Made by a program: the position numbers and the translations under genes
Origin: Clavibacter sp. A6099
GTDB taxonomy: Bacteria > Actinomycetota > Actinomycetes > Actinomycetales > Microbacteriaceae
Length of the DNA stretch: 64,000 bases
Direction of reading: 5' to 3'
Assembly (NCBI RefSeq): GCF_021919125.1
Contig: NZ_CP083439.1
Location: forward strand, 992,001 to 1,056,000
The notes under the pieces: generated by a model
What the model was told of the DNA's origin: nothing
Database searches by the model: none
Seen by the model: only the letters and a program-made list of their open reading frames with translations
Shown here: positions 1-64,000 of the stretch, in pieces
Numbering within the stretch: the first letter of the stretch is position 1
Layout: the number at the start of each line of letters is the position of its first letter

Positions 1-1028
1 CGCTGTTCTTCGTGCTCAGCGGCTTCCTGCTGTTCCTGCCGTTCGCCCGCGGACTCGTCGACGGGGGCGCGATGCCGCGGCTGTCGCGCTACGCCGCGAA
101 CCGCGTCCTCCGCGTCTTCCCGGGATACATCGTGGTGCTGCTGCTCGTGAGCCTCGTGCTGCGCATCGCGATCCTGCCGCGCGAGACCCGCGACGCCGGC
201 ATCTCAGTGGGCACGCTCGGACCGGTCGACACGATCGTGAACGCGCTGCTGCTGCAGGGCTACGCACCGCGCACGCTCCGCAGCGGGATCGAGGTCGCGT
301 GGACGCTCGCCGTCGAGGTGTCCTTCTACGTGGTGCTGCCCGTCGTGGCGCTCCTCGCGGCGCGGCTGCTGCGGGGGAGGGCCACGTGGATCCGCGCCCT
401 CGCACCCGCGGCCGTGCTCCTGCTGATCGGCGTGGCCGGCAAGGTGTGGTCGATGATGGCGCAGGCGCCGCTAGGTCACCGCGGGCGCCTCGCGAGCGAG
501 TGGGGCGTGACGTGGGAGGCGGTCGCGAACCGCAGCATCCTCGTGCACGCGGACCTCTTCGCCTACGGCATGGCGGCGGCGGTCGTCCTGCTCGCCCTGT
601 CCGCGGACGAGGCGCTGCGCGACCGCGTCACCGCCTGGCGGGTGCCCGCCGGGATCGCTGCCGCCGCGCTCATCGTCGTCGCCTCGGAGGCGCCCGTGGG
701 CGCGTTCGAGGAGAGCATCGTGGCCGCCTCGTGCGCGACGCTCCTGCTCCTCGTGGCCCTGCCGCGGCGCGGGGGATCCCTCGGCCCGGTGACGCGGTTC
801 CTCGAGCTGCGCTGGATCGCCTGGCTCGGCACGATCTCGTTCAGCGTGTACCTCTGGCACCTGCCGGTGATCCGCTTCCTCCGCCGCGCGGGCCTCGTGC
901 TCCCGGACACGCTCGCGGGCTTCGCCCTCAACACGCTCGTGGTGGGGGCGGTGACGCTCGCGCTCTCGGCAGCGACCTACTACGCGATCGAGCGGCCGGC
1001 GCTGCGGCTGAAGGCCGTCTCGCGCTAG
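1..1028 (+). CDS. acyltransferase-3 family membrane protein (5' truncated by window)
   Basis: Integral-membrane O-acyltransferase of the acyltransferase-3 (OafA/NolL) family, which transfers acetyl or other acyl groups to surface polysaccharides, peptidoglycan or small molecules. The frame is open at the window edge (first full codon at base 3), so the N-terminus with the family's conserved histidine is missing. What is visible begins with FFVLSGFLLFLPF, a hallmark of the family, followed by NRVLRVFPGY and WTLAVEVSFYVVLP, about eight more hydrophobic segments, and the closing SFSVYLWHLPVIR and AIERPAL motifs. The C-terminus is intact and ends at a TAG. The acyl acceptor cannot be told from the sequence, and the downstream neighbours give no pathway clue. 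Confidence 0.85.
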   Translation, partial: LFFVLSGFLLFLPFARGLVDGGAMPRLSRYAANRVLRVFPGYIVVLLLVSLVLRIAILPRETRDAGISVGTLGPVDTIVNALLLQGYAPRTLRSGIEVAWTLAVEVSFYVVLPVVALLAARLLRGRATWIRALAPAAVLLLIGVAGKVWSMMAQAPLGHRGRLASEWGVTWEAVANRSILVHADLFAYGMAAAVVLLALSADEALRDRVTAWRVPAGIAAAALIVVASEAPVGAFEESIVAASCATLLLLVALPRRGGSLGPVTRFLELRWIAWLGTISFSVYLWHLPVIRFLRRAGLVLPDTLAGFALNTLVVGAVTLALSAATYYAIERPALRLKAVSR

Positions 1029-1700
1029 ACCGCGCCGCATGATCGCCGGACGGCTTGGCGACCGAGCGCACAGGCGATCGACGCGTCATCTCCGGAACCT
1101 GGTCTGCGTGCCTGTCCGATGCTCGTGGAGGAGCTCACGTGCCATCTGCCGTGTCCGCCGGGCGGGCGTTGCCCGCGGCCGAGCGGCGGTCCGGCTCCGG
1201 CTCCTCCCGAGGGCATCTCGACGCGTGGAGGGCCTATGGGGCATCGACAGTCATCCGTCGGGCGCCGACTAGGAGTTCGCATCGGGGCATCGTCGGCGAG
1301 AGCGCACCGTGGTGTGGCCGGCGCCGCCCCGCGCAGCCTTCCAGCCCGATCACGACCGCGGCCCGTCGGCGCTCGAGGAGCTCGAGGGAGCGATCAGCGT
1401 CCCGTCCATGATGGCGAAGGGCACCGCTGTTCGATTCGGGCCGACGGCCGTCATCGTCCCATCACTGCGTAGGACGCGAGGACCCGTCTCAGTTCTCGTC
1501 GTCAGGTTCTTGCTCTGGATCCGCATCGAATCGAGATCCGGACCCAGAGTCGACGAAGGGCGTTGAATCGTCGGCGACTGCCGAGTGCGAGTTGGCCGTG
1601 AACCGAGGTCGTCACATCGACGAGCTTCGCCGGACTACGCGTGATGGGGCGGCGAGCGCTTCTCGGAATCGAGTACGGGCGGGGAGCGTGCGCGTACGGG
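1029..1700. other. gene-free stretch, no recognisable content
   Basis: No open frame here has the codon bias of its neighbours or resembles a known family. Short overlapping frames exist on both strands but look like chance in GC-rich DNA. Composition drifts from high GC towards more A/T after about 1400, leading into the low-GC patch up to the tRNA. I see no transposase remnant, integrase or terminal repeat. Confidence 0.4.
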
Positions 1701-1742
1701 GGCCACCCTGGTGACGATTCAGCGGTCGTCATCAGGGTGGCC
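1701..1742 (-). terminator. long hairpin terminator after the secreted-protein pair
   Basis: GGCCACCCTG at 1701-1710 pairs perfectly with CAGGGTGGCC at 1733-1742. Inside it TGACGA (1712-1717) pairs with TCGTCA (1726-1731), leaving one unpaired position per arm on the minus-strand RNA and an 8-base loop. It lies about 40 bases past the stop of the minus-strand gene ending at 1785, so it probably terminates that operon. There is no strong T run, as is common in high-GC actinobacteria. Confidence 0.7.
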
Positions 1743-1784
1743 ATCACGTCATCTGAGGAGTCACCTGCAGTGACGCTTCGGCAT

Positions 1785-2264
1785 CTACTTCGTATCCGTC
1801 GCTTGTCCATTGGAGACGGGGTTGTTGAACGAGATCCTGCCCGTCCAGTGACCCACCCCGCAGTCTCCGCCGCATCCGCCGACGACCTCGACCCGGAGGA
1901 AGAAGGTTCCCGGAGCGTTGCTGGCTCGACCTGTGGCCTTGTTTATGAAGTACGACCACTTCCCGAATGTCTCCTCCGTCGTCGCGAACGAACTGGTGTT
2001 CTGAGATCTGGTGATGCCGGCGTAGACAGGAGGCCCCCCACCGCCCTGCATGTCATCGATGATGATCAACTCCGCGTTGTGTGGGTTGGTCTCACGGTAC
2101 GCATGGGGGTAGAACGACAGCCCGACCGGTTGGTAGCCATCCAGGGCCCTCGTCTCGGCCATCGCCGGTGTCGACGTCCCGGCGAGGATCCCCAGACCCG
2201 CTGTCAGGGCGACGACGACCAGCGCGCGCGCCCGCCGACGGTTGGAGTTGCTTTCATGCTTCAT
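1785..2264 (-). CDS. secreted protein of unknown function
   Basis: A 159-residue protein with an N-terminal Sec signal: basic MKHESNSNRRRAR, a hydrophobic stretch, and a plausible AMA cleavage site before ETRALDG. The mature part is about 125 residues, rich in Gly, Asn and Thr, with aromatic patches (FGKWSYFIN, GHWTGRISFNN) and two cysteines in VGGCGGDCGVG that could form a disulfide or bind metal. I do not recognise a family. The start chosen is the ATG preceded by GGAG with a 7-base gap; an ATG 27 bases upstream (at 2291) overlaps the stop of the preceding gene and would give 168 residues. Base composition is clearly lower in GC than the surrounding core genes, which suggests horizontal acquisition. 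It could be a secreted effector, a bacteriocin-like peptide or a surface protein. Confidence 0.65.
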   Translation of the reverse strand: MKHESNSNRRRARALVVVALTAGLGILAGTSTPAMAETRALDGYQPVGLSFYPHAYRETNPHNAELIIIDDMQGGGGPPVYAGITRSQNTSSFATTEETFGKWSYFINKATGRASNAPGTFFLRVEVVGGCGGDCGVGHWTGRISFNNPVSNGQATDTK

Positions 2265-2284
2265 CAGATTGCTCCATTCGTTGT

Positions 2285-2806
2285 TCAACATTCACTTTCG
2301 AACTCGACCGCGGCTTCGCTTTTTCCTACGGTCTCGGCATATGTCTCCATGTCGTGAATGTATGCGCGGACGTCCATGTTCCGTGCAACCTGTGGTATCT
2401 TCTCCCACTGTTCGGCCCTCAATTGGAGATCGGCCTCGCCGACACCGGTTCCCGCGTCTGACTCAGGGGGATGCAGGCTGATCTTCAACCACGCGCATCG
2501 CCAGTATCGAGCTACGAATTGCGCAGGGAGATCGACGTGGTACGAATGCACCTTCCCGTCATCGGGGTGGAAGAAGCTCGGTGCGGTCGCGGGGAAGGCT
2601 TGTCCCGGCGGAAGCGGATTGGGGAATGCGCTGACAGCCTGCGTCCATGCGGTGTCGACTTGCGAGTCGGTGAAGAAGTCTAGTTGAGACGATTCCCGTG
2701 ATGGGTCGGTGCGTGGTGTGGCAGTCATCGCGGTGGTCGCGAGAGCGCTGATCGCGAATACGGCGCCGAGCCCGCAGGCAGTCAGCAATGCGCGTTTGCG
2801 GTTCAT
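2285..2806 (-). CDS. exported or membrane-anchored protein of unknown function
   Basis: A 173-residue protein starting MNRKRALLTACGLGAVF, with one hydrophobic segment at about residues 5-28 that is a signal peptide or membrane anchor. The rest is soluble and Trp/His-rich (SFFHPDDGKVHSYHVD, ARYWRCAWLK) and ends with FESEC, so cysteines occur mid-protein and at the C-terminus. The start is well supported: GGAGGGG lies three bases before the ATG. It is the first gene of a two-gene unit; its TGA overlaps an alternative ATG of the next gene, and the better start of that gene is 20 bases on. No family was recognised. Lower GC and less biased codon use than neighbours mark it as part of the same acquired patch. 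Confidence 0.6.
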   Translation of the reverse strand: MNRKRALLTACGLGAVFAISALATTAMTATPRTDPSRESSQLDFFTDSQVDTAWTQAVSAFPNPLPPGQAFPATAPSFFHPDDGKVHSYHVDLPAQFVARYWRCAWLKISLHPPESDAGTGVGEADLQLRAEQWEKIPQVARNMDVRAYIHDMETYAETVGKSEAAVEFESEC

Positions 2807-3104
2807 TTTCCCCTCCTGGCCGACGCCAATGTCTGAAAGTTACGTCGGAGCCGCGCGTTCGACAATGGAGCGTAGGGTGCATTGCGTTTCTCGTCCGGAC
2901 TGCCTATGCTCTGCATCTCGACCCAGAGGGTGGGTCTGTGGCGATTGTCGACATCCATCTCGTGTGCGCACCCACGGGGCGTGGCTGGATTTCGCTCATC
3001 GAATGAGCCCGACGGGGCCTGCATCGTGTAGCGCTTCCGGTCGAGTCGCCTCACATCTGCCAGTCCGAGCCTCGCGAGGCGTTCGGCTGATCGCCCGGAC
3101 GACG
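2807..3104. other. spacer between the low-GC genes and the tRNA terminator
   Basis: About 300 bases with no credible gene. It must contain the promoter of the minus-strand secreted-protein pair, but I could not single out a convincing -35/-10 pair. Overlapping short frames on both strands read as low-complexity basic peptides and are taken as chance. Confidence 0.4.
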
Positions 3105-3132
3105 AAGGGCCGCTCCCGGGGGAGCGGCCCTT
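3105..3132 (-). terminator. terminator of tRNA-Pro
   Basis: A 13-base stem, AAGGGCCGCTCCC at 3105-3117 with its exact complement at 3120-3132, separated by two bases. It lies about 45 bases past the 3' end of the minus-strand tRNA-Pro and is symmetric, so it could also stop transcription from the other side. Confidence 0.75.
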
Positions 3133-3177
3133 GATCATGATGCCGGTCATGCTGTGCCTCGCGGAGGAGGCGGTGTG

Positions 3178-3251
<74 letters not shown>

Positions 3252-3314
3252 ATGGCCCGAGGGCCGGGATCTACGATACCCGATGTTCACGGGTCCGGAG
3301 TACGCCGCGGGCGG

Positions 3315-4259
3315 TCAGACCGCCGTGAGCGTGAGCAGCGTGGCCTCGGGGAAGCAGGCGAAGCGCACGGGCGCGTAGATCGACGTGCCGAGGCCCGCGC
3401 TCACGTTGAGGAACGACGCCCGGTCGGCGTGCGGCCAGACGCTGAGGCCCTTCACCTGGCGGCGCGGGATGTCGCAGTTGGTGACGAGCGCGCCGTAGCC
3501 GGGCACGCAGACCTGGCCGCCGTGTGTGTGCCCGGCGAAGATCATGCGGGCGCCGTTGGTGACGAACGAGTCGAGCACTCGGCGGTAGGGGGCGTGCGCG
3601 ACGCCGATGGACACGACGGGGGCGTCCGATGCGCCCTGGTAGGCCTCCCCGTCCTCGCGCAGCGCGTCGAGGGCTCCGGGGAGCGCCTCGAGGTGGTCGA
3701 AGTCGCGGTGCGGGTCGTCGACCCCGAAGAACTCGAGCAGCGTGCCGTTGACCTCGATCGCGCCCGCGGCGTTGTTGAGGTCGACCCAGCCGAGCGACGC
3801 GTACAGCCGCTCGAGCCGGGGGAGGTCGAGGTCGGCCGGGCGCTGCGTGGCGTGCGTGTTGGCGGTGAAGTACTTGAACGGGTTCTTGAGCATGGGCCCG
3901 TAGTAGTCGTTCGAGCCGTGCACGAAGACACCTGGGATCCCGCGGAAGGCCTCGAGCGTCTCCTCGACCGCGACGATGCCCTGCTCGTGTCCCGTGTTGT
4001 CGCCGGTGTCGACGACGAGGTCGGGCTTGAGCTCCGCGAGCTCGCGCACCCAGCGCTGCTTCTTGTGCTGCCACGGTGCCATGTGCATGTCCGACAGGTG
4101 GAGCACGCGGATGGGGTCGGCGCCCACAGGGAGTACCGGCACCGTCACCTCGCGGAGGGTGAAGCGGCGCCGCTCATAGAAGGACGCGTACGCGAAGACC
4201 GCCGCGCCGGCCGCGGCGACGCCGCCGACGGTGCGTGCGATGGTGCCGAGCACGCCCAT
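3315..4259 (-). CDS. membrane-anchored calcineurin-like metallophosphoesterase
   Basis: A 314-residue protein with an N-terminal hydrophobic anchor (about residues 5-24) followed by a metallophosphoesterase domain. Metal-binding blocks are visible in order: HLSDMHM (D-x-H), VVDTGDN, HGSNDYY (a variant of the usual GNHD) and AGHTHGGQ. This matches the YkuE/YaeI-type phosphohydrolases, some of which act on lipid or cell-wall substrates; the substrate here is unknown. Its ATG shares one base with the TGA of the penicillin-binding protein gene upstream, so the two are co-transcribed and translationally coupled, which suggests a cell-envelope role. Confidence 0.85.
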
Positions 4260-6802
4260 CAGCTGCGTCCGATGTAGAGCGTCACGGGGCCGCCGCTCTG
4301 CTGCCCGGCCGCGGGATCCGTGCGGGTCGCCTTGCCGATCTGCGAGTTGTCCTGCACCTGCTCCTGGGCCATGGTCACGTCGAATCCGGCGCCCCGGAGC
4401 GTCTGCCGGGCGCTCGTCATGTCCTGCCCGCGCACGTCAGGGACGGTGCCCGGGGTGCCCTGCTGCTGGCTCTGGTCGGGCCCGCTGCTGATGAACACCG
4501 TGACGGTCGATCCACGCGCCGCGTTGGCGCCGGCACCCGGGTCGGATCCGGCGACCTGGCCGGCGGCCACGTTCGCGGAGGACCGCGAGCCGCCCTGGGC
4601 GAAGGACAGGCCCGCGCCCTCGATGGCCGACTGGGCGTCGGCGGGCGACATGCCCGAGACGTCCGGAACCTGGACCGTCGGCGTGCGGGTGAGCTCGGCT
4701 GCCGGACCAGGGAACGCCGACCCCTTGTAGACCGCGTTGACGGACTGCATGAACGGCTTCCACACCGCGAACCGAGCGGTGGACATGAGCTGCCCGCTCG
4801 GGAGCTTGGTCTTGCGCTGCTGGATCTGCTGGCCCGAGGAGCTGCCCACCCAGATGGCGGTCGTGACCTCGGTGCTGGACCCGACGAACCAGGTGTCCTT
4901 CGCTGCATCCGTGGTTCCGGTCTTGCCGATGAGCGGCGTGCCGTCGTTCGTGTCGGCGGCGGCACCGGTGGCCCCCATGACCCCGGCGAGGGCGTAGGCG
5001 GCGGTGTGCGCGACGTCCGGACTCACGGTCTCGGTGCAGTTCGCCTGGGGCGGCGTCACCTCCGTGTCATCCGGCAGCACGACCTTGTCGATCAGGACCG
5101 CCGTGCAGGTGGTGCCGTTGTTGGCGACGGTCGCGTACGCCGACGCCATCGTCAAGGGCGACACGTTGTTCGCGCCTGATCCGATGATGTCCGCGATCAG
5201 GTTGGACAGCTTCTTCCCGGTCTGCGCCTGGTGGATCCCGATGTCCTGGGCGGTCTGCTGGATGCCGCACATGTCGAGCTCGGACGCCATGGCCATGAAC
5301 GCGGTGTTGGTGGAGTTCGCCGTACCCGACATGACCGTGCGGTTCGGCCCGGGGGCTGCACCGTCGTTGGTCACCCGGAGAGTGTCCCCGGGGGAGTTCC
5401 CGCCCCCGCATGAGTTCGTGAAGTCGCGCCCGGTCCATACGCCGTTCGACGCGCGCACGACCTCATTGACGGAGTGCCCCTCCTTGAGCCAGTCGAGGAG
5501 CGTCACGATCTTGTAGGTCGATCCGGGTTGGAAGCCCCGGGAGCCGCCCAGCGCCTCATCGGTGTTGTAGTTGACGCTCGTGACGCCGCGAGTGTCGCTG
5601 GCGTTCCCGTAGTCGGTGTTCTGCACCATGGCGATCACGCGGCCGGTCTTGGCCTCGATGCTCGTCATGGCGGATCCGACGTTGATGCTGTTCATCGTCG
5701 TGGGGATCTGCTTGCGCATGTCGTCCGTGGCCTTGGCCTGCAGGTCGAGGTTCAGCGTCGTGTAGATCTTGTAGCCGTTGCGGTTGAGGTTCCGACGGGC
5801 CTCGTCGGGGGTCTGGCCGAACTCCTTCGAGTTCTCGACCGTGTACTTCACCGCGTCGCAGAAGTAGGCGGCACTGGCGGGCTGGGCCGCGTTGCAGCCG
5901 CTCACCGAGGGGGTGATCGCCGGCGTGACGGGGGTGGCGATCGCCTCGTCGTGCTGCGCCTGCGTGATGCTGTGGTGCTTGAGCATGTTGTCGATGAGCA
6001 CGTCGCGGCGCTCCTGGTTGGCCTTGATGTTCCCGGGCTCGTCGATCCGCAGGGCCGTGGGGTAGTTCACCGTGGCGACGAGGCTCGCGGCCTGGGCGAT
6101 GCTGAGGTCCTTCGCGTCCACGCCGTAGTAGTACTTCGCGGCCGACTGGATGCCGTAGACGCTGCCGCCGTAGTTCGCGATGTTGAGGTAGCCGAGCAGG
6201 ATGTCGTTCTTCGAGAACTTCTTCTCCAGGCCGATCGCGAGGCGCATCTCCTTGAGCTTGCGGGCGGTCGACTCCTGCGTCGCCTCCGCGTACGCCTTCT
6301 TGCCCGCGTCCGGGTCCGTCTCGGCGAGGGTCTCCGCCTTCTGCACGAGCACGTTCTTCACGTACTGCATGGTGATGGTGCTGGCGCCCGACTCGACGCC
6401 GCCGCCGATGACGTTCTGCGCCAGCGCGCGGAACGTGGACTGCACGTCCACGCCGCCGTGCTCGTAGAAGCGGGGATCCTCCGTGTCGACGGCCGCGGCC
6501 TTCGCGTTGTCGGAGACCTCGTCCCAGCTCACCTCCTGGCGGTTCTGCGCGTAGAACTCGGCGAACTTGACCGGCTGGCCGCCCTGCGTGGCGTAGAGCT
6601 CGGTCTTCTGGGCGAGGTTGTCGATCTGCAGGTAGTCCGGCAGGTCCTCGAAGAGGCCGATCGTGTTGTTGGCCGCGAGGCTCGTGACGGCGATGGCCGG
6701 GGTGACCATCGCCGCGACCAGCACGCCGGCGACGGCGCTCATGCCGAGGACGCCCGTGAGCGCGGCGGCGACGCGGCCGGGCGTGTTCTTGGAAGCAGAC
6801 AT
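4259..6802 (-). CDS. ponA: bifunctional class A penicillin-binding protein with two PASTA domains
   Basis: Peptidoglycan glycosyltransferase/transpeptidase of 847 residues. After a short cytoplasmic tail and membrane anchor (residues 11-36) comes a GT51 domain with TEDPRFYEHGG (catalytic Glu at 108), GASTITMQYVKN and the RKLKEMRLAIGLEKKFSKN segment. The transpeptidase domain has S428-TYK, S497-T-N and K627-TGT. Two C-terminal PASTA repeats start near residues 712 (VPDVSG) and 787 (VPDVRG), typical of actinobacterial PonA proteins. The start chosen (MSASKNT) sits directly before the membrane anchor; a longer upstream frame is low-complexity and unlikely. TACTCT lies seven bases before the ATG and may be a leaderless -10 box; GGAG three bases before is an alternative signal. 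Coupled to the downstream phosphoesterase. Confidence 0.95.
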   Translation of the reverse strand: MSASKNTPGRVAAALTGVLGMSAVAGVLVAAMVTPAIAVTSLAANNTIGLFEDLPDYLQIDNLAQKTELYATQGGQPVKFAEFYAQNRQEVSWDEVSDNAKAAAVDTEDPRFYEHGGVDVQSTFRALAQNVIGGGVESGASTITMQYVKNVLVQKAETLAETDPDAGKKAYAEATQESTARKLKEMRLAIGLEKKFSKNDILLGYLNIANYGGSVYGIQSAAKYYYGVDAKDLSIAQAASLVATVNYPTALRIDEPGNIKANQERRDVLIDNMLKHHSITQAQHDEAIATPVTPAITPSVSGCNAAQPASAAYFCDAVKYTVENSKEFGQTPDEARRNLNRNGYKIYTTLNLDLQAKATDDMRKQIPTTMNSINVGSAMTSIEAKTGRVIAMVQNTDYGNASDTRGVTSVNYNTDEALGGSRGFQPGSTYKIVTLLDWLKEGHSVNEVVRASNGVWTGRDFTNSCGGGNSPGDTLRVTNDGAAPGPNRTVMSGTANSTNTAFMAMASELDMCGIQQTAQDIGIHQAQTGKKLSNLIADIIGSGANNVSPLTMASAYATVANNGTTCTAVLIDKVVLPDDTEVTPPQANCTETVSPDVAHTAAYALAGVMGATGAAADTNDGTPLIGKTGTTDAAKDTWFVGSSTEVTTAIWVGSSSGQQIQQRKTKLPSGQLMSTARFAVWKPFMQSVNAVYKGSAFPGPAAELTRTPTVQVPDVSGMSPADAQSAIEGAGLSFAQGGSRSSANVAAGQVAGSDPGAGANAARGSTVTVFISSGPDQSQQQGTPGTVPDVRGQDMTSARQTLRGAGFDVTMAQEQVQDNSQIGKATRTDPAAGQQSGGPVTLYIGRS

Positions 6803-6809
6803 AGACTCC

Positions 6810-6815
6810 AGAGTA
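6810..6815 (-). promoter_or_regulatory. putative -10 box of ponA
   Basis: TACTCT on the minus strand, seven bases before the ATG at 6802. No clear -35 is seen. The geometry would give a leaderless or near-leaderless transcript, as at five other genes in this window. Confidence 0.4.
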
Positions 6816-6907
6816 CGGGAAGGGTGTATGGGAACCCGTGAGACCTGTGCGCCGGCCGCCCGCGCCCGTCCCGTCATGCATCCAGACCCGACCGGCAAGG
6901 AGCCGAG

Positions 6908-7090
6908 ATGACCGCAACGCCCGCGCAGTGGGAGTACCTCACCACGCCCCTGATGATCCACAACACGGCCGCCATCCTCAACACCTGGGGATCGCAGGGC
7001 TGGGAGCTCGTGCAGGTCGTCACCGGCCCCGAGGGTGGGCTCGTCGCGTACATGAAGCGTCCGGTCGCCGGCGCGGAGCACGGCGCCTGA
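6908..7090 (+). CDS. DUF4177-type small protein
   Basis: A 60-residue cytoplasmic protein. The pattern QWEYLTTPLMIH...LNTWGSQGWELVQVV is the conserved core of the DUF4177 family (W-E-Y then GxxGWELV), usually about 50-70 residues and of unknown function. The start is fixed by AAGGAG five bases before the ATG. Its TGA shares one base with the ATG of the RidA-family gene, so the pair is coupled. It is divergent from the penicillin-binding protein gene. Confidence 0.8.
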   Translation: MTATPAQWEYLTTPLMIHNTAAILNTWGSQGWELVQVVTGPEGGLVAYMKRPVAGAEHGA

Positions 7091-7554
7091 TGGGCTCGAT
7101 CTCCGATCGACTGGCCGAGCTGGGCATCGAGCTGCCCGCGGTCGCGGCCCCCGTCGCCGCCTACGTCCCCGCGGTCGTGCACGGCGGGCTCGTCTACACG
7201 AGCGGCCAGCTGCCCTTCGTCGACGGCGTGCTCGCGGCGACCGGGAAGGTCGGCGCCGAGGTGTCGGCCGAGGACGCCAAGGCGCACGCCCGCACGTGCG
7301 CGCTGAACGGGCTCGCGGCGGCGGCGGATGCGGCCGGCGGCGTCGACCGCATCGCGCGCGTGATCAAGGTCACGGGCTTCGTCGCCTCGGCCGAGGGATT
7401 CACCGGACAGCCGGGCGTGATCAACGGCGCGAGCGAGGTGCTGGGGCAGATCCTCGGCGACGCCGGCATCCACGCCCGCTCCGCCGTGGGCGTCGCGGAG
7501 CTGCCGCTCGGCTCGCCCGTCGAGGTCGAGCTCGTGGTCGCGCTCGTCGAGTAG
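7090..7554 (+). CDS. RidA/YjgF/UK114-family protein
   Basis: A 154-residue member of the RidA superfamily, whose founding members deaminate reactive enamine/imine intermediates made by PLP enzymes; many other subgroups have unknown roles. Visible are the N-terminal GLVYTSGQLPFVDG block and the RIARVIKVTGFVAS strand. The region where archetypal RidA has its catalytic Arg reads SAVGVAELPLGSPVEVELVVAL, so the Arg in (A)R(x)xV position appears replaced and this is more likely a Rid5-7-type or YjgH-like member. Transcribed with the DUF4177 gene. Confidence 0.85.
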   Translation: MGSISDRLAELGIELPAVAAPVAAYVPAVVHGGLVYTSGQLPFVDGVLAATGKVGAEVSAEDAKAHARTCALNGLAAAADAAGGVDRIARVIKVTGFVASAEGFTGQPGVINGASEVLGQILGDAGIHARSAVGVAELPLGSPVEVELVVALVE

Positions 7555-7582
7555 CCGCCGTCAGCTGCGGCGGGCAGGGGAG

Positions 7583-7611
7583 AGGGCCGGGTGCGCATCG
7601 CACCCGGCCCT
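7583..7611. terminator. bidirectional terminator between RidA-family gene and acs
   Basis: AGGGCCGGGTG (7583-7593) pairs perfectly with CACCCGGCCCT (7601-7611) around a 7-base loop. It stands between the stops of two convergent genes (7554 and 7639) and can serve both. Confidence 0.8.
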
Positions 7612-7638
7612 CCTGTCGTCCGGCGTCGTGATGTCGGG

Positions 7639-9678
7639 TCAGCCCGCGCTCATCCGGTCGCTGATGACCTGCATCACCTGCGTGTCGGCGAGCGTGGTAG
7701 TGTCGCCGACCGCCCGGCCCTCCGCCACGTCGCGCAGCAGGCGGCGCATGATCTTGCCGGATCGGGTCTTCGGCAGCTCCTGCACCACGAACACGCGGCG
7801 CGGCTTCGCGATGGCGCCGATCTGGTCGGATACGTGCTTCCGGAGGACCTCGTTCGGATCCTCGTCGCCGAGCGCGCTCGCCTCGGCCGTGCGGAGGATC
7901 ACGAATGCCACCACCGCCTGGCCGGTCGCCTCGTCGGACGCGCCGACGACCGCCGCCTCGGCGACGTAGGGGTGCGCGACGAGGGAGGACTCGATCTCCG
8001 CGGTCGACAGGCGGTGCCCGGAGACGTTCATCACGTCGTCCACCCGGCCGAGCAGCCAGATGTCGCCGTCCTCGTCGAGCCGCGCGCCGTCGCCCGCGAA
8101 GTAGCGGTCGCCGAAGCGGTCCCAGTAGGTCTCGCGGTAGCGCTCCGGGTCGCCCCAGATGCCGCGCAGCATGCCGGGCCAGGGCTCGGTCACGACCAGT
8201 AGGCCGCTCTCGCCGCGGGCGACGGGCTCGCCCTGGTCGTCGACCACGGCGACCTGGATGCCGGGGATGGGGGTCTGCGCGGATCCGGGCTTCGTCGCGG
8301 TGACGCCGGGGAGGGCGGAGATCATGATGCCGCCGGTCTCCGTCTGCCACCACGTGTCGACGACGGGCACGTCGCCGCCGCCGATGACGTCGCGGTACCA
8401 GCGCCACGCCTCCGGGTTGATGGGCTCACCGACCGAGCCGAGCAGGCGGATGGAGGAGAGGTCGCGCGCGTCCGGGATCTCGCGGCCCGTCTTCATGAAG
8501 GAGCGGATCGCGGTGGGCGCCGCGTAGAGGATCGTGACGCCGTGCTTCTCCACGATGTCCCACCAGCGGCCGGGCTCGGGGGTGTCCGGCGTGCCCTCGT
8601 AGACGACCTGCGTGGCGCCGTTCGCGAGCGGGCCGTAGACGACGTAGCTGTGGCCGGTGATCCAGCCGACGTCCGCCGTGCACCAGTAGACGTCGGTCTC
8701 GGGGTGCAGGTCGAAGACGTTGCGGTGGGTGTACGCGACCTGCGTGAGGTAGCCGCCCGACGTGTGCAGGATGCCCTTCGGCTTCCCGGTCGTGCCGCTC
8801 GTGTAGAGGATGAAGAGGGGATGCTCGGCCTCGAAGGCCCGGGCCTCGTGCTCCGGATCCGCCGCGGCGATCCGCTCGTGCCACCAGAGGTCGCGGCTCT
8901 CGTCCCAGTCGACCTCGTTCTCGCCGCGCCTGACGACGAGGACGTGCTCGACGGATCCGGCCGATCCGACCAGCGCGGCGTCCACGGCGGGCTTGAGCGG
9001 GAAGACCTTGCCCTTGCGCCAGCCGCCGTCGGCGGTGATGACCACGCGCGCCGCGGCGTCATCGATGCGCGCGCGCAGGCTCTCGGCGCTGAAGCCGCCG
9101 AACACGACGGAGTGGACGGCCCCGATGCGCGCGACGGCCAGCATCGCGATCACGGCCTCGGGGATCATCGGGAGGTAGATCGCGACGCGGTCGCCCGCGA
9201 CGACACCCAGATCGCCGAGGGCGTTCGCGGCGCGCTTGACCTCCGCGGTGAGCTCGGCGTAGGTGAGGTCGCGGGTGTCGCCGGGCTCGCCCTCCCAGTG
9301 CAGCGCGACGCGGTCGCCGTGCCCGGCGAGCACGTGCCGGTCGAGGCAGTTGTAGGCCACGTTGAGCCGGCCTTCGGGAAACCAGCGGGCGACGGGGGCG
9401 CCCGACCAGTCGAGGACCGTCTCGAACGGAGTCTCCCAGGTCACCAGCTCACGTGCCCTGTCGGCCCAGAAGCCGAGACGGTCTGCGGCGGCGGACTCGG
9501 CGAGGGACTCGTCGGCCACGCGGGTGGCGCGGAACGCCTCCGACGGCGGGTGGACGGGCCCCGGCTCCGTCGTCGGCGCCGGGCGCGAGGGGATGGTCGT
9601 CCCCTCCTCGTCCTGGTCGTGCGCGGCGGGGCTCGAGGCTCCGGGCTGGGTCGATCGGGGGTTCGTGGACATCGTCAT
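7639..9678 (-). CDS. acs: acetyl-CoA synthetase (AMP-forming)
   Basis: Activates acetate to acetyl-CoA through acetyl-AMP (679 residues, close to the usual 650). Motifs in order: [13 protein letters not shown] (P-loop-like A3), [11 protein letters not shown] (A5), [17 protein letters not shown] then [18 protein letters not shown] (A7/A8 hinge), and the C-terminal [15 protein letters not shown], whose GK lysine is the classic acetylation-controlled catalytic residue. The first 45 or so residues are Pro/Ser/Thr-rich and not conserved. Three ATGs follow each other as ATGACGATGACGATG after GGAGAGG; I chose the second (9678), six bases after the Shine-Dalgarno, but 9684 or 9672 are possible. Neighbouring acs and Tad genes also occur together in other actinobacteria. 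Confidence 0.95.
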
Positions 9679-9684
9679 CGTCAT

Positions 9685-10003
9685 CCTCTCCGCGACCCAC
9701 GTTAGCGGGTGGGCGGTCCGGCACCGCGGCCCCAGGGGCTGATGTGGTGACCCCGCTGCCCGGGAGTCCGGTGGGGGAACGGCCAGAACGCGCATGACCC
9801 TCCCCTGGGGGGAGGCTCGCGGCGTATGCTCATGCCGTCGGGCCAAGCCCGGCGTGTGGCGGATCCAGGATTCCCCCGATCCTTCGTCACGTGGCGGCGC
9901 CCGTTCCCCCGATGGGCGCCGCCCCTCTCTCCTCCCCAGCGCGTGGCGGTGACGCGTCCTCCCCGGCTCGCGTCGGCTCGTCATCACCGCGGGCGGCTGC
10001 GCC
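9685..10003. other. divergent intergenic region acs / Tad locus
   Basis: About 320 bases between divergently transcribed genes. It holds an inverted repeat CCTCCCC-N3-GGGGAGG (9799-9815) and, ten bases further on, TATGCT (9825-9830, plus strand), which could be operator and -10. No gene or small ORF with a convincing start is seen. Confidence 0.45.
9799..9830 (+). promoter_or_regulatory. inverted repeat next to a possible -10 box
   Basis: Perfect 7-base arms CCTCCCC (9799-9805) and GGGGAGG (9809-9815), followed at 9825-9830 by TATGCT. The repeat would lie across the -35 region of that promoter, a usual place for a repressor or activator site. Which of the flanking genes it serves is not clear. 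Confidence 0.35.
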
Positions 10004-10009
10004 TAGTGT
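10004..10009 (+). promoter_or_regulatory. putative leaderless -10 box of the Tad locus
   Basis: TAGTGT lies exactly six bases before the ATG at 10016. It contains an in-frame TAG, so translation of the ATPase cannot begin further upstream. No Shine-Dalgarno is visible, consistent with a leaderless mRNA. Confidence 0.5.
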
Positions 10010-10015
10010 CCGCGC

Positions 10016-11281
10016 ATGATCGAGTGGCAGGCATCCGTCGTGGGTCGAGGCGTCCTCCCGGGGGAGGCCCCGCGGCACAGGCCCGCAGGAGGCGCGGGGC
10101 CGGGCGACCGTCCGCTCGTCGTCGCTCCCGCGGCCTTCGTCCCGCGGCCCCGGACACCCGCTGGCGCAGGTCGGGGCGTCGCGTCGTCCGACGCCCGGGG
10201 CTCAGGGCCCGGCGGGGCCCTCCGCCTCCCGGCGGTCGGTCCCGTCGCCGAGGCCGCATCGCTCGCGCCCCTGCGCCGGGTCCCGTCCGCGCTCGGTCCC
10301 CTCTCTCGTCTGGCGCAGGACCCCCGGGCGACGGACGTGTTCGTCAACGGCGACGGCGAGGTCTGGGTCGACCGCGGATCCGGCCCCGAGCGCCGACCCG
10401 ACGTCGACCTCGGCGGTGAGCCGTCCGTGCGGGCGCTGGCCGTGCGGCTGGCCGCGGCGGGCGGGCGGCATCTGGACGAGGCGGCCCCGTGCGTGGACGT
10501 GAGGCTGGGTGACGGGATGCGCATCCACGCGGTGCTGCCACCCGTGTCGACGCGCGGCACCCTGCTCTCCATCCGGCTCCCCTCGCGGGCGAGGCCGACG
10601 CTCGACGCGCTCGACGCGGCGGGGGCCTTCCCTCCCGGATGCCGCGCGCTGCTCGAGGAGGCGGTGCGACGACGCACGAACCTCCTGATCACCGGCGCCG
10701 GCGGCAGCGGGAAGACGACCCTGCTCGGCGCGCTGCTCGCCCGGGCGGATCCGCGGGAGCGCATCGTGCTCGTCGAGGACGTCGCCGAGCTGCGGGTGCA
10801 CCACGCGCACGTCGTGTCGCTCGAGGCCAGGCAGGCGAACATCGAGGGCGCCGGGGAGCTGTCCCTGCCGCGCCTGGTGCGGGAGGCGCTGAGGATGCGG
10901 CCGGACCGGCTGGTCGTGGGGGAGTGCCGGGGCAGCGAGATCAGGGACCTGCTCGGAGCCCTCAACACCGGGCACGACGGAGGCGCGGGCACCCTGCACG
11001 CCAACGGCGTCGCGGACGTGCCGGCCCGGCTCGAGGCGTTGGGCGCGCTCGCCGGCATGGACGCGGTCACGACCGCACGCCAGGCGGTGAGCGCGATCGG
11101 CCTGGTCGTCCACCTCGCCCGGACGCCGCGGGGGCGACGGGTGGCCGCCGCCGGACGCCTCGCGACGGGCGACGACGGCCGCCTGCGGGTCGTCCCGGTG
11201 CGCTGGGATGCCGGCGCGGGTCCGGTGGCGCGGCCCGCGGTGGCGGCATCGGCCGCGGAGGCGCTCGGGGGTCGTGGATGA
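10016..11281 (+). CDS. tadA: TadA/CpaF-type secretion ATPase
   Basis: Hexameric ATPase that powers assembly of Tad (Flp-type) pili or a related secretion apparatus. 421 residues: about 90 low-complexity residues, then the N-terminal domain from ALGPLSRLAQDPRATDVFVNG, a Walker A GAGGSGKTT at 227-235, the Asp/Glu box VLVEDVAEL, Walker B RLVVGECRGSE (299-308) and the His box HDGGAGTLHAN. This matches the actinobacterial TadA-like proteins found beside topA. First gene of a tight five-gene run; its TGA overlaps the next ATG by four bases. An in-frame stop 12 bases upstream fixes the 5' limit. Confidence 0.92.
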   Translation: MIEWQASVVGRGVLPGEAPRHRPAGGAGPGDRPLVVAPAAFVPRPRTPAGAGRGVASSDARGSGPGGALRLPAVGPVAEAASLAPLRRVPSALGPLSRLAQDPRATDVFVNGDGEVWVDRGSGPERRPDVDLGGEPSVRALAVRLAAAGGRHLDEAAPCVDVRLGDGMRIHAVLPPVSTRGTLLSIRLPSRARPTLDALDAAGAFPPGCRALLEEAVRRRTNLLITGAGGSGKTTLLGALLARADPRERIVLVEDVAELRVHHAHVVSLEARQANIEGAGELSLPRLVREALRMRPDRLVVGECRGSEIRDLLGALNTGHDGGAGTLHANGVADVPARLEALGALAGMDAVTTARQAVSAIGLVVHLARTPRGRRVAAAGRLATGDDGRLRVVPVRWDAGAGPVARPAVAASAAEALGGRG

Positions 11282-12300
11282 TCCGGCGCGCGCACGCCGA
11301 CCGCCCGGGGCTGCGTGTGCGGCTGCGGGGCGGGGGCGACGAGACAGCGGTCGAGGAGGCCGAGGAGATCGCCGCGTTCGTGCGACGACTGGCGGTGCTG
11401 CTCGGCGCGGGGCTGCACCTCGAGCGCGCGTGGTCGCAGCTGGCGCCGCCGGGCGGTCGCGCCCGGCGCGGTGAGCGCGCGGTGCCCGCCCTGGTCCGTC
11501 GCGTCGCCGCGGGCGCCGGATCGGCTCCCCTCGCCGATCGCGTCATGACCGCGTCCACCGCGTCCACCGCGGGGGAGGCGGCAGGCGGAGGCACCGCGCG
11601 ATCGTGGTCCGCGCTCGCCGCGGGGCTCGAGGTCGCGGATCGCACGGGAGCGCCGCTCGCGCGGTCCCTCGACCGGCTCGCCGACTCCCTCGTCGACATC
11701 GCCAGGGTGCGCCGCGACGCGGGCACGGCGCTCGCCGGCCCGGTGGCGACCAGCCGCACCGTGCTCCTCATGCCCGGCGCAGGCCTGCTCCTAGCGGCAG
11801 GGCTCGGGTTCGATCCGCTCCGCGTCCTGGTCACCACCGTGCCCGGGCTCGTGTGCCTCGTGATGGGTTCCTCGCTCGTGGCGATCGGCTGGCGGTGGAA
11901 CCGCCGCCTGGTGAGCCGGGCCCTTCCGCGGGAGCCCGCACCGGGGCTCGTACTCGACCTGGTGGCGATGGCCATGTCCGGCGGAGCCTCCGTGCCTCGC
12001 GCGGTCGCGGTCGTCCGACGCGCGTGCGAGCGCGCCGGACTGGGTGCTGGTGACGACCTCGATGCGGTCGGGTCGGTCGTCGACGCGGCCGCCCGCACGG
12101 GCGCGCCCGTGGCCGCGCTCCTCGGGAGCGAGGCGGAACGGGTCCGCAGGGACGCGGCGACCTGGGCGGAGCGGGCGGCGGCGCGACTGGCGGCGCGGCT
12201 CATGCTGCCGCTGGGCGTGTGCATCCTGCCGGCGTTCCTGGCGGTGGGCGTGGTGCCGATGCTGCTGGCCGTCGTGTCCTCAACACTCGGCCGCGGATGA
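11278..12300 (+). CDS. type II/IV secretion F-domain membrane protein, TadB-TadC-like fusion
   Basis: Polytopic inner-membrane platform protein of 340 residues. Two units resembling the T2SSF domain are seen in series: the first at about 20-140 (AAFVRRLAVLLGAGLHLERAW ... GLEVADRTGAPLARSLDRLADSL) and the second at about 225-330 (LVLDLVAMAMSGGASVPRAVAVV ... ARTGAPVAALLGSEAERVRRD), each followed by a pair of transmembrane segments. Usual Tad loci have separate tadB and tadC genes, so this single gene probably replaces both. Overlaps the ATPase gene by four bases (ATGA). Works with the ATPase to extrude the pilin encoded next. Confidence 0.85.
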   Translation: MIRRAHADRPGLRVRLRGGGDETAVEEAEEIAAFVRRLAVLLGAGLHLERAWSQLAPPGGRARRGERAVPALVRRVAAGAGSAPLADRVMTASTASTAGEAAGGGTARSWSALAAGLEVADRTGAPLARSLDRLADSLVDIARVRRDAGTALAGPVATSRTVLLMPGAGLLLAAGLGFDPLRVLVTTVPGLVCLVMGSSLVAIGWRWNRRLVSRALPREPAPGLVLDLVAMAMSGGASVPRAVAVVRRACERAGLGAGDDLDAVGSVVDAAARTGAPVAALLGSEAERVRRDAATWAERAAARLAARLMLPLGVCILPAFLAVGVVPMLLAVVSSTLGRG

Positions 12301-12425
12301 GGGCATCCACCATCGCGGATCCCGCCACGGGCCGAGCAGGTCGGACGGGGCATGGTGGCGTCCCGGCCGATGGTCGGCAGGGACAGGACGGCGGGCATCG
12401 CCCGCCAGAGGGAGAGGACGAGGAC

Positions 12426-12872
12426 ATGGGACGAGTCGAGGAGCGGGCGCACCCGATCGACGTGCGCGACGTGGAGGTCGCGGCAGCGCGGGGGCACGGA
12501 TCCGGGACGATGGGAGCCGCGGTGGCGCCGGAGGGCCGCGCCGTCTGGCCGCTGGCCGCGGCGGGGGCTGCGCCCGTCGCTCCGTCGCGTCCATCGGGGC
12601 GGGGCATGGGCTGCGCGGGGGCCTGCGGTGCGGAGGTGGTCACGGCGGTCCCGAGGCTCGCGCCGTCGCGTTCCGCCCGTGTCGCCCGGGCGGCGCGTCG
12701 TGCGCTCCTCCGGCGCGCGGCGGGCGACGGTGGTGCGGCCACGGCCGAGTACGCCATCGCGACCATGGCGGCGGTGGCGTTCGCCGGTCTGCTCGTGGTC
12801 ATCCTGCAGAGCGACGAGGTCCGCGGGATGCTCCTCGACCTCGTGCGGCGCGCGCTGACGTACGACCGGTGA
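12426..12872 (+). CDS. DUF4244-type Flp-like pilin
   Basis: Probable major pilin of the locus. The C-terminal part reads GDGGAATAEYAIAT followed by a hydrophobic helix (AAVAFAGLLVVIL) and a short polar tail, ALTYDR. G|AATAEY fits the Flp prepilin cleavage rule, with Glu at +5 and Tyr at +6. With the start chosen (ATG 12426, preceded by GAGG eight bases away) the preprotein has 148 residues and an unusually long, low-complexity leader of about 104; starts at 12510 or 12606 would shorten it to 120 or 88 and are equally possible. It overlaps the next gene by four bases (GTGA). Confidence 0.8.
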   Translation: MGRVEERAHPIDVRDVEVAAARGHGSGTMGAAVAPEGRAVWPLAAAGAAPVAPSRPSGRGMGCAGACGAEVVTAVPRLAPSRSARVARAARRALLRRAAGDGGAATAEYAIATMAAVAFAGLLVVILQSDEVRGMLLDLVRRALTYDR

Positions 12873-13270
12873 CCCCGTCCACCTCGGCGGAGGGATGTCC
12901 GAACGGCGATCCGCGTGCCTGCCCGGTCGCGGATCGCGGGGCGGCGGCCGCGGAGCTGGCGGTCGTGCTGCCCGCGGTCGTGCTGGTCCTCGGGCTGTGC
13001 CTGGGCGCGGTACAGACGGTCGGGCAGCAGATCGTGCTGACATCCGCGGCGGAAGAAGCGGCACGGAGCCTCGGACGCGGGGAGGACGCGGGCACGGCGG
13101 CGGCGCGCATCGAGGGCGCGGCAGGGGGAGCGTCGATGGCGGTGGACCGGTCGGGTCACGCCGTCTGCGTCCGGCTCACGGCGCCCAGCCGGTTCGCGCC
13201 CGCTGGCGCTGCGGGCCTGAGCGTCTCGGCCCGGGGCTGCGCATGGCAGGAGGATCCCGGTGCCCCGTGA
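12869..13270 (+). CDS. TadE-like pseudopilin
   Basis: A 133-residue TadE-family protein, a minor pilin-like component needed for Flp pilus assembly. After a short leader comes DRGAAAAELAVVLPAVVLVLGL: cleavage after G would leave AAAAEL, with the Glu+5 expected for TadE/F. The rest (QTVGQQIVLTSAAEEAARSLGRGED) is the usual small periplasmic domain with two Cys (AVCVRL, RGCAWQ). GTG start overlapping the pilin stop, and an 11-base overlap with the following gene. Confidence 0.85.
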   Translation: MTPSTSAEGCPNGDPRACPVADRGAAAAELAVVLPAVVLVLGLCLGAVQTVGQQIVLTSAAEEAARSLGRGEDAGTAAARIEGAAGGASMAVDRSGHAVCVRLTAPSRFAPAGAAGLSVSARGCAWQEDPGAP

Positions 13271-13619
13271 CGGCGACGTCGGCTCGGGTACCGTGGTCGC
13301 GGTCGGCGTGTTCGGCGCGGTCACCGCGCTCGCGCTGGCCACGGTCGCCGTCTCATCCGTGCTGGTGGAGAGGGCGGCCGCGGCGGGTGCCGCGGACTCC
13401 GGGGCGCTCGCGGCGGCGGACGTCGCCGCGGGGTACGCGGCCGGCTCTCCCTGCTCGGCGGCCGAGGAGGTCGTGGTCGCCGCCGGGGCCGCGCTCACGG
13501 GCTGCGAGATGTCGGGCACGACGGCGGTCGTGATGGCAGAGCGTCGCGACGGCCCGATGGGACTCCAGGTGACGGCGCGCGCGCGAGCCGGTCAACCGCC
13601 GTCCCGGGTGTCGGGATGA
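13260..13619 (+). CDS. Rv3654c/TadE-like secreted or membrane protein
   Basis: A 119-residue protein with one transmembrane helix (VVAVGVFGAVTALALATVAVSSVLV) followed by a small extracytoplasmic part with two Cys (SPCSAAEE, LTGCEMSG). It matches the protein that ends the actinobacterial helicase/secretion neighbourhood (Rv3654c-like). Unlike the gene before it, the segment preceding the helix (GDVGSGTVVAV) has no Glu at +5, so processing by the prepilin peptidase is doubtful. GTG start inside the previous gene, which it overlaps by 11 bases. Confidence 0.8.
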   Translation: MPRDGDVGSGTVVAVGVFGAVTALALATVAVSSVLVERAAAAGAADSGALAAADVAAGYAAGSPCSAAEEVVVAAGAALTGCEMSGTTAVVMAERRDGPMGLQVTARARAGQPPSRVSG

Positions 13620-13959
13620 CCCGCGGCGGCACGGTCGTCGTGGGCGTCCTCGCCCTCAGGCCGGAGTCGAGGCGTGCTGGTCGAGGGCGTCTCGCGGGCG
13701 GCCCGCGAGAGCGGTCGGGACCCTGTCGGGCGTCTCCGTCCACGTCCGCTTGGGGCGCTCCAGTCCGGGCATCGCGCCGCCCGGTCGCGTCTCGTCCGGG
13801 CGGCGCCGCGATTAGGTGCCCGGTCGGTGCGCGTGTGTATGGTGTGCCTTGTCGGGGACCCCGCCGCACGTCGCCCCGGATCGGATCCGATCCGAGCGGG
13901 CACGCATCCCGGACACCGGGCCGGCCACCGGCCCCATGAACGCATATATAAGGAGTCAC
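13620..13959. other. intergenic region upstream of topA
   Basis: About 340 bases without a gene. TATGGT at 13838-13843 is the best -10 candidate for topA. The frames across it are arginine-rich chance products. The helicase gene that often closes the Tad neighbourhood in other actinobacteria is absent here. Confidence 0.4.
13838..13843 (+). promoter_or_regulatory. possible -10 box of topA
   Basis: TATGGT in an otherwise GC-rich stretch, 116 bases before the topA start. No good -35 is seen; alternative TAGGTG lies at 13813. Confidence 0.25.
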
Positions 13960-16929
13960 GTGCCCGGCACGAAGAAGTTGGTCATCGTCGAGTCGCCGGC
14001 CAAGGCCAAGACGATCGCCCAGTACCTGGGCAGCGGCTACGAGGTGCAGGCCTCCGTCGGCCACATCCGCGACCTCATCGAGCCCAAGAACCTGCCGCCC
14101 GAGCTGAAGAAGGGCACGCTCGGCAAGTTCTCCGTCGACGTGGAGAACGGCTTCGAGCCGTACTACGTCGTCAGCGACCAGAAGAAGAAGACGGTCGCCG
14201 ACCTCAAGCGGGCGCTCAAGGACGCCGACGAGCTCTTCCTCGCGACGGATGAGGACCGCGAGGGCGAGGCCATCGCGTGGCACCTGCTCCAGGTGCTGAA
14301 GCCGAAGGTGCCGGTCAAGCGCATGGTCTTCCACGAGATCACCAAGGAGGCCATCGAGCGAGCCCGCGACAGCACGCGCGACATCGACACGGCCCTCGTG
14401 GACGCGCAGGAGACGCGACGCATCCTCGACCGCCTCTACGGCTACGAGGTGTCGCCCGTCCTCTGGCGCAAGGTGGGGCCCGGCCTCTCCGCGGGCCGCG
14501 TGCAGTCCGCCGCGACGCGGCTGGTCGTTGACCGCGAGCGCGAGCGGCTGGCCTTCGTCACCGCCTCGTACTGGGATCTGACGGCATCGCTCTCGCCGGT
14601 CGACCAGCAGCTGCCGTTCGACGCCCGCCTCGTCCGCATCGACGGTGCGCGCATCGCCACGGGCCGCGACTTCGACGACAAGGGCGCGCTCAAGAACGAC
14701 TCGCGCCCGCTCGACGCGAGCAGCGCGGAAGCCCTCGCGGAGGCGCTCCGCGACCCGTCCGTGCCGCTGAAGGTGCAGAGCGTCGAGTCGAAGCCCTACA
14801 CGCGTCGCCCCGCCGCGCCGTTCACCACGTCCACGCTGCAGCAGGAGGCGGCGCGCAAGCTCCGCTTCTCCGCGCGGCAGACCATGAGCGTCGCGCAGTC
14901 GCTCTACGAGAACGGCTACATCACCTACATGCGCACCGACTCGCCCTCGCTCTCGCAGCAGGCGATCAACGCGGCGCGCAAGCAGGCAGCGGAGCTCTAC
15001 GGGCCCGAGACCGTGCCGGACAAGCCGCGCCTCTACGCGGGCAAGAGCAAGAACGCGCAGGAGGCCCACGAGGCCGTCCGTCCCGCCGGGGAGACCTTCC
15101 GCACGCCGCAGCAGCTCGCATCCACGCTGCGCGGCAACGACCACAAGCTCTACGACCTCATCTGGAAGCGCACCATCGCCTCGCAGATGGCCGACGCGAA
15201 GGGATCCACCGCGTCGGTCGTCATCGCCGCGGGCCCCACGTCCGCGGGCGAGGTGGCCGAGTTCGCCGCCTCGGGCACGGTCATCACGTTCCGCGGGTTC
15301 CTTGCCGCGTACGAGGAGAGCCGCGACGAGGAGCGCCACGGCGCGGCCGAGCCGCGCGAGGCCAAGCTGCCCGACCTCAAGAAGGGCCAGGACCTGCGCC
15401 TCGTCGACGTCGACGCGAAGGGGCACGAGACCAGCCCCCCGCCGCGCTACACGGAGGCGAGCCTCGTCAAGACGCTCGAGGAGCTGGGGATCGGTCGTCC
15501 GTCGACCTACGCGGCCATCATCTCGACGATCGTCGACCGCGGCTACGTCACGCCGCGCGGCACGGCCCTCGTCCCGAACTGGATCGCCTTCTCGGTGGTG
15601 CGGCTGCTCGAGGAGTTCTTCACCGAGCTCGTGCAGTACGACTTCACCGCGGGCATGGAGGACGACCTCGACCGCATCGCGGAGGGTTCGGCCGAGCGCG
15701 TCGACTGGCTGAAGGGCTTCTACTACGGCAACGACGCGCACAAGGGGCTCCGCCCCACCATCGACAACCTCGGCGAGATCGACGCCAAGGAGATCAACTC
15801 GCTGCGCATCGCGGATGACATCACGCTGCGCATCGGCAAGTACGGGCCCTACCTGGAGGTCCACGAGGAGGGTGCCGCCGCGGACGCGACGCCTCGCCGC
15901 GTCAACCTGCCGGAGGACCTCGCGCCGGACGAGCTGACGGCGGCCAAGGCCCGCGAGCTCATCGACGCACCGGTCGTCACCGATCGCGTCATCGGCATCA
16001 ACCCCGAGAACGGCAAGCAGGTCGTGGCGAAGGACGGTCGCTACGGCCCCTACGTCACCGAGCTCGATCCCGAGCCCGAGGAGGCGCCCGCCGCCCCCGC
16101 TGACGGCGTCGACCCGGCGACGGGTGAGGTGCTCGAGAGCGCGTCGGCGACGACCACTGCTGCACCCGCGAAGAAGGCGCCCGCCAGGAAGCCGGCGGCG
16201 AAGAAGGCGGCGGCCGTCAAGCCGCGCACCGCCTCCATCTTCAAGTCGATGGACCTCGCCACGGTCGACCTCGAGACGGCGCTGCGGCTGCTCGACCTCC
16301 CGCGGGTCGTGGGCGAGGATCCGGAGACGGCAACAGCCATCACCGCGCAGAACGGCAAGTACGGCCCGTACCTGAAGAAGGGCACGGACTCGCGCTCGCT
16401 CACGAACGAGGAGCAGATCTTCGAGATCGACCTGCCCGGTGCCCTCGAGGTGTTCGCGCAGCCCAAGTACGGCGCCCGGCGCCCGTCGAGCGCGCTGAAG
16501 GAGTTCGACGCGGATCCCGTGAGCGGCAAGGGCATCAAGGTGAAGGACGGGCGCTTCGGTCCGTACGTCACGGACGGCGAGACCAACGCGACGATCCCGA
16601 AGAGCGAGTCCGTCGAGGACATCGACTTCGACCGTGCGGTCGAGCTCCTCGCCGACAAGCGCGCCAAGGGGCCGGCGAAGCCCAAGTCCAAGGCCAAGGC
16701 TCCGGCCAAGGCGAAGGCCAAGGCACCCGCAAAGGCGAAGACGACGGCAGCGAAGTCGACCGCGGCGAAGACCGGCACCGCGAAGACGACCGCCGCGAAC
16801 TCGACCACCGCGAAGACCGCCACCGCGAAGACGACTGCCGCGCGGTCGGCCGCCGCCACGAAGGCGGCGGCGACGAGGGCCGCCAACAAGGCGGCCGCTG
16901 CCGCGGCGACGGCGTCCGACGCGACGTGA
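13960..16929 (+). CDS. topA: DNA topoisomerase I
   Basis: Type IA topoisomerase that relaxes negative supercoils (989 residues). It starts MPGTKKLVIVESPAKAKTI, the TOPRIM domain, with the acidic DEDREGE at 97-103; the catalytic Tyr is in GYITYMRTDS (Y323). The C-terminal half carries repeated topoisomerase C-terminal elements (GKYGPYL, GRYGPYV, GRFGPYV), followed by a Lys/Ala/Thr-rich tail of about 100 residues typical of actinobacterial TopA. The GTG at 13960 was chosen because AAGGAG lies four bases before it; an in-frame ATG 24 bases upstream (13936) lacks such a signal. Its stop overlaps the tmk start by four bases, beginning the topA-tmk-holB unit. Confidence 0.97.
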   Translation: MPGTKKLVIVESPAKAKTIAQYLGSGYEVQASVGHIRDLIEPKNLPPELKKGTLGKFSVDVENGFEPYYVVSDQKKKTVADLKRALKDADELFLATDEDREGEAIAWHLLQVLKPKVPVKRMVFHEITKEAIERARDSTRDIDTALVDAQETRRILDRLYGYEVSPVLWRKVGPGLSAGRVQSAATRLVVDRERERLAFVTASYWDLTASLSPVDQQLPFDARLVRIDGARIATGRDFDDKGALKNDSRPLDASSAEALAEALRDPSVPLKVQSVESKPYTRRPAAPFTTSTLQQEAARKLRFSARQTMSVAQSLYENGYITYMRTDSPSLSQQAINAARKQAAELYGPETVPDKPRLYAGKSKNAQEAHEAVRPAGETFRTPQQLASTLRGNDHKLYDLIWKRTIASQMADAKGSTASVVIAAGPTSAGEVAEFAASGTVITFRGFLAAYEESRDEERHGAAEPREAKLPDLKKGQDLRLVDVDAKGHETSPPPRYTEASLVKTLEELGIGRPSTYAAIISTIVDRGYVTPRGTALVPNWIAFSVVRLLEEFFTELVQYDFTAGMEDDLDRIAEGSAERVDWLKGFYYGNDAHKGLRPTIDNLGEIDAKEINSLRIADDITLRIGKYGPYLEVHEEGAAADATPRRVNLPEDLAPDELTAAKARELIDAPVVTDRVIGINPENGKQVVAKDGRYGPYVTELDPEPEEAPAAPADGVDPATGEVLESASATTTAAPAKKAPARKPAAKKAAAVKPRTASIFKSMDLATVDLETALRLLDLPRVVGEDPETATAITAQNGKYGPYLKKGTDSRSLTNEEQIFEIDLPGALEVFAQPKYGARRPSSALKEFDADPVSGKGIKVKDGRFGPYVTDGETNATIPKSESVEDIDFDRAVELLADKRAKGPAKPKSKAKAPAKAKAKAPAKAKTTAAKSTAAKTGTAKTTAANSTTAKTATAKTTAARSAAATKAAATRAANKAAAAAATASDAT

Positions 16930-17561
16930 CCGGCGTCTTCATCACCCTGGAGGGCGGCGACGGCGTGGGGAAGTCCACGCAGTCGGCGCTCCTCCGCGGA
17001 TGGCTGGAGGACGAGGGCCACGAGGTCGTCGTCACCCGCGAGCCCGGGGGCAGCGACCTCGGGGTGGAGATCCGCGAGATCGTGCTGCACCGTCGCGGCC
17101 ACATCGCGCCGCGCGCCGAGGCGCTCCTGTACGCGGCCGACCGCGCGCACCACGTCGAGACGGTCGTCCGGCCGGCGCTCGAACGGGGCGCCGTCGTGCT
17201 GCAGGACCGCTACCTCGACTCGTCCGTCGCGTACCAGGGTGCGGGTCGCGTGCTGGACGCCGTCGAGATCCGCGACCTGTCGCTGTGGGCCGCCCAGGGG
17301 CTCCTTCCCGACCTGACCGTGCTGCTCGACCTCGACCAGGCCGCCGCCCGCGTCCGCCTCGACGCGGCTCGCACGCGCTTCGACCGCCTCGAGGCCGAGC
17401 GCGCCGAGTTCCACGAGCGCGTGCGCCAGGCGTTCCTCGGTCTCGCCGACGCGGAGCCGGAGCGCTTCCTGGTCGTCGACGCCGCGCGCCCGCGCGAGGA
17501 GATCGCCGCGGACATCCGGACCAGGGCGCATGCGCTGATCGCGGCGGGAGCGTCGGCGTGA
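16926..17561 (+). CDS. tmk: thymidylate kinase
   Basis: Phosphorylates dTMP to dTDP (211 residues, normal length). P-loop EGGDGVGKST at 9-18, the DR(Y/H) motif in LQDRYLDSSVAYQG, and a LID region RLDAARTRFDRLE. The first residues TGVFITLEGGDG follow the family closely, supporting the GTG start at 16926, which overlaps the topA stop (GTGA). The stop overlaps holB in the same way, so dNTP supply and replication genes are translationally linked. Confidence 0.96.
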   Translation: MTGVFITLEGGDGVGKSTQSALLRGWLEDEGHEVVVTREPGGSDLGVEIREIVLHRRGHIAPRAEALLYAADRAHHVETVVRPALERGAVVLQDRYLDSSVAYQGAGRVLDAVEIRDLSLWAAQGLLPDLTVLLDLDQAAARVRLDAARTRFDRLEAERAEFHERVRQAFLGLADAEPERFLVVDAARPREEIAADIRTRAHALIAAGASA

Positions 17562-18802
17562 GCGACGCGACACCGGACCGGGCGGCTGCGGCGCCGGCCG
17601 ACGGGTCGTCCGCGAGCCCCGACGGGAGGGCGATCTGGGACGAGCTCACCGGCCAGTCCGAGGCCGTCGCGCTCCTCGCCGCCGCGAGCAGCCCGCGCGC
17701 CACGGCGCGCGACGCCGCCGGCACCGCGCTCGCGCACTCGTGGCTCATCACCGGGCCCCCCGGATCCGGCCGCTCGAACCTCGCCTACGCCTTCGCGACC
17801 GCGCTGCTGAGCGACGGCACGCCGGAGGGAGACGCGGCGACCGCTCGCCAGGTCGCCGCCCGCAGCCACCCCGACCTCGGCGTGCTCGCGACCGAGCGGG
17901 TCATCATCGCGATCGACGAGGTGCGCGCGCTCGTCACGTCGTCGCAGTACTCGCCGTCGGTCGGGCGCTACCGCGTCATGGTCGTCGAGGACGCCGATCG
18001 GATGACCGAGCGCACGTCGAACCTGCTGCTGAAGGCGCTCGAGGAGCCGCCGGAGCGCACCATCTGGATCCTGTGCGCGCCCAGCGAGGCCGACCTGATC
18101 CCCACCATCCGCTCGCGCGTGCGCAGCGTGCGGCTGCGGATCCCGTCCGTCGAGGACGTGGCCGCGCTGATCCAGCGCCGTGACGGCGTCGACGCGGCCA
18201 CGGCCACGCGCGCGGCCCGTGAGGCGCAGAGCCACATCGGCATGGCGCACCGGCTCGCCACCGACGCGGAGGCGCGCGAGCGCCGCAGCCGCACCCTGGA
18301 GCTCGCGCTCGGCATCCGCACGGTCGGCGACGCCGTCCGCGCCGCCGCCGCGATGCTCGAGCTCGCCGGTCAGGACGCCAAGGCCTTCACGGTGCAGCGC
18401 GACGCCGACGAGCGTGAGCGCGCGCTCCGGTCGCTCGGCGTGCAGGAGGGCGGATCCATCCCACCGCAGCTGCGATCGCAGATCCGGCAGCTCGAGGAGG
18501 ACCAGAAGCGGCGGGCCACGCGGAGCCTCCGCGACGGCATCGACCGGATCCTCGTCGACCTCATGTCGCTGCACCGCGACGTGCTCCTGCACCAGCTGGG
18601 GGCGGACCTGCCCCAGGTGAACGCGGCCATCGCCCCGCGGATCGCGGAGGCCGCGGAGGCCGGATCCGCGGCGGCGTCGCTCGCGGTCCTCGACGCGGTC
18701 GGGGTCGCTCGCCGCCGGATCGACGGCAACGTCTCGCCGGCGCTCGCCCTGGAGGCGATGCTCGTCTCCATCACCCGCACCCGCACGGCGGGTCGCGCGT
18801 GA
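17558..18802 (+). CDS. holB: DNA polymerase III subunit delta prime
   Basis: AAA+ clamp-loader subunit (414 residues). Begins with WDELTGQSEAVALLAAA and contains a modified P-loop ITGPPGSGRSNLAYAFATALL (Arg replaces the catalytic Lys, as expected for delta prime, which does not hydrolyse ATP), IDEVRALV, the VVEDADRMTERTSNLLLKALEEPPERTIWIL Walker B/sensor 1 region, and SRVRSVRLR. GTG start overlapping tmk by four bases; the stop overlaps the following lipoprotein gene by four bases. Confidence 0.93.
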   Translation: MSDATPDRAAAAPADGSSASPDGRAIWDELTGQSEAVALLAAASSPRATARDAAGTALAHSWLITGPPGSGRSNLAYAFATALLSDGTPEGDAATARQVAARSHPDLGVLATERVIIAIDEVRALVTSSQYSPSVGRYRVMVVEDADRMTERTSNLLLKALEEPPERTIWILCAPSEADLIPTIRSRVRSVRLRIPSVEDVAALIQRRDGVDAATATRAAREAQSHIGMAHRLATDAEARERRSRTLELALGIRTVGDAVRAAAAMLELAGQDAKAFTVQRDADERERALRSLGVQEGGSIPPQLRSQIRQLEEDQKRRATRSLRDGIDRILVDLMSLHRDVLLHQLGADLPQVNAAIAPRIAEAAEAGSAAASLAVLDAVGVARRRIDGNVSPALALEAMLVSITRTRTAGRA

Positions 18803-20376
18803 CGCGCCGGAGTACGCCGGTGAGGGCCGGGCGTAGAGCGGGAGCGCTGGGCGCGGTCCTCCTCGCCGCGGCCGTCGCCCTGAGCGGCTGCGGTCTCATC
18901 CCCGTCCCCGAGCCGCGCAGCTCGACCTCGAGCCCCACGACGGAGGAGGTCGCGCCCGACCTGGCCCGCTACTACGAGCAGGCCCTCACGTGGTCCCCGT
19001 GCGAGGACGGCGCCCAGTGCGCGACCGCGACGGCTCCGCTCGACTGGTCGGCCCCGGATCCGGCCACCGACATCCAGCTCGCCCTCGTGCGCCACACCGC
19101 CCGCGGCGCCGACGGCCCGCGCGGCTCGCTCTTCGTCAACCCCGGTGGCCCGGGGGCGTCCGGCGTCGACTTCGTGAAGGCCAGCGTCGACTACGCGGTC
19201 TCGCGCGACCTGCAGGACGCGTACGACATCGTCGGCTGGGACCCCCGCGGCGTCGGGGCGTCGACCGCCGTCGACTGCGTCGACGACACCCAGCTCGACT
19301 CCTTCCTCTACGGCGAGACCGAGGCGCCGCCCGGCACCCCCGCGCACGACGAGGAGCTGGTGCAGGCGTCGAAGTCGTTCGCGGAGTCCTGCGCCGCCCG
19401 GTCCGGCCCGCTGCTGCAGTTCATCGACACCCAGAGCACCGTGCACGACCTGGACATGCTGCGCGCCCTGGTGGGGGACAGGCAGCTGAACTACCTCGGC
19501 TACTCGTACGGCACGAGCATCGGCGCGCAGTACGCGCAGGACTTCCCCGGGCACGTCGGACGCATGGTGCTCGACGGCGCGACGGATCCGTCCGCGAGCT
19601 CGTTCGACGTCGTGCTCGCGCAGACGACGGGATTCCGCACCTCGTTCGAGTCGTACATGGCGGCGTGCCTGGCGGGGCAGGGGTGCCCATTCCGCGGATC
19701 AGTCGACGAGGGCGAGCAGATGGTCGCGACCCTCCTCGATCGGCTCGACCAGAGCCCGCTGCGCGCCCGCGACGGGCGGGAGCTCGACGGGCAGGTCATG
19801 CGCAGCGCCATCGACTCCGCGCTCTACAGCGAGCAGCAGTGGCCGGCGCTCACGACGGCGTTCACCGAGGCGCTCCGCGGCGAGTCCGCCACCGCCTTCT
19901 CGCTCGCCGACTCCTACTTCGGCCGGAAGCCGGACGGCACCTACTCCGGCAACTTCTACGAGGCCTTCCTCGCGATCCAGTGCATCGACTACCCGGTGGA
20001 GCGGGATCCCGCGGTGCTCGTGACGGAGGCGGCGGAGCTCCGCGCCGCCGCCGGCGAGCTGGCGGATGACGACACCTCCCGCGACGGCGAGCCGGACCCG
20101 CTGTGCGGCAACTGGCCCTATCCCGCCCGGGACACCCCGGCGCCCGTGTCGGCGGAGGGCGCGGCGCCCATCGTCGTCGTCGGCACCACGGGCGATCCCG
20201 CGACGCCGTACACGTGGGCCGAGGCGCTCGCGGGCCAGCTCGCCTCGGGCGTGCTCCTCACCTACGAGGGGGAGGGGCACATCGCCTACGACGAACGGGA
20301 TCCGTGCATCGTGTCCGCGGTGGACGGCTACCTGCTCGGCGGGGATCCGCCTGCCGCCGGCACGACCTGCGGCTGA
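18799..20376 (+). CDS. secreted alpha/beta-hydrolase lipoprotein, TAP-like (tripeptidyl-aminopeptidase family)
   Basis: A 525-residue exported hydrolase. The N-terminus has a signal with lipobox AVALSGCG, so it is probably membrane-anchored. Core motifs: FVNPGGPGASGVDF (oxyanion), YDIVGWDPRGVG, nucleophile elbow GYSYGTSIG, then near the C-terminus the TAP-like domain with Asp in GTTGDPATPY and His in GEGHIAYD. Relatives are prolyl or tripeptidyl aminopeptidases of Streptomyces (SlpD/E, Tap) and mycobacterial CaeA-type esterases, so peptide or ester substrates are possible. It overlaps holB by four bases, which suggests co-transcription although function is unrelated. Confidence 0.88.
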   Translation: MTRRSTPVRAGRRAGALGAVLLAAAVALSGCGLIPVPEPRSSTSSPTTEEVAPDLARYYEQALTWSPCEDGAQCATATAPLDWSAPDPATDIQLALVRHTARGADGPRGSLFVNPGGPGASGVDFVKASVDYAVSRDLQDAYDIVGWDPRGVGASTAVDCVDDTQLDSFLYGETEAPPGTPAHDEELVQASKSFAESCAARSGPLLQFIDTQSTVHDLDMLRALVGDRQLNYLGYSYGTSIGAQYAQDFPGHVGRMVLDGATDPSASSFDVVLAQTTGFRTSFESYMAACLAGQGCPFRGSVDEGEQMVATLLDRLDQSPLRARDGRELDGQVMRSAIDSALYSEQQWPALTTAFTEALRGESATAFSLADSYFGRKPDGTYSGNFYEAFLAIQCIDYPVERDPAVLVTEAAELRAAAGELADDDTSRDGEPDPLCGNWPYPARDTPAPVSAEGAAPIVVVGTTGDPATPYTWAEALAGQLASGVLLTYEGEGHIAYDERDPCIVSAVDGYLLGGDPPAAGTTCG

Positions 20377-20453
20377 CGCCTCGAGGGCGGACCGCGGGCG
20401 GGCCTGGACGGGGTCGGCGCTGCCGGTGTGCGGGAGCGGCCTCCGGGATCCGG

Positions 20454-20459
20454 TATGCT
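20454..20459 (+). promoter_or_regulatory. possible -10 box of tRNA-Thr
   Basis: TATGCT, 37 bases before the 5' end of the tRNA, in a clearly AT-enriched spot. No -35 was recognised. Confidence 0.35.
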
Positions 20460-20496
20460 CTCTACTCGTGCCCGGTACTCGCTGAGTCCGGGCCGG

Positions 20497-20572
20497 GCCG
20501 CCTTAGCTCAGTCGGTAGAGCATCTCACTCGTAATGAGAAGGTCGTCAGTTCGATTCTGACAGGCGGCTCCA
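20497..20572 (+). tRNA. tRNA-Thr (anticodon CGT)
   Basis: Full cloverleaf: acceptor GCCGCCT with AGGCGGC, D arm AGCTCAGTCGGTAGAGCA, anticodon stem TCTCA/TGAGA with loop CTCGTAA (anticodon CGT), T arm with AGTTCGATTCT. Discriminator T, and the CCA end is encoded (20570-20572), unlike the tRNA-Pro in this window. Confidence 0.96.
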
Positions 20573-20700
20573 CCATCCCTCCCGCTCGTCGCGATCTCCC
20601 GCGAGAACCGCGGAGCCGCGTCGCACGTCCCTCACAGGGCGCTGTCCTGGCGCACGTCCCCGGAGCCCAGGCAGCCGGACCGGTCCTCGGGTGCGCCGTC

Positions 20701-20706
20701 TAACAT
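20701..20706 (+). promoter_or_regulatory. putative leaderless -10 box of dacB
   Basis: TAACAT ends six bases before the ATG at 20713, the same geometry as the Tad ATPase gene. No Shine-Dalgarno precedes the ATG. Confidence 0.5.
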
Positions 20707-20712
20707 GGCCCC

Positions 20713-22212
20713 ATGCGATCCCCTGCCGACGGCCCCGACCGCGCGCGGGCCGACCGCACCGACCGGGATGCGCCCACGTCCCGGGGCCGCACGCGTGATC
20801 TGGCCCGCACGCGCGACCGCCGTCGCACCCGGTCCCTGACGGCCGCCGTCGCGGTCGTCGCCCTGCTCGCCGCCGGCGCCGTCGGCGCAGGTGCTCTGAC
20901 CGGCCGCGCGGGGAGCGCCTCCGCGAGCGTCGCCGCCACCGCCGACCCGACGCCCACGCCGAGCCCCACCCCCACCCAGGCGCCGCCGCGTCCCGCGCCC
21001 GTCGACCAGGCCGCGCGCGACCTCCGCATGTGCTCCATCTCGTCCCTCGCACAGGATCCGCGCCTCGCCACCTTCGAGGGCCAGGTCCGCGACGTGGCGA
21101 CCGGCCGCGTGCTGTTCGACCGGAACGGCAGCACCCCGGAGCGCACGGCGAGCGTCATGAAGGTCATCACCTCGGCCGCGGCCCTCGCGGCGCTGGGCCC
21201 CGACCGGCGCATCGCGACCACGGTGGTCCGCGGTGCCGAGCCCGGCACCGTCGTGCTCGTCGGCGGCGGGGATCCGACCCTGTCGCGCCTCACGTCCGGC
21301 AGCTCCGTCTATCCGGGGGCACCGCGCCTCAGCGACCTCGCGCAGCAGGTGCGCACGGCGTGGGCCGCGGATCCCGCGACGGCCGGCACGCCCATCACCC
21401 GCATCGTGCTCGACACCTCCCTCTTCTCCGGGGACACGTGGATCCCGTCGTGGGCCGCCTCCGAACGCAAGGCGGGGTACTCCAGCTTCATGACGCCGCT
21501 GCAGCTCGACGCCGACCGCGCGGATCCCGCCGCCGTCGTCTCCGCCCGGAGCGAGGATCCGCTGGCGCGCGTCGGCAGCACGTTCCGCTCCATGCTGGGC
21601 GGGTCGGCCGACGTCACGCAGGGCACGGCACCGGCCGGCGCCGCCGTGCTCGGCAAGGTCGAGTCGCAGCCGGTCTCCTCGCTCATCCAGACCGCGCTCA
21701 TCAACTCCGACAACGTGCTCGCGGAGTCGCTCGCGCGGCTCGTGAGCATCCAGGTCGGCGCGGGGAACACGCAGCAGTCGCTGGCGACGGGGATCCCGAA
21801 GGCCCTGCAGGCGTACGGGCTCGACACCTCCACGCTCACCATCGTCGACGGCCAGGGCCTCAGCCCCGACGACCGCGTCCCCCCTTCGCTGCTCGCGCAG
21901 CTGATGATCCAGGTCGACCAGCGCCAGCAGGCGCTCGGGTACCTGCACGACGGGCTCCCCGTCGCGGGCCGCACCGGCACCCTGGCGGGTCGATTCACCG
22001 GAGACAGCGCCGTGGCCCGCGGGCACATCGTGGCCAAGACCGGCTGGATCGACACCGGCTACACGCTCGCCGGCATAGTCGACGCGGCCGACGGCACGAA
22101 GCTGACCTTCGCCTTCTATGCCATCGGGAACGTGACGGGCGACGCGAAGATCGCCCTGGACGCGCTGGCCGCGGGCACGTACCGCTGCGGGGCGGACCTG
22201 GGGGACGAGTGA
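20713..22212 (+). CDS. dacB: D-alanyl-D-alanine carboxypeptidase/endopeptidase, PBP4 (DacB) type
   Basis: Class C low-molecular-weight penicillin-binding protein of 499 residues that trims or cleaves peptidoglycan stem peptides. An Arg-rich cytoplasmic head and one membrane anchor (about residues 35-60) are followed by a Pro/Thr linker and the peptidase-S13 domain: active-site SVMK in RTASVMKVITSAAAL, SDN in INSDNVLAESLARLV, and GRTGTLAGRF where the family normally has KTG. The Lys to Arg change in this third motif is the one oddity. Start by leaderless geometry (TAACAT six bases upstream). Confidence 0.9.
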   Translation: MRSPADGPDRARADRTDRDAPTSRGRTRDLARTRDRRRTRSLTAAVAVVALLAAGAVGAGALTGRAGSASASVAATADPTPTPSPTPTQAPPRPAPVDQAARDLRMCSISSLAQDPRLATFEGQVRDVATGRVLFDRNGSTPERTASVMKVITSAAALAALGPDRRIATTVVRGAEPGTVVLVGGGDPTLSRLTSGSSVYPGAPRLSDLAQQVRTAWAADPATAGTPITRIVLDTSLFSGDTWIPSWAASERKAGYSSFMTPLQLDADRADPAAVVSARSEDPLARVGSTFRSMLGGSADVTQGTAPAGAAVLGKVESQPVSSLIQTALINSDNVLAESLARLVSIQVGAGNTQQSLATGIPKALQAYGLDTSTLTIVDGQGLSPDDRVPPSLLAQLMIQVDQRQQALGYLHDGLPVAGRTGTLAGRFTGDSAVARGHIVAKTGWIDTGYTLAGIVDAADGTKLTFAFYAIGNVTGDAKIALDALAAGTYRCGADLGDE

Positions 22213-22276
22213 CGCGCGGCCCGGTCCCGGGCGGCGGATCCACGGCACCGGGCCCGGCCCGGGGAAGGAGCGGCGC

Positions 22277-22867
22277 ATGAGTCGTGCTCTGTTCATCATC
22301 GACGTGCAGAACGACTTCACGGAGGGCGGCGCGCTCGGCGTCGACGGCGGCGGCGACGTCGCGCGGGGGATCACCCGGCTCCTCGCCGCGGAGCCGTACC
22401 GCTACGACCACGTCCTCGCGTCGCGCGACTGGCACGAGGCGACGGGCGACAACGGCGGGCACTTCGCCGCGGCGGGCGCCGTCCCCGACTTCTCGACCAC
22501 GTGGCCCGCGCACTGCGTGCAGGGGACGCCGGGCGCGGAGTACCACCCCGACCTCGACGTCACCGCCGTCGACTTCCACCTCCGCAAGGGACAGGGCGCC
22601 CCCGCCTACTCGATCTTCGAGGGCACTACGGAGGAGGGCGTGCCGCTGGCGGACCTGCTGGCGCTGCACGAGATCACCGACATCGACGTCGTCGGCCTGG
22701 CCACCGACTACTGCGTGCTCGCCTCGGCGCTCGACGCGGTGCACCAGGGCAAGCGGGTGCGGATCCTCGCCGACCTCGTCGCTGGCGTGGCGCCTGCCAC
22801 CAGCGCCGCCGCCCTCGACCGCCTCCGCGACGCCGGGGCCGAGATCGTCGAGGGCACGGCCGACTAG
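22277..22867 (+). CDS. pncA: nicotinamidase/pyrazinamidase
   Basis: Hydrolyses nicotinamide to nicotinate for NAD salvage (196 residues). The cysteine-hydrolase triad is present as D9 (FIIDVQNDF), K104 (FHLRKGQGAPAYS) and C146 (LATDYCVLAS). Metal ligands D51, H53 and H62 are in SRDWHEATGDNGGH, and WPAHCVQGTPGA is typical. GGAAGGAG precedes the ATG. It is followed in the same direction by the gabD-type gene after a 108-base spacer that contains short repeats. Confidence 0.95.
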   Translation: MSRALFIIDVQNDFTEGGALGVDGGGDVARGITRLLAAEPYRYDHVLASRDWHEATGDNGGHFAAAGAVPDFSTTWPAHCVQGTPGAEYHPDLDVTAVDFHLRKGQGAPAYSIFEGTTEEGVPLADLLALHEITDIDVVGLATDYCVLASALDAVHQGKRVRILADLVAGVAPATSAAALDRLRDAGAEIVEGTAD

Positions 22868-22932
22868 GCGGCCTTCTGCACCACGGCCTGCCGCACCACG
22901 GCCCGCGGCACAGAGGCCCGCGGCACCACGGG
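22868..22932 (+). repeat. degenerate 15-base tandem repeat between pncA and gabD
   Basis: Four imperfect copies of a unit like CTGCCGCACCACGGC / CCGCGGCACCACGGG occupy the spacer between the two genes, with conserved GCACCACGG cores. Period 15 keeps a reading frame, but a TAG at the end of pncA precedes it and no start lies within, so it is probably untranslated. Confidence 0.5.
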
Positions 22933-22975
22933 CACGAGCATCAGCACCACACCGCACGGAAGAAGCGAGGACAGC

Positions 22976-24451
22976 ATGACCGCATCCACCGAGACCGACC
23001 TCCTGTCGGGCACGCCCACCACCCTGCTCATCGGGGGCGAGCAGGTCGACGCCGAGGGCGACGCGACGTTCGAGGTCCGGGATCCCGCGACCGACGCCGT
23101 CATCGCGCGGGTGGCGGACGCGAGCCCCGCGGACGGCGCGCGTGCCCTCGACGCGGCGGTGGCTGCGCAGGCGGCGTGGGCGGCGACCGCGCCGCGTGCC
23201 CGGGGGGAGATCCTCCGCCGCGCGTTCGACCTGCTCCAGGAGCGCAAGGACGAGTTCGCGCTCCTCATGACGCTCGAGATGGGCAAGCCGCTGGCCGAGT
23301 CGCTCGGCGAGGTGACGTACGGAGGCGAGTTCCTCCGCTGGTTCTCGGAGGAGGCCGTGCGCATCACGGGCCGCTACGGCACCAACCCCGAGGGCACTGG
23401 GCGCATGATCGTGTCGCAGCACCCGGTCGGACCGGTGCTGCTCATCACGCCCTGGAACTTCCCGCTCGCGATGGCGACCCGCAAGATCGCGCCGGCGCTC
23501 GCGGCGGGCTGCACCGTGGTCATCAAGCCGGCCGACCTCACGCCGCTCACCACGCTCCGCTTCGCCGAGCTGCTGGCGGAGGCGGGGCTGCCCGCTGGCG
23601 TCCTCAACGTGATCCCCACCACCCGCGCCGCCGACGTCACCGGGCCGCTCATCGCCGACCCGCGGCTGCGCAAGCTGAGCTTCACCGGATCCACGCCCGT
23701 CGGTCGCCAGCTCGGCGCGCAGGCCGCGCAGAACGTGCTGCGCGTCTCGCTCGAGCTGGGCGGCAACGCCCCCTTCGTGGTCTTCGCCGACGCCGACATC
23801 GACAAGGCCGTGGACGGCGCCATGGCGGCGAAGTTCCGCAACGTCGGGCAGGCGTGCACGGCGGCGAACCGCTTCATCGTCGAGGCGTCGATCGCGGAGG
23901 CCTTCGCCGACCGGCTGCAGGAGCGCATCGACCGGATGCGCATAGGCCGCGGCACCGAGGAGGGCGTCACGGTCGGCCCGCTCATCGACGGCCGCGCGGT
24001 CGACAAGGCCGACCGCCTCGTGCGCGACGCGGTCGATCGCGGCGCCACCGTGCGCGCGGGCGGCGAGCCGCAGGACGGTGCCGGCCACTTCTACCCGCCG
24101 ACCCTCATCACGGGCGTCGCCGAGGGCAGCGACATCCTGCGCGAGGAGATCTTCGGGCCGGTGGTCGCGATCGTGCCCTTCGACGACGAGGACGACGCGG
24201 TGCGCCTCGCCAACGACACCGAGTTCGGCCTCGTGTCCTACGTCTTCACGCGCGACCTCGCGCGCGGGCAGCGCATGATCGAGCGGCTCGAGACGGGCAT
24301 GACGGGCTTCAACATGGGCGTCATCTCCAACGCGGCCGCGCCGTTCGGCGGCGTGAAGCAGTCGGGGCTCGGTCGCGAGGGCGGGCTCGAGGGGATCCAC
24401 GAGTACCTGAACACGAAGTACACGCTCACGCCCGACCCGTTCGCCTCGTAG
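22976..24451 (+). CDS. gabD: NAD(P)-dependent succinate-semialdehyde dehydrogenase
   Basis: Aldehyde dehydrogenase of 491 residues, most like the GabD group that oxidises succinate semialdehyde to succinate in GABA catabolism. Visible: LLITPWNFPLAMATRKIAPALAAG, nucleotide-binding FTGSTPVGR, catalytic Glu in SLELGGNAP, catalytic Cys in GQACTAANRF, and EIFGPVVAIVPF. The C-terminal GGVKQSGLGREGGLEGIHEYL is typical of GabD. No transaminase lies nearby, so the exact substrate rests on similarity. GAGG precedes the ATG, and the stop overlaps the next GTG by one base. Confidence 0.88.
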   Translation: MTASTETDLLSGTPTTLLIGGEQVDAEGDATFEVRDPATDAVIARVADASPADGARALDAAVAAQAAWAATAPRARGEILRRAFDLLQERKDEFALLMTLEMGKPLAESLGEVTYGGEFLRWFSEEAVRITGRYGTNPEGTGRMIVSQHPVGPVLLITPWNFPLAMATRKIAPALAAGCTVVIKPADLTPLTTLRFAELLAEAGLPAGVLNVIPTTRAADVTGPLIADPRLRKLSFTGSTPVGRQLGAQAAQNVLRVSLELGGNAPFVVFADADIDKAVDGAMAAKFRNVGQACTAANRFIVEASIAEAFADRLQERIDRMRIGRGTEEGVTVGPLIDGRAVDKADRLVRDAVDRGATVRAGGEPQDGAGHFYPPTLITGVAEGSDILREEIFGPVVAIVPFDDEDDAVRLANDTEFGLVSYVFTRDLARGQRMIERLETGMTGFNMGVISNAAAPFGGVKQSGLGREGGLEGIHEYLNTKYTLTPDPFAS

Positions 24452-25251
24452 TGGCGCACGTCGTCCCGGTCGACGACCTCGCGGATCCGCGGCTCGCCGA
24501 CTACAGCCACCGCACCGACGTCGCCCTCCGCAAGGCCGAGGGCGCGGGCCACGGGATCTACCTGGCCGAGTCCGCGCTGGTGCTCGAGCGGGCGCTCCGG
24601 GCCGGGCACGCGCCGCGGTCCGTGCTCGCGCTGGGCGGCACGGTCGACGAGGCGCTCGCGCTGGTCGGCGACCGGGACGTGCCGGTGTTCACCGGGCCGG
24701 GCGAGCTGCTCGCGGAGCTCACCGGGTACGTGCTGCACCGCGGCGTCGTCGCGTCGCTCGACCGGCCGGCGCTCCCCTCGGTCGCGTCGCTGCTCGCGGA
24801 CGCCCGGCGCGTGGTGGTGCTCGAGGACGTGGTGGATCCCACCAACGTCGGCGCGATCTTCCGCTCGGTCGGGGCCATCGGGGCGGATGCGGTGCTCGTC
24901 ACGCCGCGCTGCACGGATCCGTTCTACCGTCGCGCCATCCGCGTCAGCATGGGCACCGTGCTGCAGGTGCCGTGGACGCGAACGGGGGAGTGGCCGGAGA
25001 CGCGGGCCGCCCTCGCCGACGCCGGCTTCCACGTCGCGGCGCTGGCGCTGACCCCGGGCGCCGTGTCGATCCGGGACTTCCCGGCCGAGGAGCACGAGCG
25101 GCTCGCCATCGTGCTCGGGTCGGAGGGGCCCGGGCTGTCCGCGGAGGCGATCAGCTCGGCGGACACCGTCGTGCGGATCCCCATGGCGCACGGCATCGAC
25201 TCGCTCAACGTGGCGGCGGCCAGCGCGGTCGCGCTCTACGCGCTGACCTGA
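24451..25251 (+). CDS. TrmH/SpoU-family RNA 2'-O-methyltransferase
   Basis: SPOUT-fold enzyme of 266 residues that methylates ribose 2'-OH in rRNA or tRNA with S-adenosylmethionine. The three SpoU motifs are VVDPTNVGAIFRSVGAIGADAVLV (motif 1), AIVLGSEGPGLS (motif 2) and IPMAHGIDSLNVAAASAVALY (motif 3). An N-terminal substrate-binding part (LRKAEGAGHGIYLAES) precedes it. The GTG start overlaps the gabD stop by one base. The target nucleotide cannot be predicted. Confidence 0.9.
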   Translation: MAHVVPVDDLADPRLADYSHRTDVALRKAEGAGHGIYLAESALVLERALRAGHAPRSVLALGGTVDEALALVGDRDVPVFTGPGELLAELTGYVLHRGVVASLDRPALPSVASLLADARRVVVLEDVVDPTNVGAIFRSVGAIGADAVLVTPRCTDPFYRRAIRVSMGTVLQVPWTRTGEWPETRAALADAGFHVAALALTPGAVSIRDFPAEEHERLAIVLGSEGPGLSAEAISSADTVVRIPMAHGIDSLNVAAASAVALYALT

Positions 25252-25280
25252 CGCCGTCCGCGGCCACAAGAGACTGCCGC

Positions 25281-25286
25281 TATCCT
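25281..25286 (+). promoter_or_regulatory. possible -10 box of the first DUF2834 gene
   Basis: TATCCT 31 bases before the ATG at 25318, leaving room for a short leader with the GAGGAG ribosome-binding site. Confidence 0.35.
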
Positions 25287-25317
25287 CATGGTGCCGCACC
25301 GACCTGAGGAGACCGAC

Positions 25318-25665
25318 ATGACCTACCGCTGGCGCCGACCCACCCCGCTCGCCTACGCCTACCTCGTGGTGGCGCTCGCCGGCGTCGTGGTGACGTGGAC
25401 CTACAACATCACCGCCATCACGTCCGGGCGCGACTACCTGGGCGACTGGTTCGGCAGCGGCCCGTCGGTGTCCTCGCTCACGGCCGACGTGCTCATGGCC
25501 GCGATCGCCGCCGTCGTGCTCATCCTCGTGGAGGGGCGCCGCCTCGGCATCCGGTTCGCGTGGATCTTCGTGGTGCTCATCCCGCTCGTCGCGCTCGCGT
25601 TCGCCCTCCCGCTGTTCCTCGGCGTGCGCGAGATGCGGGTGCGCACGGAGGCGTCGCCCGGCTGA
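25318..25665 (+). CDS. DUF2834 membrane protein, copy 1
   Basis: A 115-residue protein with three hydrophobic segments (about 11-32, 58-76, 83-103), fitting the DUF2834 family of unknown function. Features shared with the next gene: YLV..AGVV.TW..NI near the N-terminus, GPSVSSL in the first loop and VEGRRLG.R..WI before the last helix. GAGGAG lies six bases before the chosen ATG, which decides against a start 30 bases upstream. Confidence 0.75.
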   Translation: MTYRWRRPTPLAYAYLVVALAGVVVTWTYNITAITSGRDYLGDWFGSGPSVSSLTADVLMAAIAAVVLILVEGRRLGIRFAWIFVVLIPLVALAFALPLFLGVREMRVRTEASPG

Positions 25666-25769
25666 TCGCCGCAGGCAGCGCGGGCGGATCCCTCCTCGAG
25701 CGGGCAGCTCGGACCGCGCCGCCCCGCGACCGGTTCCGCGGGGCTCGCGCGGACCGGCAGGCCGCCGCG

Positions 25770-25775
25770 TAGCCT
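25770..25775 (+). promoter_or_regulatory. possible -10 box of the second DUF2834 gene
   Basis: TAGCCT 26 bases before the ATG at 25802, suggesting that the second copy has its own promoter. Confidence 0.3.
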
Positions 25776-25801
25776 TGCCTCACCGATGAGATGGGGTCCC
25801 C

Positions 25802-26170
25802 ATGAGCACGCGTTCCGCACGCCGACGCCCCACGCGCCTCGCGGTCGTCTACCTCGTGCTCGCGGCAGCCGGCCTCGTGCTCACGTGGTCGGCGAACATC
25901 CGCGTGGTCACCGAGGGCCGCGACTTCCTCGCGGACCTCTCCGCCGGCGGTCCGTCCGTCTCGTCGCTCTCGTGGGACCTGCTGATCGCCGCGGTCGCGA
26001 GCGTCGTCTTCATCGTCGTCGAGGGGCGCAGGCTGCGGATGCGCCGCGTCTGGATCTACGTGCTGCTCGCCCCGCTCGTCGCGTTCGCGGTCGCCCTGCC
26101 GGTGTTCCTCGCGGCGCGGGAGATGCACCTGAGCGCGCCGGAGCGGGCGGAGCCGACGCCGCCGGTCTGA
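25802..26170 (+). CDS. DUF2834 membrane protein, copy 2
   Basis: A 122-residue paralogue of the preceding gene, sharing its three-helix layout and blocks such as GPSVSSLSWDLL, VEGRRLRMRRVWIYV and AVALPVFLAAREM. The two genes clearly arose by tandem duplication but have diverged over most of the sequence. Function unknown; members are small integral membrane proteins. The ribosome-binding site is weak (GGGG before the ATG). Confidence 0.75.
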   Translation: MSTRSARRRPTRLAVVYLVLAAAGLVLTWSANIRVVTEGRDFLADLSAGGPSVSSLSWDLLIAAVASVVFIVVEGRRLRMRRVWIYVLLAPLVAFAVALPVFLAAREMHLSAPERAEPTPPV

Positions 26171-26225
26171 GCGCCGCCACGCGCGCGGAGCGGCACCGCG
26201 CATCCGCCGCGCCGTGGCCGGCCGA

Positions 26226-26242
26226 GGGCGCCGTGGGCGCCC
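26226..26242. terminator. short hairpin between convergent genes
   Basis: GGGCGCC (26226-26232), loop GTG, GGCGCCC (26236-26242), directly next to the stop of the minus-strand exporter gene and 55 bases after the DUF2834 stop. Confidence 0.4.
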
Positions 26243-26243
26243 G

Positions 26244-28169
26244 CTAGACGAGCAGCTGGTGCTTCGCGAGGTCGCGGTAGAGCGGCGTCGAGACGACGAG
26301 CTCCGCGTGCGTGCCGGTGCCGACGACGCGGCCCTTCTCGACGACCACGATGAGGTCGCTGTCGACGACGGTCGAGAGGCGGTGCGCGATCACGATGAGC
26401 GTGCGGTGCTCGGCGACCGCGTCGATCGCCTTGCGGAGCAGCTGCTCGTTGAGGCCGTCGAGGCTGGATGTCGACTCGTCGAGCAGCAGGATCGGGGGAG
26501 CCGAGAGCAGCGTGCGCGCGATGGCGAGGCGCTGGCGCTCGCCGCCGGAGAGCATGATGCCGTCCTCGCCCACGGGCGCGTCGAGGCCGAGCTCGTTGCG
26601 CGCGAGCACCTCGGTCAGGTTCACGGCGTGCAGCACCTTCACGCAGTCCTCGTCGGTCGCGTCGAACGCGGTGAGGGTGAGGTTCTCGCGGAGCGTGCCG
26701 GCGAGCACGGGGGCATCCTGCTCGACGTAGCCGATCTGGCGGCGGAGGTCCTCGCGGTCGAGCGTGCGGATGTCGCGCCCGCCGACGCGGACGACGCCGG
26801 AGGTGGGGTCGTAGAAGCGCTCGATGAGGGCGAGGATCGTGCTCTTGCCGGCGCCCGAGGGGCCGACCAGCGCGATCCGCGCGCCCCGCTCGGCGCGGAA
26901 GCTGATGCCCTGGAGGACGCCGCCGCCCGTGCGGTCGGCGCCGGGTGCGGCGTCCGTGGCGTCCGCGGGGGACGCGGGTCCCTCGGATGCGGTGGCCGCG
27001 TCCGCGTCCGCATCCGCCGCCACCGGGTACGCGAACCGCACGTCCACGAGCTCCACGGCCGGCGCGTCCGTGCGGTCGTCCGCCGCGGGCGCGCCGTCGC
27101 GGAGGCGACCGGCGAGAGCGGCGTCGCCGTCGGTCTCGACGGGCAGCTTCACGATCTCCTGGATCCGGCCGAGCGCGCCGAGCGCCTGGTTGACCGCGGT
27201 CACGGCGCCGAACGCCTGGCCGAGCGGCATGATCATGAGGAAGAGGAACAGGATGAAGGCCACGAGGTCGCCGACCGTGATGGCCCCGGCCGCGACGCGG
27301 TAGCCGCCCACCCCGACCACCACGAGGAACGACGCCTGCAGCGCGATCCCGGCGATGGGCACGACCACGGCCGACGCCTTCGCGACCTTGATGCCCATCT
27401 CCCACGCGCCCTCGGCGTCCCGTTCGATGGTGCGGATCTCGCGGTCGGTGGCGTTGCTCGCGCGGACCGTGCGGATGGCACCGATGGCCCGCTCGACGCT
27501 AGCGGCCAGGTCGCCGACCTTCCGCTGCGCGCGCTGGCTGGCGACGCGGATCCGCCCGGACAGCCCCACGACCGCGACGACCGAGACGGCGACGACCAGC
27601 ACGGTGAGGCCGAGGAGCACGGGGTCGATGATGAACATCGCGATGATCGCGCCGAGGAACGTGACCGCGCCGCCGATCGCCTCGACGAGGCCCTGCGTGA
27701 GCACCGCGCGGAGGAGCGTCGTGTCGGAGCCGACGCGCGAGACGAGGTCGCCCGTGCGGCGGGTGTCGAACTCGGAGATGGGGAGGCGGAGGATCCGGCG
27801 CACGAGCGTGCGGCGCGACGAGAGGACGATGCCCTCGCCCATGCGCTGCAGCAGGTAGTGCTGGTAGCCGGAGAGCACGCCGGACACGACGACCAGGCCG
27901 ACGAGCGCCCAGACGAGCACGCCGAGCTGGCCGCCCTCCTGCACCACGCCGACGACGCGCTGCACGAGGAGCGGCTGGCCGAGGCTCGCGGCCGCGCCGA
28001 GCACGCTCAGCACCACGACGAAGGCCATGAGCCCGCGCTGCTCGAGGATGTACGGCAGCAGCTCCGAGAAGCGCGCGCGGGGTCCGTCGTCGGCGGAGTC
28101 GCGGCGGGCGAACGGGTTGCGGGAGCGGGCGCGCGGTGCGGCGGCGGTCTCGGGACGGGCGGTGCTCAT
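26244..28169 (-). CDS. ABC exporter half-transporter (fused membrane and ATPase domains)
   Basis: A 641-residue ABC-B/MsbA-type exporter, with six transmembrane segments in the N-terminal 320 residues and an ATPase domain containing Walker A VGPSGAGKST, Q-loop YVEQDAPVLAGTLRENL, signature LSGGERQRLAIAR, Walker B ILLLDEST and switch IAHRLSTV. A 50-residue Ala/Asp-rich linker (VAADADADAATASEG) is inserted shortly before Walker A, between the first ATPase strand and the P-loop. Probably works as a homodimer; it could export a drug, lipid or peptide. GGAGA lies six bases before the ATG. Divergent from the two-component genes. Confidence 0.9.
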   Translation of the reverse strand: MSTARPETAAAPRARSRNPFARRDSADDGPRARFSELLPYILEQRGLMAFVVVLSVLGAAASLGQPLLVQRVVGVVQEGGQLGVLVWALVGLVVVSGVLSGYQHYLLQRMGEGIVLSSRRTLVRRILRLPISEFDTRRTGDLVSRVGSDTTLLRAVLTQGLVEAIGGAVTFLGAIIAMFIIDPVLLGLTVLVVAVSVVAVVGLSGRIRVASQRAQRKVGDLAASVERAIGAIRTVRASNATDREIRTIERDAEGAWEMGIKVAKASAVVVPIAGIALQASFLVVVGVGGYRVAAGAITVGDLVAFILFLFLMIMPLGQAFGAVTAVNQALGALGRIQEIVKLPVETDGDAALAGRLRDGAPAADDRTDAPAVELVDVRFAYPVAADADADAATASEGPASPADATDAAPGADRTGGGVLQGISFRAERGARIALVGPSGAGKSTILALIERFYDPTSGVVRVGGRDIRTLDREDLRRQIGYVEQDAPVLAGTLRENLTLTAFDATDEDCVKVLHAVNLTEVLARNELGLDAPVGEDGIMLSGGERQRLAIARTLLSAPPILLLDESTSSLDGLNEQLLRKAIDAVAEHRTLIVIAHRLSTVVDSDLIVVVEKGRVVGTGTHAELVVSTPLYRDLAKHQLLV

Positions 28170-28376
28170 GCGTGTTCTCCCGGGTGGTGGGTGCGGTGCG
28201 CGGCGACGGGCCCGGGCGTCGGGCGGTGGCCGCTGCCGAGGCGACGACACCCGGTGCCGGATGCATCGCGCCGCCTTCAGGACTCTACGCGTCGGCGGCT
28301 GCGGGTCCGCCCTCCGCCCGGCGGGCATCGGGTCGTGGGAGGGTGGCAGCGGGACATCCGAGCGCGGAGGACGCAC

Positions 28377-29498
28377 ATGCAGGGATCGGCAGCGTCGCGT
28401 CCGCCCGTCCGCGTCGCCGTGGACCTCGGTGCGGCCGCCCTCGTGGTGCTCGTGCTGTGGATGACGGTCCCGGCGGGCGGGGGCGTCCTCCTGGCGTGGC
28501 AGGTCGCGCTCGCGATTGCTGCCGCGGGCGGGATGCTGCTGCGGCATCGGCGGCCCCGTGCGGCCTTCGCCGTCGCCGCCGCGGCCACCGCCGCGGCCTG
28601 GTCCGCCGGCCTGACGGGGGATCCGTTCGTGCTCGCCGCCGTCGCCCTCCACTCCGTCGCCCGGTCGTCGGACCGACCGGGTCCCGCACGGACGGCGGCG
28701 GTGGTCGCGGTGGCCGCCGGCGTCGTCGTGGGGCTCCTCGCGCTCGTGGCCGCGCCCGCCTTCGAGGACGGGATCCGCGGCGCGCTCCTCAGCCTGGTCG
28801 TCCTGGGCGGTGCGGCGGCGGCGGGCGTCGCCGCGCGTCGCGCGGAGCGGCTCGCCGTCGAGAACGGGGTGCTCGCGGAGCGCGCCCGCATCGGGCGCGA
28901 CGTCCACGACGTCCTCTCCCACTCGCTGGGCGCGATCGGGGTGCGGGCGGGAGTCGCGGCGCACGTGACGACGCTCGACGCGGCCGCGCTACGCTCGACC
29001 CTCGCGGAGGTGGAGCGGACGGCGCGGTCCGGCGTCGCCGAGCTCGGGCTCCTCCTCGCCGCGACGCGCGCGGGGCCGGACGAGCTCATCCCCGACGGCG
29101 CGCTGCCCGCCCGACTGCGGGAGACCGTCGCGGCCGCCGAGGCGGCCGGCATCGCCGTGACGCTCGCCGCCGAGGGCCTCCACATCCTGCGGGGCCAGGA
29201 GCGCGTCGCGGTGCACCACGTCGTGCGCGAGGCGGTGACCAACGTGATCCGCCATGCCGGGGCCGCGCGCTGCGACGTCACGGTGCACACGGACGACGAC
29301 GCCGTGCGGGTGTCCGTCGTGGACGACGGCGTCGGCCGGGCGCCCCTGACGGAGGGCGACGGCCTGCGGGGCCTCCGGGAGCGGGTGGCGCTCCTCGGCG
29401 GCGGCCTCGCCGTCCGCGACGCGGCGGGCTCCGGGGTCCGGGTAGACGCGGTGATCCCCCGGCCGGCCGGCGCGGAGGAACCGGGGTCGCGCTCGTGA
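28377..29498 (+). CDS. DesK/NarX-type sensor histidine kinase
   Basis: Membrane histidine kinase of 373 residues. Four to five hydrophobic segments in the first 150 residues are followed by a HisKA_3 dimerisation domain with the phosphorylated His in ARIGRDVHDVLSHSLGAI, and a HATPase domain with REAVTNVIRHAGA (N box), VVDDGVG and GLRGLRERVALLGG. There is no large extracellular domain, which suggests that it senses a membrane or transporter-linked signal. GGAGG lies six bases before the ATG. Overlaps the response regulator by four bases. Confidence 0.92.
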   Translation: MQGSAASRPPVRVAVDLGAAALVVLVLWMTVPAGGGVLLAWQVALAIAAAGGMLLRHRRPRAAFAVAAAATAAAWSAGLTGDPFVLAAVALHSVARSSDRPGPARTAAVVAVAAGVVVGLLALVAAPAFEDGIRGALLSLVVLGGAAAAGVAARRAERLAVENGVLAERARIGRDVHDVLSHSLGAIGVRAGVAAHVTTLDAAALRSTLAEVERTARSGVAELGLLLAATRAGPDELIPDGALPARLRETVAAAEAAGIAVTLAAEGLHILRGQERVAVHHVVREAVTNVIRHAGAARCDVTVHTDDDAVRVSVVDDGVGRAPLTEGDGLRGLRERVALLGGGLAVRDAAGSGVRVDAVIPRPAGAEEPGSRS

Positions 29499-30163
29499 CC
29501 GGCACGTCGCCGCCCATCCGGGTCGTCGTCGTCGACGACGAGGAGCCGCTCCGTGCATCCTTCCGCCTGCTCATCGACGCCGAGGAGGACATGGCCGTGG
29601 TGGGGGAGGCAGCCGACGGAGCGGCCGTCGTCCGCGTCGTGGCCGAGACGCGGCCGGACGTGGTGCTCATGGACGTGCGCATGCCGGGCGTCGACGGGAT
29701 CGAGGCGACGCGGCGCCTGCGTGAGCGGGCCGACGGACCGCGCATCGTCGTCCTCACCATGTTCGACGCGGATGCGCACGTCGACGGCGCGCTCCGCGCG
29801 GGTGCCTCCGGCTTCCTGCTCAAGAACGTCCCGCCCGCGGAGCTCGTGCGCGCCGTGCGCCTGGTGCACGCCGGGCAGGCGCTCCTCTCCCCGGAGGTGA
29901 CGGCGCGCGTCATGCGCCTGGCGACGGGGGAGGGACGCGCGCCGACGCCGCCCGATCCCCGGTCGGACCGGTTGACGCGGCGGGAGCGCATGACGCTCGA
30001 GCTCATCGCCCGCGGGCGGTCGAACCAGGAGATCGCGGCGCAGCTCTTCGTGACGCACGCGACGGTGCGTACCTACGTCAGTCGCCTCCTCACCAAGACC
30101 GGGTCGCGGGATCGCGCGCAGCTGGTGGTCCTCGGCTACGAGTGGGGGATCGTGGGCGGCTGA
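29495..30163 (+). CDS. NarL/FixJ-family response regulator
   Basis: Partner of the kinase (222 residues). Receiver domain with VVVDDEE acidic pocket, phospho-acceptor Asp in VVLMDVRMPG, Thr in IVVLTMF, Lys in GFLLKNVPP. The LuxR-type HTH is at the C-terminus (LTRRERMTLELIARGRSNQEIAAQLFVTHATVRTYVSRLLTKTGSRDR). GTG start overlapping the kinase stop. The ABC transporter genes immediately downstream are the likely targets. Confidence 0.94.
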   Translation: MTGTSPPIRVVVVDDEEPLRASFRLLIDAEEDMAVVGEAADGAAVVRVVAETRPDVVLMDVRMPGVDGIEATRRLRERADGPRIVVLTMFDADAHVDGALRAGASGFLLKNVPPAELVRAVRLVHAGQALLSPEVTARVMRLATGEGRAPTPPDPRSDRLTRRERMTLELIARGRSNQEIAAQLFVTHATVRTYVSRLLTKTGSRDRAQLVVLGYEWGIVGG

Positions 30164-30224
30164 TCCGCAGTTTCGTCAACACTTGCACGATGACGGGGAG
30201 GCACGGCGCCGATCGACTGGCCCC

Positions 30225-30965
30225 ATGATCCAGATCTCCCACCTCGTCAAGCGCCGCCGCGGCAGGACGCACGTCGACGACGTCTCCTTCGACGTGCAGC
30301 CCGGCCGCGTCACCGGCCTCCTCGGCCCCAACGGCGCCGGCAAGAGCTCCACGATGCGCGTGCTGCTCGGGCTCGACGCGGCCACCTCCGGCACCGCGCT
30401 CATCGGCGGCGTGCCCTACCGCGCCCTTCGCGATCCCCTGCGGACGGTCGGCGCGATGCTCGACGGGCCCGGCGCGAACCGCGGCCGCACCGTCGCCGCG
30501 CACCTCACCTGGATGGCGCAGAGCAACGGGATCCCGCGCCGTCGCGTGGACGAGGTCCTCGAGGTCGTCGGCCTCCCCGACGAGCGGCGCACCCGCGTCG
30601 GCAGCCTCTCCCTCGGCATGGGGCAGCGGCTCGGCATCGCGGCGGCGCTCCTCGGCGACCCGCAGATCCTGGTGCTGGACGAGCCCACCAACGGCCTCGA
30701 CCCGGACGGCATCTGGTGGATCCGCCGGTTCCTCCGCGGCATGGCCGACGAGGGACGCACGGTGCTCGTGTCCAGCCACCTGATGAGCGAGATGGAGGAC
30801 ACCGCGGACGACTTCGTCGTCATCGCGCGCGGACGCGTGGTCGCGCAGGGCGGGTCGGCGGAGATCACGACGGGCTTCCACTCGCTCGAGAGCGCGTTCT
30901 TCGCCCTCACGGAGGACGGGGCCGACCACCGGTCCGGCGACGTGGCGTCCCGGGATCGCGCATGA
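30225..30965 (+). CDS. ABC transporter ATP-binding protein (drug/bacitracin type)
   Basis: A 246-residue ATPase with Walker A GLLGPNGAGKSS, signature SLGMGQRLGIAAAL (a relaxed version of LSGGQ), Walker B ILVLDEPTNGLDPDG and switch VSSHLMSEM. The relaxed signature and the DGPGANRGRTVAAHL segment are typical of the ABC-2 systems that accompany DesK-type two-component genes. Start chosen at ATG 30225, where the protein aligns with the family; no Shine-Dalgarno is seen, and a TTG at 30183 would add 14 residues. Overlaps the permease gene by four bases. Confidence 0.88.
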   Translation: MIQISHLVKRRRGRTHVDDVSFDVQPGRVTGLLGPNGAGKSSTMRVLLGLDAATSGTALIGGVPYRALRDPLRTVGAMLDGPGANRGRTVAAHLTWMAQSNGIPRRRVDEVLEVVGLPDERRTRVGSLSLGMGQRLGIAAALLGDPQILVLDEPTNGLDPDGIWWIRRFLRGMADEGRTVLVSSHLMSEMEDTADDFVVIARGRVVAQGGSAEITTGFHSLESAFFALTEDGADHRSGDVASRDRA

Positions 30966-31723
30966 GCGTCCGGGGCCTGGCCGCCTCCGAGCTGACGAAG
31001 GCGCGCACGCTGCGGGCGATGCCGGTCGTCGCAGGCGTGGCGATCCTCGCCACCTGGCCCATGGCGTGGACGAACGCCGCGTCCGGTGCCGACATCCCGT
31101 CTGACGACCCGCGGCTGTTCTCCTCCGTCCCCATCCCGACCGAGTACCAGGGGTTCGAGATGGCGGGCTTCGGCTACGTCCTCATCGTGGCGCTCGGGGC
31201 GCTGTGGGCGGGCGGGGAGCACGGCGCCGGGCGGCAGATCCGCAGCACGCTGCTCGCCTCCCCGCGCCGCGTCCCCGTGTTCGTCGTGTCGGCCTCCCTG
31301 CTGGCCGTCGTGACCGCGGTCGTCGCGTTCCTGACCATGTGGGGGGCGATCGTCATCACCCATGCGTCCTCGGGCGGCGACGTCGACCCGTGGCGGCTGA
31401 CGCCCGCCATCTGGGCGCACCTCGGCGGCGTGACGCTCGCGTGGGTGCTCACGGCGCTCATGGCGTTCGCGGTCGGGTCGCTGGCGAGGACGGCGATCCT
31501 CCCGCTGATCCTCCTGCTGCCGCTCGTGGTCGGCATCGGCGACCTCCTCGCCGGGGCGTGGGCGGGCGCGCGGTTCCTCCCGATCACGGCGGGTGCGGCC
31601 ATGTACTCCGACCCGGCCGCGGGGGCGCACCTCCCGCCCGTGGCGGGCGGCCTGGTGCAGGCCGCGTGGGCCGTCGTGCTCCTCGGCGCCGCGCTCGTGG
31701 TGTTCGCGAGGCGGGACGCATGA
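30962..31723 (+). CDS. ABC-2 type permease, first of pair
   Basis: A 253-residue membrane protein with about six hydrophobic segments. ASELTKARTLRAMPVV at the N-terminus and GGEHGAGRQIRSTLLASPRR after the second helix are typical of permeases in these two-component/ABC modules. It pairs with the next gene as a heterodimer on the preceding ATPase. ATG start overlapping the ATPase stop; the stop overlaps the next ATG by four bases. Confidence 0.85.
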   Translation: MSVRGLAASELTKARTLRAMPVVAGVAILATWPMAWTNAASGADIPSDDPRLFSSVPIPTEYQGFEMAGFGYVLIVALGALWAGGEHGAGRQIRSTLLASPRRVPVFVVSASLLAVVTAVVAFLTMWGAIVITHASSGGDVDPWRLTPAIWAHLGGVTLAWVLTALMAFAVGSLARTAILPLILLLPLVVGIGDLLAGAWAGARFLPITAGAAMYSDPAAGAHLPPVAGGLVQAAWAVVLLGAALVVFARRDA

Positions 31724-32466
31724 GCGCCGTCCGGCGGGCGATCCGCATGGAGGTCACGAAGGCGTGCACGCTGCGCAGCGTGCAGGCGACGGCACTCGCC
31801 GCGGTGCTGGTCCCTCCGATCGTCGCCGTCGTCCAGGCGCTCGCGGTGGATGCCGCTCCCGGCGCCGCGGGCGCGGTCCCCGTGGAGTCCCTCGGCTTCT
31901 CCACGGCGGGCCTCGCGCAGCCGCTCGTGATCCTCGCGGCCGTCCTCCTCACGGGCACCGAGCACGTGGACGGGCAGCTGCGGTCCACCCTGCTGGCGGT
32001 ACCGCGACGCGGGGTCGTGCTCGCCGCGAAGGCCGTGGTGGTCGCGGCGCTCGCCGCCGTGGTGGCGCTCGTCGGGACGAGCGCGGCGGTGCTCCTCGCG
32101 CACGCGGCGCGGGGCGACGACGGCCTGCCCGTGTCCGACTTCACCGCCGGGATGGCGGGGAACCTCGTCGGGGTCGTCGTCAACTTCGCGCTCATCGGCC
32201 TGATCGCCGCGTCCGTCACCGTGCTCACGCGGTCGCTCGTGGTGCCGCTCGTGGTCCTCGTGCCGCTCGTCCTGGGGCTCACGGTCTCGCTCGTCGGGCT
32301 CGTGCCTGCGGTGCGGTACCTGCCGGACCTCGCCGGGATCCAGCTGCTCACCGCCTACCCCGGGGTGGGGCTGCTGGATCCGGTGCCGGGCGCGCTGGTC
32401 ATGCTCGCGTGGACGGGGGCGCTGGGTGCCGCGGCCGCGCTGTCCCTGCTGCGCCGAGACGCCTGA
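31720..32466 (+). CDS. ABC-2 type permease, second of pair
   Basis: A 248-residue membrane protein, paralogous to the preceding gene (EVTKACTLRSVQATAL; TGTEHVDGQLRSTLLAVPRRG) with about six transmembrane helices. Together with the ATPase it forms a three-gene exporter likely controlled by the adjacent two-component system, as in lantibiotic or bacitracin resistance modules; substrate unknown. Confidence 0.85.
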   Translation: MSAVRRAIRMEVTKACTLRSVQATALAAVLVPPIVAVVQALAVDAAPGAAGAVPVESLGFSTAGLAQPLVILAAVLLTGTEHVDGQLRSTLLAVPRRGVVLAAKAVVVAALAAVVALVGTSAAVLLAHAARGDDGLPVSDFTAGMAGNLVGVVVNFALIGLIAASVTVLTRSLVVPLVVLVPLVLGLTVSLVGLVPAVRYLPDLAGIQLLTAYPGVGLLDPVPGALVMLAWTGALGAAAALSLLRRDA

Positions 32467-32528
32467 GCCGCGCGGCCGACGGCCGCGACCCGGCATTCCC
32501 GCCCATGGTGGAAACCCGCTCCGCTCCC

Positions 32529-32534
32529 TAGGCT
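32529..32534 (+). promoter_or_regulatory. putative leaderless -10 box of the second ABC transporter
   Basis: TAGGCT, eight bases before the GTG at 32543. No ribosome-binding site precedes the GTG, so this unit probably has its own leaderless transcript. Confidence 0.4.
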
Positions 32535-32542
32535 GGCTGATC

Positions 32543-33469
32543 GTGCCCACCCCCGTCATCACCGCCGACCGCCTCGTGAAGAAGTACGGCGACCACGTCG
32601 CCGTCGACGGCCTCTCGTTCGAGGTCGCGCCCGGCGAGTCCTTCGGCCTGCTCGGGCCGAACGGCGCCGGCAAGTCCACGACCATGCGCATGATCGGCGC
32701 GGTCTCGTCGCGCACGGGCGGCTCGCTCGACATCCTGGGGCTCGACCCCGACACGCACGGCCCCGAGATCCGCTCGCAGCTGGGCGTCGTGCCGCAGGCC
32801 GACAACCTCGACCTGGAGCTCAAGGCGCGCGACAACCTCATCGTCTACGGCCGCTACTTCGGGCTGCCGCGCAAGCAGGTCGCGGCGCGGGCGGATGAGC
32901 TGCTCGAGTTCGCGCAGCTGAGCGACCGCGCGAACGCGAAGGTCGACGACCTGTCCGGCGGCATGAAGCGGCGCCTCACGATCGCGCGTGCCCTCATCAG
33001 CGACCCGCGGATCCTGCTGCTCGACGAGCCGACCACGGGCCTCGACCCGCAGGCCCGCCACATCCTCTGGGACCGCCTGTTCCGCCTCAAGGAGCAGGGC
33101 ACGACGCTCGTGCTCACCACGCACTACATGGACGAGGCCGAGCAGCTGTGCGACCGGATCGTCGTCGTCGACGAGGGCCGCATCATGGCCGAGGGGTCGC
33201 CCGCGTCCCTCATCCGCGACCACTCGAGCCGCGAGGTGCTCGAGGTGCGCTTCGGCTCCGACCGCAACGAGTCCGCGTCGCGCGAGATCGCCGGCTACGG
33301 CGACCGGGTCGAGGTGCTGCCCGACCGCGTGCTCGTCTACGCGTCCGACGGCGAGGCCGTGCTCAGCCGGATCCTCGAGCAGGGCCTGAAGCCCATCACC
33401 ACGCTCGTGCGCCGCTCCAGCCTCGAGGACGTCTTCCTCCGCCTCACGGGCCGGAGCCTGGTCGAGTGA
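32543..33469 (+). CDS. ABC transporter ATP-binding protein, NodI/DrrA-like
   Basis: A 308-residue ATPase: Walker A GLLGPNGAGKSTTMRMI, Q-loop VVPQADNLD, signature LSGGMKRRLTIARAL, Walker B ILLLDEPTTGLDPQAR, switch TTHYMDEAEQL. The C-terminal 80 residues (regulatory extension ending SSLEDVFLRLTGRSL) are typical of DrrA/NodI ATPases. GTG start (VPTPVITADRLVKKYG) just before the first strand. Overlaps the first permease gene by four bases. Confidence 0.9.
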   Translation: MPTPVITADRLVKKYGDHVAVDGLSFEVAPGESFGLLGPNGAGKSTTMRMIGAVSSRTGGSLDILGLDPDTHGPEIRSQLGVVPQADNLDLELKARDNLIVYGRYFGLPRKQVAARADELLEFAQLSDRANAKVDDLSGGMKRRLTIARALISDPRILLLDEPTTGLDPQARHILWDRLFRLKEQGTTLVLTTHYMDEAEQLCDRIVVVDEGRIMAEGSPASLIRDHSSREVLEVRFGSDRNESASREIAGYGDRVEVLPDRVLVYASDGEAVLSRILEQGLKPITTLVRRSSLEDVFLRLTGRSLVE

Positions 33470-34299
33470 GCGCCGTCGACACCCGGCAGGCCGCGGTCGC
33501 CGGCGGCGTCCGCCCCCGCCGCTTCGGCGCCTGGTACGCGGCGGAGCACCGGCTGCTGGGGATCCGCGCCTACCTCGGCACGGCGCTCGCGACCGGCATC
33601 GCGAGCCCCTACGTCTACCTCTACGCGCTCGGCGTGGGCCTCGCCACGGTCGTCGACCGCGGCACGGACGCGAACCAGGCCCTCGGCGTCAGCTTCCTCG
33701 TCTTCGTCGCGCCGGCGCTCCTCGCGACCAGCGCCATGACCGTCGCGAGCGAGGAGTTCAGCTTCCCGATCTTCGGCGGGTTCAAGTGGAACCCCGTGTT
33801 CCAGGCGATGAACGCGTCGCCCCTCACGCCGGCCCAGATCATCGACGGCCAGGTCATCGGCGTCGCGATCCGCATGGCGCCCACCTGCATCGCCTACTTC
33901 GCGTTCATGCTCCTGTTCGGCGCGGTGCCGCTCGGCACGGGCTTCCTCGCGATCGGCGCCGCCGTGCTCACGGGCATGGCGATCGGCGTGATGCTGATGG
34001 CCTACGTCGCGACCCTCACGCAGGACAGCGGGCAGATCGCGATGGTGATGCGCTTCGTCATCACGCCGCTGTCGCTGTTCTCGGGCACGTTCTTCCCGCT
34101 CACGCAGTTCCCGGTGTGGCTGCAGTGGATCGGCTGGATCTCGCCGCTCTGGCACGGCACCGAGCTCGGCCGGGTCGCGACCTACGGCATGCAGGAGCCG
34201 CTCTGGCTCACGGTCGCGCACGTCGCGTACCTGCTGCTCTGGCTCGCGGTCGGCTGGACGCTGTCGCGCCGCGTCGCGACGAGGAGGCTGCGCGCATGA
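33466..34299 (+). CDS. ABC-2 permease, NodJ-like, first of pair
   Basis: A 277-residue permease of the lipo-oligosaccharide/ABC-2 family: about six helices, FGGFKWNPVFQAMNASPLTPAQIIDGQV in the cytoplasmic loop and the LFSGTFFPLTQFPVWLQWIGWISPLWHGTEL segment near the end. GTG start in a GTGA overlap with the ATPase. Nod-type exporters move glycolipids or drugs; the substrate here is unknown. Confidence 0.87.
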   Translation: MSAVDTRQAAVAGGVRPRRFGAWYAAEHRLLGIRAYLGTALATGIASPYVYLYALGVGLATVVDRGTDANQALGVSFLVFVAPALLATSAMTVASEEFSFPIFGGFKWNPVFQAMNASPLTPAQIIDGQVIGVAIRMAPTCIAYFAFMLLFGAVPLGTGFLAIGAAVLTGMAIGVMLMAYVATLTQDSGQIAMVMRFVITPLSLFSGTFFPLTQFPVWLQWIGWISPLWHGTELGRVATYGMQEPLWLTVAHVAYLLLWLAVGWTLSRRVATRRLRA

Positions 34300-35144
34300 C
34301 CGGATCCACGATGCCCGCGAACGCCCCCGCGCCCGCGCCCGCCGCGCGTCGCAGCCGCGGCGGCCCCCGCTCGCTCTACGCCGGCAACGCCCGCTCGGTC
34401 CTGTCCCGCGGCCTCCTCGCCACGCGCAGCACCAACTGGACCATCGTCCTCTCCGGCTTCTTCGAGCCGGTCTTCTATCTGCTCGCGATGGGGATCGGCC
34501 TCGGCTCGCTCGTGGGCGACGTGACCACGAGCACCGGCCAGCCCGTGCCTTACGCCGCCTACATCGCGCCCGCGCTCCTCGCGGTCTCCGCCATGAACGG
34601 TGCCGTGTACGACTCCACCTGGAACGTCTTCTTCAAGATGAACCACTCGAAGCTGTACCAGGGCATGCTCGCGACCTCGCTCGGGCCGCTCGACGTGGCG
34701 TTCGGCGAGATCTCGCTGGCGCTGCTCCGCGGCGTCGTCTACTCGTCGGGCTTCCTCGTCGTGATGCAGGTGCTCGGCCTCAACCTGTCGTGGTGGGCGA
34801 TCCTCGCGCTGCCGTCCGTCGTGCTCGTCGCGCTGGCGTTCGCGAGCTTCGGCATGGCCGTGACGAGCTACATGAAGACGTTCCAGCAGATGGACTGGAT
34901 CAACTTCATCCTGCTGCCCATGTTCCTGTTCTCCGCGACCTTCTATCCGCTGTCGGTGTACCCGGCATGGGTCCAGACGGTGATCCAGGCGCTCCCGCTC
35001 TGGCACGCGGTGGAGCTCGTGCGCGGCTTCACGACGGGCGCGCTCTCGTTCGCGGTCGTCGGCCACGTGCTCTACTTCGCGGTGATGACGGCGATCGGCC
35101 TGGTCTTCACGACGCGGCGGCTGCGGATCCTCTTCCTCGACTGA
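34296..35144 (+). CDS. ABC-2 permease, NodJ-like, second of pair
   Basis: A 282-residue paralogue of the preceding permease. Motifs in the same places: FFKMNHSKLYQGMLATSLGPLDVAFGE and LFSATFYPLSVYPAWVQTVIQALPLWHAVELVRG. The first 30 residues are a Pro/Ala-rich cytoplasmic head. Overlaps the preceding gene by four bases; its 3' end overlaps the convergent MFS gene by 38 bases. Confidence 0.87.
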   Translation: MTGSTMPANAPAPAPAARRSRGGPRSLYAGNARSVLSRGLLATRSTNWTIVLSGFFEPVFYLLAMGIGLGSLVGDVTTSTGQPVPYAAYIAPALLAVSAMNGAVYDSTWNVFFKMNHSKLYQGMLATSLGPLDVAFGEISLALLRGVVYSSGFLVVMQVLGLNLSWWAILALPSVVLVALAFASFGMAVTSYMKTFQQMDWINFILLPMFLFSATFYPLSVYPAWVQTVIQALPLWHAVELVRGFTTGALSFAVVGHVLYFAVMTAIGLVFTTRRLRILFLD

Positions 35145-36450
35145 GGCCGCCCGCGACGAGCGCGAGGCCGGCGGCGCCCATGACGACGGCGGCCGTGGCG
35201 ACCGCGACCGGGTAGGCGGACGGCTGCGCGGACGGCGGCAGGAGGGCGAGCGCCTGCGCCGTCACGACCGTGGCCAGCAGCGACGACGCGGCCAGCACCG
35301 TCGACGTGAGCGAGGAGACCCGGCCCATCGTCCCGACGGGTGCCTCCCCCTGGAGGATCGGGCCCTGCGAGACGAGGAAGACCGCGAAGACGAGGCCCGC
35401 GATCCCCATGAGGATCGCCGCGGGCAGGAACGCGCGCACGGTCGAGTAGGCCGCGTAGGTCGCGCCGAGCGCGACGAGGGCGGCCGGGACCGCGCGCTCG
35501 GGGCGGATGCGGGTCACGAGCGCGGGCGCCGTCAGCGCTCCGACGAGGCCGCCGACCGCGAACATCGCCGTGACCACGCCGTACTCCGCCGCCGTCAGGC
35601 CCATCGTGGTGAGGGCGAGGAGGGCGAGGGTCGCGTTGTTGACGCCGAGGGTCACGCCGTAGGCGGCGAGGCCGGCCACGAGGATCCGGAGGCGCGGCGA
35701 GGCCCGCACGATGCGGATCCCGGCGGCGAGCTCGGCGCGGAACCGGGCTCCCGCGGAAGCGACCGTGCCGTGCGCGTGCGCGCCGCCTTCCGCGACCGGC
35801 GACCCGGTGTCGGCGGCCGTGGCCCCGCGCTCGCGCACCGCGAGCACCAGCGCGGCCGACGCGAGGAACGACACGGCGTCCATCACGAGCGCGGGCTCCG
35901 GGCCGAGCAGCGCGTAGACGGCCGGGCCGGTCAGGCCGGAGAGGATCCCGACGCCCGTGCTCGCGAGCAGCGAGCGTCCGGCGGCGGCGGCGCGGCGATC
36001 CGCCGGGACGACGACCTGCACGAGCGCGGCGCGCGCCGGGTCGAAGAGCTGCGACACGCAGCCGATGACCAGCTGCGTCGTGATCACGGCGGCGATCACC
36101 AGGGGCGTCGGACCGGTGACGGCGATCACCATGAGCGGCACGAGCAGCGCGGCCCGCGCGAGGTCGGCCGCGACCATCACTCGGCGGGCGGGCCAGCGAT
36201 CGACGAGCACGCCCGCGATGGGCGCGAGCACGAGGCGCGGAAGGCTCGTCGCGCCGATGACCGCGCCGATGTAGAGCGGTAGGGCCGGGTCGCCGGGGGC
36301 GAGGCCCGTGGCGAGCCAGACGGTCACTGTCGCCGCCAGCACGTACTCGCCGAAGGCGGAGAGCGCCTGCGCCAGCCAGATGAGCGTGAACGAGCGGGAG
36401 ATCAGGAGCGGAGGTCGCGGGTCGCGCGCGCGGCGGTCGGGGTCGGGCAC
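35107..36450 (-). CDS. MFS transporter (probable drug or metabolite exporter)
   Basis: A 447-residue major-facilitator protein with about 12 hydrophobic segments and a central cytoplasmic loop (residues 205-235, Ala/Gly-rich). The pattern LISRSFTLIWLAQALSAFGEYVLAATVTVWL and LAPIAGVLVDRWPARRVMVAADLARAALL matches the DHA3/MefA-like exporters. GTG start chosen because GGAGG lies six bases upstream; longer frames upstream are Arg/Pro-rich. The last 38 bases overlap the convergent permease gene. Confidence 0.85.
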   Translation of the reverse strand: MPDPDRRARDPRPPLLISRSFTLIWLAQALSAFGEYVLAATVTVWLATGLAPGDPALPLYIGAVIGATSLPRLVLAPIAGVLVDRWPARRVMVAADLARAALLVPLMVIAVTGPTPLVIAAVITTQLVIGCVSQLFDPARAALVQVVVPADRRAAAAGRSLLASTGVGILSGLTGPAVYALLGPEPALVMDAVSFLASAALVLAVRERGATAADTGSPVAEGGAHAHGTVASAGARFRAELAAGIRIVRASPRLRILVAGLAAYGVTLGVNNATLALLALTTMGLTAAEYGVVTAMFAVGGLVGALTAPALVTRIRPERAVPAALVALGATYAAYSTVRAFLPAAILMGIAGLVFAVFLVSQGPILQGEAPVGTMGRVSSLTSTVLAASSLLATVVTAQALALLPPSAQPSAYPVAVATAAVVMGAAGLALVAGGLSRGRGSAAAAS

Positions 36451-36598
36451 GGGCGGCCTCCGATCGGTCGTCTCCTCCCCACGGTAGCGGCAGGCGCGGC
36501 GGTGCCCGGGCCGTGCCGGGCGGGTGGATCCGCTCGGTACCCTGGCCGAGAGCGCCACCCGGGCGCGGCCGGCCACGCGCCGGGGGAGGCAGGTGCCC

Positions 36599-37423
36599 AT
36601 GGGCCGCGTCGTGGTGCTCGGATCGCTCAACGTCGACCAGGTGGTGCGCGTGCAGCGGCACCCGCAGCCGGGGGAGACGCTCATCGGATCCGACCCCGAG
36701 CGGCTCTGGGGCGGCAAGGGCGCGAACCAGGCGGTCGCCGCCGCGGGCGCCGGCGGCGAGGTCGCCATGGTGGGTGCCGTGGGCGACGACGCCGACGGAT
36801 CCGCCTACCGCGCGCGCCTCGCCGACCGCGGCATCGACGTGTCCGGCCTCGTCACCGTGGATGGCGCCACGACGGGCCTCGCGATCATCGCGGTGGACGC
36901 CGACGGCGAGAACACGATCATCGTCGCGCCCGGCGCCAACGGGCGCGTGACGGACGCCCACCTCGATCCGCTCGACGCGCTCGCCGCGGGCGACGTCCTG
37001 CTCGCCTCGCTCGAGCTGCCCCTCGACACGGTCGCCGCGGGCGTCCGTCGCGCGCACGCCGCCGGCGCCCGCGTCGTGCTCAACCTCGCGCCCTTCGCCG
37101 CGCTGCCCGCCGATGTGCTCGCGCTCGCGGATCCCGTGGTCGTCAACGAGCACGAGGCCGGGCTCCTCCGCGAATCGGGCACGCCCGCGCCCGCGTCGCT
37201 GCTCGTCACCCTCGGCGCCGAGGGCGCGGTGTGGGGCGACGTCGAGGTACCCGCGTCGAAGGTCTCCCGCGTCGTCGACACCACGGGCGCGGGCGACGCG
37301 TTCTGCGGCGCGCTGGCCTCCGCGCTCGCCGCGGGCGCCGACCGCGAGGCGGCCCTGGTCGTCGCGGCCGACGCGGCCGCGGTCGTCGTGCAGCGCCAGG
37401 GCGCGCAGCCGGCGGACGACTGA
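36599..37423 (+). CDS. rbsK: ribokinase (PfkB family)
   Basis: Phosphorylates ribose at O5 (274 residues, slightly short for the family). GSLNVDQVVRV at the N-terminus, WGGKGANQAVAAAGAG (first PfkB signature), the NEHEAG stretch and DTTGAGDAFCGALASAL (second signature with catalytic Asp) are all present. No ribose transporter or pyranase is next to it, so a related sugar or nucleoside substrate is possible. ATG chosen with GGAGG nine bases before; a GTG two codons earlier is equally feasible. Confidence 0.88.
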   Translation: MGRVVVLGSLNVDQVVRVQRHPQPGETLIGSDPERLWGGKGANQAVAAAGAGGEVAMVGAVGDDADGSAYRARLADRGIDVSGLVTVDGATTGLAIIAVDADGENTIIVAPGANGRVTDAHLDPLDALAAGDVLLASLELPLDTVAAGVRRAHAAGARVVLNLAPFAALPADVLALADPVVVNEHEAGLLRESGTPAPASLLVTLGAEGAVWGDVEVPASKVSRVVDTTGAGDAFCGALASALAAGADREAALVVAADAAAVVVQRQGAQPADD

Positions 37424-37428
37424 TCCCG

Positions 37429-37995
37429 GTGGCCGACGCGGCGCCGGATCCGGATCCGGATCCGGATCCGGATCCGGACGAGGCGACCGCCGCCGTCGTC
37501 GCGTTCGTCCGCGCGCTCGTCTCGCCGCCATGGCCGCGTGATGCGGCGGACGCGGAGCGCATGCTCGCCGCCCTCGGCGTGCGCCCGGCGGGGGAGATCG
37601 ACGCGTACGCCCCCGACTCGGATCTCCGCGCCCTGACGGGCGGACCCGACGCCGTCCACCACCTCTCGTACGGCACCCACGCGGGCGAGGTGGCGAGCGT
37701 CGGCTTCCACCTGGCGCGGCACGGCGGCCCGCGGGATCCGCTCGTCCGGCGCCACCACGACGCCCTCGTCGCGGCCCTCGCCGCCGTGTTCGGCCGCTCC
37801 CGCTCGCCGATCGAGGGCCAGTCGAGCCCCGTGCTCTGGGACGTCGGCGAGCTGGAGGTGAGCGTCCAGCTCTTCGAGCGCGTCGACAGCAGCGTGATGG
37901 TGTGGGTGGATCACCGCGAGCGGTCCGCGCGCGCCGAGGCGGCCGCGGGCGGCGGAGCCCCGGTCGTCACCGCGGAAGCCGCCGACCCCGCCTGA
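37429..37995 (+). CDS. protein of unknown function with an N-terminal Pro-Asp repeat
   Basis: A 188-residue, probably cytoplasmic protein. After VADAA comes a (Pro-Asp) run encoded by five tandem GGATCC hexamers (37446-37475), then a globular part of about 150 residues with VAFVRALVSPPWPRDAADAERMLAALGV, VHHLSYGTHAGEVASVGFHL and SVQLFERVDSSVMVWVDH. No family was recognised with confidence. The GTG start lies five bases after the ribokinase stop, so it is probably co-transcribed. Its 3' end overlaps the convergent XRE regulator gene by 29 bases. Confidence 0.65.
   Translation: MADAAPDPDPDPDPDPDEATAAVVAFVRALVSPPWPRDAADAERMLAALGVRPAGEIDAYAPDSDLRALTGGPDAVHHLSYGTHAGEVASVGFHLARHGGPRDPLVRRHHDALVAALAAVFGRSRSPIEGQSSPVLWDVGELEVSVQLFERVDSSVMVWVDHRERSARAEAAAGGGAPVVTAEAADPA
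37446..37475 (+). repeat. five tandem GGATCC hexamers
   Basis: GGATCC repeated five times without interruption, coding for alternating Asp-Pro at the N-terminus of the unknown protein. Copy-number change would add or remove two residues without shifting the frame. Confidence 0.95.
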
Positions 37996-38488
37996 CCGCC
38001 TCCTCGTCGAACGAGCGGTCGCGGGACAGCGGGTAGGCCCTGTCGAGGCGCGGGCCGACGACGACGCGGAGCAGGAACCGCGACAGCAGCGCGCCGCCGG
38101 CCCAGTACGCCCCGATGAGGAGCGCCGCGACACCGGGCAGCACATGGGTGGCGATGCCGGCCACCACGAGCAGCGTCCAGACGATCCCGACCCCGGAGTA
38201 GAGGGACCGGTAGCCGTCGACCGCCTGGTCGCGCTTCTCCTGCTGACGCTCCGCGCGGTCGTCGAGTGCCGACACCGTGCGGCCGAAGTCGTCCGCGCCG
38301 ACGGCGCCGAAGAGGTCCCGCACGGGCACCTCCAGCGCCTTCGCGACGAGCGACAGCGTCTCGAGGCTCGCGTCGTTCCCGGCCTCCAGCCGCTGCACCG
38401 TGCGCACCGTGATCCCGCTGGCCTCGGCCAGCCTGTCCTGCGTCCAACCCCGCTCGCGGCGGAGGTCCGCCACCCGTGTCTCGTTCAT
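37967..38488 (-). CDS. XRE-family regulator with C-terminal membrane domain
   Basis: A 173-residue protein: an HTH_3 domain at residues 5-60 (VADLRRERGWTQDRLAEASGITVRTVQRLEAGNDASLETLSLVAKALEV, helix-turn-helix in the middle), a short charged linker, then two hydrophobic helices (SGVGIVWTLLVVAGIATHVL and GVAALLIGAYWAGGALLSRFLL). Such HTH plus 2TM proteins are membrane-tethered transcription regulators. Which genes it controls is unknown. Its 3' end overlaps the convergent unknown gene by 29 bases. Confidence 0.82.
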   Translation of the reverse strand: MNETRVADLRRERGWTQDRLAEASGITVRTVQRLEAGNDASLETLSLVAKALEVPVRDLFGAVGADDFGRTVSALDDRAERQQEKRDQAVDGYRSLYSGVGIVWTLLVVAGIATHVLPGVAALLIGAYWAGGALLSRFLLRVVVGPRLDRAYPLSRDRSFDEEAVRRGRRLPR

Positions 38489-38657
38489 GGGGCCAGCCTG
38501 GCGGCCGGACGCGGTCCGCACCACGACGCGGACCCGACAGGCCCACGACATCCGCCCGACAACGGGGCGACACCCGCGCGACGGCGCGGACGGAGGCCGC
38601 CGGATCCCGCGCTTGCCCCCTGCACGGGGTCCATGAGATGCTCGACGCGCTGCGCTT

Positions 38658-38671
38658 CTTATGCGCATAAG
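38658..38671 (+). promoter_or_regulatory. perfect palindrome, probable LacI-family operator
   Basis: CTTATGCGCATAAG is a perfect 14-base palindrome with a central CG, the form of LacI/GalR operators, and its A/T-rich arms stand out from the GC-rich surroundings. It lies 46 bases before the start of the sugar-binding protein gene, at the head of an operon that ends with a LacI-family gene. The inferred ligand of that regulator would release it to allow sugar uptake. Confidence 0.7.
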
Positions 38672-38717
38672 TAACTCACCGGCTCGCGACGCGGGCGCTT
38701 CGTTCAAGGAGGAACAC

Positions 38718-39986
38718 GTGAAGACATCCATGCGTCTCGGCGCGGTCGCGACCGTGCTGGCGGCCACCGTCGCGCTGACCGGCTGCGGCAGGTCCGCCGA
38801 CGAGGGATCCGGTCCGGCAGCCGCGACCACCCTCGGCTCCGAGCCCGCGAAGGGCAAGGTGACCATGTGGGCGATGGGCGCGGAGGGCGAGGCGCTGCCC
38901 GCGTTCCTGAAGACCTTCGAGGACGCCAACCCGGACGTCGAGGTCGACGTCACGGCGATCCCGTGGGACGCGGCCCACAACAAGTTCCAGACCGCGATCG
39001 CCGGCGGCACCACCCCCGACATCGCGATGATGGGCACCACCTGGATGGCCGACTTCGCCGACGCCCTCACCACCGTGCCGACCGACGTCGACGCGAGCGA
39101 CTCCTTCCCCGGCTCCCTGGCCACGAACTCCGTCGAGGACCGCGCCGCCGGCATCCCCTGGTACGTCGACACCCGCGTGCTCTACTACCGCACCGACCTC
39201 GCGGCGAAGGCCGGCTGGACGAAGGCGCCGACCACCTGGGACGAGCTCAAGCAGATGGCGTCCGACATGCAGACGAAGGCCGGCGCCGCGCACGGCATCC
39301 GCCTCCCCGCCGGCAACGACGCGTTCCAGGGCACGCTCTGGATGCCGTGGTCGAACGGCGCCGAGATCGCCGACGGCGCGAAGTGGACCCTCGACACCCC
39401 CCAGATGCAGGAGGCGTACGAGTACTACGGCAGCTTCTTCGCCGACGGCATCGCCGACCCCGACGTCGACGTCTCGTCCGGCGCGCAGGAGGCCTCGTTC
39501 GTCGACGGATCCACGCCCATGCTCATCGAGGGCCCCTTCGAGATCGGCCAGCTGAAGGCCGTCGGCGGCGAGGGCTTCGCCTCGAAGTTCGCCACCGCGG
39601 TGCTCCCGGCGAAGGAGACCTCGGCGTCGTTCAGCGGCGGTGCGAACCTCGTCGTCTTCGACCAGGCGAAGAACCAGGACGCCGCGTGGAAGCTCGCGCG
39701 CTGGCTCGGCCAGCCCGAGACGCAGGCGGCCTGGTACGCCGCCACGGGCGACCTGCCCGCGTCGCAGTCCGCCTGGCAGGATCCGGCCCTGCAGTCCGAC
39801 CCCACCCTCGCCGCCTTCGGCGAGCAGCTGAAGACCGCGAAGTCGGTGCCCGTGAGCACGAACTGGGTCAAGGTCGGATCCGCCGCGGACTCGGCGCTCG
39901 AGCAGATCCGCCGCGGCACCGCCACCGTGCCCGACGCCCTGGCGAAGCTGCAGTCGGACGCCGACTCCATCGGCTCGGCGGAGTAG
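38718..39986 (+). CDS. CUT1-family sugar-binding lipoprotein
   Basis: Extracellular solute-binding protein (family 1), 422 residues. Signal with lipobox VALTGCG, then KGKVTMWAMGAEGEALPAFLKTFEDANPDVEV and GTTPDIAMMGTTWMADFA, typical of oligosaccharide binders. GTG start with AAGGAGG six bases before. First gene of the importer operon, four bases upstream of the first permease. The GH3 enzyme downstream suggests that the ligand is a beta-linked gluco- or xylo-oligosaccharide, perhaps from plant cell walls. Confidence 0.92.
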   Translation: MKTSMRLGAVATVLAATVALTGCGRSADEGSGPAAATTLGSEPAKGKVTMWAMGAEGEALPAFLKTFEDANPDVEVDVTAIPWDAAHNKFQTAIAGGTTPDIAMMGTTWMADFADALTTVPTDVDASDSFPGSLATNSVEDRAAGIPWYVDTRVLYYRTDLAAKAGWTKAPTTWDELKQMASDMQTKAGAAHGIRLPAGNDAFQGTLWMPWSNGAEIADGAKWTLDTPQMQEAYEYYGSFFADGIADPDVDVSSGAQEASFVDGSTPMLIEGPFEIGQLKAVGGEGFASKFATAVLPAKETSASFSGGANLVVFDQAKNQDAAWKLARWLGQPETQAAWYAATGDLPASQSAWQDPALQSDPTLAAFGEQLKTAKSVPVSTNWVKVGSAADSALEQIRRGTATVPDALAKLQSDADSIGSAE

Positions 39987-39989
39987 CCG

Positions 39990-40931
39990 TTGGCCATCAC
40001 CGCTCCCCGTGCGGCCGGGACCCGTCCCGGCCGCACCCGGTCCCCGCTCGTCGCCCGGCAGCGCCGCCGCCAGGCGATCGTGGCCTGGGGCTTCTGCCTC
40101 CCGTTCGTCGCCGTCTTCGCGGTCTTCATGCTCGTGCCGCTGGTCAGCTCGTTCGCCATGTCGTTCACGGACTTCCGCGCGACCGACATCCGCTCCCCGT
40201 TCGCGGTGGACTTCACGGGCCTCGACCAGTACGCGAAGCTCTTCACGGACGCCACGTTCCTCCGCTCCATCGGCGTCACGGCCTTCTTCGTGGTCGTCGG
40301 GATCCCGGTCACGATGGTCATCGCGCTCGCGCTGGCCCTCGCGCTCAACTCCGGTCGCGGCCGCATCGTGTCGTTCTTCCGCGTCGGCTTCTACGCGCCC
40401 GTCGTGACGAGCATCGTCGCGGTCTCGGTCGTGTGGCGCTACATCCTGCTGCCGGACGGGCTGCTCAACTCGGCGCTCGCGCTGGTCGGGATCACCGGCC
40501 CCAACTGGCTGAGCGACACCACCTGGGCGCTGCCCTCGCTCGTCGTGATGGCGGTGTGGCGGAACGTCGGCACCCTGATGATCATCTTCCTGGCCGGGCT
40601 GCAGGCCGTGCCCGAGGAGGTCCAGGAGGCGGCCGTGATGGACGGCGCGAGCCCCTGGCGCCGGCTGATCTCGGTCACGCTGCCGCTGCTCCGCCCGACC
40701 CTGCTGCTCGGATCCGTGCTCATCTCGGTCGGGTTCCTGCAGTTCTTCGAGGAGGCGTTCGTGATGACCCGCGGCGGCCCCCTCGACTCCACGCTGTCCG
40801 TCGCGTACTACACGTACCGGCAGTTCGGCTTCGGCGAGTACGGCCTCGCCTCCGCGGCGAGCTACGTCCTCTTCCTCGCCATCGCCCTGCTCAGCCTGCT
40901 GCAGTTCCGGCTGCTGCGGTCGAAGGACTGA
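39990..40931 (+). CDS. sugar ABC permease, MalF/UgpA type
   Basis: A 313-residue permease with six helices after a basic head, and the EAA loop EEVQEAAVMDGASPWRRLISVTLPLLRPTL that docks the ATPase. TTG start three bases after the preceding stop; the next in-frame ATG would remove the first helix. Pairs with the next gene. No ATPase is encoded in this operon, so it probably uses a shared MsiK-like ATPase elsewhere, as in many actinobacteria. Confidence 0.92.
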   Translation: MAITAPRAAGTRPGRTRSPLVARQRRRQAIVAWGFCLPFVAVFAVFMLVPLVSSFAMSFTDFRATDIRSPFAVDFTGLDQYAKLFTDATFLRSIGVTAFFVVVGIPVTMVIALALALALNSGRGRIVSFFRVGFYAPVVTSIVAVSVVWRYILLPDGLLNSALALVGITGPNWLSDTTWALPSLVVMAVWRNVGTLMIIFLAGLQAVPEEVQEAAVMDGASPWRRLISVTLPLLRPTLLLGSVLISVGFLQFFEEAFVMTRGGPLDSTLSVAYYTYRQFGFGEYGLASAASYVLFLAIALLSLLQFRLLRSKD

Positions 40932-40942
40932 AAGGCACGCGC

Positions 40943-41851
40943 ATGACCACCACCGCATCCGCCCCCGCCGCGACGGCCGCCGTCGCCGCGCAGGCCGCGA
41001 CCGGCGCCCCGCCGCGTCGTCGCCGCACCGACCGCGGGCGCCGCGCCCGCGCGATCGTCTACGTCGTGCTCGCCGCCGTCCTCTGCGTCTGGCTCCTCCC
41101 GTTCATCTGGATGGCGCTCGGCTCCGTGAAGACGCAGGGCGAGATCCTGCAGCGTCCGCCGACGTGGTGGCCGCAGGATCCCGTCGCGGACAACTTCGCG
41201 CAGTGGTTCGGGCCGCTCGACTTCGGCACGTTCTTCTCCAACAGCCTCGTCGTGGCGCTCGTCACGGTGCTCGGCAACCTCGTGTTCTGCTCGATGGTCG
41301 GCTACGCGCTGGCGAAGATGGAGTTCCCGGGCAAGCGCATCCTGTTCCTCACCGTGATGGTGACGCTCATGGTGCCGGGCGTCGTCACCTTCGTCCCGCT
41401 GTTCGTCATGGTCTCGGGGCTCGGCCTCGTGAACACGTACGCGGCGCTCATCCTCCCGTTCATCACGGCGCCCATCGGGGTGTTCCTCATGCGGCAGTTC
41501 ATGCTCGGGATCCCCGAGGCGCTCATCGAGGCCGCGCGCCTCGACGGCGCGGGGGAGTTCCGCATCTTCTCCCGCATCGTCATGCCGCTGTGCGGGCCGC
41601 CGCTCGCGACCCTCGGGATCCTCACGTTCCTCGCCTCGTGGAACAACTTCCTCTGGCCGCTCGTCGCCGCGCAGACCGAGGGCATGTACACGCTGCCGAT
41701 CGCCCTGTCGCTGTACTCCACCGGGCAGAACGCGACCGACTACGGCCTGCTGCTCGCGGGATCCGTGCTCGTGATCGCGCCGATCCTCGCCCTGTTCGTG
41801 TTCCTGCAGCGCTACTTCATCCAGGGCGTCGCGACCGCCGGCCTCAAGTGA
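40943..41851 (+). CDS. sugar ABC permease, MalG/UgpE type
   Basis: A 302-residue permease: Ala-rich N-terminus, six helices, and the EAA loop PEALIEAARLDGAGEFRIFSRIVMPLCGPPLATL. Conserved NSLVVAL near the second helix and the C-terminal FLQRYFIQGVATAGLK are typical of MalG-like subunits. The ATG follows the first permease gene by 11 bases. Its stop would overlap a GTG candidate of the GH3 gene. Confidence 0.92.
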   Translation: MTTTASAPAATAAVAAQAATGAPPRRRRTDRGRRARAIVYVVLAAVLCVWLLPFIWMALGSVKTQGEILQRPPTWWPQDPVADNFAQWFGPLDFGTFFSNSLVVALVTVLGNLVFCSMVGYALAKMEFPGKRILFLTVMVTLMVPGVVTFVPLFVMVSGLGLVNTYAALILPFITAPIGVFLMRQFMLGIPEALIEAARLDGAGEFRIFSRIVMPLCGPPLATLGILTFLASWNNFLWPLVAAQTEGMYTLPIALSLYSTGQNATDYGLLLAGSVLVIAPILALFVFLQRYFIQGVATAGLK

Positions 41852-41883
41852 CCACCTCCCGCCTCCGACCCCTGGAGACCCCC

Positions 41884-43746
41884 ATGCCCCGCGCCCCGCG
41901 CACGCTCCTCACCGCCCCCGACGGCACCCGGTTCCGCGACCTCGACGGCGACGGGGTGATGGCGCCCTACGAGGATCCGCGGCTGACCCCCGAGGAGCGC
42001 ACCGCCGACCTCGTCGGGCGCCTCAGCCTCGCCGAGAAGGCCGGCCTCATGTTCCAGACCGTGATCGAGGTCGGCGCCGACGGCGAGCTGAAGGAGGAGC
42101 CGGGCGCGATCTCGAAGTCCGGCACCACCGAGGTCGTGGTCGGCAAGGCCATGAACCACTTCAACGTGCACGAGATCCGCTCGGCCCGGCAGGCCGCGCG
42201 CTGGAGCAACCGGCTGCAGGAGCTCGCGGAGTCGACGCCGCACGGGATCCCCGTGACCGTGAGCACGGATCCGCGCCACGCCTTCGTCGAGAACGCGGGC
42301 GTCGCCTTCTCGGCCGGCCCGTTCTCGCAGTGGCCGGAGGCGCTCGGCCTCGCGGCGCTCGACGACGTGGACGCGATCCGCGCGTTCGCGGACGCGGCCC
42401 GGCAGGAGTACGTGGCCGTCGGCATCCGCGCGGCGCTGCACCCGCAGATCGACCTCGCCACCGAGCCGCGCTGGGGACGCCAGGCGCAGACGCTCGGCCA
42501 CGACGCCGACCGCGTGGCCGAGTTCACGGCCGCGTACCTCCGGGGGTTCCAGGGCGACGAGCTCGGATCCGCGAGCGTCGCCTGCACCACCAAGCACTTC
42601 CCGGGCGGCGGCCCGCAGAAGGACGGCGAGGACGCGCACTTCCCGTACGGCCGCGAGCAGGTGTACCCGGGCGGCATGTTCGAGTACCACCTCGCGCCCT
42701 TCCGCGAGGCGATCGCGCGGGGGACCGCCGCGATGATGCCGTACTACGGGATGCCCGAGGGCCTCGTGCGCGACGGCGAGGAGATCGAGCCGGTGGGCTT
42801 CGGCTTCAACAGGCAGGTGATCACCGGGCTGCTGCGCGAGGAGCTCGGCTACGACGGCGTCGTGGTCACCGACTGGGAGCTCGTGAACGACAACCACGTC
42901 GGCGACCAGGTGCTGCCGGCACGCGCGTGGGGCGTCGAGGAGCTGACGCCCGACGAGCGGATGGAGCGCATCATCCAGGCCGGCTGCGACCAGTTCGGCG
43001 GGGAGGAGTGCGTCGACGTGCTGCTCGACCTCGTCGCCTCCGGTCGTGTCACGGAGGCGCGCATCGACGAGTCGGTGCGGCGCCTGCTGCTCGTGAAGTT
43101 CCGCCTGGGTCTCTTCGACGACCCGTACGTCGACGAGGACGAGGCCGAGCGCATCGTCGGCCGCGCGGACCTCCGCGAGCTCGGCTTCCGCGCGCAGGCC
43201 GCGTCGGTCACCGTGCTCGAGAACCGGGAGCGCGATGGCCGGCCGACGCTGCCGCTCCCCGTCGACGGGCCCCGGCTCCGCGTGCACGTCGAGGGCATGC
43301 GGCCGGAGTCGCTCGACGGCTGGGCGGATCCGGCCGAGGGACCCGACGACGCCGACCTCGCGATCGTGCGGCTCGGCGCCCCCTTCGAGCCGCGGTCGGA
43401 CCTCTTCCTCGAGGCGTGGTTCCACCAGGGGTCGCTCGAGTTCCCGCCCGGTCTCGTCCACCGGCTCCGGCGGATCGCCGACCGCTGCCCGCTCGTGGTG
43501 GTGGTGAACCTCGACCGGCCCGCGATCATGACGCCGCTCGTGCCGTTCGCCGCCGCGCTCGCCGTGGACTACGGCAGCTCCGACGCCGCCGTGCTCGCGG
43601 CGCTCACGGGACGGATCGCGCCCGAGGGCCGGCTGCCCGTGGAGATCCCGCGCTCGATGGACGCGGTGCGGGCCTCGCGGACGGACGTGCCGTCGGACAC
43701 CGAGGACCCGGTGTACCCGCTGCACCACGGCCTGCGGATCCTCTGA
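41884..43746 (+). CDS. glycoside hydrolase family 3 enzyme
   Basis: A 620-residue intracellular GH3 beta-glycosidase without a signal peptide, so it probably hydrolyses oligosaccharides after uptake. Visible: KAGLMFQTVIEV, TKHFPGGG (substrate-binding Lys-His), and GVVVTDWELV with the nucleophile Asp; the C-terminal second domain carries the TPLVPFAAALAVDYG and GRLPVEIPRSM motifs. Most like exo-1,4/1,3-beta-glucosidases, but xylosidase activity is possible. Start: ATG 41884 has GGAG six bases upstream; a GTG at 41848, overlapping the previous stop as GTGA, would add 12 residues. Confidence 0.9.
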   Translation: MPRAPRTLLTAPDGTRFRDLDGDGVMAPYEDPRLTPEERTADLVGRLSLAEKAGLMFQTVIEVGADGELKEEPGAISKSGTTEVVVGKAMNHFNVHEIRSARQAARWSNRLQELAESTPHGIPVTVSTDPRHAFVENAGVAFSAGPFSQWPEALGLAALDDVDAIRAFADAARQEYVAVGIRAALHPQIDLATEPRWGRQAQTLGHDADRVAEFTAAYLRGFQGDELGSASVACTTKHFPGGGPQKDGEDAHFPYGREQVYPGGMFEYHLAPFREAIARGTAAMMPYYGMPEGLVRDGEEIEPVGFGFNRQVITGLLREELGYDGVVVTDWELVNDNHVGDQVLPARAWGVEELTPDERMERIIQAGCDQFGGEECVDVLLDLVASGRVTEARIDESVRRLLLVKFRLGLFDDPYVDEDEAERIVGRADLRELGFRAQAASVTVLENRERDGRPTLPLPVDGPRLRVHVEGMRPESLDGWADPAEGPDDADLAIVRLGAPFEPRSDLFLEAWFHQGSLEFPPGLVHRLRRIADRCPLVVVVNLDRPAIMTPLVPFAAALAVDYGSSDAAVLAALTGRIAPEGRLPVEIPRSMDAVRASRTDVPSDTEDPVYPLHHGLRIL

Positions 43747-43828
43747 GCGCTCCGGCGCCGGCGCACGCGATCGGACCCGCGACGGCTCCGCCCGGCGTCG
43801 GGGCGCGGTCGGTCGGGCCCGCCTCGCC

Positions 43829-43834
43829 TACGCT
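43829..43834 (+). promoter_or_regulatory. possible -10 box of the LacI-family gene
   Basis: TACGCT 22 bases before the ATG at 43856, followed by AGGAGAGAGG as ribosome-binding site. Suggests that the regulator can be expressed apart from the sugar operon. Confidence 0.3.
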
Positions 43835-43855
43835 TCCAGGAGAGAGGACGGTCGC

Positions 43856-44995
43856 ATGAGCCCCCGGCGCCCCACGGTCTACGACGTCGCAGAACGCGCG
43901 AAGGTGTCCATCGCGACCGTGTCGTTCGCGTTCAGCCGGCCCGACCAGATCAGCGCCGCCACCCGCGAGCGCGTGCTCGAGATCGCGCGCGAGCTCGGCT
44001 ACATGCCGAGCGCGTCCGCCCGCGGCCTCGCCCGCGGCCGCACGGGCGCGCTCGGGCTGCACTCGTTCGACCTCCTCATCGACCGGCCGCTGCAGCGCGA
44101 GCCCGCGGATCCCGACGCGTCCGTCGAGCCCGCGTCCGTCGCGACGCCGTACGCACCCGGCCGCACCTTCATCCCCTGGGACGACGCGGGCGAGATCGCG
44201 GCGGATCCGCGCGCGTTCCCGCTCTACGTCGACGAGGTGCGCCGCGGCTTCGAGCTCGAGTGCCGCGCCCACGACCGCCCGGTCATGCTCAGCCGCGGCA
44301 GCGACACCACCACCGCCGTCGCGGAGTCAGCCGGCCGGGTCGACGGGCTCGCGATCTTCCCGGGGCCGTCCGCCGCGGCGTCGCTGAAGCGCGTCTCGCT
44401 CGCCATGCCGATCGTGCTGTTCAGCTACCCCCCGGCGGACGACGGGCACCACCGCGTCACGTCCGACAACGCCGGGGGAGCGCGCGAGCTCGTGCGGCAC
44501 CTCGTGGTGGAGCACGGGATCACCGACACGGGCTTCGTGGGCGCGACCAGCGTCGGGGACTACCGCGAGCGCTTCCAGGGGTACCGCGACGCGCTGGCGG
44601 AGCTCGGGGTGGCCGCCCCCGCGGAGGTGCTCGACGACACGGTGCTCGGCGAGGGATCCGGCTTCGGCGGCGTCATCGCGGCCCTCCGCGCCGGGCGGCT
44701 GCCGCGCGCGCTCGTGTGCGCGAGCGACCAGCTGGCGCTCGCGCTCGTGGACCTGCTGCGCGCGGAGGGCGTGGACGTGCCGGGCGACGTCGTGGTCACG
44801 GGTTTCGACGGGATCCTCGCGGGGCTCCTCGCGACGCCGCGGCTCACCACCGTCCGGCAGCCCATGGAGGCGATGGGGCGCGCGGCGGCCCGCATCCTCA
44901 TCGACACGACGACGGGCACGCAGCCGGCGGATCCCGTGACGCTGCGGCTCGGCACGAAGCTCGTGGTGCGCGAGAGCTGCGGCTGCCGGGGCTGA
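43856..44995 (+). CDS. LacI/GalR-family transcriptional regulator
   Basis: A 379-residue repressor: HTH at the N-terminus (TVYDVAERAKVSIATVSFAFSRPDQISAATRERVLEIARELGYMPSASARGLARGRTG, hinge helix included) and a periplasmic-binding-protein-like effector domain ending GTKLVVRESCGC. An insert of about 45 residues (LLIDRPLQREPADPDASVEPA...TFIPWDD) interrupts the first core strand region, longer than usual. Likely binds the palindrome before the sugar-binding protein gene and responds to an oligosaccharide. Confidence 0.93.
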   Translation: MSPRRPTVYDVAERAKVSIATVSFAFSRPDQISAATRERVLEIARELGYMPSASARGLARGRTGALGLHSFDLLIDRPLQREPADPDASVEPASVATPYAPGRTFIPWDDAGEIAADPRAFPLYVDEVRRGFELECRAHDRPVMLSRGSDTTTAVAESAGRVDGLAIFPGPSAAASLKRVSLAMPIVLFSYPPADDGHHRVTSDNAGGARELVRHLVVEHGITDTGFVGATSVGDYRERFQGYRDALAELGVAAPAEVLDDTVLGEGSGFGGVIAALRAGRLPRALVCASDQLALALVDLLRAEGVDVPGDVVVTGFDGILAGLLATPRLTTVRQPMEAMGRAAARILIDTTTGTQPADPVTLRLGTKLVVRESCGCRG

Positions 44996-45005
44996 CGCGG
45001 GTCTC

Positions 45006-45215
45006 CTAGCGGCGGAGCCCCCGGCGGCGCGCGATCTCCACGACGAGACCCGCCAGCGCGAGCGCGGCACCGGCCGCGGCGAACCACCAGGCGATCTCCA
45101 TGCCGGCCGGCTCCTCGCCCACGATGCCGCCCATCACGGCGCCCAGCGCGACCGCGACGACGAGCGCGCCGGACCCGGCCAGGGTCGCCGCGAGGATCCT
45201 CATGTCCGCGACCAT
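45006..45215 (-). CDS. small two-helix membrane protein
   Basis: A 69-residue protein with two hydrophobic helices (ILAATLAGSGALVVAVALGAVMGGIVG and IAWWFAAAGAALALAGLVVEIA) and a basic C-terminus. Its ATG shares one base with the TGA of the MOSC gene (TGATG), so it is translationally coupled to it; a second ATG four codons later (45203) is possible. No family recognised. It ends 11 bases from the convergent LacI gene. Confidence 0.6.
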   Translation of the reverse strand: MVADMRILAATLAGSGALVVAVALGAVMGGIVGEEPAGMEIAWWFAAAGAALALAGLVVEIARRRGLRR

Positions 45216-45769
45216 CAGACGGGCTGCAGCGCGAGCTGCTCGCCCGAGGGGAGCTCCACGCGGACGGCGTCGTCGGGGCGGACCTCGCCGCCGGTGATGA
45301 CGACGCCCATCACGCCGGACTTCCGCACGACGTTCCCGTCGGCGTCGCGGTCGAGCACCGCCTTCATGGCGCCCGTGCCGAGCTTGTCGATCTGGATGCA
45401 GGGGTTCCGCAGGCCGGTCAGCTCGACCACGGCGTCCTCGCCGAGGTGCAGGCGCGTCCCGGTCGGCAGGTCGAGGAGCGCGACGCCCGCGGTCGTGACG
45501 TTCTCGCCGAGGTCGCCCGGCCCGACCTGGTAGCCCTTCTCCGCCAGCTCGTCGTGCAGCTCGGCGTGGACGAGGTGCACCTGGCGGAGGTTCGGCGCAT
45601 CCGGGTCTCGACGCTTGCGCGAGAGGTGCTGGACGGTGGTGCCGAGGTGCGCGTCGCCCTCGACGCCGAGGCCGGCGAGGAGCGTGATCGACGGGCGGAC
45701 GGGCTTGGAGAAGCGGTGGGCGTCGTCGCGCGCGACGGCGACGACCCGGGCGGCGGGAGACGGCTGCAT
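45215..45769 (-). CDS. MOSC-domain protein
   Basis: A 184-residue protein of the MOSC (MOCO sulfurase C-terminal) family, YiiM-like, which binds sulfur through a conserved Cys and takes part in molybdenum-cofactor or N-hydroxylated-base detoxification pathways. Visible: GVEGDAHLG near the N-terminus, RQVHLVHAEL, PGDLGENVTTAG, and the Cys in ELTGLRNPCIQI. TATCGT lies seven bases before the ATG, indicating a leaderless transcript. Coupled to the small membrane protein downstream. Confidence 0.88.
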   Translation of the reverse strand: MQPSPAARVVAVARDDAHRFSKPVRPSITLLAGLGVEGDAHLGTTVQHLSRKRRDPDAPNLRQVHLVHAELHDELAEKGYQVGPGDLGENVTTAGVALLDLPTGTRLHLGEDAVVELTGLRNPCIQIDKLGTGAMKAVLDRDADGNVVRKSGVMGVVITGGEVRPDDAVRVELPSGEQLALQPV

Positions 45770-45776
45770 GGGTGCG

Positions 45777-45782
45777 ACGATA
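45777..45782 (-). promoter_or_regulatory. putative leaderless -10 box of the MOSC gene
   Basis: TATCGT on the minus strand with seven bases (CGCACCC) to the ATG at 45769. No Shine-Dalgarno is present in between. Confidence 0.45.
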
Positions 45783-45854
45783 TCGGCGCATCGCGGATCC
45801 GGCGAGCCCTCGGGCGGGATCCGCCCGAGGCCCCCATGGAGACACGCGGCCCGC

Positions 45855-45860
45855 TAGGTT
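45855..45860 (+). promoter_or_regulatory. possible -10 box of the membrane protein gene
   Basis: TAGGTT, 29 bases before the ATG at 45889; the same hexamer occurs upstream of the gene at 49781. Confidence 0.35.
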
Positions 45861-45888
45861 CTGAGCATCGACGGCGATGGGGGAGACC

Positions 45889-46593
45889 ATGCACGCGACG
45901 GCCATGAGCGGATCCCGGCGCACGACCCTGGTCGCGGGCATCGCGTCCGCGGGGGCGCTGCTGCTGCAGCCGGCGGTCCTCGGCGGCTTCCGGATCCAGC
46001 CGACGCCCGACATGGAGTCCACGATCGTGCTGCGGGGCCCCGTCGTCGACGTGCTCGGCCTCGTGCTCACGGTGGTCGCCGCCGTGGTGCTCGCCCGCGG
46101 CGTGCGCGGGGAGCCGGGGCTCCTCCGGCCATCGCGCGCCGCCGGGGTCGCGGTGCTCGCGCACGCGGCCGCGGTCGTGGCGATCGCGGCCGCGCAGGCG
46201 GCGATGCGGCCCTTCGCCGAGGCGGCCTCCCTCGACGAGCTCCGGTCGACCGGCCTCATCACGCTGACCACGGCGCTCGACCTCGTCCGTGGCGCGGCCC
46301 TCGTGGTGCTCGCGGTGGTCGTGCTGCGCGGACGGCTGCTCGAGCCGCTCGCCCGCGTCGCGCTCGCGGTGATGGCGGCGGCCACGGGGGCGTACGCGGT
46401 GCTCGGCCCGATCGCCGGGCTGCTGCTGGATGCGGGCGGAGCCGCGTACCTGCTGATCCCGGTGGCCCCGCTGCTCATCGCGCTGCCGACCGTGGCGCTC
46501 GTGGCGTCGGCCGCGCTCGCGCTCGGGCTCGTGATCCACGGCCGGTCCGCGGCGATGCTCGAACGGGCGGAGGCGATCCGCCGGGCCTGGTGA
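45889..46593 (+). CDS. membrane protein of unknown function
   Basis: About 234 residues with six hydrophobic segments. An N-terminal hydrophobic stretch (VAGIASAGALLLQPAVLGG) is followed by a short loop RIQPTPDMESTIV and five further helices, ending in a polar tail MLERAEAIRRAW. No family recognised; it is not an obvious transporter. Start at ATG 45889 with GGGGGAG just upstream; ATG 45877 (238 residues) and 45904 are alternatives. Divergent from the MOSC gene and convergent with the first MHS symporter gene. Confidence 0.65.
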   Translation: MHATAMSGSRRTTLVAGIASAGALLLQPAVLGGFRIQPTPDMESTIVLRGPVVDVLGLVLTVVAAVVLARGVRGEPGLLRPSRAAGVAVLAHAAAVVAIAAAQAAMRPFAEAASLDELRSTGLITLTTALDLVRGAALVVLAVVVLRGRLLEPLARVALAVMAAATGAYAVLGPIAGLLLDAGGAAYLLIPVAPLLIALPTVALVASAALALGLVIHGRSAAMLERAEAIRRAW

Positions 46594-46637
46594 GCCCGCC
46601 GGTCCGCCGCCGCCCGCTCGGATGAGACCGCCCGGGA

Positions 46638-48044
46638 TCAGGCCGCGTCGGCTCCGCCCGCGGCGCGGGTCGTGCCGTGCTCGCGCAGCACGAGGAGCGC
46701 CACGAGCGAGATCGCGGACGCGACGCTGAGGTAGACGCCGACGAGCATCACGCCGCCGCCGCCGATGTCCCAGAGCCACGTCGCGATGAACGGCGCGACC
46801 GCGCCGCCGATGATGCCCGCGAGGCTGAACGCCAGGGACGCGCCCGTGTAGCGGACGTCGGGGGCGAACATGCCGGGCAGCAGGGATCCGACGGCGCCGT
46901 ACCCGATGCCGATGAGCGCGAAGCCGAGGATCACGAACATCAGCGTGCCGGGCAGGCCCGCGGAGAGCAGGGGATCCATCAGCAGGCCGAAGACGACCAT
47001 GCCGGCGGCGCTCACGGCCACGATGGGACGCGCGCCGCGGCGCTGGGCGAGCGCGCCCGAGACCACGATGGTGATCGCGAAGAACACGACGCCGACGAGG
47101 AGCATGAGCAGGAAGTCGGTGCGGGCGTAGCCGAGCCCGGCGTGGAACGAGGCCGCGTCGAAGGGCTTGCCCGCCGCGGAGGCGGCGGCCTGCGCGGCCT
47201 CCGCGGTGCGGGGCGACGTGCCGTAGGTGACCGTGAACGTGGTCATGAGGTAGAAGAGCGTGAAGATGGCGAGGAGGGCGAGCGCCCCGAGGACCAGGCC
47301 CCGCCAGCCGGTGCGGATGGTGCGGCCGAGCGGCAGCCGCGACGTCTCGCCGCGGTCGAGGACCGCCTGGAACTCCGGCGCCTCGACGAGCTTCACGCGC
47401 ACGTAGAGGCCCACGAGCACGAGCACGGCGCTGGCGAGGAACGGCACGCGCCAGCCCCACGACTGCAGGTCGGCGGGGGAGAGCGTGAGAGAGAGCACCA
47501 GGAACAGGCCGGTCGAGAGGAAGAAGCCGATGGGCGCGCCGAGCTGCGGGAACGTGCCGTAGATCGCCCGCTTGCCCGCCGGTGCGTTCTCGGTCGCCAG
47601 CAGCGCCGCGCCGCCCCACTCGCCGCCGAGGCCGAGGCCCTGGATGAAGCGGAGCACGGCCAGTGCGGCGGGGGCCGCGATCTCCCAGCCCGGCGTGAGG
47701 CCGCTCGGCAGGGATCCGATGAGCACGGTGGCGATGCCCATGGTGAGCAGCGACGCGACGAGCGTGCGCGTGCGGCCGAACCGGTCGCCGAAGTGGCCGA
47801 AGAGCACGGATCCGATGGGCCGGGCGAAGAACGCGACGCCGAACACAGCGAGGGACTGCAGCTGCGCGACCGCCGGGTCGGCGTTGGCGAAGAACAGCGC
47901 GGGGAACACCAGCACGGCGGCCGTGGCGTAGACGTAGAAGTCGAAGAACTCGATGGACGTGCCGATGAGGCTCGCGACCAGCACGCGCGAGCGCGGGTTG
48001 GCCGGGGCGATGCCGGGCGGGGAGACGGTGGAGGCAGCGGTCAT
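46638..48044 (-). CDS. MHS-family MFS symporter, copy A
   Basis: A 468-residue metabolite:H+ symporter (12 helices) of the ShiA/ProP/KgtP-like MHS group. Clear signatures: IGTSIEFFDFYVYATAAVLVFPALFF in the first helix, FARPIGSVLFGHFGDRFGRT in loop 2-3, RFIQGLGLGGEWGGAALLATE in helix 4, and WGWRVPFL. Substrates of relatives include shikimate, alpha-ketoglutarate, betaine, proline and citrate. Closely similar to the next gene upstream, from which it is separated by 104 bases containing an inverted repeat. Confidence 0.9.
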   Translation of the reverse strand: MTAASTVSPPGIAPANPRSRVLVASLIGTSIEFFDFYVYATAAVLVFPALFFANADPAVAQLQSLAVFGVAFFARPIGSVLFGHFGDRFGRTRTLVASLLTMGIATVLIGSLPSGLTPGWEIAAPAALAVLRFIQGLGLGGEWGGAALLATENAPAGKRAIYGTFPQLGAPIGFFLSTGLFLVLSLTLSPADLQSWGWRVPFLASAVLVLVGLYVRVKLVEAPEFQAVLDRGETSRLPLGRTIRTGWRGLVLGALALLAIFTLFYLMTTFTVTYGTSPRTAEAAQAAASAAGKPFDAASFHAGLGYARTDFLLMLLVGVVFFAITIVVSGALAQRRGARPIVAVSAAGMVVFGLLMDPLLSAGLPGTLMFVILGFALIGIGYGAVGSLLPGMFAPDVRYTGASLAFSLAGIIGGAVAPFIATWLWDIGGGGVMLVGVYLSVASAISLVALLVLREHGTTRAAGGADAA

Positions 48045-48076
48045 GGCGGTGGCTTCCGACTTCAGGGACGGGGAGA

Positions 48077-48092
48077 CGCCACGAACGTGGCG
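48077..48092 (-). promoter_or_regulatory. inverted repeat upstream of MHS copy A
   Basis: CGCCACG (48077-48083), AA, CGTGGCG (48086-48092): perfect 7-base arms, 33 bases before the ATG of copy A at 48044. It could be an operator, or a hairpin at the end of copy B transcripts. Confidence 0.4.
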
Positions 48093-48148
48093 CGCCGACG
48101 GTACCGGCGCTCCCCGCCCCTCCGGGCCGGCCGTTCACATGACGCGTG

Positions 48149-49564
48149 TCAACTGACGTTCCCCGCGTAATCGGCGTCGCGGGTCTCGCGGCTGATGATG
48201 AGCGCCACAAGCGTGATCGCCGCCATCGCGCTCAGGTACACGCCGACCAGCAGCACGTTCCCGTCGAGCAGCTGCCAGAGCGCGACCGCGATGAAGGGCG
48301 CGACCGCGGCGCCGAGGATGCTCGCGACGTTGTAGCTGATCGCGGATCCCGTGTAGCGCACGTTGGTCGGGAACAGCTCCGGCAGCACCGCCCCCATGGG
48401 GCCGAACGTGAGGCCCATGAGCGTGAATCCGATGATGAGGAGCGCCATCGTGCCGACGAAGCCGGCGGAGAACAGCGGCACGAAGAGCAGGCCGAAGACG
48501 AGGATCCCGACGGTGGTCGCGATGAGCATCTTGCGACGGCCGTGCTTCTCGGCGAGGGGTCCCGAGACCATCGTGAAGATGCCGAAGAACACGACGCCCA
48601 CGATGAGCATGATGAGGAAGTCGTTGCGCGCGTAGCCGAGGCCCGCGGCGAACGTGTCCGGGTTGAAGGTCTTGCCGGCCTTCGTCGCGGCGGCCTCCGC
48701 CGTCGCGGCGTCGCGCGCCGTGGTGCCGTAGGTGAGCGTGAACGTGGTCATCAGGTAGAACAGCGTGTAGGTCGCCAGCATGATGAAGGTGCCGAGGATC
48801 AGCGGGCGCCAGCTCGTGACGAACACGCGCGCGACGGGCAGCTTCGCGACCTCGCCGGAGTCGACGACCTTCTGGAACGCGGGCGTCTCGATGAGCTTCA
48901 GGCGCACGTAGAGCCCGACGATCACGAGCACGGCGCTCGCGAGGAACGGCACGCGCCAGCCCCACGCCTGGAACTGCTCGGGGGTGAGGCCGAGGCTCAG
49001 CGCGAGGAAGACGCCGTTGGCGACGATGAAGCCGATGGGCGCGCCGAGCTGCGGGAACGTGCCGTAGATGGCGCGCTTGCCGGCGGGCGCGTTCTCGGTC
49101 GCGAGGAGGGCGGCGCCGCTCCACTCGCCGCCGAGGCCGAGGCCCTGGCCGAAGCGCATGATCACGAGGAGCGCGGGGGCCGCGACCTCCCACCCGGGCG
49201 TGAGCGCGGTGGGCAGGCAGCCGATCAGCACGGTCGCGATGCCCATGGTGAGCAGCGACGCGACGAGCGTGCCCTTCCGGCCGACCCGGTCGCCGAAGTG
49301 GCCGAAGAGGATGGATCCGATGGGCCGCGCGATGAAGGCGACGCCGAACACCGCGAAGGACGCGAGCTGCGCGACGGTCGGGTCGTCGTTCGCGAAGAAG
49401 AGCGCGGGGAAGACGAGCACCGCCGCGGTCGCGTAGACGTAGAAGTCGTAGAACTCGATCGACGTGCCGATGAGGCTCGCGATGATGACGCGCGAGCGCG
49501 AGTTCCCGGCGGGCGGGGTGGCGGTGGACGGAGCGGCGGTGCGGGCCGCGGGGGTCGTGGACAT
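48149..49564 (-). CDS. MHS-family MFS symporter, copy B
   Basis: A 471-residue MHS symporter, tandem paralogue of copy A. Long identical blocks are seen, e.g. ENAPAGKRAIYGTFPQLGAP, FLASAVLV and FYLMTTFT, with divergence in the loops (LKLIETPAFQKVVDSGEVAKL versus VKLVEAPEFQAVLDRGETSRL). Same MHS signatures (GTSIEFYDFYVYATAAVLVFP; FIARPIGSILFGHFGDRVGR). Starts MSTTPAARTAAPSTATPP; no strong ribosome-binding site. TAAACT at 49691-49696 may be its -10, giving a leader of about 120 bases. Confidence 0.9.
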   Translation of the reverse strand: MSTTPAARTAAPSTATPPAGNSRSRVIIASLIGTSIEFYDFYVYATAAVLVFPALFFANDDPTVAQLASFAVFGVAFIARPIGSILFGHFGDRVGRKGTLVASLLTMGIATVLIGCLPTALTPGWEVAAPALLVIMRFGQGLGLGGEWSGAALLATENAPAGKRAIYGTFPQLGAPIGFIVANGVFLALSLGLTPEQFQAWGWRVPFLASAVLVIVGLYVRLKLIETPAFQKVVDSGEVAKLPVARVFVTSWRPLILGTFIMLATYTLFYLMTTFTLTYGTTARDAATAEAAATKAGKTFNPDTFAAGLGYARNDFLIMLIVGVVFFGIFTMVSGPLAEKHGRRKMLIATTVGILVFGLLFVPLFSAGFVGTMALLIIGFTLMGLTFGPMGAVLPELFPTNVRYTGSAISYNVASILGAAVAPFIAVALWQLLDGNVLLVGVYLSAMAAITLVALIISRETRDADYAGNVS

Positions 49565-49690
49565 GCGGGGAGACGGCTTTCGGCTGGTGCGGCGTGAGCG
49601 GCAGGGGCGCGCGGAGGGGGCGGGCGCGCCGGTCGGGCGCGGGCGCCGGGTGCGGCGGAGTCGAGGGAGCCACTCGTGATGGCGGAGCTG

Positions 49691-49696
49691 AGTTTA
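49691..49696 (-). promoter_or_regulatory. possible -10 box of MHS copy B
   Basis: TAAACT on the minus strand in an AT-richer patch (CGTAAACTCAG), 127 bases before the ATG at 49564. Confidence 0.3.
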
Positions 49697-49726
49697 CGCC
49701 CCCGGGGAGATGCTGTGCGCGGTCGG

Positions 49727-49732
49727 TAGGTT
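49727..49732 (+). promoter_or_regulatory. possible -10 box of the 107-residue protein gene
   Basis: TAGGTT, 48 bases before the ATG at 49781; same hexamer as upstream of 45889. Confidence 0.35.
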
Positions 49733-49780
49733 GGGCACGGACCGGCGGGACCCGCGACGCCGCCGACCACGAGGAGCCCC

Positions 49781-50104
49781 ATGGAGCACGAGACCGGCCG
49801 CGCTGTCCTGCCCGGGCTCGCGAAGCTCTGCGGCGTCGGGGTGTTCGCAGCCCTCGCTACCGGGTACTGGTACCTGGCCATCCCGTGCGTCGCGGTCGTC
49901 GTGCTGTGCGTGCTGCAGCTGCGTCGGTGGACGCACCAGGAGCTCGAGGAGCGCGCCCGCCTCGCCGAGGAGCCGACCGAGGAGGGCCAGGCGGAGGCGC
50001 TCAGGTGGGACGCGGACGGCGGCGTCGCCGTGCATCCGCGGGAGGAGGAGCCGCGACCGGTGGCGCCGCGACCGGACGACCAGGGACCGGGCGAGCGGCG
50101 CTAG
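49781..50104 (+). CDS. small membrane protein of unknown function
   Basis: A 107-residue protein with two adjacent hydrophobic segments (LCGVGVFAALATGYWYLAIPCVAVVVLCVLQL, about residues 16-47) and a long charged, Glu/Pro/Arg-rich cytoplasmic tail. GAGGAG four bases before the ATG supports the start. No family recognised. Its TAG shares the palindrome CTAG with the stop of the convergent permease gene, so the two genes end on the same four bases. Confidence 0.65.
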   Translation: MEHETGRAVLPGLAKLCGVGVFAALATGYWYLAIPCVAVVVLCVLQLRRWTHQELEERARLAEEPTEEGQAEALRWDADGGVAVHPREEEPRPVAPRPDDQGPGERR

Positions 50105-51894
50105 CCCGCCGGGACCATCGCCGGCGCGTCGGCCGGGCGCGCGTCGGCGGCGGATCCGCGTCGCCGCCTCAGCAGCCCCGTCAGGTCGTGTGCCGAGAGC
50201 GACACCGCGAGCACCGCGGCCAGCACGAGCGCGAGCGCGGGGGCGGCGACCGCCCACGGGGCGCGCTCCGCGTAGGCGCTGCCCTCGCTGAGGATCAGGC
50301 CCCACTCGGGCGTCGGCGGGGCGCTGCCCAGGCCGAGGAAGCCGAGCGCCGCGAGCGTGAGGGCGATGCCGGGCAGGCGCAGCATCGCGTTCCGCACGAC
50401 CGGGCCGACGACGGCGGGCAGGAGGTGGGCGAGGAGGATCCGCGCGCGTCCGACGCCGAGCACCGGCAGGATCCGCACGTGCGGCTGCGCGCGCGCCTCC
50501 TGCATCAGCGCCCCGGCGTGCGCGGCGAGCGGCGCCCAGCCCACGGCCGCCACCGCGATGGCGGCCCCCGCGCTCGACGGGCCCTGGATCGCGGCCACCA
50601 CGATCCCGGCGAGGATCGGCGGGGCCGCGTTCGCCACCTCGATCGGCCCGAGCGCGGCGCGCGGCAGGAGGCCGAGCGCGAGCCCGATGGCGCAGCAGGC
50701 GATGACCACGACCAGCGCCGTGCCGAGCGTCGTGACGGCGCCGTGGCCGACCCGCCCGAGGAGGTCGCGGCCGCTCGCGTCGGCGCCGAACGGCAGCGCC
50801 CACGAGGGCGGGGCGAGGCGGCCCGCGGTGGTGGCGAGGGGATCCCGCGCGAGGCCCGCCACGACGATGAGCGCGAGGAGCCCGGCCGCGACCGCGGGGA
50901 TGACGGCGTCGCGCGGACGGGCGGGGACGCGCGCGTCGGGCACGGGCAGCGATCCGAGGCGGAGGGCGGGGCCGAGGAGCGCGCGCCGGGCGAGATCCGC
51001 GAGCGCACCGGCCGCGACGGCGACCGCGAGGAGCGCGAGCACGCCCGCCTGGAGCGCGGGGACGTCCTGGCTGCCGGCCGCGCCGAGGGTCGCGCGGCCG
51101 ATGCCGGGGATCGCGAACACCTGCTCGACCGCGACCGCGCCGCCCGTGAGGCCGACGAGCACGAGCCCGATCTGCCCGAGCACCGACGGCAGCGCGCGGC
51201 GCAGCACCGCGAGGGTCGTGCGCGCGGGCGAGAGGCCCGCCATCGCCCATGTCGCGACCCAGCGCTCGGCGGACGCGGCCCGGATCGCGTCGGCGAGGAG
51301 GCGGCCGACGAGCCCGCCCGCGGGGATCCCGAGGGCGAGCGCGGGGAGCGCCGCGTTCGCCGGCCCGTCCCACCCGGACGGCGGCGCCCAGCGCAGCCAG
51401 ACGGCGACCACCACGAGCAGCGCGGTCGCGAGCAGGAACTCCGGGAGCGCCGTGAGGGCGGCGGACAGGGCGCCGGATCCGCGGGCCAGGCGCCCGCGCG
51501 TCGCGTCGCGGAGTGCGGGCGCGCACAGGAGCGCGGCGACCCCCACGGCGACGGCGATCGCGAACGCCATCAGCGTGAGGGAGACGCCGAGCGCGCCCAG
51601 GGTGCCGGGGAGGACCGGGCGGCCCGAGATCCACGACGTGCCGAGGTCGCCGCGGACCACGCCCGCGAGCCAGTCGAGCGAGACGGCCAGCGGCCCCCGG
51701 TCGAGGCCGAGCTGCGCGCGCACCGCCGCGAGCGCCTCCGGGGTGGCCTCGAGGTCGGCGTAGCGCGCGCGGAGGATCGTGTACTCGGGCGAGCGGCCGG
51801 AGAGCCACGGCAGCGCGCCGACGAGCGCCACGACGCCGCCGATCGCGACGACGCGGGACGCCCCGACGACGAGCCCGTCGCGCGCGCGGCCCAT
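50101..51894 (-). CDS. fused double permease (DppB-DppC-like) of a peptide/nickel/opine-type ABC importer
   Basis: A 597-residue membrane protein joining two BPD_transp_1 permeases that are normally separate. Residues 1 to about 310 resemble DppB/NikB: an N-terminal helix, RAQLGLDRGPLAVSLDWLAGVVRGDLGTSWISGRPV, and an EAA-type loop VATWAMAGLSPARTTLAVLRRALPSVLGQI, then VEQVFAIPGIGR. Residues 330-590 resemble DppC/NikC: LPFGADASGRDLLGRVGHGAVTTLG, the loop QPHVRILPVLGVGRARILLAHLLPAVVGPVV, and LGFLGLGSAPPTPEWGLILSEG. The first-domain N-terminus VVAIGGVVALVGALPWLSG is unusually short. Its ATG overlaps the SBP stop by one base. Last gene of the five-gene operon. Confidence 0.88.
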   Translation of the reverse strand: MGRARDGLVVGASRVVAIGGVVALVGALPWLSGRSPEYTILRARYADLEATPEALAAVRAQLGLDRGPLAVSLDWLAGVVRGDLGTSWISGRPVLPGTLGALGVSLTLMAFAIAVAVGVAALLCAPALRDATRGRLARGSGALSAALTALPEFLLATALLVVVAVWLRWAPPSGWDGPANAALPALALGIPAGGLVGRLLADAIRAASAERWVATWAMAGLSPARTTLAVLRRALPSVLGQIGLVLVGLTGGAVAVEQVFAIPGIGRATLGAAGSQDVPALQAGVLALLAVAVAAGALADLARRALLGPALRLGSLPVPDARVPARPRDAVIPAVAAGLLALIVVAGLARDPLATTAGRLAPPSWALPFGADASGRDLLGRVGHGAVTTLGTALVVVIACCAIGLALGLLPRAALGPIEVANAAPPILAGIVVAAIQGPSSAGAAIAVAAVGWAPLAAHAGALMQEARAQPHVRILPVLGVGRARILLAHLLPAVVGPVVRNAMLRLPGIALTLAALGFLGLGSAPPTPEWGLILSEGSAYAERAPWAVAAPALALVLAAVLAVSLSAHDLTGLLRRRRGSAADARPADAPAMVPAG

Positions 51895-53462
51895 CAGCGC
51901 GCGACGCGCGTGTCGACCGTGATGAGCGCGCGCTCGCGGGGATCGCGCACGGCGCCCGTCACCCCGGCGGCCTCGCCCTGGATCACGCGCTCGTGCAGGA
52001 GCGGCACCGCGGCGTCGTCGGCGAGCACGAGGGCCTCGACCCGCATGATCGCGGCGCGGCGCTCGGGCCCGGCCGGCAGCGCGGACGCCTCGGCGAGGGC
52101 CTGGTCGACCGCGGGGTCGCACTCCTGCGAGATGTTGAACGAGCCCTGGCAGGCGAAGTCGCTGTAGAGGTAGGCGGCCGGATCCCCGGAGTCGAGCACG
52201 GTCGCGCGCGACAGGATGAAGGCGTCGAACTTCCCCGCGAGCGCGTCGGCCTCGATGTACTGGTACTCGCGCACGTCCTGGGTCACGTCGAAGCCGGCCG
52301 CTTCCAGCTGCTGCTCGAGCTGCACGGCGACCTCGGGGAGCTCGGCGCGGTCCGTGAAGGTGCCGAGGGTGATGGGCACGCCGTCGACCCGCGCGGGCGT
52401 CGCCCGGCCCGCCAGCGCGTCGCGGTAGGAGGCGCCGTCGCGGAGGTCGGCGGCCCAGGGGAGCGCGGGGCCGAGGAGCCCGGTGGCCTCGTCTGCCCGG
52501 CCCTCGTAGACGCCGGAGACGAGCGCGGCGCGGTCGACCGCGGCCTCGGCGGCGGCGCGCACGGCCGGGTCCGCGAACGGTCCGGTCCGCGTGTTCAGGT
52601 ACAGCGTGTTCGTGCGCGGCATGGCGACCTCGTGCAGGAGCTGCGGATCGACCTGCGCGGCCTGGCCCACGGGGATCGCCTCGACCACGTCGGCCGTGCC
52701 CGTGCGGAGGGCGGCGGCGCGCGCGGTGCCGTCGGGGACGAAGCGCACGTCGATGCCGGCGGACGCGGCGCGGCCGCCCCAGTAGCCGTCGAACCGGTCG
52801 AGCCTGGCGGAGGACGTGCCGTCGACCGCGGTCAGGCGGAACGGGCCCGTGCCGGTGCCGACGGGGGACACGGTGCCGTCGGCGCCGTACGCGGAGGCCG
52901 CGAGGATCGCCAGCTGCGGGCTCGACATGCGCTGCGGCACGAGAGGGTCGGCCGTCGCGGTGCGCACGATGACCCGGTCGCCGTCGGCGGTGGCCGTGAG
53001 GTCGACGCCGTCGAGGATCCGCGGCTTCGGGCTCGCGGTCGCGGCGGCGGTGAGCGAGGCGGCGGCCTGCGCGGCCGTGAGGATCGTCCCGTCGTGGAAG
53101 GTCACGTCGGGGCGGATGTCGAATGCCCAGGTCAGGTCGTCCACGCGGGTCCAGCCGGTCGCGAGCTGCGGCTGCGCGTCGCCGAGGTCGTCGAGGGTCA
53201 CGAGGGTCTCGGCCGTGCTCCACCGCGCGAGCTTGAAGGCGTCGTCGCTGAGGGGCGTGAGGCCGGATCTCGGCGGCTGCAGCATGGCGAGGCGGATGCG
53301 GCCGTCGCCGTCCTGCGCGCCTCCCGGGGAGGATCCGGGGCTCGCGGCGAAGCAGCCGCTGAGGGCGAGCGTCGTCGCGGCGGCCAGCGCGATCAGCGCG
53401 GCGGAGCGAGCCGGGCGGGTGACGCGGGCGGGGCGGGCGGAGCGGGGGCGTCTAGCGGGCAT
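51894..53462 (-). CDS. solute-binding lipoprotein, DppA/NikA/OppA family 5
   Basis: A 522-residue extracytoplasmic binding protein: basic head, hydrophobic stretch and lipobox LALSGCFA, then a family-5 solute-binding domain with STAETLVTLDDLGDAQPQLATGWTRVDDLTWAFDIRPDVTFHDGT, PVGTGTGPF, and YLNTRTGPFADPAVRAAAEAAVDR. Ligands of relatives are peptides, nickel chelates or opine metallophores; a lone Cys pair in FACQGSFNISQECDPAV near residue 450 is also seen. Start set at the ATG with AAGGAC just before it. It overlaps the MFS gene by 11 bases. Confidence 0.9.
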   Translation of the reverse strand: MPARRPRSARPARVTRPARSAALIALAAATTLALSGCFAASPGSSPGGAQDGDGRIRLAMLQPPRSGLTPLSDDAFKLARWSTAETLVTLDDLGDAQPQLATGWTRVDDLTWAFDIRPDVTFHDGTILTAAQAAASLTAAATASPKPRILDGVDLTATADGDRVIVRTATADPLVPQRMSSPQLAILAASAYGADGTVSPVGTGTGPFRLTAVDGTSSARLDRFDGYWGGRAASAGIDVRFVPDGTARAAALRTGTADVVEAIPVGQAAQVDPQLLHEVAMPRTNTLYLNTRTGPFADPAVRAAAEAAVDRAALVSGVYEGRADEATGLLGPALPWAADLRDGASYRDALAGRATPARVDGVPITLGTFTDRAELPEVAVQLEQQLEAAGFDVTQDVREYQYIEADALAGKFDAFILSRATVLDSGDPAAYLYSDFACQGSFNISQECDPAVDQALAEASALPAGPERRAAIMRVEALVLADDAAVPLLHERVIQGEAAGVTGAVRDPRERALITVDTRVAR

Positions 53463-54855
53463 GGGGTCCTTCGGCGGGGATGCGCGGGGCATCGGCGGCG
53501 ATGCGCGGGGCATCGGGGGTGGTGGTCGGGGGAGCTGGGGTGGCGCGCGGGGACGCGGCGGGGCCGGGTGCGGGCGCGTCGGGCGCTTCGTGCGCGGGGA
53601 CGGTCGCGGGCAGCAGTCGGGGAAGGCCGACGGCCGCCGCGACGGGCAGCGCGGCGAGGATCCCCCAGGCGACGGCGGGCGCGTCGTCGAGCAGGGCTCC
53701 GACCACGCCGCCGGCCACGAGCACGGCGACGCCGCCGCAGCTCGCGAGCAGCCCGTAGAACGACGCGGTCGGGCGGCCGGCGGCGAACGACGGCACGAGC
53801 TCCATCGTCACGGGGCCCGCGGTCATGTGGCCGAGCGTGAGGCAGACGACGAGGACCGCGGCGGGCATGAGCTCGGCACCGGCGGGCGGCGGCACGACGG
53901 ACGCGAGCGCGAGCGCCGCGAACCCCGTCGCGGTCGTCGCGAAGCCGCAGGCGAGCGCGCGACCGGGGCCGAGCCGCTTCGCGAGGAGGGCGACGGGCCA
54001 CTGCAGCGCGATCGTGAGGAGCGAGACGGCGAGGAACGCGGATCCGACCGCCGCCGTCCCCGCACCGGCGCGCGCGAGCTCGAGCGGCAGCCCGAGGTAG
54101 AGCTGGTTGTAGGCCACGAGGTCGACGGCGAAGAGGGCGGAGAAGGCGAGGAAGCGGCGGTCGCGGACGGCGGCCCAGCGGTCGGCGGTGGCGGCGGGCG
54201 CGGCGTCGGGCGCCGGGTCGGCACCGGCGACGGGCGCGGATCCCATGGGCGACGCGACGACGGCCCGCCCCGCGTCCGCCGGGATCACGCACCACAGCGC
54301 CACCCCCACGGCCGCGAACAGCGCCGCGCCCACGAGCACGGTCGCGGAGAACCCGAGCCCGAGCAGGGCGGCGCCCGCGAGCGGACCCACGGCCGCGCCG
54401 ATCTCGCCCACCAGCACGAGCGCGGCGAACAGCGACGGGCGGCCGGACCGTCGCGTGGCGCGGCCCCTCGCGTCCGCTGCCGCCACGAGGCTCTGCAGCG
54501 CCGGGCTGAACAGCGCGCCGCCGAGCCCCGTGAGGATCGCGCCGACGAGGAAGCCGGCGAGGTCCGCGGCGAGCGCGAGCCCCAGGTAGCCGGACACGCG
54601 CACGACGCAGCCCGCGGCGATGAGGGTGCGCGGGCCGAAGCGGTCGGCGAGCATCCCGCCGAGCAGGAACAGGCCCTGCTGGCTGAAGGTGCGGGCGCCG
54701 AGCACCAGGCCGATCGCGAGGGCGCCGAGCCCGAGGTCGTCGCGCATCACGACGGCGAGGAACGGGACGACCGCGTAGAAGCCGAGGTTGAAGACGAGCT
54801 GGCTGGAGAGGAGGACGGCGGCGTGGGGAGGGGCGGCGCGGTGGGACAGGGTCAT
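53452..54855 (-). CDS. DHA1-type MFS transporter inside the ABC importer operon
   Basis: A 467-residue, 12-helix major-facilitator protein resembling the MdtH-like exporters: LGFYAVVPFLAVVMRDDLGLGALAIGLVLGARTFSQQGLFLLGGMLADRFGPRTLI at the N-terminus, with a central loop rich in Ala/Pro. The C-terminal 60 residues are a Pro/Ala/Thr tail with a DAPRI repeat. Embedded between the ATPase and SBP genes with overlaps of 4 and 11 bases. In staphylopine systems an MFS exporter (CntE) accompanies exactly this kind of importer, so export of a metallophore or efflux of imported ligand are plausible roles; neither is shown. Confidence 0.87.
   Translation of the reverse strand: MTLSHRAAPPHAAVLLSSQLVFNLGFYAVVPFLAVVMRDDLGLGALAIGLVLGARTFSQQGLFLLGGMLADRFGPRTLIAAGCVVRVSGYLGLALAADLAGFLVGAILTGLGGALFSPALQSLVAAADARGRATRRSGRPSLFAALVLVGEIGAAVGPLAGAALLGLGFSATVLVGAALFAAVGVALWCVIPADAGRAVVASPMGSAPVAGADPAPDAAPAATADRWAAVRDRRFLAFSALFAVDLVAYNQLYLGLPLELARAGAGTAAVGSAFLAVSLLTIALQWPVALLAKRLGPGRALACGFATTATGFAALALASVVPPPAGAELMPAAVLVVCLTLGHMTAGPVTMELVPSFAAGRPTASFYGLLASCGGVAVLVAGGVVGALLDDAPAVAWGILAALPVAAAVGLPRLLPATVPAHEAPDAPAPGPAASPRATPAPPTTTPDAPRIAADAPRIPAEGPHAR
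53474..53516 (-). repeat. 21-base direct repeat in the C-terminal tail of the MFS gene
   Basis: GATGCGCGGGGCATCGG occurs at 53479-53495 and 53500-53516 (period 21). It encodes two DAPRI-containing heptads at the very end of the MFS protein, just before the SBP ribosome-binding site. Confidence 0.85.
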
Positions 54856-55679
54856 GCGGTGAGCGCTCCCGGCAGCCGCGGCACGGCGTCGGCGAGCTCG
54901 CGCGTGGCGGGGTGCGCGGGGTCGGCGAGCAGGCGCCCGGTCGGCCCCTCCTCCACGATCCGCCCGCCGGCCAGCACCACGCTCCGCCCGCAGAGCCGCG
55001 CGACGGCGTCGAGGTCGTGCGACACGAGCGCGAGCCCGAGGCCGCGCTCGCGCACGAGGTCGCCGAGCAGCTCGATGATCCGGTCCCGCAGCGGCAGGTC
55101 CACCCCGCTCACGGGCTCGTCGGCGAGGAGGATCCCCGGCGAGGTCGCGATGGCCCGGGCGAGCGCCACGCGCTGCGCCTGCCCGCCGGACAGCTCGCGG
55201 GGCCGGCGGTCGGCGAGCGACGAGGCGAGCCCGACGTCGTCGAGGGCGCGCGCGACGATCGCGGCGTGGTCGCCGGTCACGTCGAGGCGGCGGAGCGGCT
55301 CGCGGATCAGCTGCCGCACGGTCATGCGCGGCTCGAGGCTCGCGCCCGGATCCTGCGGCACCGCCTGCACGCGCCTCCGGTACCAGCGGAGGGCGGATGC
55401 GCGGCCGGGCGCGATGGCCCGGTCGCCGAGCGCCACGTTGCCCGCGGTCGGCGCCTCGAGCGCGAGCAGGATGCGCAGGAGCGTCGACTTGCCGGATCCG
55501 GAGCGGCCCACGATCCCGACCGTCTCGCCGGGCGCCACGCGGAACGAGACGTCGTCGAGCGCGGGTGCCGGGCCGGGGGCTCCGGACGCGCGGGCCGCCC
55601 GGGCTTCGCGTCGCGCGGCCGGGTCGCGCCGCGGCGGGTACCCGTGCGTGATCCCGATCGCGGTGAGCGCGTCGGTCAT
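54852..55679 (-). CDS. ABC importer ATPase, DppF/NikE-like
   Basis: A 275-residue ATPase: Walker A VGRSGSGKSTLLRIL, Q-loop VPQDPGASLEPRMTVRQLI, signature ELSGGQAQRVALARAI, Walker B ILLADEPVSGVDLPLRD and switch VSHDLDAVARL. It lacks the C-terminal oligopeptide HPY extension and the cysteine cluster of many Dpp ATPases, as NikE/CntF-type subunits do. A long linker (PAARREARAARASGAPGPAP) follows the first strand. Starts MTDALTAIGITHGY in a four-base overlap with the preceding ATPase. Confidence 0.88.
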   Translation of the reverse strand: MTDALTAIGITHGYPPRRDPAARREARAARASGAPGPAPALDDVSFRVAPGETVGIVGRSGSGKSTLLRILLALEAPTAGNVALGDRAIAPGRASALRWYRRRVQAVPQDPGASLEPRMTVRQLIREPLRRLDVTGDHAAIVARALDDVGLASSLADRRPRELSGGQAQRVALARAIATSPGILLADEPVSGVDLPLRDRIIELLGDLVRERGLGLALVSHDLDAVARLCGRSVVLAGGRIVEEGPTGRLLADPAHPATRELADAVPRLPGALTA

Positions 55680-56578
55680 CGGGCCGCCACCGCGCCGAGC
55701 GGGGCCGACGCGGAGGCCGTCGCCGTCGCCCCGTCCGGGGATCCGCCGCCCGCCCGCCGCGTCGCCGCCGCCCCGTCCGGGGATCCGCCGCCCGCCCGCC
55801 GCGTCGCCGCCGCCACGAGCGCCCGGCTGTACGCGTGCCGCGGCCGCCGCACGAGCTCGCGCATCGACCCGGCCTCGACCACGCGGCCGGCCTCGAGCAC
55901 GACGACCCGGTCGCACAGCGCCGCGGCGACCGCGAGGTCGTGCGTGATGAAGAGGAGCGCCTGGCCGGTCGCGTCGAGGCGGCGGCGGATCACGTCGACC
56001 ACGCGCGCCTGCGTCACGACGTCGAGCGAGGTCGTCGGCTCGTCGGCCAGCAGCAGGTCGGCACGGCAGAGGAGCGCGAGCGCGAGGCAGACGCGCTGTC
56101 GCTGGCCGCCCGACAGCTCGGCGGCGAAGGCGGGGAGCGCTCCCTCCGGATCCTCGATGCCCACCTCGGCGAGGAGGGCGACGACCTCGCGCCGGGCGTC
56201 GCCGCGGGCGAGGAGCCCGCCGTCCGCGGCGGATCCGCGGGCCCGGCTCGCGCGCAGCGCCGCGACGAGCTGCGCGCCCACCGTGACGAGCGGGTTCAGC
56301 GCCGCGAGCGAGTCCTGCTGCACCGCGGCGACGCGGCCGAGGCGCTGGCGAGGAGCGGCCGGCCCGACCGCGCGGCCGCCGAGCTCGACGACGCCCCGCA
56401 CGCGCGACCCGGGCGGCAGCGTCCCGAGCACGGCCTGCGCGGTGAGCGACTTGCCGGACCCGGACGCGCCGACCAGCGCCACGCGCTCGCCGGCCCCGAC
56501 GCGGAGATCGAGGTCGTGCACGAGCGGCGCGCGGTCGATCGCGATGGAGAGGGAGCGGAGGTCGAGGGCGGGATGCAC
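55676..56578 (-). CDS. ABC importer ATPase, DppD/NikD-like
   Basis: First gene of the operon (300 residues). Walker A LVGASGSGKSLTAQAVLG, Q-loop AAVQQDSLAALNPLVTVG, signature ELSGGQRQRVCLALAL, Walker B LLLADEPTTSLDVVTQ and switch ITHDLAVAAAL. The domain ends with RRPRHAYSRALVAAA, then a tail with two copies of a 14-residue unit. GTG start (MHPALDLRSLSIAI); the leader to the inferred transcription start is about 48 bases. Heterodimerises with the next ATPase. Confidence 0.88.
   Translation of the reverse strand: MHPALDLRSLSIAIDRAPLVHDLDLRVGAGERVALVGASGSGKSLTAQAVLGTLPPGSRVRGVVELGGRAVGPAAPRQRLGRVAAVQQDSLAALNPLVTVGAQLVAALRASRARGSAADGGLLARGDARREVVALLAEVGIEDPEGALPAFAAELSGGQRQRVCLALALLCRADLLLADEPTTSLDVVTQARVVDVIRRRLDATGQALLFITHDLAVAAALCDRVVVLEAGRVVEAGSMRELVRRPRHAYSRALVAAATRRAGGGSPDGAAATRRAGGGSPDGATATASASAPLGAVAAR
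55728..55811 (-). repeat. 42-base direct repeat in the NikD-like ATPase gene
   Basis: Two near-identical 42-base units starting at 55728 and 55770, encoding RRAGGGSPDGAAAT followed by RRAGGGSPDGATAT beyond the conserved ATPase domain. Recent duplication in a dispensable tail. Confidence 0.9.
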
Positions 56579-56632
56579 CTGGCCCCCGTCCGTCCGCGCA
56601 TGCTGCCGGGCGGTCCGGCGGCGCTCCCGACG

Positions 56633-56661
56633 ACCTTACTGATACCCGTTCTCGATATCAA
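56633..56661 (-). promoter_or_regulatory. strong promoter with an embedded Fur-family-like operator
   Basis: On the minus strand TTGATA (56661-56656) and TAAGGT (56638-56633) are separated by exactly 17 bases, the best promoter in the window. An interrupted palindrome TGATA-N11-TATCA covers 56640-56660, overlapping the -35 and the spacer, the position of a repressor site. Twelve of 19 bases match the classic Fur box GATAATGATAATCATTATC, so a Fur-family protein (Zur, Fur or Mur) is the likely regulator; this is inference. The patch is distinctly AT-rich against the GC-rich surroundings. Confidence 0.7.
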
Positions 56662-56679
56662 AACCGAGCGGACGGAAGG

Positions 56680-57162
56680 TCAGGCCCCGCGGATCCCCTT
56701 CAGCAGCAGGGCCGTCGTCACCGCGGCCTCGGCCGCCTCGGCGCCCTTGTCCTCCTTCGACCCCGGGAGCCCGGCGCGGTCGAGGCCCTGCTGCTCGTCG
56801 TCGAGCGTGAGCAGCCCGAAGCCGATGGGCTTGCCCGCGAGCAGCGACGCCTGCGTGAGGCCCGAGGTCGCGGCGTCCGACACGTACTCGAAGTGCGGGG
56901 TGCCGCCCCGGATGATCACGCCGAGCGCGACGACCGCGTCGGCCCCCGCGTCGAGCGCCGCGCGCGCGACCACGGGCAGCTCGAAGCTCCCGGGCACGCG
57001 GATCACCGTGGTGGTCGCGCCGGCGGCGTCGAGCACGCGCTGCGCCCCGGCGAGGAGGCCCGCGCTGATCTCGTCGTGCCAGCGTCCGGCGACGACGGTG
57101 ACCCGGAGGCCGCTCCCGTCGAGCGCGGTCGGGTCGATCTCGGGTGCTCCGTGTCCGCTCAT
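56680..57162 (-). CDS. ribH: 6,7-dimethyl-8-ribityllumazine synthase
   Basis: Lumazine synthase (160 residues), condensing the ribityl-pyrimidine with dihydroxybutanone phosphate. Motifs VVAGRWHDEISAGLL, VPGSFELPVVARAAL, ALGVIIRGGTPHFEYVSDAA (catalytic His) and PIGFGLLTLDDEQQ are all present. Last gene of the riboflavin operon; its ATG overlaps the ribBA stop by four bases. Confidence 0.96.
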   Translation of the reverse strand: MSGHGAPEIDPTALDGSGLRVTVVAGRWHDEISAGLLAGAQRVLDAAGATTTVIRVPGSFELPVVARAALDAGADAVVALGVIIRGGTPHFEYVSDAATSGLTQASLLAGKPIGFGLLTLDDEQQGLDRAGLPGSKEDKGAEAAEAAVTTALLLKGIRGA

Positions 57163-58508
57163 GCGGTCTCCTCCTCAGGGGTGGTGGTGGCCGGGCCGGC
57201 CGTCGTGGTGGTCAGGCCGTCGGGCGCCTCGGCGTCCGGGTAGGCGTCGGGTCCGATGTGCATGTCGGTGTCGAGCACCATGCGGTGCCCCATGCGGTCG
57301 CGCTTCGTCTCGAGGTAGCCGGCGTTCACGTCGTTGACGCCGACGACCAGCGGCACGCGCTCGGTCACCTCCACGCCGTGCGCCTCGAGCTGCCGCACCT
57401 TCTCGGGGTTGTTCGTGAGCAGGCGCACGTCCTCGATCCCCATCTCCTGCAGGATCGCCGAGGCGGCGCCGTAGTCGCGCGCGTCCGCCGGGAGGCCCAG
57501 GGCGACGTTGGCGTCGAGCGTGTCGAAGCCGTCCTCCTGCAGCCGGTACGCGCGCAGCTTGTTGATGAGGCCGATGCCGCGCCCCTCGTGCCCGCGCAGG
57601 TAGACGACGACGCCGCCGTCGCGCTGGATCTCGTCGAGCGCCGCGTCGAGCTGCGGTCCGCACTCGCACTTGAGCGATCCGAGCGCCTCGCCCGTCAGGC
57701 ACTCCGAGTGCACGCGCACGAGCGTGCCGTGCGCGCGCGGCTCGCCCGCGACGATCGCGACGTGGTCGGCGCCCGTCGTGCGGTCCCGGTAGGCGCGGAG
57801 CTTGACCGTGCCGTGCGTGGTGGGGACCGTGGTCTCGACCTCGAAGATCACGCGAGACGCCTCGGGGATCGCGACGGCCGGCTCGAGCGCCCGGTCGCAG
57901 TGGAACTCCTCGAGGTGCGCCTTGAGCGCCTCGATCGTCACGACCAGCACGCCCTCGCGCTCGCCGAGCGCGAGGAGGCCGGGGAGGCGCATCATCTCGC
58001 CGTCGTCCTGCACGATCTCGCTGATCGCGCCCACGGGCGTGAGTCCCGCGAGCGTGAGGAGGTCGACCGCGGCCTCGGTGTGGCCGTCGCGCTCGCGCAC
58101 GCCGCCGTCCACCGCGCGCAGCGGCAGGATGTGGCCCGGCCGGTGCAGGCTCGTCGGCACGCTGCCGAGGTCGGCGAGCACGCGCAGGGTGTGCGCGCGG
58201 TCGGACGCGCTGATGCCCGTGGAGAGCCGGTCGGCCGCGTCGACGGAGACCGTGTAGGCGGTGCCGCGCGGATCCCGGTTGTCGGCCACCATGAGCGGCA
58301 GCTCCAGCCGGTCGGCGATCTCGTTCGTCATGGGCGCGCAGATGAAGCCCGACGAGTGCCTGACGAGCCAGGCCACCCACTCGGGAGATGCGGACTCGGC
58401 GGCGAGCAGCACGTCGCCCTCGTTCTCGCGGCCCTCGTCGTCGACGACGATCACGGGCCGTCCGGCGCGCAGCTCCTGCAGCGCGGCGGGGATCTCGGCG
58501 AGGCTCAC
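57159..58508 (-). CDS. ribBA: bifunctional DHBP synthase / GTP cyclohydrolase II
   Basis: A 449-residue fusion. The N-terminal RibB half (DDEGRENEGDVLLAAESA, TGISASDRAHTL, HRPGHILPL, GHTEAAVDL) makes 3,4-dihydroxy-2-butanone 4-phosphate. The C-terminal RibA half (VRVHSECLTGEALGSLKCECGPQL with the three zinc Cys, YLRGHEGRGIGL, TNNPEKVRQLEAHG) opens GTP. About 45 residues of acidic/Thr-rich tail follow. GTG start in an overlap with ribE (GTGA). Confidence 0.96.
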   Translation of the reverse strand: MSLAEIPAALQELRAGRPVIVVDDEGRENEGDVLLAAESASPEWVAWLVRHSSGFICAPMTNEIADRLELPLMVADNRDPRGTAYTVSVDAADRLSTGISASDRAHTLRVLADLGSVPTSLHRPGHILPLRAVDGGVRERDGHTEAAVDLLTLAGLTPVGAISEIVQDDGEMMRLPGLLALGEREGVLVVTIEALKAHLEEFHCDRALEPAVAIPEASRVIFEVETTVPTTHGTVKLRAYRDRTTGADHVAIVAGEPRAHGTLVRVHSECLTGEALGSLKCECGPQLDAALDEIQRDGGVVVYLRGHEGRGIGLINKLRAYRLQEDGFDTLDANVALGLPADARDYGAASAILQEMGIEDVRLLTNNPEKVRQLEAHGVEVTERVPLVVGVNDVNAGYLETKRDRMGHRMVLDTDMHIGPDAYPDAEAPDGLTTTTAGPATTTPEEETA

Positions 58509-59167
58509 GCGCGCGCCTCCTCGGTGCCGGTGCTGGGCACGTCGTCGCGGTCGCGTGCGTCGAGCGCGAGCATCCGCTGCACGTGCCGCGCGAGCACGTC
58601 GGTCTCGAGGTTGACCTCGTCGCCGAGCTCGAGCGCGCCGAGCGTCGTCGCCGTGAGCGTCTCCGGGATGAGCGACACCTCGAACCAGGCGTCGGCATCG
58701 GGGGTGTCGGTGGGGCTGACCGCGCTCACGGTGAGGCTCACGCCCTGCACCGTGATGGATCCGCGGTCCACCACGAGCGGCGCGAGCTCGGCGGGCAGCG
58801 AGAAGCGGAGGATGCGCCACGCCTCGCCCGGCGTGGTCGCGAGCAGGCGGCCCGTGCCGTCGACGTGGCCCTGCACGATGTGGCCGCCGAGCCGGTCGCC
58901 CACGCGCGCGGCGCGCTCGAGGTTCACGCGGTCGCCCACGCCGAGCCGGCCGAGCGAGCTCATCACGAGCGTCTGCCGCATGACGTCCGCGGTGAAGCCC
59001 TCGGGCGTCTGCGCGACGACCGTGAGGCACACGCCGTCGACGCTGATGGAGTCGCCGTGCCGGGCGTCGGACACCGCGAGCGGCGCCTCCACCGTGATCC
59101 GGGCGGAGTCGCCCTCGGCGTCGAGCGCGAGGACGCGTCCGCGCTCCTCGATGATCCCTGTGAACAT
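58505..59167 (-). CDS. ribE: riboflavin synthase alpha subunit
   Basis: Dismutates lumazine to riboflavin (220 residues). Internal duplication as in the family: MFTGIIEERGRV start, DSISVDGVCLTV in the first barrel, GHIVQGHVDGTGRL, and GSITVQGVSLTV in the second. Its ATG shares one base with the ribD stop (TGATG); its own stop overlaps ribBA. Confidence 0.95.
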   Translation of the reverse strand: MFTGIIEERGRVLALDAEGDSARITVEAPLAVSDARHGDSISVDGVCLTVVAQTPEGFTADVMRQTLVMSSLGRLGVGDRVNLERAARVGDRLGGHIVQGHVDGTGRLLATTPGEAWRILRFSLPAELAPLVVDRGSITVQGVSLTVSAVSPTDTPDADAWFEVSLIPETLTATTLGALELGDEVNLETDVLARHVQRMLALDARDRDDVPSTGTEEARA

Positions 59168-60237
59168 CACTGGCCTTCCGTGGTGGGTCGCGCGGTCACG
59201 AGGATGTCGTCCCCGAGCCGCGTCGTGCTGATGAGGGTGAGTCGGTGGGCGGCCGGCATGCTCGGCACGCCGAGGTCGCCGGTAGCCGTGCGGGGGCCGC
59301 CGAGGAGGACGGGCGCGAGGTAGGCGACCACCTCGTCCACGAGCCCGGCGGCGACGAGCGCGGAGACGATCGTGGGGCCGCCCTCCACGAAGACGTGCCG
59401 GATGCCGAGGCGGCCGAGCTCCGCGAGGGCCGCGGCCGGGTCGTGGCCCGCGATGCGGATGAGCCGCCGCGGGTGCCGGTGCACGGCCGCGTCGTCCGGG
59501 ATCGCGCGGTCGCCGAGCACGACGGGTGCCGGCTGGTGCGGGTACGGGATCCCGTCGGGCCGGCGCGCGGTGAGCGCGGGATCGTCGGCGAGCACCGTGC
59601 CGGTGCCCACGAGGATCGCGTCGGCCTCGGCGCGGCGGCGGTGCACGTCCTCCCGGGCGGCGGGTCCGGTGATCCAGCGGCTCGTGCCGTCGGCGGCGGC
59701 GATGCGGCCGTCGAGGCTGGATGCCCACTTGGCCGTCACGAACGGGCGGCCGAGCCGGGCGGATCCGAGCCACACGCGCAGGAACGCCGCGGCCTCCTCG
59801 GCGAGCACGCCGTCGGTGACCTCGACGCCCGCGGCGCGGAGGCGGGCCGCGCCGCCCGAGGACTCGGCACCCGGGTCGGCGACCGCGTACGCGACGCGGG
59901 CGACCCCGGCCTCGATCAGCGCGGCGGCGCACGGCCCCGTGCGGCCGGTGTGGTTGCAGGGTTCGAGCGTGACGACCGCGGTGGATCCGCGTGCCCCGCC
60001 GGCGGGCAGCTGCCGCAGCGCGTCGACCTCGGCGTGGGCGGATCCGGCGCCGCGGTGGCGGCCCTCGGCGATGACGCGGCCGGAGGCGTCGAGGATCACG
60101 CAGCCGACGCGCGGGTTCGGGCCCCACGCGGGACCCTCGGCGGCGAGCTCGAGGCCGCGGCGCATCGCGCGTTCGAGCGCGTGCGCGTCGGCCGCGCGCT
60201 GGGCGGCCGCGTGCGGTGCCGTCGGGTCGTCGTGCAT
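59167..60237 (-). CDS. ribD: bifunctional pyrimidine deaminase / reductase
   Basis: First enzyme of the riboflavin operon (356 residues). The N-terminal deaminase has GSAHAEVDAL (zinc His and Glu) and VTLEPCNHTGRTGPC (zinc Cys pair). The C-terminal reductase has VTAKWASSLDGRIA, RAEADAILVGTGTVLADDP and VFVEGGPTIVSALV. ATG at 60237 chosen with GAGG five bases upstream; longer frames run through the riboswitch and are excluded. Under control of the FMN riboswitch. Confidence 0.96.
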   Translation of the reverse strand: MHDDPTAPHAAAQRAADAHALERAMRRGLELAAEGPAWGPNPRVGCVILDASGRVIAEGRHRGAGSAHAEVDALRQLPAGGARGSTAVVTLEPCNHTGRTGPCAAALIEAGVARVAYAVADPGAESSGGAARLRAAGVEVTDGVLAEEAAAFLRVWLGSARLGRPFVTAKWASSLDGRIAAADGTSRWITGPAAREDVHRRRAEADAILVGTGTVLADDPALTARRPDGIPYPHQPAPVVLGDRAIPDDAAVHRHPRRLIRIAGHDPAAALAELGRLGIRHVFVEGGPTIVSALVAAGLVDEVVAYLAPVLLGGPRTATGDLGVPSMPAAHRLTLISTTRLGDDILVTARPTTEGQ

Positions 60238-60309
60238 GGTGTCCTCGTCCGTGGACGGACTCCGGGCGCGGTCGACGAGACCTCGACGCCGGCAGGCTCG
60301 CCGACGCCG

Positions 60310-60450
60310 CGTGCGCCTCCCATCCGGACTCTCACCGTCGGTCCCGGATTCCCACCGGATCGGCGGACGAGGCTCCCGGGGACCCGGTCGCGCATCGTCC
60401 GTTCGCGGACTGTCACCGCCGGCTCGGATTTCCACCGACCCCGGAGCACG
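60310..60450 (-). ncRNA. FMN riboswitch (RFN element)
   Basis: The minus-strand leader of ribD contains the conserved RFN segments in order: GGGTCGGTGGAAATCCG, CCGGCGGTGACAGTCCGCGA, then CGGTGGGAATCCG, GACCGACGGTGAGAGTCCG and GATGGGAG, closed by a P1 stem of CGTGC at the 5' end with GCACG at the 3' end. It lies 70 bases before the ribD ATG and is expected to repress the riboflavin genes when FMN is bound. Confidence 0.95.
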
Positions 60451-60461
60451 TGTATGGGTCG

Positions 60462-60467
60462 AGATTA
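60462..60467 (-). promoter_or_regulatory. -10 box of the riboflavin operon
   Basis: TAATCT on the minus strand, placed so that transcription would begin at about 60455, right at the 5' end of the riboswitch. No clear -35. Confidence 0.5.
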
Positions 60468-60517
60468 GCCCACGCGGCTGCGGGGCCGGGGCCCGTGACG
60501 CTCCGCGACCTACGCCG

Positions 60518-62382
<1,865 letters not shown>

Positions 62383-63228
62383 TCAGATCGCGTAGTCGAC
62401 GACCACGGGCGTGTGGTCCGACCATCGCTGGTCGTACGCCTCGGCGCGGTCGACCGCGTAGCCCACGACCTTCTCGGCGAGGGCAGGGGTCGCGAGCTGG
62501 TAGTCGATGCGCCAGCCGGTGTCGTTGTCGAACGCCTTGCCGCGCCAGCTCCACCACGTGTACGGGCCGTCGACCTCGCCGGCCTGCTGGCGGCCGACGT
62601 CGACCCAGCCGAGCCCGGGACCGGTGGATCCGTCGACGCCCTCGATCTCCTCGCCGCGCGCGCCGAGGATGCGGTCGAGGTAGGCGCGCTCGCGCGGCAG
62701 GAACCCGGCGCGCTTCACGTTGCCCTTCCAGTTGCGGATGTCGAGCTCGCGGTGGCCGACGTTGAGGTCGCCCACCACGACGGCGAGCTCGGAGTGCGCG
62801 GCGATCTGGGGCAGGCGCCGCTCCATGCCGTCGAGGAACTTCCACTTCTCGTCCTGCTTGGCGGTGCCGACCTCGCCGGAGTGCACGTAGGCGCTCACGA
62901 CCGTGACGATGGTGCCGTCCACGTCGTAGTCGGCCTCGAGCCAGCGGCCCGCGCTGTCGAAGTCCTCCTCGCCGATCGCGACGCGGTGGATCTCGGCCCG
63001 GCGGCGGCTCGCGATGGCGACGCCCGCCCGGCCCTTGGCGGTCGCGGCGTCGTGCAGCACGTTCCACTCGGGACCGAGGAGGCCCTCGATGTCGCTCGTC
63101 TCGGCGCGGACCTCCTGGATGGCGAGGATGTCGACGTCGCGCGTGGCGAGCCAGTCGCCCATGCCCTTGCGGAACGCGGCCCGGATGCCGTTCGTGTTGA
63201 TGGACGCGACGCGGAGGTTCGAGGGCAT
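62383..63228 (-). CDS. xthA: exodeoxyribonuclease III (AP endonuclease)
   Basis: DNA-repair nuclease of 281 residues. EEP-fold motifs: VASINTNGIRAAFRKGM (Asn), LAIQEVRAE (metal Glu), VVGDLNVGHRELDI (Asp/Asn), WWSWRGKAF and RIDYQLAT, SDHTPVVVDYAI (catalytic Asp-His at the C-terminus). The start is leaderless by geometry: TAGGAT ends seven bases before the ATG. Confidence 0.95.
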   Translation of the reverse strand: MPSNLRVASINTNGIRAAFRKGMGDWLATRDVDILAIQEVRAETSDIEGLLGPEWNVLHDAATAKGRAGVAIASRRRAEIHRVAIGEEDFDSAGRWLEADYDVDGTIVTVVSAYVHSGEVGTAKQDEKWKFLDGMERRLPQIAAHSELAVVVGDLNVGHRELDIRNWKGNVKRAGFLPRERAYLDRILGARGEEIEGVDGSTGPGLGWVDVGRQQAGEVDGPYTWWSWRGKAFDNDTGWRIDYQLATPALAEKVVGYAVDRAEAYDQRWSDHTPVVVDYAI

Positions 63229-63235
63229 GGAGACG

Positions 63236-63241
63236 ATCCTA
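63236..63241 (-). promoter_or_regulatory. putative leaderless -10 box of xthA, overlapping an upstream stop
   Basis: TAGGAT on the minus strand; its TAG is the stop codon of the upstream YihY gene. Seven bases (CGTCTCC) separate it from the xthA ATG. Confidence 0.45.
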
Positions 63242-64000
63242 ACGGCGGTGCTCTCCCCGCAGTCGGAGCAGGACCCGGGTCAGCCCGCGCGACCCCTCGT
63301 ACCTCTCGCGCGCTCGGGCGCGCTCCTCCTCCTTGAGGATCCGCCTGGCCTCGTCGAGCTTGGCGACGCGCTCCTTCTCCAGCTCCTCCGGGCTGAGCCG
63401 ACGCGCGTCGATGCCGCGATCGCGCATGCTGACGGCGATCCACGAGGCGCAGATCAGGATGACCTGGCAGATGAGGTTGAACCAGATCAGGAGGCCGATG
63501 ATCACGGCGAACGACGCGAGCAGTGGGTTCCGGCTGGCGCCGCCGAGGAGCGCCGTGCCGAGCACCTTGAGGACGCCCATGGCCACGCCGCCGAGGAGCG
63601 CGCCCTGCAGGAGCTGCGGCCGCGGGATCCTGACGCCCGAGAGGATCCGGTAGGCGCCCGCGAGCACGGCCGTGTCGAGCGCGAGCACGAGCGCGAGGCC
63701 GACGGTGCGACCGACGACGATCGCGAGCAGCGAGTCCTCGCCGACCTGCATGAGCCCGAACACGAACCCGAGGAGCCCGGTGCTCACGACCGAGAGCGCG
63801 GCCGAGAGCAGCATCGCGAGGGCGAACACCAGCGCGAGCCCGAGGTCCTTGACCTTGAGGAGCAGGAAGAACGTCGTCGGCGGCGGCAGCTCGAAGATGC
63901 GGCGCACCGAGTCGCGCGTCGAGGCGAGCCAGCCGAGCGCGGTGACGAGGAGGCCGATCGAGCCGATGATCCCGGTCGCGCGCACGGCGTCGGAGGCGAG
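63239..64000 (-). CDS. YihY/BrkB-family membrane protein (5' truncated by window)
   Basis: The visible 253 residues are the C-terminal part of a YihY/virulence-factor BrkB family protein (often mis-named RNase BN). It shows several helices, with SRNPLLASFAVIIGLLIWFNLICQVILICASWIAVSMRD as the conserved end of the membrane domain, followed by a charged coiled-coil-like tail (LSPEELEKERVAKLDEARRILKEEERARARERYEG). The start lies beyond base 64000; the first codons in view read LASDAVRAT. Function in transport or envelope biology is not settled for the family. Confidence 0.88.
   Translation of the reverse strand, partial: LASDAVRATGIIGSIGLLVTALGWLASTRDSVRRIFELPPPTTFFLLLKVKDLGLALVFALAMLLSAALSVVSTGLLGFVFGLMQVGEDSLLAIVVGRTVGLALVLALDTAVLAGAYRILSGVRIPRPQLLQGALLGGVAMGVLKVLGTALLGGASRNPLLASFAVIIGLLIWFNLICQVILICASWIAVSMRDRGIDARRLSPEELEKERVAKLDEARRILKEEERARARERYEGSRGLTRVLLRLRGEHRR

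What the first reader, a model, noticed from the sequence alone, without database searches (positions are those of the whole stretch)
50101..56661. Metal-regulated-looking operon: importer with a fused permease plus an embedded MFS transporter
Five overlapping genes encode two ATPases, a DHA1-type MFS protein, a family-5 binding lipoprotein and one protein carrying both permeases. The part list equals that of staphylopine/opine metallophore systems (CntA-D,F with the MFS exporter CntE), and the promoter is overlapped by a palindrome resembling a Fur-family box. No metallophore biosynthesis gene is in the window, so it may import a foreign metallophore, or biosynthesis lies elsewhere. I know of no described system with this gene order and fusion, but could not search.
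Basis: partly seen in the sequence, partly recalled or inferred. Interest (0 to 1): 0.8.

Follow-up and report, generated by a model that had tools for sequence, protein, structure and literature searches.

The report
Zinc-starvation chelate importer with MFS partner
This is a set of five genes that the bacterium probably switches on when zinc runs out, to pull in zinc bound to a small molecule; relatives of it sit in many soil and plant bacteria and on Klebsiella plasmids, but no paper found in our searches names it or tests it.

Summary
Window 50101-56578 (minus strand) is a tight operon: two Opp/Nik-type ATPases, an MdtH-like MFS protein, a family-5 binding lipoprotein and one protein holding both permease halves. 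The upstream palindrome is a Zur-type (zinc) operator: a motif learned from operon promoters outside Clavibacter scores it 21.8 (next best in the window 2.5) and also finds the genome's own znuACB-zur promoter. The operon recurs in actinobacteria and proteobacteria with the fused permease; each lineage has its own Zur-type box, shared with a znuA-type promoter in 24 of 26 genomes tested.

Best reading: a Zur-repressed importer of a zinc chelate, the MFS protein probably expelling the emptied ligand. Substrate unknown. By the family models it is not a staphylopine (Cnt), nickel (Nik) or dipeptide (Dpp) member; no opine dehydrogenase was found in it or 29 other hosts (no control rang).

New lead: two more Zur-type sites lie at a salicylate-NRPS cluster elsewhere in this genome, coelibactin-like in content, so a self-made zincophore is possible.

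The family is common in databases under generic names. New variant of a known kind. Regulation and transport are predicted, not measured.

The parts
55676..56578 (-). ATPase 1 (NikD/OppD-like ABC ATP-binding protein, GTG start)
   Evidence: ABC_tran 88 bits; best NCBIfam NikD 199.5 (cut-off 318.7)
54852..55679 (-). ATPase 2 (NikE/OppF-like ABC ATP-binding protein)
   Evidence: ABC_tran 116 bits; best NCBIfam NikE subfamily 207.3 (cut-off 354)
53452..54855 (-). MFS transporter, MdtH-like, embedded between ATPase 2 and binding protein
   Evidence: MFS_1 90.6 bits; best NCBIfam MdtH 98.2 (cut-off 469)
51894..53462 (-). Family-5 solute-binding lipoprotein
   Evidence: SBP_bac_5 195 bits; best NCBIfam Opp5A_nikA 170.2 (cut-off 600); nearest solved chain 3t66 E 6.8e-30
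50101..51894 (-). Fused permease: OppB/NikB-like half followed by OppC/NikC-like half in one 597-aa protein
   Evidence: matched across both halves in one piece in 78 of 80 related loci
56637..56657 (-). Predicted Zur operator, 21-bp 10-1-10 palindrome TATCGAGAACGGGTATCAGTA
56633..56661 (-). Likely core promoter TTGATA-17 bp-TAAGGT overlapped by the operator (read by eye; the consensus scan found none)

Best explanation
A Zur-repressed ABC importer of a zinc chelate. When zinc is plentiful, Zur with zinc sits on the 21-bp box over the promoter and blocks the operon. When zinc falls, the five genes are made together with ZnuACB. The lipoprotein catches a small organic zinc complex outside the membrane, the fused permease (one polypeptide doing the work of the usual B and C subunits) passes it in, driven by the two ATPases, zinc is released inside, and the MFS protein expels the emptied ligand so that it neither strips metal inside nor is lost. 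Supported by sequence here: operon, fusion, Zur-type box, its sharing with znuA-type promoters in several lineages. Inferred: Zur binding, zinc as the metal carried, a chelate as substrate, the MFS as exporter. Unknown: the ligand (foreign metallophore, self-made salicylate-NRPS product, or a common metabolite complex).
For: De novo motifs from operon promoters in three lineages exceed shuffled sets: actinobacteria n=41 score 939 vs at most 330, Enterobacterales n=13 377 vs 147, alphaproteobacteria n=8 162 vs 104. Leave-one-out scan of znuA-type promoters: 24 of 26 genomes have one at 0 or 1 of 300 shuffles. Own znuACB-zur promoter 23.7. Plasmid loci not used for the motifs carry the box before the operon: Klebsiella 21.1, Rahnella 32.0, Streptomyces 22.0, and before the Streptomyces rpmF 20.4. 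Four C. glutamicum Zur sites printed in PMC2823685 score 12.7-28.9, own operon 21.1. The E. coli znuA-znuC gap holds the best hit of its 4.5 kb for two of the three motifs. On the one Klebsiella plasmid read, the same five-gene order lies about 5 kb from ZigA (701.7, cut-off 600), HisI and a Fur-family protein. MFS is embedded in 29 of 80 loci and elsewhere in the fetched DNA of 14 more.
Against: No expression or binding data. The actinobacterial motif also resembles proteobacterial Fur boxes: it scores 24-31 at four ZnuA-family paralogues in gammaproteobacteria, 25.0 and 21.5 at two in alphaproteobacteria, and 24.6 near E. coli oppA, so the zinc call rests on sharing with znuA inside each genome. 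Rhizobium L102 showed no such sharing and Winslowiella only 4 of 300. The own genome has a second Fur-family gene. A third site of 21.9 on the Klebsiella plasmid (L178 17839) has no zinc gene beside it. MFS was not seen in 37 of 80 loci, some of them cut short. No zinc-ligand signature was identified in the binding protein.
Confidence: 0.7

Rival explanations
1. Peptide importer (dipeptide or glutathione-like) that happens to be under zinc control, for example to bring in cysteine- or histidine-rich peptides that carry zinc.
For: E. coli GsiB is the best of five E. coli references (98 bits), ahead of NikA 88.6 and DppA 77; the invariant Asp424 lines up with an Asp of DppA/OppA that I recall as binding the peptide amino group.
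Against: DppA model 43.8 bits (cut-off 1005), GsiB 85.6 (594); DppA groups with SapA, not with this family (98*), on long branches.
Confidence: 0.15
2. Nickel importer of the NikABCDE kind.
For: Best family names for the binding protein, permease halves and ATPases are nickel models; the nearest solved chains include nickel-binding proteins 3t66 and SaNikA.
Against: Scores far below cut-offs (Opp5A 170.2 of 600, NikA 88.8 of 393, NikB 128.4 of 447). The box is the znuA-type box. A nickel regulator site was not searched for.
Confidence: 0.07
3. True opine (staphylopine-type) metallophore system whose synthesis genes lie elsewhere in the genome.
For: Same transport parts; the Rahnella copy also ends with an EamA transporter, and MFS and EamA are the two main exporter types of opine zincophore clusters (PMC7438024, section 9).
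Against: CntA model 37.5 of 800 and CntC 55.7 of 440; PF10100 0 of 1 own genome, 0 of 29 other hosts and 0 of 346 Actinomycetota over cut-off, one weak match below it; no control rang in any of the three.
Confidence: 0.06
4. Iron-siderophore uptake operon under an iron regulator, the box being a Fur- or DtxR-type site.
For: The actinobacterial motif resembles proteobacterial Fur boxes; siderophore-type ABC genes lie near the operon in Enterobacter L087 (Peripla_BP_2) and Streptomyces plasmid L180 (FecCD).
Against: In proteobacteria the operon box equals that of one ZnuA-family promoter per genome and not that of the Fur-like paralogues; the own box pairs with znuACB-zur.
Confidence: 0.05

Closest known systems
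Staphylococcus aureus CntABCDF plus CntE (staphylopine, zinc)
   Same: Opp/Nik-type ABC importer for zinc with an MFS partner and zinc-responsive control (PMC5666155 passages; PMC7438024 section 9)
   Different: Opine synthesis genes in the operon (PMC8000910 passages), separate permease genes, binding protein of another subfamily; no synthesis genes in the window operon
Paracoccus denitrificans Pden1341-1344, Zur-bound cluster C ABC transporter (PMC5387054 outline and passages)
   Same: Ni/dipeptide-type importer whose promoter is bound by Zur and which rises 12.6-16-fold in zinc-depleted medium; Zur motif like my alphaproteobacterial motif
   Different: Listed as SBP, permease, permease, ATPase: no fused permease, no MFS; orthology to the window operon was not tested
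Zur regulon of Corynebacterium glutamicum (PMC2823685 passages)
   Same: 21-bp 10-1-10 palindrome overlapping core promoters; my motif scores four of its printed sites 12.7-28.9
   Different: No Opp-type importer among the targets shown in the passages seen
Zur-regulated cluster on Klebsiella plasmid pLVPK (PMC2770081 section 10)
   Same: Zinc-starvation genes on a Klebsiella plasmid; the plasmid read here has ZigA, HisI and a Fur-family gene near the same five-gene order
   Different: The section seen describes COG0523 and enzyme paralogues, not the ABC/MFS operon
E. coli NikABCDE, DppABCDF, GsiABCD
   Same: Fold families and subunit kinds
   Different: Far below family cut-offs; nik and dpp show separate permease genes

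Membership tests
Actinobacterial Zur regulon | 21-bp 10-1-10 palindromic Zur site at the promoter | tested here: met
   21-mer PWM 21.1, next best in window 1.7; four published sites 12.7-28.9
Actinobacterial Zur regulon | Same site at the genome's own znuACB-zur promoter | tested here: met
   box versus znuA upstream 17 of 23 identical, 1 of 2000 shuffles. The two-site pattern was built from both sites and is circular
Actinobacterial Zur regulon | Zinc-dependent binding by Zur and derepression in a zur mutant | not testable with these tools
   needs EMSA and expression data
Staphylopine/Cnt system | CntA-type binding protein | tested here: not met
   NF047575 37.5 bits, cut-off 800
Staphylopine/Cnt system | Separate CntB and CntC permeases | tested here: not met
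   one fused protein
Staphylopine/Cnt system | Opine dehydrogenase CntM in the genome | tested here: inconclusive
   none in own genome or 29 other hosts, but no control rang
Staphylopine/Cnt system | CntE-type MFS exporter | tested here: inconclusive
   MFS present; no CntE-named model among its 4 hits, and I do not know that the library holds one
NikABCDE nickel importer | NikA/Opp5A-type binding protein over cut-off | tested here: not met
   170.2 of 600 and 88.8 of 393
DppABCDF dipeptide importer | DppA-type binding protein | tested here: not met
   43.8 of 1005; DppA groups with SapA
Coelibactin-type zincophore cluster (for the lead at C1:285-311 kb) | Two NRPS genes, P450, ABC pair | tested here: met
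   gene content by family scans against the content given in PMC3430247 passages
Coelibactin-type zincophore cluster (for the lead at C1:285-311 kb) | Zur control and a zinc-binding product; sequence orthology | tested here: inconclusive
   two Zur-type sites predicted; orthology not tested, product not testable

The most novel reading that the evidence does not exclude
A separate, horizontally spread class of zinc-chelate shuttle: a fused-permease importer that brings in a zinc-loaded ligand and a co-transcribed MFS protein that returns the empty ligand, kept under each new host's own Zur. In Clavibacter it works with a Zur-controlled, coelibactin-like salicylate-NRPS zincophore made elsewhere in the genome, while other carriers use it to take a shared or foreign zincophore.
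Probability: 0.25. Interest if true: 0.78.

Novelty: new variant of a known kind. Interest (0 to 1): 0.6.

Why it matters
Relatives of this operon occur in soil actinobacteria, soft-rot enterobacteria and alphaproteobacteria, and a relative of its binding protein is on 479 Klebsiella plasmid records, under bland names in the 20 rows listed there. If it is a Zur-controlled zinc-chelate shuttle, it adds a widespread route of zinc uptake, gives a likely role to an unnamed operon on Klebsiella plasmids, and offers a way to find new zincophores: look for what the well-conserved binding protein holds. The Zur-type sites at a salicylate-NRPS cluster in Clavibacter also give a testable lead to a plant-associated zincophore.

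Tried and rejected
Considered and set aside: chance palindrome (unique in the window, kept in 13 of 13 aligned Clavibacter promoters); nickel, dipeptide and Cnt membership; a synthesis gene conserved beside the operon (ORF clustering of 49 of 80 loci: beyond three transporter clusters none was shared by more than 6 loci, and most of the 13 clusters looked at were antisense frames). All-against-all of the 80 loci timed out. A Pfam scan of 10 flank genes from five loci gave no shared partner; one was a siderophore-type binding protein in Enterobacter. Zinc papers whose passages did not name the operon: PMC10298282 (Pectobacterium odoriferum zur mutant; passages and section 9), PMC10797113, PMC7029138, PMC11481552, PMC10957091, PMC9249247 (passages only). 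'Not in print' rests on the ten searches in an open-licence library only. The PF10100 searches have no positive control, so absence of opine synthesis is weak. The promoter scan of 56540-56760 was negative.
Full report
What is there. The five genes exist at the stated place on the minus strand: ATPase 1 56578-55676, ATPase 2 55679-54852, MFS 54855-53452, binding lipoprotein 53462-51894, fused permease 51894-50101. Neighbouring frames overlap by 4, 4, 11 and 1 bases. Pfam scans confirm each part; every NCBIfam hit shown is below its curated cut-off, 25 of 185 hits being shown for each ATPase. The host is a Clavibacter by inference: contigs of same-genus genomes have the lengths of named Clavibacter contigs.

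Distribution. The binding protein is found at 91% or more in 13 of 18 Clavibacter genomes (own plus 17). One more, a fragmented assembly (G002), keeps the promoter and part of ATPase 1. Of the other four, G001 and G013 show ribH next to the small gene at about window 50040, a clean empty site; G005 and G007 also lack the ABC genes there but keep an MFS-like stretch. In named bacterial genomes 256 of 317 candidate stretches encode a relative and the best 80 were kept, so the identities below are those of a selected set. All 80 hold the permease, matched across both halves in one piece in 78 (L040 and L060 in part); the ATPases were usually upstream in the same order. The MFS gene lies between ATPase 2 and the binding protein in 29 of 80, elsewhere in the fetched DNA in 14, and was not seen in 37, some of which are cut short. 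On a quick tree of 42 family members the 16 proteobacterial copies form one clade (97*) nested among actinobacteria; with so far an outgroup this only suggests one passage from actinobacteria to proteobacteria. 521 plasmid records carry a relative of the binding protein at E 1e-60 or better, 479 from Klebsiella; gene order was read on one Klebsiella, one Rahnella and one Streptomyces record.

The box. Motifs were learned de novo from 150 bp upstream of ATPase 1, Clavibacter left out: actinobacteria n=41 TANTGANAATNATTNTCANTA (width 23 score 939, six shuffled sets at most 330), Enterobacterales n=13 TTGTTATGTTATAACATAACAA (width 22, 377 vs 147), alphaproteobacteria n=8 GTNATGTTATAACATNAC core (width 23 162 vs 104). 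Three of the 41 actinobacterial rows scored negative (L103, L109, L114), where the binding protein comes first and the region used is inside the operon; the other 38 scored 13.2 to 31.6. The remaining loci of the 80 were left out as near-copies, Clavibacter, two other gammaproteobacteria, or because ATPase 1 was cut or not upstream.

The zinc test. ZnuA-family genes were found in 25 of 25 host genomes, 59 places, and one in the own genome. I tested 400 bp upstream of 49 of the 59 places plus the own one, with the operon of the same genome left out of the motif. At least one promoter per genome reached 0 or 1 of 300 shuffles in 15 of 15 actinobacteria (own included), 4 of 5 alphaproteobacteria (Rhizobium failed) and 5 of 6 gammaproteobacteria (Winslowiella 4 of 300): 24 of 26. 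This takes the best of one to three paralogues per genome, uncorrected. Paralogues with a Fur-like box in gammaproteobacteria did not match the operon motif; one Dickeya paralogue gave a weak 4.6 (3 of 300). The actinobacterial motif itself resembles proteobacterial Fur boxes, so the motif alone does not prove zinc; the sharing does the work.

Controls. Loci not used for the motifs: Klebsiella plasmid L178 21.1 before the operon, 28.9 beside the Fur-family gene and 21.9 at 17839 with no zinc gene near; Rahnella L179 32.0; Streptomyces plasmid L180 22.0 before the binding protein and 20.4 before rpmF. The E. coli znuA-znuC gap holds the best site of its 4.5 kb for the enterobacterial motif (13.2) and the alphaproteobacterial motif (23.1), but not for the actinobacterial one; five other E. 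coli loci reach at most 3.3 and 11.5. Four C. glutamicum Zur sites printed in PMC2823685 score 28.9, 23.7, 22.9 and 12.7; the own operon 21.1. That paper's passages report zinc-dependent band shifts with its 21-bp motifs.

The own genome. A pattern taken from the actinobacterial motif, up to 3 mismatches, gives 8 sites in 3.33 Mb (reversed pattern 1). Scored by the PWM, six are strong: znuACB-zur 23.7; C1:306985 23.3; the operon 21.8; C1:30821 20.9 before a CobW_C/COG0523-type gene; C1:290258 20.6 at a P450 gene; C1:1184144 16.7 before a secreted protein without a family. The other two score 6.4 and 5.4. In 150,827 scanned own positions only these six reach 10; the rest of the genome was seen only through the pattern. 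The zur gene (PF01475) follows znuA and, by reading, znuC and znuB; rpmB and rpmG paralogues, also by reading, come after it. A second Fur-family gene lies at C1:740417.

A lead outside the window. C1:306985 lies between a 2271-aa NRPS (two condensation, two adenylation, three carrier domains) and a DHB/salicyl-AMP ligase (481.7 of cut-off 723.55) with a salicylate synthase after it (421.1, over cut-off 325.15). A second NRPS has condensation, adenylation, methyltransferase, carrier and thioesterase domains. An ABC pair, a methyltransferase and the P450 lie further on. Coelibactin, the Zur-regulated proposed zincophore of Streptomyces coelicolor, has two NRPS genes, a P450 and an ABC pair (PMC3430247 and PMC8000910 passages). 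The Clavibacter cluster is therefore coelibactin-like in content and predicted Zur control; orthology was not tested, and nothing shows that the window operon moves its product.

Neighbours elsewhere. The Klebsiella plasmid copy stands about 5 kb from ZigA (701.7, over cut-off 600), HisI (171.6, over 126) and a Fur-family protein whose best model is Zur (84.8, below 167). PMC2770081 flagged a Zur-regulated cluster on Klebsiella pLVPK in 2009 (section 10). The Streptomyces plasmid copy stands near FecCD, rpmF and COG0523-type genes. By equal contig lengths, ZnuA-family genes lie within about 10 kb of the operon in Goekera, Modestobacter and Paracoccus versutus; of these four genes two carry the box upstream and two, one in Goekera and the one in P. 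versutus, do not. The Rahnella copy ends with an EamA transporter; MFS and EamA are the main exporters of opine zincophore clusters (PMC7438024 section 9).

The binding protein. 42 copies share 67% mean column identity, with many invariant Arg and Asp, for example R148, R178, R283, R419, D424. D424 lines up with a DppA/OppA Asp that I recall as holding a peptide amino group. This would suit a ligand with amine and carboxylate groups, but that is inference.

Mechanism and verdict. Most likely a Zur-repressed zinc-chelate importer with an exporter for the emptied ligand. The closest measured parallel is Paracoccus denitrificans Pden1341-1344, bound by Zur and up 12.6-16-fold in zinc-depleted medium (PMC5387054 passages), of different gene make-up. 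Regulation is well supported by comparison, transport of zinc is likely, the ligand is open.

Noticed in passing
G000 C1:285000-311000 (L215, L216, L220): Salicylate-NRPS metallophore cluster with two Zur-type sites, coelibactin-like in gene content.
   Followed up: partly
G000 C1:1184144-1185486 (L218 4145-5487): Secreted-looking protein of 436 aa with no Pfam or NCBIfam hit, about 10 bp downstream of a Zur-type site scoring 16.7.
   Followed up: partly
G000 C1:30821-31926 (L219): CobW_C/COG0523-type gene without a matched N-terminal GTPase domain behind a Zur-type site scoring 20.9.
   Followed up: partly
window 46638-49564: Two adjacent MFS-like genes on the minus strand that look alike by eye, probable duplicates.
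   Followed up: no
window 56680-60648: ribH and, by reading, further riboflavin genes on the minus strand directly upstream of the operon.
   Followed up: no
L195, L196 (G005, G007): Clavibacter genomes without the ABC genes keep a stretch about 81% identical to the MFS gene beside the small gene next to ribH.
   Followed up: no
L178:5600-12300: The Klebsiella cassette region gives matches in 754 of 5426 E. coli genomes, 740 of 761 places on chromosomes, but only 19 genomes cover 80% of it; which part the chromosomes share was not looked at.
   Followed up: no
L178:17839: A palindrome scoring 21.9 on the enterobacterial motif lies between annotated genes for a transposase and a thermonuclease.
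   Followed up: no
L179:14163-19351: A second set of ABC genes (two ATPases, two permeases, binding protein) lies on the opposite strand next to the Rahnella copy.
   Followed up: no
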